Of a DNA stretch of 44,082 bases, positions 1-44,082 are shown piece after piece. The notes under the pieces were generated by a model, which made no database searches, was not told the origin of the DNA, and saw only the letters and a program-made list of their open reading frames with translations. Made by a program: the position numbers and the translations under genes. Positions within the stretch are counted from its first letter, which is position 1. The number at the start of each line of letters is the position of its first letter. This DNA is from an uncultured Clostridia bacterium (lineage in GTDB: Bacteria; Bacillota; Clostridia; Christensenellales; Borkfalkiaceae), in the NCBI GenBank assembly GCA_944341075.1, contig CALVLV010000016.1:1-44082 (forward strand), in the 5' to 3' direction.

Positions 1-20
1 GCGATAGATATTTGATAACA

Positions 21-64
21 GAAAAGAGAGCGAACTATCGGAAACGATAGTTCGCTCTCTTTTC
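21..64. terminator. Perfect 20-bp hairpin with GAAA loop
   Basis: Bases 21-40 and 45-64 are exact reverse complements around a GAAA tetraloop. The A-rich left base and T-rich right base make it a good bidirectional terminator. It probably ends a gene lying to the left of the window. Confidence 0.75.
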
Positions 65-294
65 TCGCTTGAAAGTGCAATTCCTATAAAAATTTTATTT
101 TGATTTTATTCCCTATGGGAATTGCGCTTTTGCCTGTCCCTTTTTCATTTGCCCTGTCGCTCAAAGCAGGTATGCTGCATATAATGTACTATACTGTAAT
201 GGATTAATACGAACCCGATTTATTCCCTTACAGTGTAGTGCAAGCGGGAAAACGTTTGCGTTGTTACATTTCTATAAAGGGAAGCGATATACAA

Positions 295-687
295 ATGTGT
301 TCAAATTGCAATAATTGCGGCGGGCAGGGCTATGGCTATTATTATTCGGGCGGCTGCCTCGGGCAGTCTTGCGGCAATAACTGTGCGGGCAACGTAAGTC
401 GCAGCGGCAATTGCGGTTGTAACTGTGGTTGCGGGCAGTCGGCAGGAGCATACAGCTCGTATAGCTCGCAAAACGGCTGCGGTTGCTCAAATTCGCGGTG
501 CGGCTGTTCGGGAAATTTTTTATGTAATTCGTGCTGCTGGCCCGGTCTTTTAAATCTCTATCGTTACTGCTGCGCATCCGCATTCGGCCGCGGAACTTCG
601 CAGTCAAACTGCTGCATGTTCTGTCTATACAACGGAACGGGCTCCTCCGGCTTTTCAGGCAGAGGTTACAGCGGCGGCTGCTGCTGA
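295..687 (+). CDS. Small Cys/Gly-rich protein, spore-coat-like, unknown function
   Basis: A 130-residue protein with 24 cysteines, many in GCGC, CNC and CC pairs, and many Gly, Ser, Asn and Tyr. There is no membrane segment and no recognisable signal peptide. The ATG at 295 is preferred because AAAGGGAAG lies about 10 bases upstream; an in-frame GTG at 238 has no ribosome site. Such composition is typical of cross-linked structural proteins such as spore coat or crust proteins. A metal-binding or modified-peptide role cannot be excluded. A CATATAAT at 178-185 resembles a sporulation-sigma -10, but no matching -35 is clear. The function is inference from composition only. Confidence 0.6.
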   Translation: MCSNCNNCGGQGYGYYYSGGCLGQSCGNNCAGNVSRSGNCGCNCGCGQSAGAYSSYSSQNGCGCSNSRCGCSGNFLCNSCCWPGLLNLYRYCCASAFGRGTSQSNCCMFCLYNGTGSSGFSGRGYSGGCC

Positions 688-796
688 AGATTGCGGCAAA
701 AAGCATAAAGGCTTAATGTGTCGGGTCGCCTTAACGACTTACCTAAGATAAAACTTTTTTACCTGTCATCATAAAATAGTCCTCCGAAAATATTTT

Positions 797-827
797 CCGC
801 CCGTGCGCCTTGAAAGCGTGCGGGCGG
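797..827. other. GC-rich hairpin between genes
   Basis: A 12-bp stem with two G-T wobbles (797-808 with 816-827) around a 7-base loop, lying between the Cys-rich gene and the Nudix-SDR gene. There is no T-run on either side, so it is a weak terminator candidate at best. Confidence 0.35.
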
Positions 828-878
828 ATTACGTGTGTAAGGCAACTTTATTTGTTTATTGCGGGCGGCGTGCGACAA

Positions 879-907
879 TTGACTAAATGGCGCGGCAGTG
901 GTAAAAT
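879..907 (+). promoter_or_regulatory. Sigma-A-type promoter of the Nudix-SDR gene
   Basis: TTGACT (879-884), 17-base spacer, TAAAAT (902-907), with TGG just before the -10 (extended -10). The ATG at 915 lies 7 bases after the -10, so transcription would start at or next to the start codon. Confidence 0.7.
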
Positions 908-914
908 AACAGGT

Positions 915-2087
915 ATGAAGCAGGTAATACGCGTCGTCGGCGCGGCCTTTATAAAAAACGGCAGGCTGTTTGCCGCGCGCCGTTCGTACGGCAGTGAATA
1001 TGTAGTGCACAAATTTGAATTTGTGGGCGGCAAAATCGAGGACGGCGAATCCCCCGAAGACGCCATACGGCGAGAGTGCCGCGAGGAGCTCGACCTGGAT
1101 ATCGCCGTTATTCGCGCGCTTGGCAGCGAAAACTACGAATACCCCGACAAAACGGTGAATATCACCGTATTTTTGTGCCGCATGCTCGACGAATATACGG
1201 TAAAAGAGCATGAAGAGTGCCGCTGGATACCCGTCTCTGAGCTTGAACCTTCCGATTGGGCGCCCGCCGACCGCGGTATACTCGAGGGTATCAAGGCCGA
1301 ATTTTCTGCACGGTATTCTTTTGTCACGGGTGCAAGCGGATACATAGGCAAGGCCTTCTGCCGCGAGCTTGCCGCAGACGGACAAGATCTGTTCATAACA
1401 GGCCGCAGCGAAGAAAAGCTCAAAGAGCTGCGCGAAGAGCTTGTTTCTTCATACGGCATTAAGGTCAGATATTTTGCGTGCGACCTCACAAGCGAGTTTG
1501 ACCGCGCCCGCCTTTTTTCAGCCGCTTCGGGCTATACGTTCCGCAGGCTTATAAACGTTGCCGGGGCGGACACGCAGATGGCGTTTTGTGATTACAGCGA
1601 AGGCAAAATAATAATGCAGTCGCGCATACTCTTCGAGGCGGCCGTGTCGCTCACAAGGTTCTGCCTGGAAAGCCGCACGCAAAAGTTCAACGTCATAAAC
1701 ATTTCCAGCGTGTCAGGGCTGCAGCCCATGCCTTACTTTGCCATATACAGCGCGCTAAAAGGTGCGCTTACAAGTTTTTCTGTGGCGCTCTCGCGCGAGC
1801 TGAAGGGCACGGGCGCCGTTGTTACGGCGGTGCTCCCCGGTGCGGTATATACGCGGCCCGACGTGGCGGATTACATAAAGACGCAGGGCTTATGGGGTAA
1901 AATAGCCGCAAAATCGCCTGAATTTGTTGCAAAGCACAGCCTTAAGGCGGCCGGGCGCGGAAAGGTGAAATATATTCCCGGCGTGGCCAATAAGCTCATG
2001 CGCGTATTTACGGCGCTCGTTCCGCAGGGTATCAAACAGGCTTTCATAGCAAAAAAGTGGAGCAAAACGCGCAAGGATGCCTTTTAA
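915..2087 (+). CDS. Nudix hydrolase fused to short-chain dehydrogenase/reductase
   Basis: 390 residues. Residues 1-130 are a MutT-like Nudix domain. The full box GX5EX7REUXEEXGU-type motif is at about 39-61 (GKIEDGE...RECREEL), which binds Mg2+ and cuts nucleoside diphosphate-linked substrates. From residue 133 a complete SDR domain follows with no linker: TGASGYIG (138-145, NAD(P) binding), N in NVAGA (about 213), S in NISSVSG and YSALK (278-282, catalytic Tyr and Lys). The two halves are in one uninterrupted frame and the SDR part has no start of its own. The ATG at 915 has no Shine-Dalgarno site and follows a strong promoter directly, so the message may be leaderless. Each domain assignment is firm; the joint function is unknown. 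Confidence 0.85.
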   Translation: MKQVIRVVGAAFIKNGRLFAARRSYGSEYVVHKFEFVGGKIEDGESPEDAIRRECREELDLDIAVIRALGSENYEYPDKTVNITVFLCRMLDEYTVKEHEECRWIPVSELEPSDWAPADRGILEGIKAEFSARYSFVTGASGYIGKAFCRELAADGQDLFITGRSEEKLKELREELVSSYGIKVRYFACDLTSEFDRARLFSAASGYTFRRLINVAGADTQMAFCDYSEGKIIMQSRILFEAAVSLTRFCLESRTQKFNVINISSVSGLQPMPYFAIYSALKGALTSFSVALSRELKGTGAVVTAVLPGAVYTRPDVADYIKTQGLWGKIAAKSPEFVAKHSLKAAGRGKVKYIPGVANKLMRVFTALVPQGIKQAFIAKKWSKTRKDAF

Positions 2088-2124
2088 TGGCGACTGTCTT
2101 TTAAAATAAAAGTGTGCCGATTAT

Positions 2125-2154
2125 TTGACTGCGCGGCGCCCGAAATGGTAAAAT
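2125..2154 (+). promoter_or_regulatory. Promoter of thyA
   Basis: TTGACT (2125-2130), 18-base spacer, TAAAAT (2149-2154) preceded by TGG. It closely resembles the promoter at 879-907. The leader to the GTG start is about 27 bases. Confidence 0.65.
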
Positions 2155-2187
2155 AATTCAGACAGATTATACTTGAGGAGATGCAAG

Positions 2188-3018
2188 GTGAGTTTAGCTG
2201 ACGATATATTTATTGCAAACATGCAGGACATAATGGAGCACGGCGTGTGGGATACCAACCTTGAAGTCCGCCCCAAATGGAGCGACGGCACGCCCGCCCA
2301 TACCGTAAAAAAGTTCGGCATAGTAAACCGCTACGACCTTTCAAAGGAATTTCCCATTCTGACTATACGCCGCACGGCATTCCGTTCGTGCATAGACGAA
2401 ATTCTGTGGATCTGGCAGAAGAAGAGCAACAACATCCGCGACCTTCATTCCCACATATGGGATCAGTGGGCAGATGAAAACGGAAGCATAGGCAAAGCCT
2501 ATGGTTATCAGCTCGGCGTAAAGCACAAGTACCGCGAAGGCGAGTTCGACCAGGTGGACAGGGTACTGTATGACCTTAAGCACAACCCTGCCAGCCGCCG
2601 CATACTTACAAATATCTACACGTTTGCCGACCTGCACGAAATGAACCTGTACCCCTGCGCATACTCCATGACGTTCAACGTGTCGGGCGATACGCTCAAC
2701 GGCATACTCAATCAGCGCTCCAACGACATGCTCACGGCAAACAACTGGAACGTAGTTCAGTACGCCGTTCTGCTGATGATGTTTGCCCAGGTTTCAGGCT
2801 TAAAGGCGGGGGAACTTGTGCACGTCATTGCCGATGCCCATATATACGACAGGCACATACCCATAGTAAAAGAGATAATCGGCATGCCGCGCTTAAAGGC
2901 ACCGAAAATAGAGATCGACCCCGATATAAAGAACTTTTACGACTTCACCGTAGACAGTTTCAGGCTTGTAGATTACGAGTGCAACAAAACAAAATATAAT
3001 ATTCCCGTGGCGGAATAA
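2188..3018 (+). CDS. thyA: Thymidylate synthase ThyA
   Basis: 276 residues. It methylates dUMP to dTMP using 5,10-methylene-tetrahydrofolate, which it oxidises to dihydrofolate. The active-site Cys is C157 in LYPCAYS, followed by the NQRSND segment and the WNVVQYAVLLMMFAQ and HVIADAHIYDRH blocks typical of ThyA. The usual RSCD is RSND here, as in other Firmicute ThyA forms I recognise. The start is GTG at 2188, with GAGGAG at 2175-2180 and a 7-base gap. An in-frame TTG at 2173 overlaps that site and is rejected. The next gene is dihydrofolate reductase, which recycles the product. Confidence 0.95.
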   Translation: MSLADDIFIANMQDIMEHGVWDTNLEVRPKWSDGTPAHTVKKFGIVNRYDLSKEFPILTIRRTAFRSCIDEILWIWQKKSNNIRDLHSHIWDQWADENGSIGKAYGYQLGVKHKYREGEFDQVDRVLYDLKHNPASRRILTNIYTFADLHEMNLYPCAYSMTFNVSGDTLNGILNQRSNDMLTANNWNVVQYAVLLMMFAQVSGLKAGELVHVIADAHIYDRHIPIVKEIIGMPRLKAPKIEIDPDIKNFYDFTVDSFRLVDYECNKTKYNIPVAE

Positions 3019-3110
3019 ATTATTGATTGTTTTACTCAGTGCCTGAAATGGCGGGCTTAAAAATCGGGCAGTTTTCCGCAGAAAAATGTGGCAGAAACAC
3101 GCAAATCGGC

Positions 3111-3139
3111 TTGTTTTTATGTACTATGCGTGGCATAAT
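3111..3139 (+). promoter_or_regulatory. Candidate folA promoter overlapped by an 18-bp dyad
   Basis: TTGTTT (3111-3116), 17-base spacer, CATAAT (3134-3139). The repeated dyad at 3121-3138 fills the spacer and -10, an operator-like position. Confidence 0.45.
3121..3138 (+). repeat. 18-bp dyad repeat, copy 1
   Basis: GTACTATGCGTGGCATAA. The core TATGC-GTG-GCATA is an inverted repeat. The same element recurs at 3770-3787 (minus), 27343-27360 and 42288-42305. Here it lies between thyA and folA. Confidence 0.7.
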
Positions 3140-3202
3140 CTGCTAAAATTATTAAAAATTACAGCCAAATTAATAAAAATAATTTAAAAGTAAAGGTAAC
3201 AT

Positions 3203-3703
3203 ATGAAAGCAATTTTACATGCCGACAGAGAGTGGGGCATAGGCAAGGCAAACGGGCTGATGTTTTCCATTCCCGCCGATATGAAGTTTTTCAGGGAGAC
3301 CACATCCGGCAACGTAGTGGTGATGGGCTCGAATACGTTAAAATCTTTTCCCGGCGGCAGGCCGCTCAAAAACCGCACCAACATCGTGCTCTGGCCGGGA
3401 GGGGAAGACAGGGACGACTGCACCATTGTAAGATCTTTGGACGAGCTGTTTTCTGAAATAAAAAAGTACGATTCAGATAAAGTTTTCGTTATAGGCGGTG
3501 CAATGATGTATAAAACGTTATTGCCCTATTGCAGCGAAGTGCTTGTTACAAAGGTAGACGCGGTGGGAGGGGCTGACGCCTATTTTGAAAACCTTGACAA
3601 AAACCCTTCGTTTGAGCTGGTATATGCTTCGGATCCTGTGGAGACCAACGGCTATACGATACGTTTTACCACCTATAAAAACAACGATCTGAAAGCATTC
3701 TGA
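3203..3703 (+). CDS. folA: Dihydrofolate reductase
   Basis: 166 residues, the usual bacterial length. It reduces dihydrofolate to tetrahydrofolate with NADPH, regenerating the cofactor consumed by ThyA just upstream. Visible motifs are WGIGKANGLMF near the start, IPADMKFFRETT with the substrate-binding Asp, MGSNTLKSFPGGRPL (NADPH loop) and VIGGAMMY. The ATG at 3203 follows AAAGGT at about 7 bases. It may be co-transcribed with thyA or use its own promoter within the 184-base gap. A strong terminator follows. Confidence 0.95.
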   Translation: MKAILHADREWGIGKANGLMFSIPADMKFFRETTSGNVVVMGSNTLKSFPGGRPLKNRTNIVLWPGGEDRDDCTIVRSLDELFSEIKKYDSDKVFVIGGAMMYKTLLPYCSEVLVTKVDAVGGADAYFENLDKNPSFELVYASDPVETNGYTIRFTTYKNNDLKAF

Positions 3704-3718
3704 ATTAACAGTATCAAT

Positions 3719-3746
3719 GCGCGGGCTTCTGCCCGCGCTTTTTTTT
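3719..3746 (+). terminator. Rho-independent terminator of folA
   Basis: An 8-bp GC stem (GCGCGGGC / GCCCGCGC) with TTCT loop, followed by eight T. Confidence 0.9.
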
Positions 3747-3773
3747 GATATTTATATAAAAAACAGCTATTAT
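3745..3773 (+). promoter_or_regulatory. Promoter of the ZIP transporter gene
   Basis: TTGATA (3745-3750), 17-base spacer, TATTAT (3768-3773). The dyad copy at 3770-3787 covers the end of the -10 and the start site, as a repressor operator would. Confidence 0.6.
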
Positions 3774-3787
3774 GCTATGCATAGTAC
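3770..3787 (-). repeat. 18-bp dyad repeat, copy 4 (minus strand)
   Basis: On the minus strand it reads GTACTATGCATAGCATAA. The middle triplet is ATA instead of GTG but the TATGC/GCATA arms are kept. It overlaps the -10 and likely start site of the ZIP gene promoter. Confidence 0.65.
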
Positions 3788-3907
3788 TTAAAATAATTAT
3801 ATTTCTTTGGCTTTTTTGCTCATTGGCTGCTTTTGGCGAGCTCATGCACTATAAATTTTTCTGTTGCGTAAAATGAATTGAAACAGTTTTTTACGGGAGA
3901 AATACTT

Positions 3908-4678
3908 GTGCAATGGTTTTTCGGACTTGAAGGCTGGCTGCAGGCGCTTATAGCCACATCGTTTACATGGCTTCTTACAGCGGCGGGTGCGTCGCTTGTG
4001 TTCATATATAAAAAGGTGAGCAGCGGTGCCTTCAGCTTTATGATGAGCAGCGCTGCCGGCATAATGCTTGCCTCAACATTTTTTTCGCTTCTTTTGCCAG
4101 CGCTCGAATACGAGCAGGAACTTTCATACCTCATCCTTACGTGCGGTTTTGCCTGCGGCGGGCTTCTCATAATATTTACAGATATTCTCATAGGTAAACT
4201 TAACAGGTTTTCTGACGACAGAAAAAAGAAGTGCGCCGTCATGGTTATAGCCGTCACGGCTCACAATGTGCCGGAGGGGCTGGCTATCGGCGTTGCGTTC
4301 GGTGCGCTCGGTGCAGGCGGAGCGGTAGAGGGCGTTGCGGCGCTTATGCTTGCCGTGGGCATAGGTATACAGAACTTCCCCGAGGGCATGTGCGTGGCGT
4401 TTCCGTTGCGTGCAAACGGCATGTCGCGCATAAAAAGTTTTACGGTGGGCCAGCTTTCCGGCGCGGTGGAAATAATTGCCGGAGTGATAGGGGCGCTCGC
4501 GGTAACGCTCATAAACAATATATTGCCGTTTGCGCTCTCCTTTTCGGCGGGGGCCATGCTGGCAGTGGTTTGTTCCGAACTCATTCCCGAAAGTTTTCAA
4601 AACGGCAAAGTGCGCGCCACCCTCGGCGTTATATTCGGATTTGTGATCATGATGGCGCTCGATATCGCCTTCGGCTGA
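3908..4678 (+). CDS. ZIP-family metal transporter (GufA/ZupT type)
   Basis: 256 residues, about eight hydrophobic segments. ZIP proteins move Zn2+ or other divalent metals into the cytoplasm. The two metal-binding signatures are present: HNVPEGLAIG at about 119 and QNFPEGMCVAFPL at about 155; a Glu-rich ELIPESFQ motif lies near the C-terminus. The start is set at GTG 3908 because GGGAGA lies 7-8 bases upstream; a TTG at 3878 has no ribosome site. The promoter carries a dyad over its -10. If that dyad is an operator, a metal-responsive repressor is a natural guess, but the same dyad also lies near folA and at gene ends. Confidence 0.88.
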   Translation: MQWFFGLEGWLQALIATSFTWLLTAAGASLVFIYKKVSSGAFSFMMSSAAGIMLASTFFSLLLPALEYEQELSYLILTCGFACGGLLIIFTDILIGKLNRFSDDRKKKCAVMVIAVTAHNVPEGLAIGVAFGALGAGGAVEGVAALMLAVGIGIQNFPEGMCVAFPLRANGMSRIKSFTVGQLSGAVEIIAGVIGALAVTLINNILPFALSFSAGAMLAVVCSELIPESFQNGKVRATLGVIFGFVIMMALDIAFG

Positions 4679-4790
4679 TTTCGCGCACATTCGCCAATGC
4701 ACGCCCGCCCATGCATGCCCCCATTGCGCGGCAATGGTAAATATTGCTTTTGGTTGAATATTTTTGCTGTAAGTTATTCAAAATATCGGT

Positions 4791-5603
4791 ATGAACAGCG
4801 TTGAAAATATCAGATCGGGCGCCAGCACCGCCATAGTTGTGGGCGGCAGTTCGGGGATAGGTTGCGAAACGGTATTTCGGCTCACCGAAAGCGGGTGGAA
4901 CGTATATAACATTTCGCGCACGCCGTGCATAAACATAAAGGTCAACAATGTGTGCGCAGATGTCACCGATGAACAGGCGTTCGGGGCAATAAGACGCATT
5001 GCAGAAAAAGAAGGCCTTGATCTTCTTGTCTACAGCGCGGGCTGTTCTATGGCGGCCCCCATAGAGCATGCCGCCGAGGGCGACTACCGCTACCTGTTCG
5101 AGGTGAACTACTTCGGCGCGTTAAAGGCCGTGCAGACTGCGGTGCCCTATATGCGCAGCCGCGGCGGCAAGATAATTCTGGTTGGTTCACTCGGCGGCGA
5201 CATCCCCATTATTTTCGACAGCTTTTATTCCTCTTCAAAGGCGGCGCTGGAAATGCTTGCGCGCGGGGCAGGGCAGGAGCTTAAAGACTACAAAATAAAG
5301 GTCACGGCGTTTCTTCCCGGCGGCACGGCTACAGGTTTTACGTTCAAGCGCAAGATATATTCCGACGAAGAGAGCGGCGGCTATGCCAAAAATCTCGGCA
5401 AGGCAGTGCAGGCACTCGCCAGAATAGAGCAGGGAGGAATGTCTGCCGGGGCCGTTGCGGACGAGCTTATAAAAGTGGTCGAGTCGGACAACCCTCCGCT
5501 TATAAAGACATGCGGGGCCATGAATACCGCATACAGATTTTTAAGCAGGGTGCTGCCCGAAAAACTTACGCTGTATATGACCGAAAAGAGGTATGGACAA
5601 TGA
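4791..5603 (+). CDS. Short-chain dehydrogenase/reductase
   Basis: 270 residues with a Rossmann fold. The cofactor motif is GGSSGIG near residue 18, the mid-domain motif YSAGCS replaces the usual NNAG, and the catalytic pair is Y146/K150 in YSSSK. The family reduces or oxidises carbonyls and alcohols with NAD(P)H; the substrate is not evident. The ATG at 4791 lacks a Shine-Dalgarno site. A CAAAAT ends 6 bases before it, so it may be leaderless, though the nearest -35 (TTGAAT, 4754) is 19 bases away. It overlaps a 36-codon reading frame by ATGA and precedes spoVAC by 75 bases, suggesting co-transcription with the spore genes. Confidence 0.85.
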   Translation: MNSVENIRSGASTAIVVGGSSGIGCETVFRLTESGWNVYNISRTPCINIKVNNVCADVTDEQAFGAIRRIAEKEGLDLLVYSAGCSMAAPIEHAAEGDYRYLFEVNYFGALKAVQTAVPYMRSRGGKIILVGSLGGDIPIIFDSFYSSSKAALEMLARGAGQELKDYKIKVTAFLPGGTATGFTFKRKIYSDEESGGYAKNLGKAVQALARIEQGGMSAGAVADELIKVVESDNPPLIKTCGAMNTAYRFLSRVLPEKLTLYMTEKRYGQ

Positions 5604-5710
5604 AGAGGGATATCGATCTTACTCGCAGGGACGAGCGTGAGACCTGCTTTAAACCGCGCAGGGAGGGGGAAATAAAGAATGACAGGAAGGAATGCCCGGA
5701 ACTGCAATAA
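5600..5710 (+). CDS. Possible 36-residue small protein, translationally coupled
   Basis: This frame starts in an ATGA overlap with the SDR stop and has AAAGAGG about 9 bases upstream. It ends 32 bases inside spoVAC. The product is very charged (MKRDIDLTRRDERE...). It may be a real small protein or only a coupling device. No family is recognised. Confidence 0.35.
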   Translation: MKRDIDLTRRDERETCFKPRREGEIKNDRKECPELQ

Positions 5711-6128
5711 AAACTACCTTAAGTATGTGCGTGCACTCGACCCGCCCACAAAGCATTTCAAAAACTGCCTTGCGGCATTCGGCGTAGGCGGACTGATATG
5801 CACAATTGGGCAATTTTTCAGGTATATGCTGGAGTACGCGGGTCTTTCGGGGGACGAGCTTGCGGGCACCGTATCGGTAATACTTATCTTTTTCGGCTGT
5901 CTTCTCACCGGGCTGGGAGTATACGACCGCATAGGCCGCCATGCGGGTGCGGGGTCTATAGTGCCCATTACAGGGTTTGCAAATTCGGTAACTTCGCCCG
6001 CCATAGAGTTCAATACCGAAGGTTATATCTATGGCACGGCGGCCAAAATGTTCACTGTTGCGGGTGCTATAATAGTTTACGGCGTGTTTTCGGGCGCCAT
6101 AGTGGGTATAATTTATTACCTTCTGTAA
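5679..6128 (+). CDS. spoVAC: Stage V sporulation protein AC
   Basis: 149 residues, the family's usual size. SpoVAC is an inner-spore-membrane component of the SpoVA channel that carries Ca-dipicolinic acid into the forespore and releases it in germination. Visible are FGVGGLICTIGQ (first membrane segment), FFGCLLTGLGVYDRIGRHAGAGSIVPITGFANSV-type loop motifs and a final hydrophobic segment. The start has GGAGGGGG about 9 bases upstream. spoVAD follows after 57 bases. Expression under sigma-G is expected for the family; I could not place that promoter. Confidence 0.95.
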   Translation: MTGRNARNCNKNYLKYVRALDPPTKHFKNCLAAFGVGGLICTIGQFFRYMLEYAGLSGDELAGTVSVILIFFGCLLTGLGVYDRIGRHAGAGSIVPITGFANSVTSPAIEFNTEGYIYGTAAKMFTVAGAIIVYGVFSGAIVGIIYYLL

Positions 6129-6185
6129 GCGACCTTGGTCGTTCCGTATCAGCGGTGCGCCGCATTTGCGCGGCTTTGGAGTTAT

Positions 6186-7184
6186 ATGAAAAGGGGCAAT
6201 ACTATATTTTTTAAAAAACCGCCGCGGGTGCGCTCGTATGCGGCCATATGCGGCTCAAAGGAGCGCGAAGGCGTAATAGGCGGCTATGCCGACATCACGC
6301 TTGCCGACGACATGTACGGCGAAAGCACATACGAAAAGGCCGAGTGCAAAATGCTGTCGGGTGCTATACGCCTTGCCGTGGAAAAGGGGGCGCTGACAGA
6401 CGGCGATATAGACGTGTTGTTCTCGGGCGATCTTCTCAACCAGATAATTTCGGCAAGTTTTGCCGCAAGGGACTTCCAGTTTCCCTTTCTGGGGCTCTAC
6501 AGCGCCTGTTCCACAATGAGCGAAAGCATTCTGCTTGCCGCCGCAATGATAGACGGCGGCTTTGCCCGCAACTGCGTGGCGGCTACGGGCAGCCACTTTG
6601 CCTCGGCAGAGCGGCAGTACCGCTACCCGCTTGAGCTGGGCTGTACGCGTCCGCCGCAGTCGCAGTGGACTGTGACGGGCGCGGGCGCCTGCGTGATTTC
6701 AGGCGAAGGGGGAGGAATACAGGTGGTAAACGCCACTTTGGGCAGGGTGCGCGACTGGGGCATTTCCGACGTGAACAATATGGGCGCGGCAATGGCCCCC
6801 GCGGCTGCGGATACCATAATGCGGCACTTCAAAGATACCAATACCCTGCCCGAAGATTACGACATGATAGTTACGGGCGACCTGGGTGCCCTCGGCAGCC
6901 GTATACTCAAGGATCTCACATGGGAGAAGGGATATGATATTGCCCCCAACCACGTGGACTGCGGCGAAATAATCTATAAGGTGATAGAGGACGAGTTTCA
7001 GGGCGGCAGCGGTGCCGGCTGTTCGGCGGTAGTGATGAACTCGTACGTGTTTACCAAAATGAACGCGGGACTGTATAAAAGGGTGCTGTTTGCCGCAACG
7101 GGCGCGCTGCTTTCCACGGTGTCGTCCGGTCAGGGCGAAAGCATCCCGTGCATCAGCCACGCGGTTGAATTTGTGTCCGTCTGA
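6186..7184 (+). CDS. spoVAD: Stage V sporulation protein AD
   Basis: 332 residues with a thiolase-like fold. SpoVAD is the soluble dipicolinic-acid-binding partner of the SpoVA channel. Motifs include GLYSACSTMSES with the Cys at the thiolase nucleophile position, ATGSHFASAERQYRYPLE, GDLGALGS, and GGSGAGCSAVV near the end. The ATG at 6186 is chosen because GGAG lies 5 bases upstream; an earlier in-frame codon at 6135 adds a tail not seen in the family. spoVAE starts 13 bases after the stop. Confidence 0.95.
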   Translation: MKRGNTIFFKKPPRVRSYAAICGSKEREGVIGGYADITLADDMYGESTYEKAECKMLSGAIRLAVEKGALTDGDIDVLFSGDLLNQIISASFAARDFQFPFLGLYSACSTMSESILLAAAMIDGGFARNCVAATGSHFASAERQYRYPLELGCTRPPQSQWTVTGAGACVISGEGGGIQVVNATLGRVRDWGISDVNNMGAAMAPAAADTIMRHFKDTNTLPEDYDMIVTGDLGALGSRILKDLTWEKGYDIAPNHVDCGEIIYKVIEDEFQGGSGAGCSAVVMNSYVFTKMNAGLYKRVLFAATGALLSTVSSGQGESIPCISHAVEFVSV

Positions 7185-7196
7185 CGGGAGGTGTAT

Positions 7197-7583
7197 ATGC
7201 TTGGTTCAGAGATACTTTCCATACTGCTGATGTATATAAAGGCATTTACCGTGGGCGGCGCCATCTGCGTCATAGCCCAGATAATTATCAATCTTACTTC
7301 GCTCACATCGGGCAAGATACTTGTGTTTTTCATGCTTGCAGGCGTGGTTCTCACCGCACTTGGGCTCTATCAGCCGCTCGTAGATTTTGCGGGCGCTGGC
7401 GCAACGGTGCCGATATCGGGCTTCGGGTACCTGCTTGCAAACGGCGCTATAAAGGGTGCCGAAAAGGGACTTTTTTATGCCGTGACGGGTTCGCTGTCTG
7501 CGGCAAGCGCGGGCGTCACCGCCGCAGTAGTCTTTTCGTTCATCATGTCGCTGCTGTTTCATTCAAAAACTAAACGCAGCTGA
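7197..7583 (+). CDS. spoVAE: Stage V sporulation protein AE
   Basis: 128 residues, hydrophobic, with the AFTVGGAICVIAQ and GAGATVPISGFGYLLANGAI blocks that mirror SpoVAC. It is the third part of the SpoVA channel. The ATG at 7197 has GGGAGG at 7186-7191; a GTG at 7191 overlaps that site and is unlikely. The trio AC-AD-AE without AA/AB is the usual clostridial set. The operon ends at the terminator at 7585. Confidence 0.93.
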   Translation: MLGSEILSILLMYIKAFTVGGAICVIAQIIINLTSLTSGKILVFFMLAGVVLTALGLYQPLVDFAGAGATVPISGFGYLLANGAIKGAEKGLFYAVTGSLSAASAGVTAAVVFSFIMSLLFHSKTKRS

Positions 7584-7584
7584 A

Positions 7585-7614
7585 CCCGTGCGCACTTTCG
7601 CGCGCGGGCTTTTA
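7585..7614 (+). terminator. Terminator of the spoVA operon
   Basis: A 9-bp GC stem (7585-7593 with 7600-7608, one G-T wobble), then CTTTTAAATTTT. Confidence 0.75.
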
Positions 7615-7645
7615 AATTTTCCTGTATCCATTTTTTTTTATAGTG

Positions 7646-7675
7646 TTGTAAAAGCGGTGCCTTAAGTGGTATAAT
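7646..7675 (+). promoter_or_regulatory. Promoter of the CoA-disulfide reductase operon
   Basis: TTGTAA (7646-7651), 18-base spacer, perfect TATAAT (7670-7675) with TGG before it. Confidence 0.75.
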
Positions 7676-7706
7676 ATTCCAGTAAATAAAAGCATAAGAG
7701 GAAATT

Positions 7707-7769
7707 ATGTCGCTATTTAACGGCATACAGGACTATCGTGGCGAAACTGTAAAGGGAGGACAGGCATGA
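7707..7769 (+). CDS. 20-codon upstream ORF coupled to the reductase
   Basis: It has an ATG at 7707 with AAGAGG ideally placed, 20 codons beginning MSLFNGIQDYRG, and a TGA that overlaps the reductase start as ATGA. The reductase has its own site AAGGGAGGA inside this frame. The first residues resemble the start of small clostridial rhodanese proteins, so it may be a remnant or a leader. Function is unknown. Confidence 0.45.
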   Translation: MSLFNGIQDYRGETVKGGQA

Positions 7770-9448
7770 AAGTTGTTATAATAGGCGGCGTTGCGGGCGG
7801 AGCTACCGCGGCCGCAAGGCTGAGAAGGCTGAACGAGCAGGCAGAGATCATAATCTTTGAGCGTAGCGGCTACATTTCGTATGCAAACTGCGGGCTTCCA
7901 TACTATATCGGCGGGGAGATAGAACGCCGTTCGGCGCTCACTCTGCAGACGCCTGCAAGTTTCAAAGACAGGTTCAACATAGATGTCCGCGTAAACAGCG
8001 AGGTCACGGAAATTGACCGCGCGGCAAAACAGGTCACCGTACGCACGGCGGGCGGCACTTATAAAGAGAGCTACGATAAACTTATCTACTGCCCCGGCGC
8101 AAAGCCCATTGTGCCCGAGGGTGGAAACGGCGAGCGTTTTTTCACCCTTCGCACTGTGGAAGACACTTTTGCGATAGATGATTTCATCAGGGCAAACGCG
8201 CCGCGCACGGCTGTAGTTTGCGGAGGCGGCTTTATAGGGCTGGAGGCGGCCGAAAACCTTGTGCACCGCGGCATTTCGGTAACTTTGGTGCAGGGCATGG
8301 ATCAGGTGCTTCCGCAGATAGATTACGATATGGCCTGCTTTTTGCATAGCGAACTGAGAAAAAACAGCGTAAAGCTTGCCCTTTCGTCCTTTGTCAGCGG
8401 GCTTGAAAGCGTTGAAAAGGGCATTATAGTCCATGCGGGAGGGCGCTCTTTTGCCGCCGATTTTGCCATCGTTGCCCTCGGCGTTATGCCCGAAACGCAC
8501 CTTGCCGAGCAGGCGGGCCTGCAGCTCGGCATAAAAAAGGCAGTCGTCACCGACGAACACATGCGCACTTCCGACCCCGATATATACGCCGCGGGTGATG
8601 CCGTCCAGGTAAAAAACATTATAACCGGGCAGAACGCGCTGTTCTCTCTTGCCGGGCCAGCAAACAAGCAGGGCAGGATAGTCGCCGACAACATATGCGG
8701 AAAAAGCAGTTGCTATGCGGGCGGCCAGGGCTCTTCGGTGATAAAAGTGTTCGGCGTCACCTGCGCCTTTACAGGGCTGAACATGGCCGCTGCCGCAAGG
8801 GCGGGCATAGAATGCGACAGGGTGGTGCTGTTTGCGGCAAACCATGCTACCTATTACCCGGGCGCGCGCAACATGACGCTCAAAGTCATTTTCGACAAGG
8901 ATGACGGAAAGATCCTGGGCGCGCAGGCAGTGGGGTATGAGGGCGTGGATAAGCGCATAGACGTGCTTGCCGCCGCAATAAAGGCGGGAATGACGGCCTT
9001 CGATCTGCAGGAACTCGACCTATGCTATGCGCCGCCATATTCCTCCGCGAAGGATCCCGTAAATATGGCGGGCTACGTCATAGAAGACGTGCTCGGCGGC
9101 ATAAAGCAGTTCCATTGGAACGATCTTCCCGCAGTGCTTGCCGATAAAAATGCCTTCCTGCTCGACGTGCGCACGCCGGAAGAGTATGCCGAAGGCCACT
9201 TCGAAGGTGCCGTAAATATTCCGGTAGACAGTCTGCGTGTCGGGCTTGAAAAGCTTCCGCGCGATAAAAAAATATATGTCAACTGCCACAGCGGCCTGCG
9301 CAGCTATATTGCCTGTCGCATACTAATGGCAAACGGCTTTGAATGTTACAACTTTTCGGGAGGGTACAGGTTGTACGCCGCAGTCAGGGGAGAGGCGGAG
9401 GCGGGAGATGTTCCCCGTCATCCCTGCGGCATACCCGTTGAAAAGTAA
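7766..9448 (+). CDS. CoA-disulfide reductase with C-terminal rhodanese domain
   Basis: 560 residues. It is an FAD- and NAD(P)H-dependent enzyme of the CoADR-rhodanese class, which reduces CoA disulfide, CoA persulfide or polysulfide. Residues 1-450 are the flavoprotein: GGVAGGATAAARLRR (FAD), SYANCGLPYY with the single redox Cys C42, GGGFIGLEAAENL (NAD(P)H) and YAAGDAV (FAD). Residues about 465-555 are a rhodanese domain with LLDVRTPEEYAEGH and catalytic C507 in NCHSGLRSY. The length matches the fused family. The start has AAGGGAGGA 5 bases upstream and overlaps a 20-codon ORF. A role in redox or sulfur-stress defence fits an anaerobe. Confidence 0.92.
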   Translation: MKVVIIGGVAGGATAAARLRRLNEQAEIIIFERSGYISYANCGLPYYIGGEIERRSALTLQTPASFKDRFNIDVRVNSEVTEIDRAAKQVTVRTAGGTYKESYDKLIYCPGAKPIVPEGGNGERFFTLRTVEDTFAIDDFIRANAPRTAVVCGGGFIGLEAAENLVHRGISVTLVQGMDQVLPQIDYDMACFLHSELRKNSVKLALSSFVSGLESVEKGIIVHAGGRSFAADFAIVALGVMPETHLAEQAGLQLGIKKAVVTDEHMRTSDPDIYAAGDAVQVKNIITGQNALFSLAGPANKQGRIVADNICGKSSCYAGGQGSSVIKVFGVTCAFTGLNMAAAARAGIECDRVVLFAANHATYYPGARNMTLKVIFDKDDGKILGAQAVGYEGVDKRIDVLAAAIKAGMTAFDLQELDLCYAPPYSSAKDPVNMAGYVIEDVLGGIKQFHWNDLPAVLADKNAFLLDVRTPEEYAEGHFEGAVNIPVDSLRVGLEKLPRDKKIYVNCHSGLRSYIACRILMANGFECYNFSGGYRLYAAVRGEAEAGDVPRHPCGIPVEK

Positions 9449-9502
9449 TTTTATAGCCGCATGGCTGCATAATTGCGCGGCTTGCGGCAGAAACTAAAAG
9501 TG

Positions 9503-9532
9503 AGGGGCGGTGTATTCTGTTACGCCGCCCCT
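9503..9532. other. Hairpin between reductase and YihY genes
   Basis: A 12-bp stem (9503-9514 with 9521-9532, one wobble) around TTCTGT, followed by ATATATAC rather than a T-run. It may be a weak terminator or a leader structure for the next gene. Confidence 0.4.
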
Positions 9533-9561
9533 ATATATACGCCGCCCTTACAGTATACATA

Positions 9562-10371
9562 ATGGCAACGTTCAGGGCAAAATTAAAACGGGCGGCCGAG
9601 TATGTTATAACTACATACAGGTATTATTCCGACAGGCGCTTTACCACAGTGGCGGGCACGCTGGTGTACTTCTTTCTCATGAGCCTTGCCCCCTTCCTGT
9701 TTTGGCTGACTATGTTCTTCGGCAGCGTCGATTTAGGAATACTGTCGCAGTTCCCTTTGCTCGGCTCCGTTCTGCCGTTTTTGCGCGAGCTGCAGGCCTC
9801 GGCGGGCGGCGCTGCAGGCAGTGCGGGTATCGTACTCATAGCAACCACGCTCTATTCGTCTACAAATTTTTTTTATCACCTGCGGCGCGGCGGCGAAATC
9901 ATTTACGGCAGCAAGTTCAAAAAGGGCGGCATTAAGCTTAGGCTTGCTTCGCTCGGGCTAATAGGCGCCACCATTCTGCTCGTTGCTGCGGCGTTCGGCT
10001 TTGTGGTGGTGGGGGAGGAGTTGCTGTACAGGGCGTTCGGCGTTATAATTGCAGAAACCGTTGTTGCCGGTGTTGCCGTTGGCATGATGTTCCTTATAGC
10101 GTCTATGCTCAATATATTTATCTGCCCGTATAAAACGACTTTTATCGATGTTGTAACGGGCAGCCTGCTTACAGTGCTGTTATGGCTTGTATGCGCGGCG
10201 GGCTTTGCCGTATATATGCAGTTTGCCGACCCTGTGCGTTTATACGGTAAAATTGCCTCTGTCATAGTTTTTCTGCTGTGGTGTTACCTTATGATGAACA
10301 GCTTTGTCATAGGTGTCATATACAATGGCCGCCATAATCCTGATCTGCGCCGCAGGCTTGAAAAGTCTTGA
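9562..10371 (+). CDS. YihY/BrkB-family inner membrane protein
   Basis: 269 residues with about six membrane segments. The YihY family was once called RNase BN; its real function is unclear. Typical features are the N-terminal DRRFTTVAGTLVYFFLMSLAPFL block, a central SSTNFFYHLRRGGEIIYG loop and the C-terminal LYGKIASVIVFLLWCYLMMNSFVIGVIYN segment. The ATG at 9562 has no good Shine-Dalgarno site. It is convergent with degV, with a palindromic terminator between. Confidence 0.85.
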   Translation: MATFRAKLKRAAEYVITTYRYYSDRRFTTVAGTLVYFFLMSLAPFLFWLTMFFGSVDLGILSQFPLLGSVLPFLRELQASAGGAAGSAGIVLIATTLYSSTNFFYHLRRGGEIIYGSKFKKGGIKLRLASLGLIGATILLVAAAFGFVVVGEELLYRAFGVIIAETVVAGVAVGMMFLIASMLNIFICPYKTTFIDVVTGSLLTVLLWLVCAAGFAVYMQFADPVRLYGKIASVIVFLLWCYLMMNSFVIGVIYNGRHNPDLRRRLEKS

Positions 10372-10384
10372 CTTTTTTTAAAAG

Positions 10385-10412
10385 AAGCCGCGCGGCATAT
10401 GCCGCGCGGCTT
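10385..10412. terminator. Bidirectional palindromic terminator
   Basis: A 28-base perfect palindrome (AAGCCGCGCGGC arms) between convergent yihY-type and degV genes. A T-run precedes it at 10374-10379, so the minus-strand reading is A-rich afterwards and the plus-strand tail is TTAAAT. Confidence 0.7.
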
Positions 10413-10445
10413 AAATAATAAAATTCAGATTTTCTGTAATATTTG

Positions 10446-11315
10446 TCAGTGGCAGGTCTCATAGCAGGCTATTGCAAGCGCGCCCGGGCCAATATGGCAG
10501 GAAACGCTCAGCGAAAGGGGGTCTACAAATTCGACGGGCATACCGAATGCTTCTTCGGCTTCCTGTTTGAATATCTGCGCCTGCTCGTCCGTGTCGGTAT
10601 AGGCCAGAGAGATCTTCATTTTTCCGTCTGCTATTTGCTTTGCAAACCTGTTTTTAAAGTCCTCTTTAACGGCGTCTATCATTATCGTCTTTGCCTTTTT
10701 AAAGCTCATCGGCTTTGCAAACTGGTCAAGCTTGGCGCCCTGTATCTGCAATACGGGCTTTATTTTAAGCAGGGTGCCTATCATGGCTACGGCGGGGGTC
10801 AGCCTGCCGCCCTTTTTAAGGTACTTCAGCGTGTTTACCATAATATAAATGCTTGAATGCATCGAAGTTTCGGTAAGCCACTCTGCAATCTCTTTTGCCG
10901 ATTTTCCCTGTTTTGCAAGTTCTATCGCGTCGTAAACCGAGCTTTTCTGCGTTATCGAAATTCGCTTGTTGTCAACAACGTACACTTTGCCTGCAAACTC
11001 GCTCTCGGCAAGGTGGGTAAGCGAATGGCAGGTCTCCGAAAGTCCGCTGCTCATGGGTATGCATACAATTTCGTCGTACTCTTTAAGTATCTTTTTCCAC
11101 AACTCGCCCACGTCGAAGGGGTTGGGCTGCGAGGTGGAAACATTGGTCGAATCGTCCTTCAGTTTTTCATAGAATTGTTCCTGCGTAAGGCTTATATCTT
11201 CAAGGAACTGTTCGCCGTTTATAAGAACGGGCATGGGTATGGTAAAGATGCCTAATTTTTCAGAAAGCGCCTGCGTGATACCGCTGTTGCTGTCGGTTAC
11301 TATGGCTGTTTTCAT
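10446..11315 (-). CDS. DegV/FakB-family fatty-acid-binding protein
   Basis: 289 residues. DegV proteins bind a single fatty acid; FakB members present it to a kinase for lipid synthesis. Seen are TDSNSGI near the N-terminus, STSQPNP, IPMSSGLSETCHS (fatty-acid carboxylate-binding Ser), VVDNKRIS and the C-terminal SCHIGPGALAIAC, all typical of the family. The start has AGGAGAA about 6 bases upstream on the minus strand. Its own promoter (TTGACT-17-TATAAT) lies at 11349-11377. Confidence 0.92.
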   Translation of the reverse strand: MKTAIVTDSNSGITQALSEKLGIFTIPMPVLINGEQFLEDISLTQEQFYEKLKDDSTNVSTSQPNPFDVGELWKKILKEYDEIVCIPMSSGLSETCHSLTHLAESEFAGKVYVVDNKRISITQKSSVYDAIELAKQGKSAKEIAEWLTETSMHSSIYIMVNTLKYLKKGGRLTPAVAMIGTLLKIKPVLQIQGAKLDQFAKPMSFKKAKTIMIDAVKEDFKNRFAKQIADGKMKISLAYTDTDEQAQIFKQEAEEAFGMPVEFVDPLSLSVSCHIGPGALAIACYETCH

Positions 11316-11348
11316 GGTTTATTCTCCTGTAAATAAAAACTTAAATTT

Positions 11349-11377
11349 ATTATACTTATTTTGTGTATTCAAGTCAA
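11349..11377 (-). promoter_or_regulatory. Promoter of degV-family gene
   Basis: On the minus strand: TTGACT (11377-11372), 17-base spacer, TATAAT (11354-11349). Confidence 0.8.
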
Positions 11378-11390
11378 ATAAATATAATAA

Positions 11391-11420
11391 AAAGCGGCAA
11401 ACGCGCGGTTGCCGCCTTTA
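11391..11420 (-). terminator. Terminator of the ilvA-ridA operon
   Basis: On the minus strand a GCGGCAA/TTGCCGC stem is followed by TTTTTATTATA. Confidence 0.75.
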
Positions 11421-11479
11421 AATTAAGTACTTTTGTATGCTTATGTTTCGGATAGCCGAGCGCTTAATGGCTTGAACCT

Positions 11480-11851
11480 TTAACACTCGGCTATACACTC
11501 AATCTCTACCAGCGCGCCCTTGGGTATGTCTTTTACCGCCACACAGCTGCGCGCGGGGCGCGAGGTAAAATACCTTTCATAAACGGAGTTGAATTCGCCA
11601 AAGTCTGCAATGTCCGCAAGAAAGCACACCGTTTTTATAACTTTTTCCATGCCGGAGCCTGCCGCCTGTAAAAGCGCGGCAACGTTTTTGCATACCTGTT
11701 CGGTCTGCCCTGCAATGTCTGCGGCCTCTATTGCGCCGCTTGCGGGGTTTACGGGTATCTGCCCCGAGGCGAAAACCAGTCCGCCGCTTATTTTTGCCTG
11801 CGAATACGGCCCGATGGCCGCGGGCGCGTTCTTTGTTTCAACCGTTTTCAT
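11480..11851 (-). CDS. ridA: RidA-family enamine/imine deaminase
   Basis: 123 residues, the usual RidA length. RidA hydrolyses the reactive 2-aminoacrylate and 2-iminobutanoate released by threonine/serine dehydratase. Motifs are AIGPYSQA, FASGQIPVNP and the catalytic Arg in RSCVAVKDIPKGALVEIECIA. It lies 18 bases after the dehydratase gene on the same strand, so enzyme and clean-up partner are made together. GGGAGAAATTGC precedes its ATG. Confidence 0.95.
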   Translation of the reverse strand: MKTVETKNAPAAIGPYSQAKISGGLVFASGQIPVNPASGAIEAADIAGQTEQVCKNVAALLQAAGSGMEKVIKTVCFLADIADFGEFNSVYERYFTSRPARSCVAVKDIPKGALVEIECIAEC

Positions 11852-11869
11852 GCAATTTCTCCCTTAAAA

Positions 11870-13081
11870 TTATTTCTGGTCAAGCAGCTTGAAGCCGCTT
11901 TCTTTAAGTTTGTTTTCTATCTCTCTTATGTGCGCAAAGTCGCGCGTTTCAATTGTAAGGCGAAGGTAGCACCCGTTTACGTCCGAACCCTCGTTCGAGC
12001 GCTCGTGCAGCACTCCTATAACGTTGCCGCCGCAGCCGGCTATTATTGCCGAAACGGCCACAAGCTGACCGGGCTTATCCATAAGCTCTACGGTCAGGGT
12101 GGCGGTGCGCCCGCCCATCAAAAGACCGCGGTTTATCACGCGCGAAAGTATGGTAACGTCTATATTGCCGCCAGAAATAAGGCAGACCACCTTTTTACCC
12201 TTTACGTTTGGTATCTTTCCGTACATGACCGCCGCCAGCGCAACCGCGCCTGCACCCTCGGCTATCATCTTCTGCTTTTCTATAAGTGCAAGTATGGCGG
12301 CGCATACCTGGTCGTCCGTCACCGAAACTACGCCGTCGGCATACTTTCCGCATATTTCAAAGGTATGTACGCCCGGCTCCTTTACGGCGATGCCGTCCGC
12401 AATTGTGGAGACAGAGGGCAGCATCTCTATCTTTTTATGTTCAAGCGACTGTATCATGCTGGGCGCGCCCGCCGACTGAACGCCGTATACCTTTATTTTG
12501 GGGTTGAGCGATTTTACGGCATACGCCACGCCCGAAAGCAGTCCGCCGCCGCCCACGGGTACGACTATAACGTCTACGTCTTTAAGCTGGTTTATTATTT
12601 CAAGGCCTATGGTTGCCTGGCCGGCTATAACGTCCTCGTCGTCGAACGGGTGAATAAAGGTGTAGCCCTTTTCTTCGCGCAGCTTTTCCGAATAGTTGTG
12701 CGCATCGTCGTATACGCCGGGCACAAGCACTACTTCTGCGCCGTAGCTCTTTGTCGCCTCTACTTTAGAAATGGGCGCCCCGTCCGGCATGCATATAACA
12801 GCCTTTATGCCGAACTTTTTCGAAGCCAGCGCCACGCCCTGTGCGTGGTTGCCGGCAGAGCATGCCACAACGCCGTGGCTCTTTTCTTCGTCGGTCAGCT
12901 GTGAAATTTTGTAATACGCGCCCCTCACCTTGAACGAACCGGTTATCTGCAGGTTCTCTGTTTTAAGGTACACTTCGCAGCCGCTTTGGGCAGAAAGGGT
13001 GGAGGAGTATATTATATCGGTCTGTCTTACCACGTCTTTCAAAACGTAGTTTGCATGGTACACTTTGTCTAAACTTAGCAT
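11870..13081 (-). CDS. ilvA: Threonine dehydratase with ACT-type domain
   Basis: 403 residues. PLP enzyme that turns threonine into 2-oxobutanoate and ammonia. K51 in SFKVRGAYY holds the PLP; SAGNHAQGVA, the Gly-rich loop VGGGGLLSG and a SGGNID motif complete the fold. Residues about 325-400 are an ACT-like domain (TVELMDKPGQL). The length and single ACT domain match the TdcB/short IlvA class, so it may be catabolic rather than committed to isoleucine. GGAAGG precedes the start by about 8 bases. Confidence 0.93.
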   Translation of the reverse strand: MLSLDKVYHANYVLKDVVRQTDIIYSSTLSAQSGCEVYLKTENLQITGSFKVRGAYYKISQLTDEEKSHGVVACSAGNHAQGVALASKKFGIKAVICMPDGAPISKVEATKSYGAEVVLVPGVYDDAHNYSEKLREEKGYTFIHPFDDEDVIAGQATIGLEIINQLKDVDVIVVPVGGGGLLSGVAYAVKSLNPKIKVYGVQSAGAPSMIQSLEHKKIEMLPSVSTIADGIAVKEPGVHTFEICGKYADGVVSVTDDQVCAAILALIEKQKMIAEGAGAVALAAVMYGKIPNVKGKKVVCLISGGNIDVTILSRVINRGLLMGGRTATLTVELMDKPGQLVAVSAIIAGCGGNVIGVLHERSNEGSDVNGCYLRLTIETRDFAHIREIENKLKESGFKLLDQK

Positions 13082-13113
13082 AGGCGACCTTCCGGATGGT
13101 AAAATTTCTTATA

Positions 13114-13142
13114 ATTATATTCCTAATTATAAAGAATGTCAA
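13114..13142 (-). promoter_or_regulatory. Consensus promoter of ilvA-ridA
   Basis: On the minus strand: TTGACA (13142-13137), 17-base spacer, TATAAT (13119-13114). This is an exact consensus. The leader is only about 26 bases, which leaves no room for a T-box. Confidence 0.9.
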
Positions 13143-13665
13143 CATAATTCTTGCCGCCGTTATTGTTGTGCTGGTGTAGGTAAAGGCAGTTTGCTGCCGG
13201 AATTTGAGCCTGCAGACATGCACGAAAGTGGGCAGGGCGATTACAGATATCTTAAGAAGTATATCAGTTTCTGCTATCCTGAAAAAATTTTTTGCTGAGC
13301 GCAAAAAAATTTTGTTGAATTTAGCGGCCTTCGGCTTTCATGGTGCAGGCTGCTTTTGTAAAAGCGCGGTAAATGTATTTGTTTAAATTGTAATGGCCGG
13401 AGTAGTATATAAGAATTCTAATAAATTCAAACATAAATATTTTACAATTACCCCTGGTATATGGCAGAATTAACCGCACAGAATTTGAAATAAAATTATA
13501 TTGCGGTATGCATAATTATTCATGCGGAAATGCCGGAAAAGAGTATGTATTTTTTTGTTGTCATATGCTGATTCATATTTTAACAAATGAAATTTTTGTT
13601 CAATATTTATAATATTTTTGTTTCGTTCTGTCAGTATGCCGATAAAAAATGTTGCAAAAAAAGTG
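13143..13665. other. AT-rich intergenic stretch, no gene seen
   Basis: About 520 bases between the divergent ilvA and SipW-locus promoters. Short open frames are present but have no ribosome site and no recognisable protein. It is noticeably AT-richer than the flanks. Confidence 0.5.
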
Positions 13666-13693
13666 TTGACAAATGAAAAATATCTGTTAAAAT
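13666..13693 (+). promoter_or_regulatory. Promoter of the SipW locus
   Basis: TTGACA (13666-13671), 16-base spacer, TAAAAT (13688-13693) with TGT before it. The next clear gene starts at 14134, so the leader is about 430 bases. Confidence 0.75.
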
Positions 13694-13699
13694 AAAATT

Positions 13700-14133
13700 A
13701 CTTATCTGATTGCGGCTTTGAAAGTATAATACAGCCTGATTTTTGTGGTAACTTGTCCGATAAGTATATTTTTGTTTAAAATTATTGGAAATAATATGCA
13801 AAAGGCAGGCTGCAGTGATCGTATGTTCTGCTGCTTGCTATGAAAGGCGCTTTATTGCGGGTTGCAGGCTTTTCTGTGTTGTCACTGCTGCATATTATAG
13901 CCGTTGCGCATTATACATTATAGTAAAAATCTTTGAAAGAGGGGCGCCCCTCTTTCTGTCGTGTCCTGTAGTACACGACAACAAACACCTTTCCGCAAAA
14001 GTTTCCGTATTTCGCACTTTTGAGTGCCATAGAATAGTTATGTAAAAATATTGTTGTTATTGTACGTGCAGGTATATGCATACCTGTGCGCGCAAGCATA
14101 TAAAAATTTATTTTGGAGGTTTAACAAAACACT
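13700..14133 (+). ncRNA. Long structured 5' leader of the SipW locus
   Basis: The leader contains two adjacent perfect hairpins: a 22-base palindrome at 13935-13956 and an 8-bp stem at 13957-13964/13973-13980. A third 7-bp stem lies at 14069-14075/14080-14086. GGAGG at 14115-14119 is 14 bases from the ATG, unusually far. No known riboswitch is recognised. A regulatory role is inferred from length and structure. Confidence 0.4.
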
Positions 14134-15015
14134 ATGACTAATCAGAATAATGAAAAGTCAAAGAACGGCAAGCGCCTTGCGCTCATTTTAATAGCGCTGT
14201 TGCTTATCGTTGCAGTGGCCTTCGGCGCCTACACGTATTCTAAGTACGTAACAAGCCAAAAGGCGTCTGGTACGGCTACGGTTGCCGATTGGGGGTATTC
14301 TGTATCTATTACACAGACGTCAAACAAAGGAAATGTATTCTTCAAGTACTACGATAAGACAGAAGATAGTGTTGAAGGCGCTACTTCGTCGGGTGAAAAT
14401 ACTATCATTGCTAAAACAGATGCTGATGGCGTAGTTGCGCCCGGTGTTGAAGGCAGCATTGACTTCTCTCTGACAGGTAATGCTGAAGTAAGTGCGCTTG
14501 TTAAAGTTACACTTGAAAAAACAGCAGAAGTTTCTGTAGATGTAACTGTAAATGATACTGTGTATGTATTCTATCCTGTACAGTGGACTCTTACGGATAA
14601 TAAAAAAACATCACCCAATGATGCGGTTACAGGCTCTCTCGATGTTGTTATTGCTGCTCTTAAGGCGCAGCTTAACGATATTGCTGAAGATGGACAAATT
14701 ATTAAAGCAGGCGACGCGACCACTTTACCTGAAATCAACTACACTCTTAGTTGGAAATGGGCTTTCACTAAAACTGACAATATGACTCTTCCGCTTAAGG
14801 AAGGTGAAGGTCAAGGTTTAAGCCTTACCGCGGATGATTTTGATCAGCTTGATACTTTAGTTGGTCAGAAAGCTGCCGGTCATACGTTTAATGAGCCTTA
14901 TACAATTAAGCTTTCAGAAAGCAGGACGGCAACAGTGGCTATAAATACACTTACTGCGTTTAACGTTGGCTTTAACCTTGAGGTATCTGCAACTCAGGTA
15001 CAGGAAAATTCCTAA
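14134..15015 (+). CDS. TasA/camelysin-like secreted protein, SipW substrate candidate
   Basis: 293 residues. Residues 13-35 are a hydrophobic signal (LALILIALLLIVAVAFGAYT) followed by YSKYVTSQKASGTATVADWGYSV, the pattern of SipW-cognate signal peptides. The rest is a beta-rich, Thr/Val-rich domain with no cysteine and no anchor. TasA-type proteins are cut by SipW and assemble into matrix fibres. A sipW-like gene lies 1 kb downstream. Codons ending in T or A are used more than in neighbours, suggesting high expression or a foreign origin. A hairpin follows the gene, as if to raise its level relative to the downstream genes. Fibre formation is inferred. Confidence 0.7.
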   Translation: MTNQNNEKSKNGKRLALILIALLLIVAVAFGAYTYSKYVTSQKASGTATVADWGYSVSITQTSNKGNVFFKYYDKTEDSVEGATSSGENTIIAKTDADGVVAPGVEGSIDFSLTGNAEVSALVKVTLEKTAEVSVDVTVNDTVYVFYPVQWTLTDNKKTSPNDAVTGSLDVVIAALKAQLNDIAEDGQIIKAGDATTLPEINYTLSWKWAFTKTDNMTLPLKEGEGQGLSLTADDFDQLDTLVGQKAAGHTFNEPYTIKLSESRTATVAINTLTAFNVGFNLEVSATQVQENS

Positions 15016-15078
15016 GCTGTAATAAAACATAATACTTAAACATTAACTTTACATAAACTCTCCAAAAAGATAAAAGCG

Positions 15079-15116
15079 GCTTGCCGCGCAAGTTAAAAAG
15101 TTCTTGCGCGGCAGGC
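15079..15116 (+). terminator. Intra-operon hairpin after the TasA-like gene
   Basis: A 14-bp stem with one wobble (15079-15092 with 15103-15116), with a T-rich stretch (TATTTTTA) ten bases on. It is probably a partial terminator or a processing site. Confidence 0.6.
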
Positions 15117-15161
15117 ATGCCGTATTTTTATGCAGGCATACAGGCGCAGTGGAGGGGGAGG

Positions 15162-15251
15162 GTGTTTTTTAAAAAACTTTTTTCGGGGATCCACTTTGAA
15201 AACAAACGGCGTACTTACACTATCCCCGTTCAAGGGGAAGGTAAAACTTAA
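15162..15251 (+). CDS. 29-codon frame behind a strong ribosome site; possible displaced start
   Basis: GTG at 15162 follows GGAGGGGGAGG with ideal spacing, but this frame closes at 15251. It runs through T6-A6-C-T6. Loss of one base in that tract would join it to the long frame below, giving MFFKNFFRGSTLKTNG. It may be a real small peptide, a phase-variable start or an assembly slip. Confidence 0.35.
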   Translation: MFFKKLFSGIHFENKRRTYTIPVQGEGKT

Positions 15252-16032
15252 AAGAACGTTAAACCGCATTATCGACCCTTCGGGGGCAGTGATAGGCGGT
15301 ATTTCCGCATACAATATTTACGATCTGAACGGCGCCAAAATCGCCGGGCTTTCGCGTGTGGAAAAAACGCCTTCGGGGGATGTGCGCCGCTACGAAGGAT
15401 ACAGATCGTTTGTTGTAAAAGACGGGCTTTTAATGCTTGAAAACGGCGGCGTTCTGGGCAGGGTAGTTGCCAAAAAGGAACGCAGCGCCTTTGTGCCCGT
15501 TGCGGTAATTTTAACGGCATTGATGGCGGCCATACTTGTTATAATGGCTGTGCTCGGCTTTCCCGAGCCTATACCCGTTTCGGGGGAAGAGCGCCCCGTG
15601 CTCACCGTAAAAACCGACGGGGAACAGTGGGGTGCCAACCAGGATCTTTCTGTATTCACGGGCAAACTTTACCCGGGCAAAAGTGGCGATTATGCTTTTG
15701 AAATAGAAAATCCCACCGAATTTGAACTTGAATATACCCTTACGCTTACAGACGAAAACGACTGGGGCGGAAGGTCGCCGCTGGAATACCGCCTGAGAAT
15801 GAACAATGTTTATATAGGCGAAACTAACGGCTGGATCGCCATGGCGGATTCGCGCAACACAATCGCCTTCGACGATATCCATTTTACGCCCGATTCTTCG
15901 CATATCATAACCATTGAATGGCGCTGGCCGTTTGAAAGCGGCAACGACGACGCCGACACGCAGGCGGGCCAGGCAAGCGGCATTTACTTTTTGAATGTAG
16001 ACATAACTGCCGCCATTGTGGGGCAGCTTTGA
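15196..16032 (+). CDS. Membrane-anchored protein of the SipW operon, unknown function
   Basis: 278 residues from TTG 15196 (GGGGA 6 bases upstream); the open frame extends back to ATG 15130 but that ATG has no ribosome site and its first codons translate the purine-rich SD-like run. Residues 1-95 are probably cytoplasmic, with a repeated NG/DLNGAKIAG-type pattern. One membrane segment follows (FVPVAVILTALMAAILVIMA, about 97-116). The outer domain of about 155 residues has ENPTEFELEYTLTL and IEWRWPFE, similar in style to the TasA-like neighbour. It ends on the A of the sipW start codon. It could be a fibre anchor or assembly factor; this is inference. Confidence 0.65.
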   Translation: MKTNGVLTLSPFKGKVKLKRTLNRIIDPSGAVIGGISAYNIYDLNGAKIAGLSRVEKTPSGDVRRYEGYRSFVVKDGLLMLENGGVLGRVVAKKERSAFVPVAVILTALMAAILVIMAVLGFPEPIPVSGEERPVLTVKTDGEQWGANQDLSVFTGKLYPGKSGDYAFEIENPTEFELEYTLTLTDENDWGGRSPLEYRLRMNNVYIGETNGWIAMADSRNTIAFDDIHFTPDSSHIITIEWRWPFESGNDDADTQAGQASGIYFLNVDITAAIVGQL

Positions 16033-16634
16033 TGAACGGCGTGGAGCTGAACGAACCGCTTTCGCCGCCAAAGCAAGTAAGCAGGGCGTGGCAATGGGTA
16101 AAGCGCGTGGCGGTAGGCATAGTTTTTGCCGTACTGCTGTTTTTGCTTTATATTTTTACCGTGCTCGCGGCCGACAGGCTTATATTAAAAAGCAGTGTGC
16201 CGCAGGTGTTCGGCTTTGCGCCGCTCACCGTGCTCACAGGCAGCATGGAGCCTGAAATTTACCCGGGCGACATGGTGATAATTCACAGGCAGGCAGAATA
16301 CAATGTCGGCGACGTGGTAACTTACCTCACCGCCGACGGAACCATAGGCACGGGCAGCGGAAACGTGACCGTGACAAGCGGCACCGTTTCGGTGACGCAT
16401 AAAATAGTAGATAAATATGTAGACGGCGGGGTGACATACTTTATCACCCGCGGCATAAACAACAACACCGATGACCCCAACCCCGTGGCGCAGTCGCAGG
16501 TGGTGGGCAAGGTGGTGCTGGTTCTTGAAGGGTGGGGGATCTTTTTTGAATGGCTTAAAACGCCTTCGGGGATCATATTAATAATTCTGTTTGCGTGCAT
16601 AATCATTGCCGCCGTATACGTAATAAAGGAATAG
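16032..16634 (+). CDS. sipW: SipW-type signal peptidase I
   Basis: 200 residues. Membrane protease with one N-terminal membrane segment (about 26-47) and one near the C-terminus (about 180-197). The catalytic Ser is S71 in TGSMEPEIYPGD. The general base is His (H123 in VSVTHKIVD) rather than Lys, which marks the ER/SipW class. YFITRGINNNTDDPNPV is the conserved box after it. In Bacillus SipW cleaves TasA and related proteins. Start ATG 16032 shares one base with the previous stop, showing translational coupling. Confidence 0.88.
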   Translation: MNGVELNEPLSPPKQVSRAWQWVKRVAVGIVFAVLLFLLYIFTVLAADRLILKSSVPQVFGFAPLTVLTGSMEPEIYPGDMVIIHRQAEYNVGDVVTYLTADGTIGTGSGNVTVTSGTVSVTHKIVDKYVDGGVTYFITRGINNNTDDPNPVAQSQVVGKVVLVLEGWGIFFEWLKTPSGIILIILFACIIIAAVYVIKE

Positions 16635-16665
16635 GTTTCCGCGGCTGCATTGGCGGGCACACAGC

Positions 16666-16710
16666 GAGATTTCTCCGTGCGTTCCCTTCGGTCACTTACT
16701 CGAAATGACA
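16666..16710 (-). repeat. Dispersed palindromic repeat, copy A1
   Basis: It reads GAGATTTCTCCGTGCG ... CGAAATGACA, the reverse of the TCATTTCGA...GAGAAATCT repeat. It is one of several copies in this gap. Confidence 0.7.
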
Positions 16711-16760
16711 ATAGACGGGGCATTGCTGATTTGGCTTAAAATAGCTGTTTTTTCAATAAG

Positions 16761-16911
16761 TCATTTCGACCGAGCGGTAGCGAGTGGAGAAATCTATTCC
16801 TCAATCGTGCCTCCTTTACTAAGGGAGGTGCCGCGACCGCAGGTCGCGGCGGTGGGATTTTTTGAGATTTCTCCGTGCGTTCGCCTTTCGGCTTACTTAG
16901 TCGAAATGACA
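16761..16911. mobile_element. 151-bp MITE/REP-like composite element
   Basis: Two inverted copies of TCATTTCGAC...GAGAAATCT (16761-16795 and 16864-16911) flank a second repeat type (about 16807-16863). That inner repeat holds a CCTCC/GGGAGG hairpin and a perfect 9-bp GCCGCGACC/GGTCGCGGC hairpin at 16830-16850. Such elements are common, non-coding and dispersed in many bacterial genomes. Further copies lie at 19253-19333. It fills most of the 462-base gap between sipW and the next gene. Confidence 0.65.
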
Positions 16912-17096
16912 TTGCAGAATAAATAACTTTAATTTGCCTACGTTCGCCGACCCTGCCGCATAGCTTTGCGGTGCAGAAAATAAAAAAAATTTAAATTTTG
17001 CTTACACTTTTTCTGCATTGCAGGCGGCAGGGCGGTGTTTGCGTTTGCGGCCATTTTATACTCAATAAAAAATACTAAAAAAGGAGGCGCGCGGCT

Positions 17097-17933
17097 ATGC
17101 CCGGGTTTTTAAAGGGTAAAAAGTTGATAATCGGCGCGGTGGCATTGATACTTGCCGCCATAGCTGCCGTTGTCGCCGTTTCCTTTACCTACGCCGCTTA
17201 CCGTAAGTCGCTTTTAAGCGAGGGCGGCGCCACCGTTGCGGGAATGGTGGCTGATTACGTTCGCGGAAACGCATACCGTTTCCCGGGCGAACAAATAGAG
17301 TACGACGATAGTTCTTCCGATGGCAGCATAGTCATTTCAGACCTTTCCCCCGGCGACATTCTCGACTACAGCTTTTTTGTAAACGGCTACAGGGAAAGCG
17401 TCGACGGCACCACCTCTTTCAACGAGGTGCTTTTGCGCGTCACCTGCGAGTTTTCGTTTACATACGCATACCCTACAGAGTCCGAAGACGGCAAGACGCA
17501 AATAATGCAGGTTCCGCTCAGCGCATTGCCGTATGTAGATGAGGAGGGTACGCAAAGAGGGGCAGACCTGCAGTTTTATCCCGTGGCAAATGAAAACGGA
17601 GAGATAAACGCTGAAATAATGCCGGCAATTGAGGCAAAAGAAGGTGATCTGCCTGTCTATTATGACCCTTCAAACAATACTGATTGGCAGGTCAGTCAAT
17701 ATCAGGATAACGGCGAACTGACACAGAAATTCGGTTTTTACATACCCCCTGTAAGTTCTGCAGATGCCGAAGGTGCCTCGCAGGGCATGACTTTCCGCGT
17801 GCTGTTGCCTGAAAACAATATAGGCGACACTTCCGGCGGGGCAGAGGATTATTCAGATCAGTTCCGCCTTACGGTAAGCTTAGACATAGTGGTGGAACAG
17901 GTGTTAAGCACCCAGCCGGGGCAGTCGCAGTAA
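17097..17933 (+). CDS. Secreted protein with SipW-cognate-like signal
   Basis: 278 residues. Hydrophobic residues 10-33 (IIGAVALILAAIAAVVAVSF) are followed by TYAAYRKSLLSEGGATVAGMVADYV, matching the style of the TasA-like gene at 14134. A beta-rich, acidic domain follows with SPGDILDYSFFVNGY. There is a single Cys and no sortase motif. AAGGAGG lies 9 bases before the ATG. It is a likely second SipW substrate, possibly a minor fibre subunit. I do not recognise a named family. Confidence 0.65.
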   Translation: MPGFLKGKKLIIGAVALILAAIAAVVAVSFTYAAYRKSLLSEGGATVAGMVADYVRGNAYRFPGEQIEYDDSSSDGSIVISDLSPGDILDYSFFVNGYRESVDGTTSFNEVLLRVTCEFSFTYAYPTESEDGKTQIMQVPLSALPYVDEEGTQRGADLQFYPVANENGEINAEIMPAIEAKEGDLPVYYDPSNNTDWQVSQYQDNGELTQKFGFYIPPVSSADAEGASQGMTFRVLLPENNIGDTSGGAEDYSDQFRLTVSLDIVVEQVLSTQPGQSQ

Positions 17934-18082
17934 AGTCCGTGCTACTTTCGGCCGCAGAAAAAACACGGCAACCCAAATGCCGCGGCTAAACGTAAAACAG
18001 CAAACAATCTGTGCGCTTGCGCACTTAAATATATGCGCCGCAGGGCGCTTGCGGCATTTGCCGCACATTCACAGGAAGGCGT

Positions 18083-19204
18083 ATGAAAAGAAAGAGCAAA
18101 GTTTTAAGCTTAATACTTTTGCTTGTTCTGGCGTTGCTTACGGCGATTGCCGCGGGTACGTCAGTTTCGCGCTACGTCTTCAGGGAGCAGGATCAGATAA
18201 CCGGCAGCTTTACCGACCTGTATTTTTCGCACGACGGGCAGGGCCGCGTGGTGCTTATGGAGCCGGAAAGTTCGTCTGAAAACAGCAATTATGTCGGCTA
18301 TTTCACTTTTACCGCCAACAACTACGAGGGCGACAACGTGACCCCTCGCAATATAGAATACAGGCTCCGCCTGCCTACACAAACCGAGCTCAGTAATGGC
18401 TACATAATGGACGCGTGGGGCACGGAACAGTCGCTTATCAATAGCGAAGAAGATAGAGTAACTGTAAGCAATACGCAAAAATATGAGTTAGCTTATTACG
18501 ATGACGGGGTAAATTCTTCCACAATTGCAGCAGTACCCGACGGCGAAAATTTTCTGCCCAACAGCCACAGCGACATGTTCACGCTCACGCGCAATGCGGA
18601 CGGCGAGCGGCTCGAGGATGAAACTATTTACCTTATCGCAGAAATAACATACCCCTATCAGGAGCTGCACCTCTTCACCGTAAACACGTCTACCAACCTG
18701 CTCACGGTAAGCGCCACCCCCGTAAGGGATCCCGAAACACATTTTTCTTACACACAGTATTGGGTAAACGTTCAAACGGCGCGCAGCTTTGAAAACGCTG
18801 TGGAGGGCGTATATACCGATTCCCCCGTAAAGGTAGTGCTCACATGGGAAGCTGATGCGCCCGTCATCTTCGATAGCGGCAGGTTCGCCGCCGCAACAGA
18901 GGGCAACATGGTGAATAATGTGCCTTACGTCGACGGCAATCAGTGGAGCGAATATCGTTGGCATGCGGATAGCACAAGCGAAAATGGCCGTTATACAAAC
19001 ACCGTAACGCTGTATCTGCCGCAGGGGTCAGATGCAAGGCTGTACTTCTATGTATACGGCCAGAACTCATTCTCGCTTACCGCGCAGGCATGGTTCCAGA
19101 CGGAAACGGGAGGCACATACGGCGCTGAACAATATTACAATATCGCGGGTGCAGACGCTAAAACAGGAATTGTAATACAGGACGGCGCGGCGGCAGGCAA
19201 CTGA
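18083..19204 (+). CDS. Secreted protein of the SipW locus, third substrate candidate
   Basis: 373 residues. N-terminal hydrophobic stretch at 7-26 (VLSLILLLVLALLTAIAAGT), then SVSRYVFREQDQITGSFTDLYFSHDG. This parallels the YSKY...ATVADW and AAYRK...ATVAGM segments of its neighbours. The rest is beta-rich with many Thr, Asn and Tyr and no anchor. GGAAGG lies 4 bases before the ATG. The 149-base gap upstream holds a GTGCGC/GCGCAC hairpin. Function unknown; the shared N-terminus argues for the same export route. Confidence 0.65.
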   Translation: MKRKSKVLSLILLLVLALLTAIAAGTSVSRYVFREQDQITGSFTDLYFSHDGQGRVVLMEPESSSENSNYVGYFTFTANNYEGDNVTPRNIEYRLRLPTQTELSNGYIMDAWGTEQSLINSEEDRVTVSNTQKYELAYYDDGVNSSTIAAVPDGENFLPNSHSDMFTLTRNADGERLEDETIYLIAEITYPYQELHLFTVNTSTNLLTVSATPVRDPETHFSYTQYWVNVQTARSFENAVEGVYTDSPVKVVLTWEADAPVIFDSGRFAAATEGNMVNNVPYVDGNQWSEYRWHADSTSENGRYTNTVTLYLPQGSDARLYFYVYGQNSFSLTAQAWFQTETGGTYGAEQYYNIAGADAKTGIVIQDGAAAGN

Positions 19205-19252
19205 AGCGCTGCGGCGGGCAACAGAAATCCCGCACGGGCAAGCCTGTTATCG

Positions 19253-19333
19253 TCATTTCGACCAAGCCCGCCAAGGGTGTGCATTATTGTCATTTCGACC
19301 AAGCCCGCCAAGGGCGGGCGCGCGGAGAAATCT
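19253..19333 (+). repeat. Tandem copies of the TCATTTCGACC repeat
   Basis: TCATTTCGACCAAGCCCGCC and the following AAGGG occur twice, 37 bases apart (about 19253 and 19290), and the second runs into GGAGAAATCTC. It is the same family as the copies at 16666-16911. Confidence 0.7.
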
Positions 19334-19437
19334 CGCAAAAGCTCCGAACGGTGCGGGCAAATGACGGCCGGAAATATTATTCCGCTTATATATTTTTTTG
19401 ACACATAACATTAAATTTGTTTACAGGAGGAAACAGC

Positions 19438-22400
19438 ATGAAGGCACGGATAAAACATCGGGCGCTGCGCTATGTGGCAATAGCCCTTATGGCCGTGATA
19501 TGCTTTGTAACGGTGCTATATTCGGCATCGTTCATTTCCCCTGTCACGCTTTCGGCAGACGACGCAATGGTCGCCAATATATCCGCGCAGGGCGTAAACG
19601 TATACATCTCGGGCGACGGGGTCACCAGGGACGAAAACGGAAACTATGTTGTTCCAAAAAACATTCAGGCCGAAATAACGGTAGTCAACGATGCCGCCAT
19701 AAGCAGCGGCATTTCGGTGACAACTTCAGCCGGAACGATAACTGCCGCTTCGCCTAACCATGTGACTGTTGATACAGGCAATGGCGAGCTGAATATTGAT
19801 GTAACTACTTCCGGTCTTGCAACGGCGCGCGGCACCAGCCTTTCCACGGCATATCAGATCTCCGATTATAACGACCTGATGGCGCTTTCAAAGATACTTG
19901 CCTCAATGGATAGCGATATAACCGACGGCTCAAACGACACAAACGATACAAGGGCCGCTTTTGCAGGTTACCTTAACGAATTCGGGCTTGCCGACGAAAG
20001 TTGGTTTGACGATGATGGCAAATTTGTTTCTGCCGATACAGGTGCAGTTCAGGAAGCCGTTTCTTCTGCCCGCGATTTGCTCAGCACCGCCTATTTTGTG
20101 CTTGCCGACGACGTAATGCTCAACTCCAGCAACGATAAACCCGCCGATTATTCCAGCGGGTATTTCGGCATAGGCTCCCGCCGCGGAGTTCCCTTTCAGG
20201 GCGTTTTCGACTTCAATGGCCACGCCGTAACTTTAAACCTTTCGCTCACCGAAACAAGCAATGAAAACTTTTCGGCGGCAGTTTATAAGGACGGGCAGAG
20301 CGGCGATGACCGCATTTTAAGCGTGGGCTTTTTTAACTATATCTACGGTAACGGCGACGATGCCTGCGCTATAATCGGCGGCGACGTGCGCGGCACCATA
20401 GCCGTCAGCGCCGACCTTGAAAATGCAGATGACCAAGATTATCTGCTGTTTGCGGGCGGGCTTGCCGGTACGATCGGCGATAAGGTTGTGCTCGACGGCG
20501 CAAGTTCGGCAACGTCTGTTTCTATTCTCACCGGCACCGGCGGCAATAACACAGAGGCGGTCAGCGTATATGCGGGCGGCCTGTTCGGCCTTTCGGGCGC
20601 CGATATAGATTATTGGTCTGACGTTTCTTATACGGGCAATTATTCAGAAATAAGCATCACTTCAGATAACGGCGGCGATGATGACAGAAATATTGCAGGT
20701 TCGCTTGCAGGTGTTATACAAAATGCGTACATAAACGGTTTCCATGCAGATCTTCGCGGCGCAAACATACTTGCCGACTCAACCGACAGGGGCAACGCCA
20801 TAACTGGCGGCCTTGCGGGCATAATATACAGCGGTACGCCGCAGTTTACCGAAATCTCTGTAAGTAAGGCGGTCAGCATACGCGGAATTAATATTTCCGC
20901 TTCGGGCAGCACGCTTTCTTCAATAGTTACCTCGCGCGTGTCGGGTTCAGGTTTTGCTGAACTTGATGCGGGAGATATATTTGATAGAAATTTTGCTCAG
21001 AATGCCGATATTGCTATTTCAGGCGGCCTTATGGGCCTTGCCTATACCGACGGTGCAAGCGCTTCTACCTTGAACATTTCCGACGTCAGTTTCCTTGAGT
21101 CGGGCGCAAACGGCGGTTTTACCGTGCATGCGGCCACATCTGATTCTTCAAGTCTTGGTATACCTTTTGCCGGCGGACTTGTTGGGTATGTTCAGGCAGA
21201 CGGGCAGTTTGTCAATTTCTCTCCCGTTGCGGGTGACCAATCAGAATCGTTTACCTTATTCGGGTGTGATGTAACGGTAAACTCCGTGCAAAACGGTGCA
21301 GGCCCCGCCTATGCGGGCGGTGTGTTCGGCTATAACGCCTTTACCTTGCCTTCAGGGTATACCTTTAACCTAACAGACGAAAAAAGTTCTATAGATGTCA
21401 TTGCCGAACAGACCGAAACTGCCGGCAACGAAATGGTTGCCGCAGGCACAAAGCCCACTGCGCACGGCGTGTTTGCGGGCTTTTATACCTCTGTGCTGCA
21501 AACCGGCTATGAAATAAGTGACTTTACTTTCAATGTAAACGACGGCCATCTTGAAGCCCGCCGCCTTGCCGGGTCAGAGGCAACGGGCGATATTTCCGCG
21601 GGTGCTGTAGCCGGCTGGGCAGAGGGAACCTCGAACGGTGATAGTACTATAAGCGGCCTTAATGTAACGCTCACAGATTGCTCTGTGAACGCGCTTGGTT
21701 ATTCGTTCGATTCTTTCCTCCCGAGTGGAGGTGATAATGATACCACTACCGAACACAACAACGTTTATGTCGGCGGCGTATTCGGTTATATTGCCAACTA
21801 CGGCGTTTATAATAATAATTCTGATACAGTAGGGCTCTCCAATATCTCGCTTGAATTCCGCCATGTCAATGGCGGCGAACAGTATACCGTGCGCGGCATT
21901 CAGAATGCGCAGGCTGCAAATAAGGACTACAAAGGCGAAGGTTACGTTGGCGGCATGTTCGGCATGATGAGCAGCTGCAATGCCCAAAATCTTACCTTAG
22001 ACGGCAATTCGAGCGGCGATACGCTCATATACTTCAACAGCACTCACGACCCCAACACCGCAAGCGTTGGCGGCCTTATAGGTGCTACAAGGGTAGCGGC
22101 AAGTGGTTATTATAGGGGTTACAGGCTCAGTTATGCACAGGTAAAAAATGTGCACGTTGCCGGCAGAGCATATTACAGTGGATCTACAAATGGTGGCGAG
22201 TACGAGCTCAATGTAGGTGGCGCAGTCGGCGTATGGGGAAGCTATTACGGAGATACCAGTACAGTGGCGCAGAATATTTTTGTGCAGAATTGTGCTATAG
22301 AATCTATTGGTGAGCAGAATATGTTTACCTATGCAGGCGGCGTGTTTGGCGGCGCATGGTATAGGTGTGACGTTGATATAACTAATTGCTATAGCATAGA

Positions 22401-25400
22401 CAATTCCGTGCTTGCCTCTTCGGCTTCAAGCCGCGCTTATGCGGCTGGGCTGGCTGGCCTTATTCAGTCGCAACAAGACGCTGGAGTAACGGTTTCGCAG
22501 TGCGGCGTAATAGATACTACCATAGAAGCTATTACATATAACGCAAACTCTTTTGTATATGCTGCAGGTTTGGTTTCTAACATGAAATCTAACTGCACTG
22601 TTTCTCATAGTTTTTCTAATGCAACAATCAGTGCACAGTGCGGTGAAAATAATAGTAATCCTGGAAATATCCGTATAGCAGGCATAGCTATTCAGGATGA
22701 GTTATCCTCTGGTAATCAAAAATATATAGAAGATAATTTCTTTATAGCTGCCAACGTACAAAATAATCAGACTGATATTGGTAATGTAAATATTTATCGT
22801 ATCTTTAATCTAAATGATTTTCAACATACTGATGGTTGGTGGAATCCGACTATAATTTCTCATATTAACAACAACTATGCTGTGGCGCTGACGGGTACGT
22901 CGTCTGCCAACGACAACAGAACTATGACGACTGAACATACTTTCAGTAGTTATAACAGTAGTGGTATCTCCGTCTATAACTTTGGTTCGGCAGGCGGGCA
23001 CGATACAGAAATAAATATAGTGGGCACAAGTGTAAGTTTGAACAATAACACCGTCAGCCCCATCAGCGACAGAAGCGGCACAAGCTATGTGCAGCTGCAT
23101 GTTAAAATACCTGCGTATGACGATAGCAGTAATAATAAAGACTACCTTCTTTGCGCATATCCCGTATATGTTGGCGAAGCCACAAAATCAAGCGGGATAA
23201 CTATAACTACGCCCGATTTTACGAATACTTCAGGCCAAAATCAGTTTGTTAATTCCGGTAATGCCAAAAATTATTATACAGAACAGGGTTCTACTTATGT
23301 AGACTTTACCACCGTTTCAGAGGGGTTCACTCTTAATGGCGAGAATGGTGAAAATTTTGCGGGTAGTATTTTTACGCTTATTGGCGGCGATGATTCTGCG
23401 ATACGCGATGATAACGGCAAAACAATGCATTTGTATTATACCGGCGGAGTAAAAATAGATAAAGACGATGAAGGAAATATAATTAATGTAACCCGTGCAA
23501 CTACATTTGCCATAAAAGACAAAGCTACTCTTATTATTGCCGCTGCGCGAAATATAGATGATGATCCTATAGATTTTGTATTGTTGAAGCAAAATGAAAA
23601 TGGTTTCATTGAGTATATTAAACCCGATAATGGTAGTTGGGTATTAAACAGAACAAGCGCATATAAGTTCAACGCGGATAACTCCGGCGGTTTATTTGAA
23701 TTTAAGGAAATTAACGGCGTTGAATACATTGAGGACGATGATCTGCAACTTGTAACATATACTTTTAACGATCTAGAAGAGGGAACGTATTACTTTGGTT
23801 CTGGAAGCAATGGTTACAGAATATTTGCTTTGGATATTCAGTATGCAGATCAGAACAACCACTACAGGGAGAGCAATACATATTTCCAGATATACACGGG
23901 CGACAGCGAAAGCGTTCAGAATGTTATTATAAACAATCTGAATGTGTATATGCCCAATGTGTATCTTGTTAAAAATCCCGCAACAGGCCCTGAGTTGCTC
24001 CTCGGGTATAAAGACGATGATGTAGTTGAAGAGGGTGAAGAGAAAAATATTCGAACCATTCAGGAAAGGCAAAAAGCCATGGAGGCAATTATCGGGGCAA
24101 GGGGTTCAACTTCGCTTACCTTGCCTGGGGTAAAGGACTACTTTAACGTAACTTCTTCGGCAGACGGCATGCAGCTGGATATTTCCCCCGTGCTCGGCAA
24201 CACAGACGGCGCGGCGCTCGTGCTTGAATACGAGGCGGAGGACGGCGAATATTTCTACGTTGTTATAGAGGCCGTTCCCAACGCCATAACCAAAATAGAT
24301 GTACGGCCTGCGGAAGATACTCCGCCCAGGGCGATCACCGAAAACGGCCACTATGTATACTCAAACGGCGATACTGTGCGCCTTGAAGCTGTTGTAAACT
24401 ACCGCTTTGGCTTTAACCGCTATATAGTAGACGTGCAGTTTGCCGAGGGCGACAATGGCAATGTTAATTGGCAAGACGATTACAATATAGAGGTAAACGG
24501 TACTGTTGACATAAATGACTGCGACCCCGGAGATTTGATCGAGGTAGTTTGTACGCCTGTAGTTCCCGGCCTTGCAATATCAAATACTATGTCGGCAAGC
24601 ATAATATTAGAGGTTGCAAACTCTATAACCGTTACGCCTGAAAATATGAGCGGTGCAAGCTATTCGCCCGTAAACGACAACAATGCCGTTGTCGGGCACG
24701 AGTTCTCGTTTACGCTCACTCCCAACCCCGGCTACGGCCTAAATCCCACGCTCAACCTTGGTTTTTATGGTAATAATTCTTTAGGCAATATAGGCAATAT
24801 AAGTAATATCGGCTTCCCTGAAGAACGTACTGATAAGGAAAATGGTACAATTCAGTGCTCACTGAATGATACAAATTATACTATTAATTATACTTTCAAC
24901 GCGCAGACGGGCGTATATACCATAACCCTGCCGGCTGAAATGTTCAATATCAGAGGCCTTTCAGAGGTGCGCATAAGCGCAAGCTTTGATAAGGTTTATT
25001 CCGTTATGTTCGACCTCGGCGACTGGGTAGAATACAGCCAGGATAGCGGCGGCGTTGGATCGCGCTTCTTTATCTACCAGGTAAAGCAGGGTGAACAAAT
25101 AAATACCGCACTCAGGGAAGAAATTTTCGACTACTTTGATACGGCGTATGGCGATGCATTTACTTCTATGATAGAAGGCCGCGCGGGCTTTACATTCAAG
25201 GGCTTCTACGCAACAGACAGCGCGTCGTCGCTCGCATCTTACGGCACCAGCTTTGTTGATTACTGCGCGCAGGGCAATGATACCATTCGCGGCTCGCTCA
25301 ACTATTATGCGCGCTGGAACTATACCGCAAAGGTGTTCGCTCCTCAGGGCGTATCTGTGCGTAGTGCGCTCGGTAGCCAGCTTATCGAAACAGTAGTTTC

Positions 25401-26646
25401 TGATGGTAGCGGCAGTAACCTTATTCCCATAGACACAGCCCACGGCTTCAGCTTTATCATTCAGGGCAACTATATAGGTATTCCCCGCGTAGAATTGTTC
25501 ACCGCCGTGCAGTCGGAGGGTGGCACTGAACTTGAGCCGCTTACCTTTATGCAGAGCGGTAACGTGTATACCGTGACGGGCGAAATCAAGGGTACTGTAT
25601 ACATATACATTTATGCCGACAATATCTCTTCCGCGGTGGGTGAAACAGATGTTTCATCTGCATTCGGGGAAGCGATCGACCTCAACGAAGACGGCATCTT
25701 CACCGTCCGCTATGCGGTAAATCATGGTGATGAGAGTGGTGCTCTCGGCGGCGGCGCAACATTTACGTTCAGCCAGACCCTTCCCGTCGGCACCGATTTA
25801 AGGCTGTTTTATCAGGTGAACGGCGTGCCCGTATCTGTCGGCAGAATACCTGACGCGGGAGGCGAAACTAGTGTTAAAGCCTCTGATTTTGACGCTTTGA
25901 CAGGCGCCCCCGACAATGGCGGCAACATGTCGTTTGCTTATACGGGTACAGTTGTAAGCGAAGTTTATTACCTTGTAATAACCCTGCCCAACAATGAAGC
26001 AAACTTTGGCGCAGCAAATGCGACAGGCGGTTATGTTCCGTTCACGGTGACGGTAAATGAATATAGTGCAGCGCTTGTAGAAACAGACTACATCACACAC
26101 GCCGTATCTGTTTCTGGAACAACGGGACAGTCGCAAAGCGCTCTGCAGAACGTGGAACAGCGTGCCGAAAGTGAAATTTCTACTACCGCCAACCTTTACG
26201 GGGCGGTTATACGCAATATTGAGTATAGAGGCAACACCGTTACCTACAGCGTTACGGGCGGCAATAACGTAGTTACAGACGTGCGCCACGCCAACAGCTA
26301 TTATGTGTTAAAGGTCATTGGCGCAGATATCTCTAATGCGAACGGGAATACTACGGTTACTACAGACGTGGCTACATATGTCATTATTCCCGCCGGCAGT
26401 AACTCTGCACAAATTACGTTAAGCGGTAGCGGCATTGTGCAGCTGCTTGAAGTTACCAACATGCAGTACCCCGCCGCGGGCACTGTGATTGCAACACAAT
26501 ATTTAAATTTGAAAAGTGCGGCGGCCGATCCAGTGATCCGTGGTCGGTCGCGTACACAGGTTTACCGCTCTGCCGAAAGCGGCATACGGAGGTTTTTATG
26601 GCAGGTATTTTACTCGCCCCCGTCTGGAGTTTGGGGTGGAAGATAG
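19438..26646 (+). CDS. Giant GLUG-repeat surface protein (2402 residues)
   Basis: Residues about 8-40 form a signal peptide ending near TLSADDA. Residues about 335-1050 carry some 15 GLUG-like repeats (AGGLAG, AGGLFGL, GGLAGII, GGLMGLA, AGGLVGYV, AGGVFGY, VGGMFGMM, VGGLIGA, VGGAVGVW and so on), predicted to form a beta-helix as in bacterial adhesins. Residues about 1200-1500 include an EGTYYFGSGSNGYRI segment like carbohydrate-binding domains. Residues about 1850-1965 resemble an InlB-type/Flg_new repeat (VMFDLGDW ... FTFKGFYA ... YYARWN). There is no LPXTG motif; the last 40 residues are Arg-rich and overlap the next gene by 49 bases. AGGAGG lies 7 bases before the ATG. Adhesion or matrix role is inferred from repeats. 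Confidence 0.8.
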   Translation: MKARIKHRALRYVAIALMAVICFVTVLYSASFISPVTLSADDAMVANISAQGVNVYISGDGVTRDENGNYVVPKNIQAEITVVNDAAISSGISVTTSAGTITAASPNHVTVDTGNGELNIDVTTSGLATARGTSLSTAYQISDYNDLMALSKILASMDSDITDGSNDTNDTRAAFAGYLNEFGLADESWFDDDGKFVSADTGAVQEAVSSARDLLSTAYFVLADDVMLNSSNDKPADYSSGYFGIGSRRGVPFQGVFDFNGHAVTLNLSLTETSNENFSAAVYKDGQSGDDRILSVGFFNYIYGNGDDACAIIGGDVRGTIAVSADLENADDQDYLLFAGGLAGTIGDKVVLDGASSATSVSILTGTGGNNTEAVSVYAGGLFGLSGADIDYWSDVSYTGNYSEISITSDNGGDDDRNIAGSLAGVIQNAYINGFHADLRGANILADSTDRGNAITGGLAGIIYSGTPQFTEISVSKAVSIRGINISASGSTLSSIVTSRVSGSGFAELDAGDIFDRNFAQNADIAISGGLMGLAYTDGASASTLNISDVSFLESGANGGFTVHAATSDSSSLGIPFAGGLVGYVQADGQFVNFSPVAGDQSESFTLFGCDVTVNSVQNGAGPAYAGGVFGYNAFTLPSGYTFNLTDEKSSIDVIAEQTETAGNEMVAAGTKPTAHGVFAGFYTSVLQTGYEISDFTFNVNDGHLEARRLAGSEATGDISAGAVAGWAEGTSNGDSTISGLNVTLTDCSVNALGYSFDSFLPSGGDNDTTTEHNNVYVGGVFGYIANYGVYNNNSDTVGLSNISLEFRHVNGGEQYTVRGIQNAQAANKDYKGEGYVGGMFGMMSSCNAQNLTLDGNSSGDTLIYFNSTHDPNTASVGGLIGATRVAASGYYRGYRLSYAQVKNVHVAGRAYYSGSTNGGEYELNVGGAVGVWGSYYGDTSTVAQNIFVQNCAIESIGEQNMFTYAGGVFGGAWYRCDVDITNCYSIDNSVLASSASSRAYAAGLAGLIQSQQDAGVTVSQCGVIDTTIEAITYNANSFVYAAGLVSNMKSNCTVSHSFSNATISAQCGENNSNPGNIRIAGIAIQDELSSGNQKYIEDNFFIAANVQNNQTDIGNVNIYRIFNLNDFQHTDGWWNPTIISHINNNYAVALTGTSSANDNRTMTTEHTFSSYNSSGISVYNFGSAGGHDTEINIVGTSVSLNNNTVSPISDRSGTSYVQLHVKIPAYDDSSNNKDYLLCAYPVYVGEATKSSGITITTPDFTNTSGQNQFVNSGNAKNYYTEQGSTYVDFTTVSEGFTLNGENGENFAGSIFTLIGGDDSAIRDDNGKTMHLYYTGGVKIDKDDEGNIINVTRATTFAIKDKATLIIAAARNIDDDPIDFVLLKQNENGFIEYIKPDNGSWVLNRTSAYKFNADNSGGLFEFKEINGVEYIEDDDLQLVTYTFNDLEEGTYYFGSGSNGYRIFALDIQYADQNNHYRESNTYFQIYTGDSESVQNVIINNLNVYMPNVYLVKNPATGPELLLGYKDDDVVEEGEEKNIRTIQERQKAMEAIIGARGSTSLTLPGVKDYFNVTSSADGMQLDISPVLGNTDGAALVLEYEAEDGEYFYVVIEAVPNAITKIDVRPAEDTPPRAITENGHYVYSNGDTVRLEAVVNYRFGFNRYIVDVQFAEGDNGNVNWQDDYNIEVNGTVDINDCDPGDLIEVVCTPVVPGLAISNTMSASIILEVANSITVTPENMSGASYSPVNDNNAVVGHEFSFTLTPNPGYGLNPTLNLGFYGNNSLGNIGNISNIGFPEERTDKENGTIQCSLNDTNYTINYTFNAQTGVYTITLPAEMFNIRGLSEVRISASFDKVYSVMFDLGDWVEYSQDSGGVGSRFFIYQVKQGEQINTALREEIFDYFDTAYGDAFTSMIEGRAGFTFKGFYATDSASSLASYGTSFVDYCAQGNDTIRGSLNYYARWNYTAKVFAPQGVSVRSALGSQLIETVVSDGSGSNLIPIDTAHGFSFIIQGNYIGIPRVELFTAVQSEGGTELEPLTFMQSGNVYTVTGEIKGTVYIYIYADNISSAVGETDVSSAFGEAIDLNEDGIFTVRYAVNHGDESGALGGGATFTFSQTLPVGTDLRLFYQVNGVPVSVGRIPDAGGETSVKASDFDALTGAPDNGGNMSFAYTGTVVSEVYYLVITLPNNEANFGAANATGGYVPFTVTVNEYSAALVETDYITHAVSVSGTTGQSQSALQNVEQRAESEISTTANLYGAVIRNIEYRGNTVTYSVTGGNNVVTDVRHANSYYVLKVIGADISNANGNTTVTTDVATYVIIPAGSNSAQITLSGSGIVQLLEVTNMQYPAAGTVIATQYLNLKSAAADPVIRGRSRTQVYRSAESGIRRFLWQVFYSPPSGVWGGR

Positions 26647-27197
26647 CGCTTATCGTGCTCATTTCAATAGCCATAATCGTGTGTGTTATACTTATAACGT
26701 GCGCCGTGCTTTCCTTTCGCCGCGCGCGCAAAAAAATCCCAGAAGATGATTTTCTCGTTCCCGACGACGGCGGATTCAATTCGATAGTCAGGGTAGACGG
26801 CCTTGGAATGGTTCCCATTTCAAAAGACGGTGCAAATTTGCAGCCGCAACAGTCCGCTCAATATGCACCTGCATCTTCTGTGTTGTCCGAACAGCCGGCC
26901 GTGCAGGTGGAACAGCCGATAGTGGTGGATCCCGCAACGGGCGCCGTTATTTCGGCGCCATCGCAAGAGGCAGCGGCGGCATATGCCCATGCGCTTGAAA
27001 ACGGCAATATAGCCATTCCCGGGTTTAATGTGATAACCGGCCCCGACGGAAACATTTCAGTAGTAAACGTTCCCTCCGTAGCTCCCGCTACAGAAACGGC
27101 AATTCAGACGCAGAGCAGCAACCTTCGCGGCGGCTTTTACGACCCCGCAGATTTTGCCGGCGAAAGTAAGGGAAATAAGGGGAAGGGCCGCAGGTGA
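26598..27197 (+). CDS. Single-pass membrane protein, unknown function
   Basis: 199 residues. One membrane segment at about 15-40 (IALIVLISIAIIVCVILITC), then RRARKK, so the long Pro/Gln/Ala-rich tail is probably cytoplasmic. The tail has DPATGAVISAPSQEAAAAY and GPDGNISVVNVPS, low-complexity pieces. It starts 49 bases inside the giant gene with GGAGG 6 bases upstream, so translation is coupled. A membrane partner for the giant protein is plausible. No family is recognised. Confidence 0.65.
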   Translation: MAGILLAPVWSLGWKIALIVLISIAIIVCVILITCAVLSFRRARKKIPEDDFLVPDDGGFNSIVRVDGLGMVPISKDGANLQPQQSAQYAPASSVLSEQPAVQVEQPIVVDPATGAVISAPSQEAAAAYAHALENGNIAIPGFNVITGPDGNISVVNVPSVAPATETAIQTQSSNLRGGFYDPADFAGESKGNKGKGRR

Positions 27198-27280
27198 TGC
27201 TTGCTTTTACCGCTACAGTTTAAAAAGCAGAGTTGTTTAAAATATAAAATCTGAATACACTTACACAAACTCCTATAAAC

Positions 27281-27318
27281 TTTTAAGCCGCCATTCCAGC
27301 AGGAATGGCGGCTTAAAA
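27281..27318. terminator. Perfect 17-bp terminator of the SipW locus
   Basis: Stem 27281-27297 with 27302-27318 around AGCA. The arms begin TTTT and end AAAA, so it works both ways between convergent genes. Confidence 0.85.
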
Positions 27319-27342
27319 CTTATAAAAATATTATTTTTTTAA

Positions 27343-27360
27343 GTACTATGCGTGGCATAA
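27343..27360 (+). repeat. 18-bp dyad repeat, copy 2
   Basis: GTACTATGCGTGGCATAA, identical to copy 1. It sits just after a terminator, between the ends of two convergent genes. Confidence 0.7.
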
Positions 27361-27398
27361 AATGTTAAAAACTGCTGAAATTCAGCTAAAATCTTATT

Positions 27399-28037
27399 TT
27401 ATTCGCTGTCGGGCGGCTGGCCAACGTGTGCCTTCCATTTGCATTCGCCTATTTCAAATTCGCTAAAAACTGCCGTAAAAGATGAATTTTCGGGGCTGGC
27501 TGCATAGATACCGAATGGAACTTCTCCCGTTGCGGCGGGCATGTGGCATATGCGCATCTGCTTAAAATTTATTCCGTCAAACGAGCACTCTATGCAAAAA
27601 TCGTCTTCGCGGCGGCTCAGCCTGTACCATATCTCCTTTATGTCGGGGGCAATTTCTGTAGTCGCCCAGTCAGAAAAACCGTCCGCGGTCACCACGCTGC
27701 CAAGGTGTTGGAAGCGCTCGTTTTCAAACTCCGCCGAAGCCTTCAGCCAGTTTTGGCTGTCAAAATACACGGCCACGCCGCACTGGTCAAAGCGGCGGCA
27801 GCTGGCGCGGAACTGAGTTTTTACCGTAAAAGAAAAATATTTTTCCTCTGTCTCTGTCTGCAGTATGGGCGCGTTGTCGTTGCAAAAGTGGTAGTAGGTG
27901 CGCTGCCACAGGTCGGTGTGCGGCGCGGTCGTTATTGCAATGCCGCCTGCGCAGCCTTTTTCTCCGTTCAGAACGGTAAAGTCATGCGGTTGCCTTGTCC
28001 ATGTCCATTTTCTGCCTGCAAAATATAACTCTGCCAT
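27399..28037 (-). CDS. DUF1349 family protein (concanavalin-like fold)
   Basis: 212 residues. Members have a beta-jelly fold and are often annotated as regulation-of-enolase-1-like. Typical blocks are WTRQPHDF near the start, FSFTVKTQFRASCRRFDQCGVAVYFDSQNWLKASAEFEN and YRLSRREDDFCIECSFDG, ending with FGIYAASPE. The activity is unknown; sugar binding is often suspected. AAGGAG precedes the ATG by about 8 bases. Own promoter at 28065-28093. Confidence 0.85.
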   Translation of the reverse strand: MAELYFAGRKWTWTRQPHDFTVLNGEKGCAGGIAITTAPHTDLWQRTYYHFCNDNAPILQTETEEKYFSFTVKTQFRASCRRFDQCGVAVYFDSQNWLKASAEFENERFQHLGSVVTADGFSDWATTEIAPDIKEIWYRLSRREDDFCIECSFDGINFKQMRICHMPAATGEVPFGIYAASPENSSFTAVFSEFEIGECKWKAHVGQPPDSE

Positions 28038-28064
28038 AGCTTTACTCCTTATTTTTTCCTTCTT

Positions 28065-28093
28065 ATTATACCATGCTGCGGCGGCGCGCGCAA
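28065..28093 (-). promoter_or_regulatory. Promoter of the DUF1349 gene
   Basis: On the minus strand: TTGCGC, 17-base spacer ending TGG, TATAAT (28070-28065). Confidence 0.7.
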
Positions 28094-28166
28094 GTATATT
28101 AAATTTGTTTGCAAGGCCGCGCCTGCGGTGATATACTTAAATAAAAAACGGCAAGGAGCGTGAATT

Positions 28167-29684
28167 ATGAACGACAGAACAAGACGTGCCAAAAGGACTT
28201 ACGAAGAGGTAAACCGCAGGCTCCGCGCGCTGGTGCTTCCCTTCTTCCTGAACGGCTGGGAGGAGGAGAGCATGCCACCGGCAGCAAAGCCCTACCGCAA
28301 CAAACAGCTTGTAGAACTTGCCTCTATGGAATACGAGCTGCGCACAGGCAGGCGCTATATGGCCGCCATAGATACCTTATACCGGAACCGCGCCGACCTT
28401 TCGCCCGTGTTGCGCCACGAGGCAGAGGTGGCAAAGCTTGCTGCCGAAAAGATAGCAAAGATCCCCAAGGAGGAGTACCTTGCATATCAGAACGTACTTT
28501 TGGAATGTTACCCCCAAAAGTTCGTGCTTGCAAAGACGACGGGTAACTTCGGCGAGGTAAAGCCCTATCTTAAAAAGATAATCGAATATAACCGCAAATA
28601 TGTGGAGTGGGAGCAGACAGAAAGTTTAAAGGGCTACGACGTGCTGTTGGACGAGTATGAAAAGGGCATGACGGCGGCAAAATACGATGAGTTTTTCGGG
28701 CTGATAAAGCGCGAACTTGTGCCGTTCATAAGGCGTGCGCTCGCCGCTCAGCAGCCCGTCCACCCCGCATTTTTAACGCGCAGTTTTCCCGTTGAAAAGC
28801 AGAAAAAGTTCTGCGAATATCTTGCAGGGGTCATGCTCTTCGATAAAAACAAAACAATGATGGGCGAAAGCGAGCACCCCTACACGAACAACAACGGCAA
28901 CTGCGACGTGCGTATAACCAATCATTACTACGAAGGCGACCTTGCCAGCGCGATTTTCAGCGCCATACACGAGATGGGGCACGGATTGTATGAATTGCAG
29001 GTTGCCGACGACTTGCAGGAAACAATGTCGGGCGGCGGCGCCTCTATGGCCCTGCACGAAAGCCAGTCACGCTTTTTTGAGAACAATGTGGGCAGAAGCA
29101 GGCCGTTCTGGGAGCGCCATTTCCCCGTGCTGAAAGATACATTTTCCGAGGAGCTTGAAGGGGTAACGCTCGACGATTTCATGCACTACATAAATCACAC
29201 GCAGGCCAGCCTCATCCGCACCGATGCAGACGAGCTGACTTATCCGCTGCACGTGCTCATTCGCTACGAGATAGAAAAGGGCATGTTCGACGGAACGGTG
29301 AACGAAGAGAACATTGAGGAGGTGTGGAACGGTAAGTATAAGGAATACCTCGGCCTTGACGTGCCCGATGCGGGCAGGGGAGTGGTGCAGGACATGCATT
29401 GGTACGGCGGCAATATAGGCTATTTCCCCACTTATGCGCTCGGTTCGGCATATGCCGCCCAAATATTTGCCACCATGGGAAAGGACTTTGACGTGAACGC
29501 CGCCATGGGCGAAGAAAATGTCGGCAAAATCGCCGCATGGCTCAAAGAGCATATTCATAAATACGGATCTTCAAAAGACCCTGCAGAAATTTTAGAGCAT
29601 GCCTGCGGCGCTCCCTTCGATCCCCGTTATTACATTGATTATTTAAAGGACAAGTATTCCGCCCTCTGCGGCATAGAAAAATAA
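28167..29684 (+). CDS. M32 family carboxypeptidase (Taq type)
   Basis: 505 residues, the family's usual length. Cytoplasmic zinc metallopeptidase that removes C-terminal residues from peptides. The HEXXH site is HEMGH at about 268-272, and the M32 signature HESQSRFFENNVGRS follows. YYEGDLASAIFSAIHE, HTQASLIRTDADELTYPLHVLIRYEIE and GNIGYFPTYALGSAYAAQ are also typical. AAGGAG lies about 9 bases before the ATG. A clear terminator follows, so it is probably a single-gene unit. Confidence 0.95.
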   Translation: MNDRTRRAKRTYEEVNRRLRALVLPFFLNGWEEESMPPAAKPYRNKQLVELASMEYELRTGRRYMAAIDTLYRNRADLSPVLRHEAEVAKLAAEKIAKIPKEEYLAYQNVLLECYPQKFVLAKTTGNFGEVKPYLKKIIEYNRKYVEWEQTESLKGYDVLLDEYEKGMTAAKYDEFFGLIKRELVPFIRRALAAQQPVHPAFLTRSFPVEKQKKFCEYLAGVMLFDKNKTMMGESEHPYTNNNGNCDVRITNHYYEGDLASAIFSAIHEMGHGLYELQVADDLQETMSGGGASMALHESQSRFFENNVGRSRPFWERHFPVLKDTFSEELEGVTLDDFMHYINHTQASLIRTDADELTYPLHVLIRYEIEKGMFDGTVNEENIEEVWNGKYKEYLGLDVPDAGRGVVQDMHWYGGNIGYFPTYALGSAYAAQIFATMGKDFDVNAAMGEENVGKIAAWLKEHIHKYGSSKDPAEILEHACGAPFDPRYYIDYLKDKYSALCGIEK

Positions 29685-29718
29685 ATCTTTGCCGTCCCGT
29701 TTTATTGGCGGACGTTAT

Positions 29719-29755
29719 AAAAAGCCTTCCCGTGCCGTTGCAGGGAAGGCTTTTT
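29719..29755 (+). terminator. Terminator of the M32 peptidase gene
   Basis: A 13-bp stem (AAAAAGCCTTCCC / GGGAAGGCTTTTT) around an 11-base loop, ending in TTTTT. It can act in both directions. Confidence 0.88.
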
Positions 29756-29801
29756 ATATACATATAAATTATCTTGTGTCTGCGGACGGCAAAGCCGGCG
29801 T

Positions 29802-30569
29802 TTAGCTGTTGTCGGGTTGCGAGAAAGAAGTTTTTCTTTGCCTCAGTTCTAACACCCATAAAACGATTGAAGCGCATGTGGTAAGTATTATGCCCGCGAT
29901 CAATACCCAGTTCAGTTTCAGAACGAATGAAGAAAGCAAAACATTTACAAAGCCGTGGAACAGCATGCACAGCGGCAGACAGTGCGACCGTTCGTATACA
30001 GTGCCTAACCAAAAGCAAAGAAATATTCCAAGCGTCGCCTGCAACCAGAAGGGCAATGACTGATTGGGGTGACCTTCAATAAACCAAAGCGGCAGGTGCC
30101 ACAGTGCCCATATTGCTCCGCAGGCAAGCGCGGCAACGGGGAAGGTGATTTTATTTGACAGATTGGGTTGCAGAATTCCGCGCCAGCCGAGTTCTTCCTC
30201 TCCGCCGTATACGAATGTGGAGGCGATAAGGTTAACAAAAAAGTTCAGCGCCGTCATCTGAGGGTTCCATTCCATCGAAGAGAGCCCTACGGTCAGCGTG
30301 ACAAGGGTGACAAACAGCAGAAAGAACCATATTCCGTATTTTTTATACGAAAACAAAAATTTCTTCAGCGACTTCAGATATGGTTTTCCGCTAATACAGA
30401 ATAACGCAGCGATCGCTGGGCCGAAGTTGCCGATTATATAAATAATGGTGGGCAATGTGTCGCCGTAGACCAGATCGGTGTAAGCCACAAGCGCGGCTAC
30501 TCCCCACCAGCAGGCATATGTTATGGCAAACGTAATTATCAGGTACTTTACAACCGCTTTTATATTCAT
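29802..30569 (-). CDS. CPBP family intramembrane protease
   Basis: 255 residues with about seven membrane segments. CPBP (CAAX-protease/bacteriocin-processing) motifs are EEELGWRGIL, HLPLW and LFHGFVN, holding the putative catalytic Glu and His residues. Substrates are unknown; family members serve in bacteriocin immunity or prenyl-protein processing. The ATG at 30569 is chosen because a promoter's -10 ends 6 bases before it and no Shine-Dalgarno site exists, so the message looks leaderless. The longer frame starting at 30608 would begin upstream of that promoter's start site. Confidence 0.85.
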   Translation of the reverse strand: MNIKAVVKYLIITFAITYACWWGVAALVAYTDLVYGDTLPTIIYIIGNFGPAIAALFCISGKPYLKSLKKFLFSYKKYGIWFFLLFVTLVTLTVGLSSMEWNPQMTALNFFVNLIASTFVYGGEEELGWRGILQPNLSNKITFPVAALACGAIWALWHLPLWFIEGHPNQSLPFWLQATLGIFLCFWLGTVYERSHCLPLCMLFHGFVNVLLSSFVLKLNWVLIAGIILTTCASIVLWVLELRQRKTSFSQPDNS

Positions 30570-30575
30570 ACGACT

Positions 30576-30604
30576 ATTATAGCATAGTAAATAGTATATG
30601 TCAC
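30576..30604 (-). promoter_or_regulatory. Promoter giving a leaderless CPBP message
   Basis: On the minus strand: GTGACA (30604-30599), 17-base spacer, TATAAT (30581-30576), six bases, then ATG (30569-30567). Confidence 0.7.
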
Positions 30605-30629
30605 CCATATAAGATTAAAAATTAAAAAA

Positions 30630-30647
30630 GGCACCCCAAAGGGTGCC
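30630..30647 (-). terminator. Minus-strand terminator distal to tRNA-Ser
   Basis: GGCACCC/GGGTGCC stem around a 4-base loop, followed on the minus strand by TTTTTTAATTTTT. Confidence 0.8.
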
Positions 30648-30654
30648 CGTTGCG

Positions 30655-30673
30655 TGGCGCAGAGAGAGGGATT
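30655..30673 (-). repeat. 19-bp copy of the tRNA-Ser 3' end
   Basis: It is identical to 30836-30854, the 3' end of tRNA-Ser including CCA. Between the two copies lie two minus-strand hairpins (30698-30721 and 30799-30836). It may be an attachment-site scar or a decayed second tRNA. Confidence 0.65.
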
Positions 30674-30798
30674 TGCGCCTTGGGCGGACGCGCATGGAAA
30701 ACAGCGGGTGTCCGCTGTTTTGTCGTCGGTAGATCCCTCCGACCTGCGGCAACAAGTTGCCTTGCCTCCCCTCGAATCCCTCATTCTCTTCGCAAAAA

Positions 30799-30836
30799 AT
30801 ATCCCGCCGAGAGACTTTTGTCTCTCGGCGGGATAT
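30799..30836 (-). terminator. Terminator directly after tRNA-Ser
   Basis: A perfect 16-bp stem (30799-30814 with 30821-30836) around CTTTTG; on the minus strand it is followed by TTTTTTGCG. Confidence 0.85.
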
Positions 30837-30925
30837 GGCGCAGAGAGAGGGATTCGAACCCCCGTACGTGTTCCCACGTAACACGATTTCGAGTCGTGCG
30901 CGTTCGACCACTCCGCCATCTCTGC
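30836..30925 (-). tRNA. tRNA-Ser (anticodon CGA)
   Basis: 90 bases with encoded CCA. Acceptor GCAGAGA pairs with TCTCTGC. The anticodon stem CACGA/TCGTG holds the loop CTCGAAA with anticodon CGA. A long variable arm (TACGTG...CACGTA) is typical of tRNA-Ser. The T arm carries GGTTCGAATCC. Confidence 0.95.
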
Positions 30926-31098
30926 ATAGCCATTAGATTTTATAACATTTTCGCATAAATTTCAAGTGTTTTGGCTTGGCTTTTTGACATTTTTTATTAT
31001 TTTTGCCTTAACTTCTGTTTTTATAAGCTGGTTTATGCTATAATAAATCTGAAATATGTGGGCGTCGGCAGGTCTCGGATTGTGTTTCTAATCTGAAT

Positions 31099-31584
31099 TC
31101 AGATAAACCGCACCCCGAGTATGTGTATGCCGCGTGCCTGTGCGAAATTGTAGGTAGACAGCGGCCGCATGAATGCATCGTAGGTATGCGCGGCCAAGAA
31201 AATCTCGTTTTGCCTGACTGCCACGACTACGGGGGAGTGGTAAAAGTCGCCCGTCGCCGTGCCAAGCTGTACAATATCGCCGATCTCCAATCTGTTAAGT
31301 GGAGCTTCCTCGGCAAACGGGCCTTCGGCCTTGTTGCCGAGAAGAAAATTATACAGGTATTCAACGCCCGTCCAGGCGGGAGCCCTGTCGTTCACATTTC
31401 GGTAGTACCACCCGAAAGTAGGAGTATAATTCATTATGCCCGCGCCTGCGTAAATGCATTGCGATGCAAAGTTCGTGCAGTCGCCTCCTGAGGTATCAAA
31501 GTTGTAATAGCGTGGGTTTCGCCTGAATGCCCAGTCTCTGGCATAATTGAATGCGGCCGGCCTGTCATAATTTTTTGTCTGCAT
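31099..31584 (-). CDS. Putative amidase-domain protein (Amidase_6 type)
   Basis: 161 residues. The domain resembles NlpC/P60-like cysteine amidases. It starts with YDRPAAFNYARDWAFRRNPRYYNF, then GGDCTNFASQCIYAGAGIMNY with the presumed nucleophile Cys, a WYYRN box, DFYHSPVVV with the presumed His and a late Asp/His-containing AAHTYDAF. There is no signal peptide, though family members are often secreted. The ATG at 31584 has no ribosome site; a TAAAAT ends 6 bases before it, but no -35 is clear. Substrate is unknown. Confidence 0.85.
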   Translation of the reverse strand: MQTKNYDRPAAFNYARDWAFRRNPRYYNFDTSGGDCTNFASQCIYAGAGIMNYTPTFGWYYRNVNDRAPAWTGVEYLYNFLLGNKAEGPFAEEAPLNRLEIGDIVQLGTATGDFYHSPVVVAVRQNEIFLAAHTYDAFMRPLSTYNFAQARGIHILGVRFI

Positions 31585-31658
31585 ATCAATATTTTATGTA
31601 ATTGCCCTTTTGCGTGTTCGTGTACCGGCGGCAGAACAACATCGGGCAGAGGTAGTTT

Positions 31659-32570
31659 ATGAAGATAATAGACGCGCATGCGCATGTTGTGCGCTACATC
31701 TCAGGATTTACTTCCCGCGGGGAACTTTGCGGCATAGGCGGCGGAATGGCGCGCTATGCCGACGGCACCGAGCTTTTTATGATCCCGCCCGAAATGGGGG
31801 AGTACGGCGCTTCGCCCGAAGCGCTTTTAAAGGTGATGGACGAAAACAATGTTGAAAAAGCCGTGCTTTTACAGGGGCAGTTTTTCGGTTTTCAGAATGA
31901 GTACACTGCCGAGGCTGTAAAAAAATACCCGTCGCGCTTTGTCGGCGCGGGAGCGTACGACCCTTTCTGTGCAAAGTCTGAGGAAGTAAGGCGTCATTTG
32001 TTCCGTGATCTAGGCTTCAGGGCCGTAAAGTTTGAAATGAGCAACGGTTCGGGTCTGATGGCGTATCACGGGGAAATAGACCTGGACGGTGAGGTGATGA
32101 ACGGTTGCTACCATTACGCGGCAGAAAACGGGCTTACCGTAGTAATGGATATAGGCCGCCCGCGCAATTGTTGCTGGCAGACGCGCTCGCTTGCAAGCGC
32201 AATAAAAAAATACCCCGATGTCACTTTTGTTTTATGTCACCTTCTCTCTCCGCAGCGCGGGGATGGCGAGCTTTTGCATGCCGAACTTGGCAGGCTTGCC
32301 CTGCCGAACGTTTACTTCGACCTTTCGTCATTGCCTGGCAATCAGCGCCCCGAAACTTATCCGTATCCGTCGGCTGTTGTGCACCTGGGCATAGCAAAAC
32401 GGACGGTGGGGGCAGACAGGCTTATGTTCGGTTCCGATATGCCGTCTAACCTCTGTCGCGACAGTTATGTGCACCTTAAAGATTATATAACAGATAGCGG
32501 CGTGTTTACCCCTGCCGAGCTTGAAGATATTTTTTACAATACCGCGGAGAAGATTTACTTTTCCCGCTGA
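31659..32570 (+). CDS. Amidohydrolase family 2 protein
   Basis: 303 residues, TIM-barrel metal-dependent hydrolase (PF04909 type). The metal motif is DAHAH at residues 5-9; a later His is in FVLCHLLS and the Asp in MFGSDMPSN near the C-terminus. The family includes decarboxylases such as those acting on aromatic acids. The substrate is not evident. AGAGG lies 7 bases before the ATG. Confidence 0.9.
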   Translation: MKIIDAHAHVVRYISGFTSRGELCGIGGGMARYADGTELFMIPPEMGEYGASPEALLKVMDENNVEKAVLLQGQFFGFQNEYTAEAVKKYPSRFVGAGAYDPFCAKSEEVRRHLFRDLGFRAVKFEMSNGSGLMAYHGEIDLDGEVMNGCYHYAAENGLTVVMDIGRPRNCCWQTRSLASAIKKYPDVTFVLCHLLSPQRGDGELLHAELGRLALPNVYFDLSSLPGNQRPETYPYPSAVVHLGIAKRTVGADRLMFGSDMPSNLCRDSYVHLKDYITDSGVFTPAELEDIFYNTAEKIYFSR

Positions 32571-32756
32571 GGAGTGTCTGTTGTGTTATGTACAGGTGAA
32601 AAATAAGTTAAACTTATACCTTATAGAATTAAAATTTATGCTTAAAACGGGCACTTTTTTGCATAAAAATACTTAAAATCAATGCAAAATGGTATATTAT
32701 TAGTAAAACTTATACAGTTTATAACTAATCGTTATAATAAAAATGCGGTTCAGAAT

Positions 32757-32785
32757 TTGGCAAAACTCTAAGTATATGTTATAAT
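32757..32785 (+). promoter_or_regulatory. Promoter of gdhA
   Basis: TTGGCA (32757-32762), 17-base spacer ending TGT, TATAAT (32780-32785). The rest of the 264-base gap upstream is AT-rich without a visible gene. Confidence 0.8.
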
Positions 32786-32801
32786 TGCTTCATTAAAATA
32801 A

Positions 32802-34169
<1,368 letters not shown>

Positions 34170-34188
34170 AACAGATAATAAGCTATCT

Positions 34189-34212
34189 CGGAGCCGCTTT
34201 TTTGCGGCTCCG
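34189..34212 (+). terminator. Terminator of gdhA
   Basis: A 9-bp stem CGGAGCCGC/GCGGCTCCG around TTTTTT, followed by TTATTAT. Confidence 0.75.
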
Positions 34213-34286
34213 TTATTATGTACGCTTATTAAATATAAAGAAATCAACTTGTAATATTAAAAATATAAAACGGGGAGGAAAACTCG

Positions 34287-34331
34287 GTGAAGCTTTGCAT
34301 TGTTTCTGACGGAATAGTCTTGCATAAATAA
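34287..34331 (+). CDS. 14-codon leader peptide of the acetyltransferase
   Basis: GTG at 34287 follows GGGGAGG with 8-base spacing. The peptide is MKLCIVSDGIVLHK and stops 21 bases before the acetyltransferase start. Codons 8-11 (bases 34308-34317) form a perfect 10-bp stem with 34357-34366, just inside the next gene. Confidence 0.65.
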   Translation: MKLCIVSDGIVLHK

Positions 34332-34366
34332 ATTTAAAGGAGATGATTTGATATGGCTATTCCGTC
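34308..34366 (+). promoter_or_regulatory. Translational attenuator stem over the acetyltransferase start
   Basis: GACGGAATAG (34308-34317) and CTATTCCGTC (34357-34366) are exact reverse complements. The 39-base loop holds the Shine-Dalgarno AAAGGAGAT and the ATG, which abuts the 3' arm. A ribosome stalled in the leader would open the stem. Confidence 0.65.
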
Positions 34367-34988
34367 CAAAAAGATATATCCTCGCGAAGGGGACGATACG
34401 ATTGTGTATCTTAAAAATGTGATAACAGGCCCGAATATTGAGGTAGGGGACTTTACTTTTTACAACGACTTTGTGAATGACCCTAAAGACTTTGAAAAGA
34501 ACAACGTTCTCTATCATTATCCGATAAACCATGATAAACTAAAAATAGGGAAGTTTTGTTCGATTGCCTGCGGTGCCAAATTTCTGTTCAACAGCGCCAA
34601 TCATACAATGCGTTCGCTTTCCACTTACCCGTTCCCCATATTTTACAATGAGTGGGAACACGGACTTTGGGCAGACAAGGCATGGGATAACAAGGGTGAC
34701 ATTGTTATCGGCAATGATGTGTGGATAGGCTATGAGGCGGTTATTCTTGCGGGCGTTACCATTGGCGACGGCGCAATAATCGGTGCCAGGGCGGTGGTAA
34801 CAAAGGATGTTCCGCCATATACAATAGTAGGCGGGGTTCCTGCAAGGCCGATACGCAAGCGTTTTTCGGATGAAGATATTGCTACCCTTATGGCCTTGAG
34901 GTGGTGGGATCTTCCTCCTGCAGAAATTACCCGTGCGATAAGATATATACAATCAGGTGATCTCAAAGCTTTAAAAAGCATAAAGTAA
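34353..34988 (+). CDS. Xenobiotic acetyltransferase (Vat/CatB family)
   Basis: 211 residues. Left-handed beta-helix (hexapeptide) acyltransferase. Strong signatures of the Vat/CatB group are [49 protein letters not shown] with the catalytic His, [53 protein letters not shown]. Members acetylate streptogramin A or chloramphenicol; the substrate cannot be told from sequence alone. AAAGGAG lies 10 bases before the ATG. The leader peptide and stem suggest drug-induced translation. Confidence 0.9.
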
Positions 34989-34995
34989 AGCGGAG

Positions 34996-35017
34996 TCCGC
35001 AGCCGTACGGCTGCGGA
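34996..35017 (+). terminator. Terminator of the acetyltransferase gene
   Basis: A 22-base palindrome (TCCGCAGCCGT arm) followed by TTTCTTTG. Confidence 0.75.
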
Positions 35018-35053
35018 TTTCTTTGTATGAATGTTTACGCTTTATCAATTTAT

Positions 35054-35082
35054 TTGACTAAACCGCGGCAATATTATAAAAT
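35054..35082 (+). promoter_or_regulatory. Promoter of proBA
   Basis: TTGACT (35054-35059), 17-base spacer, TAAAAT (35077-35082). The leader would be about 30 bases. Confidence 0.55.
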
Positions 35083-35117
35083 ATTTAATACATATAATTG
35101 TTTTACGGTACAATAGA

Positions 35118-35888
35118 ATGAGAGTTGTGGTAAAAGTTGGCTCGTCCACGTTGTCGCATGCGACGGGCAAGATAAATCTGCGCATAATGGATAGCTTGTG
35201 CAGGGTGCTTTCAGACATAAAAAATGCGGGGAACGAGGTGATCTTAGTCTCTTCGGGCGCTATTGCGATGGGCGTAAGCAAGCTCGCGCTTCCGTGCAGG
35301 CCTTCGGATATTCCCACAAAGCAGGCCGCTGCGGCCGTGGGCCAGTGCGAGCTGATGTATACCTACGATAAGTTTTTCGGGGAATACAATCAGACCGTCG
35401 CGCAGATACTGCTCACTGCCGAAGACGTGGAGAGCGACGAGCGCCGCAATCATTTCCACAATACGCTGGAAAGGCTGATAACGCTCGGCGCCGTGCCCGT
35501 CATCAACGAAAACGATACCATAGCCACAAAGGAGATCGCCGTTGGCGACAACGATACGCTCGCCGCGATAGTTGCGGTAAGTTCGGGCGCAGACCTTCTG
35601 GTGCTGCTCACCGACACCGACGGGCTGTATACGTGCGATCCCCGCAGGGACAGCGGGGCAAAACTTCTGCCGCTGGTGGAAGAGATAACTCCCGAGCTGT
35701 ACGCCGCCGCAGGCGGTTCGGGCACGGCGCTCGGCACCGGCGGCATGAGCACAAAGCTCTGCGCCGCAGACATGTGCATGAAGAACGGCATAGATACGGT
35801 AATTGCCCGCGGCAGTCAGCCTGCGGTGCTGTACGATATTCTGGAAGGTAAGGGTGCGGGAACGCGCTTTAAGGGTAAAAAGGCATGA
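35118..35888 (+). CDS. proB: Glutamate 5-kinase
   Basis: 256 residues, the short form without the C-terminal PUA domain. It phosphorylates glutamate in the first step of proline synthesis. Motifs are VVVKVGSSTLS, VILVSSGAIAMG, PVINENDTIA, GDNDTLAA, LLTDTDGLYTCDP and GTGGMSTKL. The start lacks a strong Shine-Dalgarno site; GTG codons 2-4 residues later are alternatives. It overlaps proA by four bases (ATGA). Confidence 0.95.
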   Translation: MRVVVKVGSSTLSHATGKINLRIMDSLCRVLSDIKNAGNEVILVSSGAIAMGVSKLALPCRPSDIPTKQAAAAVGQCELMYTYDKFFGEYNQTVAQILLTAEDVESDERRNHFHNTLERLITLGAVPVINENDTIATKEIAVGDNDTLAAIVAVSSGADLLVLLTDTDGLYTCDPRRDSGAKLLPLVEEITPELYAAAGGSGTALGTGGMSTKLCAADMCMKNGIDTVIARGSQPAVLYDILEGKGAGTRFKGKKA

Positions 35889-37144
35889 CAACGCGCGAAA
35901 TGCTCGTCGAGGCTAACAAATACAAATCTCAGGCGGCAATGCTGTCTACGGAGCAGAAAAATGCCGCTCTCGGGGCTATGGCGGAGGAGCTTTTATCTTC
36001 CGTGCCCGATATACTTGCGGCCAACGCGGCCGACGTAAAAGCCGCCGAAGGCAGGATATCCGACGTCATGGTCGACAGGCTGCGGCTTACCGGGGATAGG
36101 ATAAAGGGCATGGCCGACGGCATGCTGCAGGTCGCTGCGCTTCCCGACCCCGTGGGCAGGGTGCTCGACACGGTAAAGCGCCCTTCGGGCATAGTGGTAA
36201 AAAAGGTAAGCGTGCCGCTCGGCGTGGTTGCCATAATATACGAAAGCCGACCCAACGTCACTTCTGACGCCGCTGCGCTCTGCCTTAAGAGCGGCAACGT
36301 GTGCGTGCTGCGCATAGGCAGGGAGGCGTATAACTCCGCCGCCGCAATAGTGCGCGCAATGCGCCGCGGACTGCAGCGGGCGGGACTTGCGCCGCAGCTG
36401 ATAAATCTCGCGGAAGATACTTCCCGCCGGAGTTCCGCCGACATAATGACGGCGGCGGGGCTTGTAGACCTGCTCATTCCCCGCGGCGGCGCGGGGCTGA
36501 TAAATGCCTGCGTACAGAACGCCAAAGTGCCCTGCATACAGACGGGAACGGGCATCTGCCACGTCTATGTGGATGCTGCCGCCGATCAGCAGATGGCGCT
36601 GAACATAATAGAAAACGCCAAGTGCAGCCGCCCTTCGGTGTGCAACGCAATGGAGGTGTGCCTTGTACATGCCGCCATAGCTGAGGAATTTCTGCCCAAG
36701 CTGTATAAAAGGCTTGCAGAAGACAGGGCCGAACATAAGGTGACGTTCAGGGTTGACGGGCGCGCCTATGCGATCCTCGGCGACAGACCGTGCTGTGTGC
36801 CTGCGGGCGAGGCTGACTTCGATACAGAATTTTTAGACTATGTAATGGCGGTGGGCATAGTTGACGGCGTTGAACAGGCAGTCGCCCACATAGCCGCACA
36901 CTCGACGGGTCACAGCGACTGCATAGTTACCGAAGACAGCGCCGCTGCCGATTATTTTGCGGGCGCGGTGGACAGCGCCGCCGTGTATGTAAACGCCTCT
37001 ACGCGCTTTACCGACGGGGGCGAATTCGGGCTCGGTTGCGAAATGGGCATCTCTACGCAAAAACTGCACGCCCGCGGCCCCATGGGGCTGAGCGAGCTGA
37101 ATACATACAAGTATGTGATAACCGGCGAAGGGCAGATAAGGTAA
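35885..37144 (+). CDS. proA: Gamma-glutamyl phosphate reductase
   Basis: 419 residues. It reduces glutamyl phosphate to glutamate semialdehyde with NADPH, the second step of proline synthesis. The catalytic Cys is in KCSRPSVCNAMEV. VPLGVVAIIYESRPNVTSDAAALCLKSGN, LLIPRGGAGLI and FTDGGEFGLGCEMGISTQKLHARGPMGL-type blocks are the family signatures. Its ATG overlaps the proB stop, giving coupled translation. proC is not in the window. Confidence 0.96.
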   Translation: MTTREMLVEANKYKSQAAMLSTEQKNAALGAMAEELLSSVPDILAANAADVKAAEGRISDVMVDRLRLTGDRIKGMADGMLQVAALPDPVGRVLDTVKRPSGIVVKKVSVPLGVVAIIYESRPNVTSDAAALCLKSGNVCVLRIGREAYNSAAAIVRAMRRGLQRAGLAPQLINLAEDTSRRSSADIMTAAGLVDLLIPRGGAGLINACVQNAKVPCIQTGTGICHVYVDAAADQQMALNIIENAKCSRPSVCNAMEVCLVHAAIAEEFLPKLYKRLAEDRAEHKVTFRVDGRAYAILGDRPCCVPAGEADFDTEFLDYVMAVGIVDGVEQAVAHIAAHSTGHSDCIVTEDSAAADYFAGAVDSAAVYVNASTRFTDGGEFGLGCEMGISTQKLHARGPMGLSELNTYKYVITGEGQIR

Positions 37145-37183
37145 CTTTGTTTATTGCACGGCCGGTTTTATATTTGCATAAGC

Positions 37184-37210
37184 GGAGGCGTATTTACAAA
37201 ATATGCCTCC
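37184..37210 (+). terminator. Terminator after proBA
   Basis: A 12-bp stem with one wobble (37184-37195 with 37199-37210), followed by ATAATTTATT. Confidence 0.65.
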
Positions 37211-37232
37211 ATAATTTATTATGGCTAAAAAA

Positions 37233-37261
37233 TTGACAATGTTCTATACAAAATATATAAT
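37233..37261 (+). promoter_or_regulatory. Consensus promoter of the flavodiiron gene
   Basis: TTGACA (37233-37238), 17-base spacer, TATAAT (37256-37261): exact consensus. Confidence 0.9.
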
Positions 37262-37306
37262 ATTCTCTGTAAATAAATTTTATAAGGAATATTCTGTTCA
37301 CTAAAT

Positions 37307-38458
37307 ATGTACAAGATTGACGAAGGTATTTTTTATGTAGGCGTCAACGACCACTCGATCGACCTCTTCGAGGGAATGTATAAGGTTCCTGCGGGCATGT
37401 CTTACAACTCGTATGTCATCGTCGATGAAAAGATAGCGGTGCTCGACACGGCAGACGCTCATTTCGGCGATGTATGGCTTGCAAACGTGCGCGAAGTTCT
37501 CGGCGACAGGCAGCCTAATTATCTTGTGATACATCATATGGAGCCAGACCATTCGGCAAACATCCAGAACTTTTTAAAGGTATATCCCAACGTGCAGGTG
37601 GTGGGCAACGCCAAGACTTTCACAATGATAAAGGAGTACTTCGGCTTCGACGTAAACAACGCCGTTACCGTTGGCGAGGGCAGCGTTATCAGTCTCGGCA
37701 AGCATTCGCTCAGGTTTGTAATGGCACCGCTCGTGCACTGGCCGGAAGTAATGGTTTCCTTAGACGAGGCCTCGGGAGCGCTCTTCTCCGCAGACGCGTT
37801 CGGCAAGTTTGGTGCGCTCGATATTGACCAGCCCTGGGACGACGAGGCACGGCGCTATTATATAGGTATAGTCGGTAAATACGGCGTGCAGGTTCAGGCG
37901 TTGCTTAAAAAGGCGGCGGCACTTCCCATAAAGATGATATGCCCGCTGCACGGCCCTGTGCTTAAGGGCGACCTCAGCCATTATATCTCTCTTTACGATA
38001 CATGGTCTTCATACCGCCCCGAAAAGGACGCCGTAATGGTGGCGTATGCCTCTATATACGGACACACAAAGGCCGTTGCCGAAATGCTTGCCGATATTCT
38101 TAAAAAGGCGGGTAAAGAAGTTATTGTTGCAGACCTTGCAAGGGCCGACAGGGCAAAGTGCGTAGCCGATGCTTTCATGTGTAGCAAACTCGTGCTTGCC
38201 TCAGTTACATACAATGCGGAAATATTCCCCTGCATGCGCGAATTTATAGACTGCCTTGCAGAGCGCAATTTCCGTTCAAGGACTGTAGCGTTGATAGAAA
38301 ACGGCACGTGGGCGCCCATCTCGGCAAAGCTCATGCGCGAGCGTCTTTCGGGCTGCAAAGACCTTGTGTTTGCAGACCAGACAGTAAAGATACGTGCGGC
38401 ATTCAGCGAAGAGAACGCCGCAGAAATAGAAAATCTTGCCAACGAGCTTTTAAAGTGA
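37307..38458 (+). CDS. Flavodiiron protein (FprA type)
   Basis: 383 residues. It reduces O2 to water and/or NO to N2O, protecting anaerobes. Residues 1-250 are a metallo-beta-lactamase-like diiron domain; ligands are seen in HHMEPDHSAN, PLVHWPEV, FSADAFG and CPLHGP. Residues about 250-383 are a flavodoxin domain with ASIYGHTKAVAEMLA and TYNAEIFPCM for FMN. No rubredoxin tail is present. The ATG at 37307 has no close Shine-Dalgarno site; AAGGA lies 18 bases upstream, too far. A consensus promoter precedes it. Confidence 0.94.
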   Translation: MYKIDEGIFYVGVNDHSIDLFEGMYKVPAGMSYNSYVIVDEKIAVLDTADAHFGDVWLANVREVLGDRQPNYLVIHHMEPDHSANIQNFLKVYPNVQVVGNAKTFTMIKEYFGFDVNNAVTVGEGSVISLGKHSLRFVMAPLVHWPEVMVSLDEASGALFSADAFGKFGALDIDQPWDDEARRYYIGIVGKYGVQVQALLKKAAALPIKMICPLHGPVLKGDLSHYISLYDTWSSYRPEKDAVMVAYASIYGHTKAVAEMLADILKKAGKEVIVADLARADRAKCVADAFMCSKLVLASVTYNAEIFPCMREFIDCLAERNFRSRTVALIENGTWAPISAKLMRERLSGCKDLVFADQTVKIRAAFSEENAAEIENLANELLK

Positions 38459-38581
38459 ACTTGACGTGCAATAAGTTCAGCTGTAATTTCACTATATTCT
38501 AAATAAAAAATCATATACGCATTTTATAATAATTTAAACTCCGTATGCCGCTGTTTCGGGCGGGGAGTATAAGAGGAGAAT

Positions 38582-39214
38582 ATGAAAGCAATAAAAAAAC
38601 TGTGGGCAGAATTTAAAAAATTCATCACGCGCGGCAACGTGCTCGATCTTGCCGTTGGCGTAGTTATCGGCGCCGCCTTCACAGCGATAGTTACCAGTCT
38701 TACTAACGACATTATAATGCCGCTCATCAATTGGGCTGTAGGCGGAGGGGAAAAGGGTCTGGATTCGCTCTGTACGGTACTAAAGGCCGTATATATTGAC
38801 GACGGAGCGGATGGCAAGGTACTTGATCTTGAAAATTCTCTTGTAATCAATTGGGGTACATTTATTCAGGCGATCCTTGATTTCATTCTCATCGCGCTAG
38901 TTATTTTTGCTATAGTCAAAATTATAAATACCATACGCGAAAAGGGCAGCGAGCTAAACGCCCAGGCAAAGAGGGAGAAGGAGCTTAAAAAGCGTACAAA
39001 GGCGCTCATAAAGCAGGGCGTTCCCAAGGAGTCCGCCAGGGCAGAAGCCGAAGCTCAGCTCAAGGCAGAACAGGCGCCTGCGCCTGCCGCTCCTGCAAAG
39101 CCTACTGTCGAGGAGCTGCTTACCGATATAAGGAACCTGCTTGCCGCAAACAATGCTTCTGTTAAAAATCAAGCCGACGCCGCGGAGGACGCGGCCGAGA
39201 AAAAAGCCGATTGA
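38582..39214 (+). CDS. mscL: Large-conductance mechanosensitive channel
   Basis: 210 residues. Homopentameric membrane channel opened by tension to release solutes on osmotic downshock. FKKFITRGNVLDLAVGVVIGAAFTAIVTSLTNDIIMPL is the first helix and NWGTFIQAILDFILIALVIFAIVKIIN the second. The C-terminal part is about 60 residues longer than the classic 136-residue form: an Arg/Lys/Glu-rich helix, an Ala-Pro stretch and PTVEELLTDIRNLLAAN, then an Ala/Asp/Lys tail. AGAGGAGA lies 4 bases before the ATG. Confidence 0.95.
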   Translation: MKAIKKLWAEFKKFITRGNVLDLAVGVVIGAAFTAIVTSLTNDIIMPLINWAVGGGEKGLDSLCTVLKAVYIDDGADGKVLDLENSLVINWGTFIQAILDFILIALVIFAIVKIINTIREKGSELNAQAKREKELKKRTKALIKQGVPKESARAEAEAQLKAEQAPAPAAPAKPTVEELLTDIRNLLAANNASVKNQADAAEDAAEKKAD

Positions 39215-39295
39215 CGCTGCGGAACGGCACTACATTTAAGATTTATATTGTATTTTGTTTAGCGCGGAAATGTTTTTCGTGCGGGAGAAGGCGTT

Positions 39296-41551
39296 ATGAA
39301 GAGACTGCTTATCAAAAAAACCGTATTTGCAGTCGGATATGTCATTCTTGCAATATTGTTGGAAATTATCACATTCATCTCTATGGGGATGGGTGTTCTT
39401 CCGCAGTACTTCGGGCTTGACCTTGCCGTCATCCTTATAATTGCGCTCGTTATTTTTGTCATTCCCAATTCTGCGGCGCAGATTTCGGTTGTTTCGTTTT
39501 TTATTGTTCTGCAGATAGTGTTGTCTATCGCAAACGAGGCGCTGTATTCCATGAGCGGCATGGTATTCAGTTTCAGCATGCTTAATCTTGTCTCTGAAGT
39601 TACCGGCGTGGTAGACGCAAGCTTTTTAAATTGGTGGCTTGTTGCCGGGTCGATCATTTTGTTCGGCGGCGCGCTTGCCGGTATGATAATTTTTGCGCGC
39701 AGGTATGTTGTGCCCAAGGGCCTGTATACGCGCAACACCATTGTTATAATGCTTGTTGCGTTTATTCTTGCTGAGTGCTGTGCCGGCATATTGTATGCCT
39801 TTACGGTAGAAAGTTTTTCCGCTGCAGCTGACCAGGAGCAGACGGAGGAGGACAGGCTGAGCATCTTTTACGACGAAAACGAGTTGTACACCGAGCAGAA
39901 GTTTACCGCTAAAGCTTTTAAAGAATTTGGCACATACGGCTATTTTGTGGTGAATATAGGCAACTCCATTTCCGGCGAAACATATGTGGACGAGATAACC
40001 GAAAGCGATATAGACAGATATTTTGCCGATGGAAGGATGAGCAGGAGCGTGTATGGCGACGATATCTACACCGGTGCCATAAACGGCAAAAACATTGTGC
40101 TCATTGTAATTGAATCGGGCGAATGGTACGTTATCAATAAGGAGTATACGCCCACCCTGTATGCCATGGCCGAAGGCGGCATAGCCATGACGGACTTTCA
40201 TGCAAGGGATAAGACCAATTGTTCAGAGGCGCTATCCATAATGGGGAGTTACCCTTCGGTGACAGCTCTTGAGCCTGCAAACATGGTTGAAAACGATATG
40301 CCTTATACGCTTGCCAATATCTTTGGAAACGATGGCTATACAAGCAATTATTTCCATATAAACTACGGCAGCTATTATAACAGGGAAGAGGTGTTTGACA
40401 GCCTTTACGGGTACGACAATGCCTATTTCCTTGAAGATCTTACGCTGCTGCCGGGAAGTTCAGATAAGAAGGGCTTTTACGATTTCGATAAAGATTCCAA
40501 CGTGTTCCGCCATTATATGAATGAGTTTACATATTCGGAAGACGGCGGCCCGTTCTTTACCCAGATGATGACGCTCATTTCCCATGGGTCATATAACGAC
40601 CTGCTTGTGCACGGCAATTACCCGTTCACCGAGGTGCCGGAAGCCCCCGGCGAAGTATCTTCGGGCGAAATGACCGAAGAGGAAAAGGATGAGTTTGTTG
40701 AAAAGTGCCAGATAAAGGGGCTTGAGGAATACTACGAGCTTATAGACAGATTCCCCGAAACATTTGTAAGCGGAACACCCGGCATTGCAGAAGACTTCCT
40801 TGCGGAAATGGATATTTATTCCGAAATGTTCCTGCGATATAAACGCTATCAGGCGGGCATAATGGATCTCGACCTCGGCGTCAACATGCTTGTAAAAGAC
40901 CTTGAAAGCAAGGGCGAGTTAGACGATACCGTATTCATGTTCTATGCCGACCATTCGGCGTATTACGACCAGATGAATTACTTGATGAAGGGTATAGATC
41001 CTTCGGAGTTCTACAACACCAACGTGTACTCCGTACCCTGCTTTATGTGGTATGGCGGAAGCATGGATCTTAATGTGGAGCCGCTGCCGCTCGACGAATA
41101 TTCTGCGATAAACTTCACGGCTACAAAGGACGTGGACGGCCCGCTTGTTCCGGGAAAGATAACCAAGTTCTGTAATACATACGACATTCTGCCCACGCTT
41201 TTGCACCTCAGCGGATACAGCTTTAATACAAATATGTATCAGGGTGTGAGCATGTTCAGCAAGCTTGAAAGCGTGTTTGTAAGCCACGAGTCGGGTATAT
41301 TTATTGACGACATATACTTCTCCACCATTGACGTGTACATAGAAAGCGGAAGTGAGTGGAAGGGTTATGTATTCGACGAAACCTATAAGCAGGGCGGCTT
41401 TGGTGATTACATACTTGAATTTTTGTATGACGCGGTAGACTATTACGACAGGCAGGAAATGCTCGACGCCGTGCTGAGCTGCAACTATTTTGGCTCGCGT
41501 GACTTCTTCAACGGAAACGGTGCAACCAAATATATTGAAAAAATCGTATAA
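39296..41551 (+). CDS. LtaS-like phosphoglycerol transferase (sulfatase fold)
   Basis: 751 residues. About five N-terminal membrane segments (residues 5-170) are followed by an extracellular alkaline-phosphatase-like domain. LtaS enzymes polymerise glycerol phosphate from phosphatidylglycerol into lipoteichoic acid. Seen: VLIVIESGEWYVI (metal Glu), FHARDKTNCSEALSIMGSY (catalytic Thr), a later SHGSY His and FMFYADHSAYYD (metal Asp/His). The usual GKTSDAE is DKTNCSEA and a roughly 70-residue acidic insert lies between SHGSY and the AGIMDLD helix. It could be a variant LTA or glycan phosphoglycerol transferase. GGAGAAGG precedes the ATG. Confidence 0.88.
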   Translation: MKRLLIKKTVFAVGYVILAILLEIITFISMGMGVLPQYFGLDLAVILIIALVIFVIPNSAAQISVVSFFIVLQIVLSIANEALYSMSGMVFSFSMLNLVSEVTGVVDASFLNWWLVAGSIILFGGALAGMIIFARRYVVPKGLYTRNTIVIMLVAFILAECCAGILYAFTVESFSAAADQEQTEEDRLSIFYDENELYTEQKFTAKAFKEFGTYGYFVVNIGNSISGETYVDEITESDIDRYFADGRMSRSVYGDDIYTGAINGKNIVLIVIESGEWYVINKEYTPTLYAMAEGGIAMTDFHARDKTNCSEALSIMGSYPSVTALEPANMVENDMPYTLANIFGNDGYTSNYFHINYGSYYNREEVFDSLYGYDNAYFLEDLTLLPGSSDKKGFYDFDKDSNVFRHYMNEFTYSEDGGPFFTQMMTLISHGSYNDLLVHGNYPFTEVPEAPGEVSSGEMTEEEKDEFVEKCQIKGLEEYYELIDRFPETFVSGTPGIAEDFLAEMDIYSEMFLRYKRYQAGIMDLDLGVNMLVKDLESKGELDDTVFMFYADHSAYYDQMNYLMKGIDPSEFYNTNVYSVPCFMWYGGSMDLNVEPLPLDEYSAINFTATKDVDGPLVPGKITKFCNTYDILPTLLHLSGYSFNTNMYQGVSMFSKLESVFVSHESGIFIDDIYFSTIDVYIESGSEWKGYVFDETYKQGGFGDYILEFLYDAVDYYDRQEMLDAVLSCNYFGSRDFFNGNGATKYIEKIV

Positions 41552-41556
41552 TACAG

Positions 41557-41584
41557 AAACGCCGCTTGTATTCAGGCGGCGTTT
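41557..41584 (+). terminator. Terminator of the LtaS-like gene
   Basis: AAACGCCGC/GCGGCGTTT stem around a 10-base loop, followed by AATATTTT. Confidence 0.7.
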
Positions 41585-41608
41585 AATATTTTAAACATAT
41601 TATTTGCG

Positions 41609-41631
41609 TGCCGTTGGCCGGGCCAACGGCA
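41609..41631. other. GC-rich palindrome upstream of the GNAT gene
   Basis: TGCCGTTGGCC and GGCCAACGGCA are exact reverse complements separated by one base. It lies 22 bases before the GNAT start codon and could affect its translation or end an upstream transcript. Confidence 0.5.
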
Positions 41632-41652
41632 TACCAGAAAGGGACTGATAAC

Positions 41653-42219
41653 ATGGATGAGGTAGTTATACGCAACGCTGTAGTGGAAGACGCTGCGGCA
41701 TTGAGTCGAATATATGAATTTTATGTGCGCCGCACGGTAATAACGTTTGAAGATGACGCCCCTGATGAACGCCTGTTCTCAGAACGCATGAAAAATATCA
41801 TGCGCTTTTACCCGTATTTTGTTGCTGAGGTCGGCGGCAAAGTTGTGGGATATGCCTATGCCTCACAGTTTAAAAACAGGTCGGCGTATGACTGGTCTGT
41901 CGAAACTACGGTATACGTCGCGCCCGGCTGTGGCCGCAATGGGGTGGGTACGCTGTTGTATGCCGCGCTTGAAGATGCGCTTAAGGCGCAGGGCATAAAA
42001 AATATGTAAGCATGCATCGCCGTCACTGAAGAAGAGGACGAGTATCTCACTAATGCAAGCTATGAATTTCATAAAAAGCTGGGTTTTGAGCTTATCGGTA
42101 CGTTTAAAAATTGTGGGAATAAGTTCGGCAGATGGTACACAATGATCTGGATGCAGAAATTTATAGGGAGCCACCCCCAAGACCCTGCAAGGCCGTCGCC
42201 GTATAGTAAATGTAAATAA
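41653..42219 (+). pseudogene. GNAT acetyltransferase (PAT-like) broken by one in-frame TAA
   Basis: Codons from ATG 41653 read MDEVVIRNAVVEDAAALSRIYEFYV, the start of a phosphinothricin-acetyltransferase-like GNAT protein, with GYAYASQFKNRSAYDWSVETTVYV and the acetyl-CoA loop CGRNGVGTLLY. A TAA at 42007-42009 ends the frame after 118 codons. The same frame continues without interruption as ACIAVTEEEDEYLTNASYEFHKKLGFELIGTF-type sequence to a stop at 42217-42219. The restored length of about 188 residues is normal for the family. AAAGGG precedes the start. A recent nonsense mutation or a sequencing error is likely; readthrough is possible but unsupported. Confidence 0.8.
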
Positions 42220-42223
42220 AAGT

Positions 42224-42252
42224 CCCTGTTCTTGCACTGAACAGGGCTTTTT
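42224..42252 (+). terminator. Terminator after the GNAT pseudogene
   Basis: CCCTGTTC/GAACAGGG stem around a 7-base loop, followed by CTTTTT. Confidence 0.8.
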
Positions 42253-42287
42253 AGGCTGTTTATATGTATTTTTTTTATTAATACAAC

Positions 42288-42305
42288 GTACTATGTGTGA
42301 CATAA
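42288..42305 (+). repeat. 18-bp dyad repeat, copy 3 with paired changes
   Basis: GTACTATGTGTGACATAA. Relative to copy 1, C to T in the left arm is matched by G to A in the right arm, so the dyad TATGT-GTG-ACATA is kept. It lies just after a terminator between convergent genes. Confidence 0.65.
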
Positions 42306-42397
42306 CTGTGTAAAATATGTAATATTATTGGGCCTAAGTAGCTTTGTTTTGTTGCGGAGGCTTGGGAAATGCCCGCTACGCGGTTTAATTGTAGCTC

Positions 42398-42922
42398 TTA
42401 TTTTCCAAGGTTTTTAAGCATTGTTTTCAGGTTCTGCTCGTTCTGCTCGTCTGAGATGGTCGGATCTTTTACAAACCTTTCGCAAGGCAGGTTTTTGCAT
42501 GCAGAGCAATTTTGCTGTCTTTTATTGTTGATACAGCAATCGTAAATCGGACAACAGTCGGCGTCCGTGTATTGCAGCCAGTGAACTTTACCCTTTATTA
42601 TTCGGCATCCCTTGCATGCCGAAGGGAACAGGGTGCACTGCGAACAAATCGCGCCGCAGGGCGAAGGCGACACAAATTCGTCTTTCCAATACCACCATTT
42701 GCATTTTTCAATGTCCGGGTTTGCTGTGTTAACAAAGTATTCCACTGCGCGGTACAGGTACAGCTGACATCTGTCTACAACCGTGCCGCGAAGAGCACAT
42801 TCCTCGTTATACAGCTCTTCGCCCTTTTTGCCCTTTAATGATTCTATTGTGGTATATCCCATTTCGGTCAGGGCCCGTACGGTCGCCTTGCCTATGTTCG
42901 GAATAGTAAAAAGTTCGCCCAT
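42398..42922 (-). CDS. Cdd1-like HhH domain fused to Cys-rich DUF3795
   Basis: 174 residues. Residues 1-80 match the Cdd1/pathogenicity-locus family: FTIPNIGKATVRALTEMGY (helix-hairpin-helix), LYNEECALRGTVVDRCQLYLYRAVEYF and KCKWWYWKDE. Residues about 88-160 match DUF3795-type Cys clusters: CGAICSQC, CKGC, CCPIYDCC, CSACKNLPCERF, likely a metal site. ATG 42922 is chosen for GGAGG 6 bases upstream; the frame extends to 42949 without a ribosome site. Function is unknown. DNA or nucleic-acid contact is suggested by the HhH motif only. Confidence 0.8.
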   Translation of the reverse strand: MGELFTIPNIGKATVRALTEMGYTTIESLKGKKGEELYNEECALRGTVVDRCQLYLYRAVEYFVNTANPDIEKCKWWYWKDEFVSPSPCGAICSQCTLFPSACKGCRIIKGKVHWLQYTDADCCPIYDCCINNKRQQNCSACKNLPCERFVKDPTISDEQNEQNLKTMLKNLGK

Positions 42923-43130
42923 AAATTGCCTCCGCAGATATTTTATCATACATGAAACATAATTTCAAGCCGCAGGGCTAAAAACATCCTGTGCCTTTCT
43001 TTGCTGATGCAATTTTGTTGCGGAATTGCAAAAACAGACGGAAAATCGTTTGATTTTTTTTGCAATATATTGTATTATATTTGCGTTGTTCAAAGCTCTC
43101 TCGCTGATGGGTAAAAATTTAACTCTGTAT

Positions 43131-43196
43131 GCTCCCGTAGTTAAATGGACGTAGCACCATCATATAAAAGGGCCGTTGTTGGTTCGCGCGAGGAGG
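43131..43196 (+). pseudogene. Decayed tRNA-Arg copy
   Basis: It opens with GCTCCCGTAGTTAAATGGA and later has GGGCCGTTGTTGGTTCG, matching the ends of the intact tRNA-Arg, but the anticodon arm (CACCATCATATAAAAGGG) and the 3' end are broken. A separate CCCGCCGGGAGTA 3'-end fragment lies at 43245-43257. Confidence 0.6.
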
Positions 43197-43271
43197 CACA
43201 GCCTACGACACTCTGCCGATGCTCCCGCAGGGAAACGGCAGATACCCGCCGGGAGTAAACTTAAACAATTG

Positions 43272-43316
43272 AATATGCTTCCGTAGTTAAATGGATATAA
43301 CAGCCCCCTCCTAAGG
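43272..43316 (+). pseudogene. 5' half of tRNA-Arg (45-base exact duplicate)
   Basis: It is identical to 43471-43515, from just upstream of the tRNA to just past the anticodon, then diverges. A few bases on, CCACAAGATATTG (43328-43340) repeats the tRNA terminator at 43557-43569, so it looks like an internal deletion of a duplicated tRNA. Confidence 0.75.
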
Positions 43317-43475
43317 TATTGTTCTATCCACAAGATATTGCCCAAAACGCACGTTTTTCGGGAAAAATCGTTTGATTTATGCTTATTTTCACGGGGGCGG
43401 AAAAAAGTTGGTATAAATTTTGGTATAAAATTTTTTCCGACAATGATTTCTGCCTCGTGCAATAAAATTTAATAT

Positions 43476-43550
43476 GCTTCCGTAGTTAAATGGATATAAC
43501 AGCCCCCTCCTAAGGGGCCGTTGTGGGTTCGATTCCCGCCGGGAGTACCA
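43476..43550 (+). tRNA. tRNA-Arg (anticodon CCT)
   Basis: 75 bases with encoded CCA. Acceptor GCTTCCG pairs with CGGGAGT. The anticodon loop CTCCTAA sits on a GCCCC/GGGGC stem, anticodon CCT. The T arm has GGGTTCGATTCCC. Confidence 0.93.
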
Positions 43551-43554
43551 CTTT

Positions 43555-43579
43555 GACCACAAGATATTGTGGTCTTTTT
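43555..43579 (+). terminator. Terminator of tRNA-Arg
   Basis: GACCACAA/TTGTGGTC stem around GATA, followed by TTTTTC. Confidence 0.8.
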
Positions 43580-43690
43580 CTTTTCTACCACAATATTTAG
43601 GCAAGATTTTCCAAAATTGGTATAAAAATCGGGTTATACCAGAAAATTTTACTATCCAGCAAAAAGGAATGACCGCAAAGGCCATTCCTT

Positions 43691-44082
43691 TTACTCTGTC
43701 AGGCGGTTCAAAGCGTTCACCGCGATGCCCTGCGTATCAGGGATAAAGTGGCTGTACACTTTCAAAGTGACGGTCGAATCGCTGTGTCCCATATATTTGC
43801 TCACCGTCTGTATCGGGACGTTCTGCGCCAAAAGCAGGCTACAATAGGTATGTCGCAAGCCGTGACAAGTGACGTGTTTCATGTCCCATTTGCGCTCATA
43901 GAAGGTCAGCCATTGCCCAATAGACTGCGGGTACAGCGGCTGCCGATATACATTTACGGCGAGATAGGTTTCGTCAAGACGGCTGTCAAACTCGTCGTCG
44001 GCGATCCTGAACCAGTCCATGTACTTCTTCAAATCGTCTATCAGCGCATCCGTCAAAGGAATGTCGCGGACGGACGTCTTTG
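43691..44082 (-). CDS. Tyrosine recombinase/integrase, C-terminal part (cut by window)
   Basis: At least 130 residues visible; the frame stays open past the window edge, so the N-terminus is missing. HGLRHTYCSLL holds the catalytic His-x-x-Arg and YMGHSDSTVTLKVYSHF holds the His/Asp position and the nucleophilic Tyr. Such enzymes insert phages, ICEs or genomic islands, often at tRNA genes. It reads towards tRNA-Arg, about 140 bases away, which is the likely attachment site. The element it belongs to would extend to the right. Confidence 0.92.
   Translation of the reverse strand, partial: KTSVRDIPLTDALIDDLKKYMDWFRIADDEFDSRLDETYLAVNVYRQPLYPQSIGQWLTFYERKWDMKHVTCHGLRHTYCSLLLAQNVPIQTVSKYMGHSDSTVTLKVYSHFIPDTQGIAVNALNRLTE

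Follow-up and report, generated by a model that had tools for sequence, protein, structure and literature searches.

A putative SipW-dependent surface-fibre cassette with TasA-type proteins and a giant partner protein in a family of uncultured Clostridia

Organisation of the cassette

The window, that is, the whole stretch of 44,082 nucleotides that was analysed, is a single contig of a 1.87-Mb genome (94.7% complete) from an uncultured Clostridia bacterium of the family Borkfalkiaceae. Open reading frames and frame checks place a cassette of seven genes (A to G), all on the plus strand, between 14134 and 27197, and each of them occupies the position at which an earlier note on this DNA had put it. 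The features are as follows.

Gene A, 14134..15015, plus strand: small SipW-type secreted protein of 293 aa, proposed major fibre subunit; YSKY follows the hydrophobic N-terminus, homologues lie upstream of B, and its profile matches that of B.
Hairpin, 15074..15129, plus strand: stem with a T-rich tail between A and B, a possible partial terminator; judged by folding energy against shuffles and by a stem kept in locus L078.
Gene B, 15196..16032, plus strand: membrane protein of 278 aa (from a TTG at 15196) with its N-terminal part in the cytoplasm, a single membrane segment and a probable TasA-type ectodomain (TasA/CalY profile comparison); proposed fibre base.
Gene C, 16032..16634, plus strand: SipW/ER-type signal peptidase of 200 aa with Ser71 and His123; assigned by TIGR02228, the catalytic residues and the position directly after B.
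Gene D, 17097..17933, plus strand: SipW-type secreted protein of 278 aa with a TasA-type domain (mature part against TasA/CalY), proposed minor subunit; its N-terminus, FTYAAYR, departs from the motif.
Gene E, 18083..19204, plus strand: SipW-type secreted protein of 373 aa belonging to type II and proposed as a minor or linking subunit; motif VSRY, no TasA match.
Gene F, 19438..26646, plus strand: giant secreted repeat protein of 2402 aa, proposed adhesin-like partner; 11 GGLxG-type motifs at residues 339-971.
Gene G, 26598..27197, plus strand: single-pass membrane protein of 199 aa overlapping the end of F (open reading frame and frames).

The A-type gene is present in a single copy in this genome. 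The start proposed for B lies at about the point where strong similarity between the window and the related locus L078 resumes. Gene G proved to be the single-pass membrane protein described before.

Gene F had been described as encoding a GLUG-repeat protein of 2402 residues. This length is borne out, and the 11 GGLxG-type motifs, with starts at residues 339-966, compare with a mean of 0.28 and a maximum of 2 in 200 shuffles. A GLUG repeat in the Pfam sense was not recovered: F gave no Pfam hit with E of 1 or less and matched no NCBIfam model, and therefore the name is used here as a description at the level of the motif.

A short REP-like repeat with the core TGTCATTTCGACCNNGC is found in the gap between C and D (16759-16911) and again between E and F (19251-19304). 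With up to 2 mismatches allowed, the window has four copies (0.08 in shuffles), and the genome holds 72 copies at up to 1 mismatch against none for the pattern read backwards.

Gene order in related genomes

Gene B was found in 22 of 151 genomes of the family, the present one included, and in one of 290 other genomes in a draw from the class that itself contained a few family members; it is the most diagnostic gene of the cassette. The one genome of this draw outside the family with B-like matches (G433, contig C17) carries three of them (L115-L117) within about 5 kb. We compared 22 loci, namely those of 20 B-positive family genomes, the window and L078. One B-positive family genome (G013, E 4.6e-4) was left out, and L079, which is the same contig as L054, was counted once. 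Profile matches of this survey to its own members are matches by construction.

The earlier note had proposed looking for the same gene order in relatives, and this order is strongly kept. C directly follows B in all 22 loci, A precedes B in 19, and D lies downstream in 20, with a giant gene closing the cassette in 20; in the three loci lacking an A call (L059, L064, L072) B is near a contig end.

Two types of cassette can be told apart by their last genes. In type I (16 loci) the cassette ends in a giant gene, E', whose product has a SipW-type N-terminus. Its open frame spans 1054-1469 residues in 13 of these loci, while in L060 it is split by stops, as is D, and in L064 and L068 it is cut by contig ends. 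The start of the E' proteins consists of the signal motif and a conserved segment, which by eye resembles the beginning of a beta-helix; these proteins have no detectable relation to F. Type II comprises the window, L078, L054 and L055 and ends in the short E and the giant F, the latter running off the contig in L078 and L054. Ten GGLxG motifs were counted in F of L055 and 12 in F of L078, against 0 or 1 in each of 14 further large proteins, of type I or other. The profiles used found neither D nor a giant in L057 and L072. L057 (oriented 4916-18017) is a variant in which A, B and SipW are followed by large proteins of 1089 and 1638 aa and by a 393-aa protein with a FAKY-type N-terminus.

Genes E and F are both present in the same three of the 151 family genomes, and no further match to F was obtained among them. 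The window and L078 have flanking genes in common; at E 1e-10, L054 and L055 share none with the window, with L078 or with each other. Gene G was found in its own genome only, the 150 other genomes of the family giving no match; its N-terminal part is weakly similar (12 of 37 residues, E 8e-4) to that of the gene following F in L055. The latter gene (14978-16738 of L055) encodes a membrane protein whose repeat tail is long and acidic and whose C-terminus matches PF00828 (ribosomal L15/L18e/L27A; 43.8 bits against a cut-off of 21.5), which is unusual for a membrane protein.

The hairpin between A and B has a folding energy of -30.8 kcal/mol, against a lowest value of -11.8 in 20 shuffles, and its stem is kept in L078 with changed arms. 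Across the A-B gaps of 18 loci the best hairpin beats all of 20 mononucleotide shuffles in 10 and none was found in 5, by a test that was written after a first terminator detector had given 3 of 18. Such a hairpin would fit A being a major-subunit gene expressed above the rest of the operon. Ahead of A (13666-14134) there is also a strong promoter-like site (11 of 12) at 440 nt from the gene, and the long leader holds an inverted repeat (13935-13956). Site and leader are not visibly kept in L078, and no Rfam family was found in them at gathering score.

Peptidase, signals and homology to TasA/CalY

The replacement of the Ser-Lys pair by Ser-His is the defining mark of the SipW class of signal peptidases. 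The protein encoded by C scores 71.8 bits with TIGR02228 (SipW/ER-type signal peptidase), over the curated cut-off of 51.85. When 34 SipW proteins of the 22 loci were aligned, the column of Ser71 held Ser in 32 and gaps in the other two, and that of His123 held His in all 34, which agrees with the Ser-His peptidase of SipW class claimed from the sequence. With the Bacillus SipW model NF046067 it scores 60.1 bits, below the cut-off of 190. C is the sole match of SipW kind found in its genome. In 12 of the 22 loci, all of type I, a second and more distant SipW gene is placed upstream of A (for example at 8125-8940 of L058), which suggests two peptidases with divided substrates.

Three of the proteins (A, D and E) had been described as sharing a hydrophobic N-terminus followed by a Y/S-rich, ATVA-D-like segment. 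Across the 22 loci, the A, D and E proteins carry the motif [AGS][RK][YF] behind their hydrophobic N-terminal segment in 57 of 59 cases, as against 7 of 55 for the remaining proteins with a hydrophobic N-terminus; the motif had been loosened after a first pass in which it was found in 19/19 A, 16/20 D, 7/20 E and 5/55 controls. By class the loosened form is present in 19/19 A, 18/20 D and 20/20 E or E' proteins, and the seven control proteins that carry it include two SipW proteins and, in L057, one that is D-like. The two exceptions are the D proteins of the window and of L078, which both read AAY. The common signal of the earlier description thus holds for the set, less so for D of the window, and the ATVA-D segment stands out clearly in A and D and is weak in E. 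F of the window has no SipW-type motif. Among the B proteins the motif was found in only 2 of 20, which fits B remaining in the membrane.

The NCBI model of the SipW-cognate signal, TIGR04088, gave no match over its curated cut-off in this genome, while positive controls were matched in B. subtilis and H. volcanii. The signal is therefore at most a family-specific form of the SipW-cognate one; a search for that signal, as suggested earlier, fails with the curated model and succeeds plainly for the family-specific form.

A search with the curated TasA/CalY model, also suggested in the earlier note, was negative: PF12389 has no match in this genome, and 34 of 249 genomes of the phylum do match. 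We then compared profiles of the mature parts, with signals and membrane segments removed, against a set of 22 TasA/CalY proteins obtained from 22 of 30 PF12389-matched loci. The alignments held 20 of 22 B proteins and 17 of 19 A proteins, the trimmed mature A set consisting of 16. As 25 comparisons were made, the P values are those of single comparisons. Mature B matched the TasA/CalY set at 92.3% (P 5.6e-7, 97 columns) and mature D at 84.0% (P 7.6e-6, 117 columns), the reversed profiles giving 2.4% and 0.2%, respectively. When columns were shuffled, 7 of 100 shuffles scored about 131, above the observed value, through a two-column end artefact, and the other 93 reached at most 20.3 for B (observed 47.7) and 14.3 for D (observed 41.6).

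Gene A may be related to this family, though less directly. Its product matched B at 95.7% with full profiles and at 78.1% with mature ones, and the mature A profile matched the type I D' proteins at 90.0%, whereas against TasA/CalY itself it gave 4.4%; the link of A to TasA/CalY passes only through B and D'. In the mature comparison neither E (0.3%) nor the type I D' proteins (0.7%) matched TasA/CalY. The TapA model TIGR04087 matched 2 of 17 A proteins (best E 0.0011), and A of the window was not among the matches listed.

The membrane segment of the B proteins starts anywhere from residue 30 to residue 536 in the open frames, so that the cytoplasmic part is very variable in length, while the ectodomain measures 140-155 residues in 21 of the 22. 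Since B and D match TasA/CalY and A matches B, we believe B to be probably a membrane-anchored TasA-type subunit, judging by sequence profiles. The beta part of the membrane-anchored beta protein of the earlier note is now better described as a probable TasA-type domain. The predicted structures, which the note had proposed as a check for TasA-like jelly-roll folds, are of low confidence and too weak to bring out such a fold. The B ectodomain was modelled as a beta-sandwich (pLDDT 68, pTM 0.65) and A as mostly beta with two helices (pLDDT 66, pTM 0.67), and PDB searches with these low-confidence models gave no clear relative and listed no TasA.

Proposed function and relation to known systems

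The earlier note had suggested an extracellular fibre or surface-layer system. A surface system centred on SipW is supported by gene order, signal and the profile homology of B and D; fibre formation is a step that we infer. On balance we lean towards reading the cassette as a divergent SipW-dependent surface-fibre operon of the TasA superfamily with a giant adhesin-like partner. This reading is based on the gene order, the signal motif, the type of peptidase, and the profile matches that link B and D with TasA/CalY and A with B.

In such an operon C would cleave A, D and E at their hydrophobic signals, close to [AGS][RK][YF], and the released A would polymerise into a fibre from the membrane-held B. 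B may keep its membrane segment and, given the kinship of its ectodomain with A and D, act as the anchored first subunit, with D and E as putative minor or assembly subunits. F, or E' in type I, would be exported together with the set and be displayed on the fibre, or held by it, as an adhesin-like repeat protein, and G is a possible membrane partner of F. More tentatively, the cassette could represent a class of its own among TasA-superfamily fibres, belonging to one family of uncultured Clostridia, with a membrane-retained TasA-type subunit as its built-in base and a giant partner of its own, swapped between the unrelated E' and F on a conserved core.

The same gene order and signal are also compatible with a coat without fibres, in which A, D, E and F would be separately secreted matrix or S-layer-like proteins that have one peptidase in common, and B a membrane receptor holding the coat. 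Such a coat would suit the large and repetitive F and the lack of a detectable relation of E to TasA. However, known fibre formers belong to the TasA/CalY family, which B and D match, and A in turn matches B; we regard the coat as unlikely.

The constant ectodomain and the variable cytoplasmic part of B, together with the 18 of 20 B proteins that have no SipW motif, could instead indicate a membrane sensor rather than a fibre base, its ectodomain binding A-type subunits and its cytoplasmic part signalling the state of the fibre or envelope. This seems to us improbable, as no known signalling domain was found in B and a cytoplasmic part is compatible with anchoring too.

It is very improbable that F and G form a separate adhesin unit adjoining the SipW cassette by chance, in spite of the missing signal motif of F and of the 233-nt gap with genome-wide repeats between E and F, because F follows E in 4/4 type II loci, with L054 and L055 at sites without common flanks, and no other F match was found in the 151 family genomes. 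This argument covers F; G, found in its own genome only, may still be a separate unit.

If the surface-fibre reading of the cassette is true, SipW-TasA-type fibres extend to an uncultured Clostridia family, where in the present genome they were missed by the curated models tried. It would also suggest a way of holding a fibre to the cell, through a relative of the fibre subunits that stays uncleaved and anchored in the membrane. Moreover, a giant partner exchanged on a constant core would offer a natural test of the role of the giant protein.

Among GLUG-repeat secreted proteins, F is comparable in its spaced GGLxG motifs and differs in reaching no Pfam family at E 1. C keeps the Ser-His pair and passes TIGR02228 like other SipW-class peptidases, but falls well under the Bacillus SipW model NF046067. 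Processing of SipW type or subunits resembling TasA are also known from the BsaA-SipW fibre genes of Clostridium perfringens and from archaeal bundling pili, which are leads for further comparison.

A close parallel is provided by the Bacillus operon, whose layout is tapA-sipW-tasA, and by CalY (camelysin). As in these systems, the SipW-type peptidase of the cassette sits beside its presumed substrates, profile comparison connects the mature parts of B and D with PF12389 proteins, and a hydrophobic N-terminus is followed by an aromatic motif. Unlike in these systems, no protein of the genome matches PF12389 or TIGR04088 directly, and the cassette has a membrane-anchored protein, B, that is probably of TasA type, up to two SipW genes and a giant secreted protein in last place.
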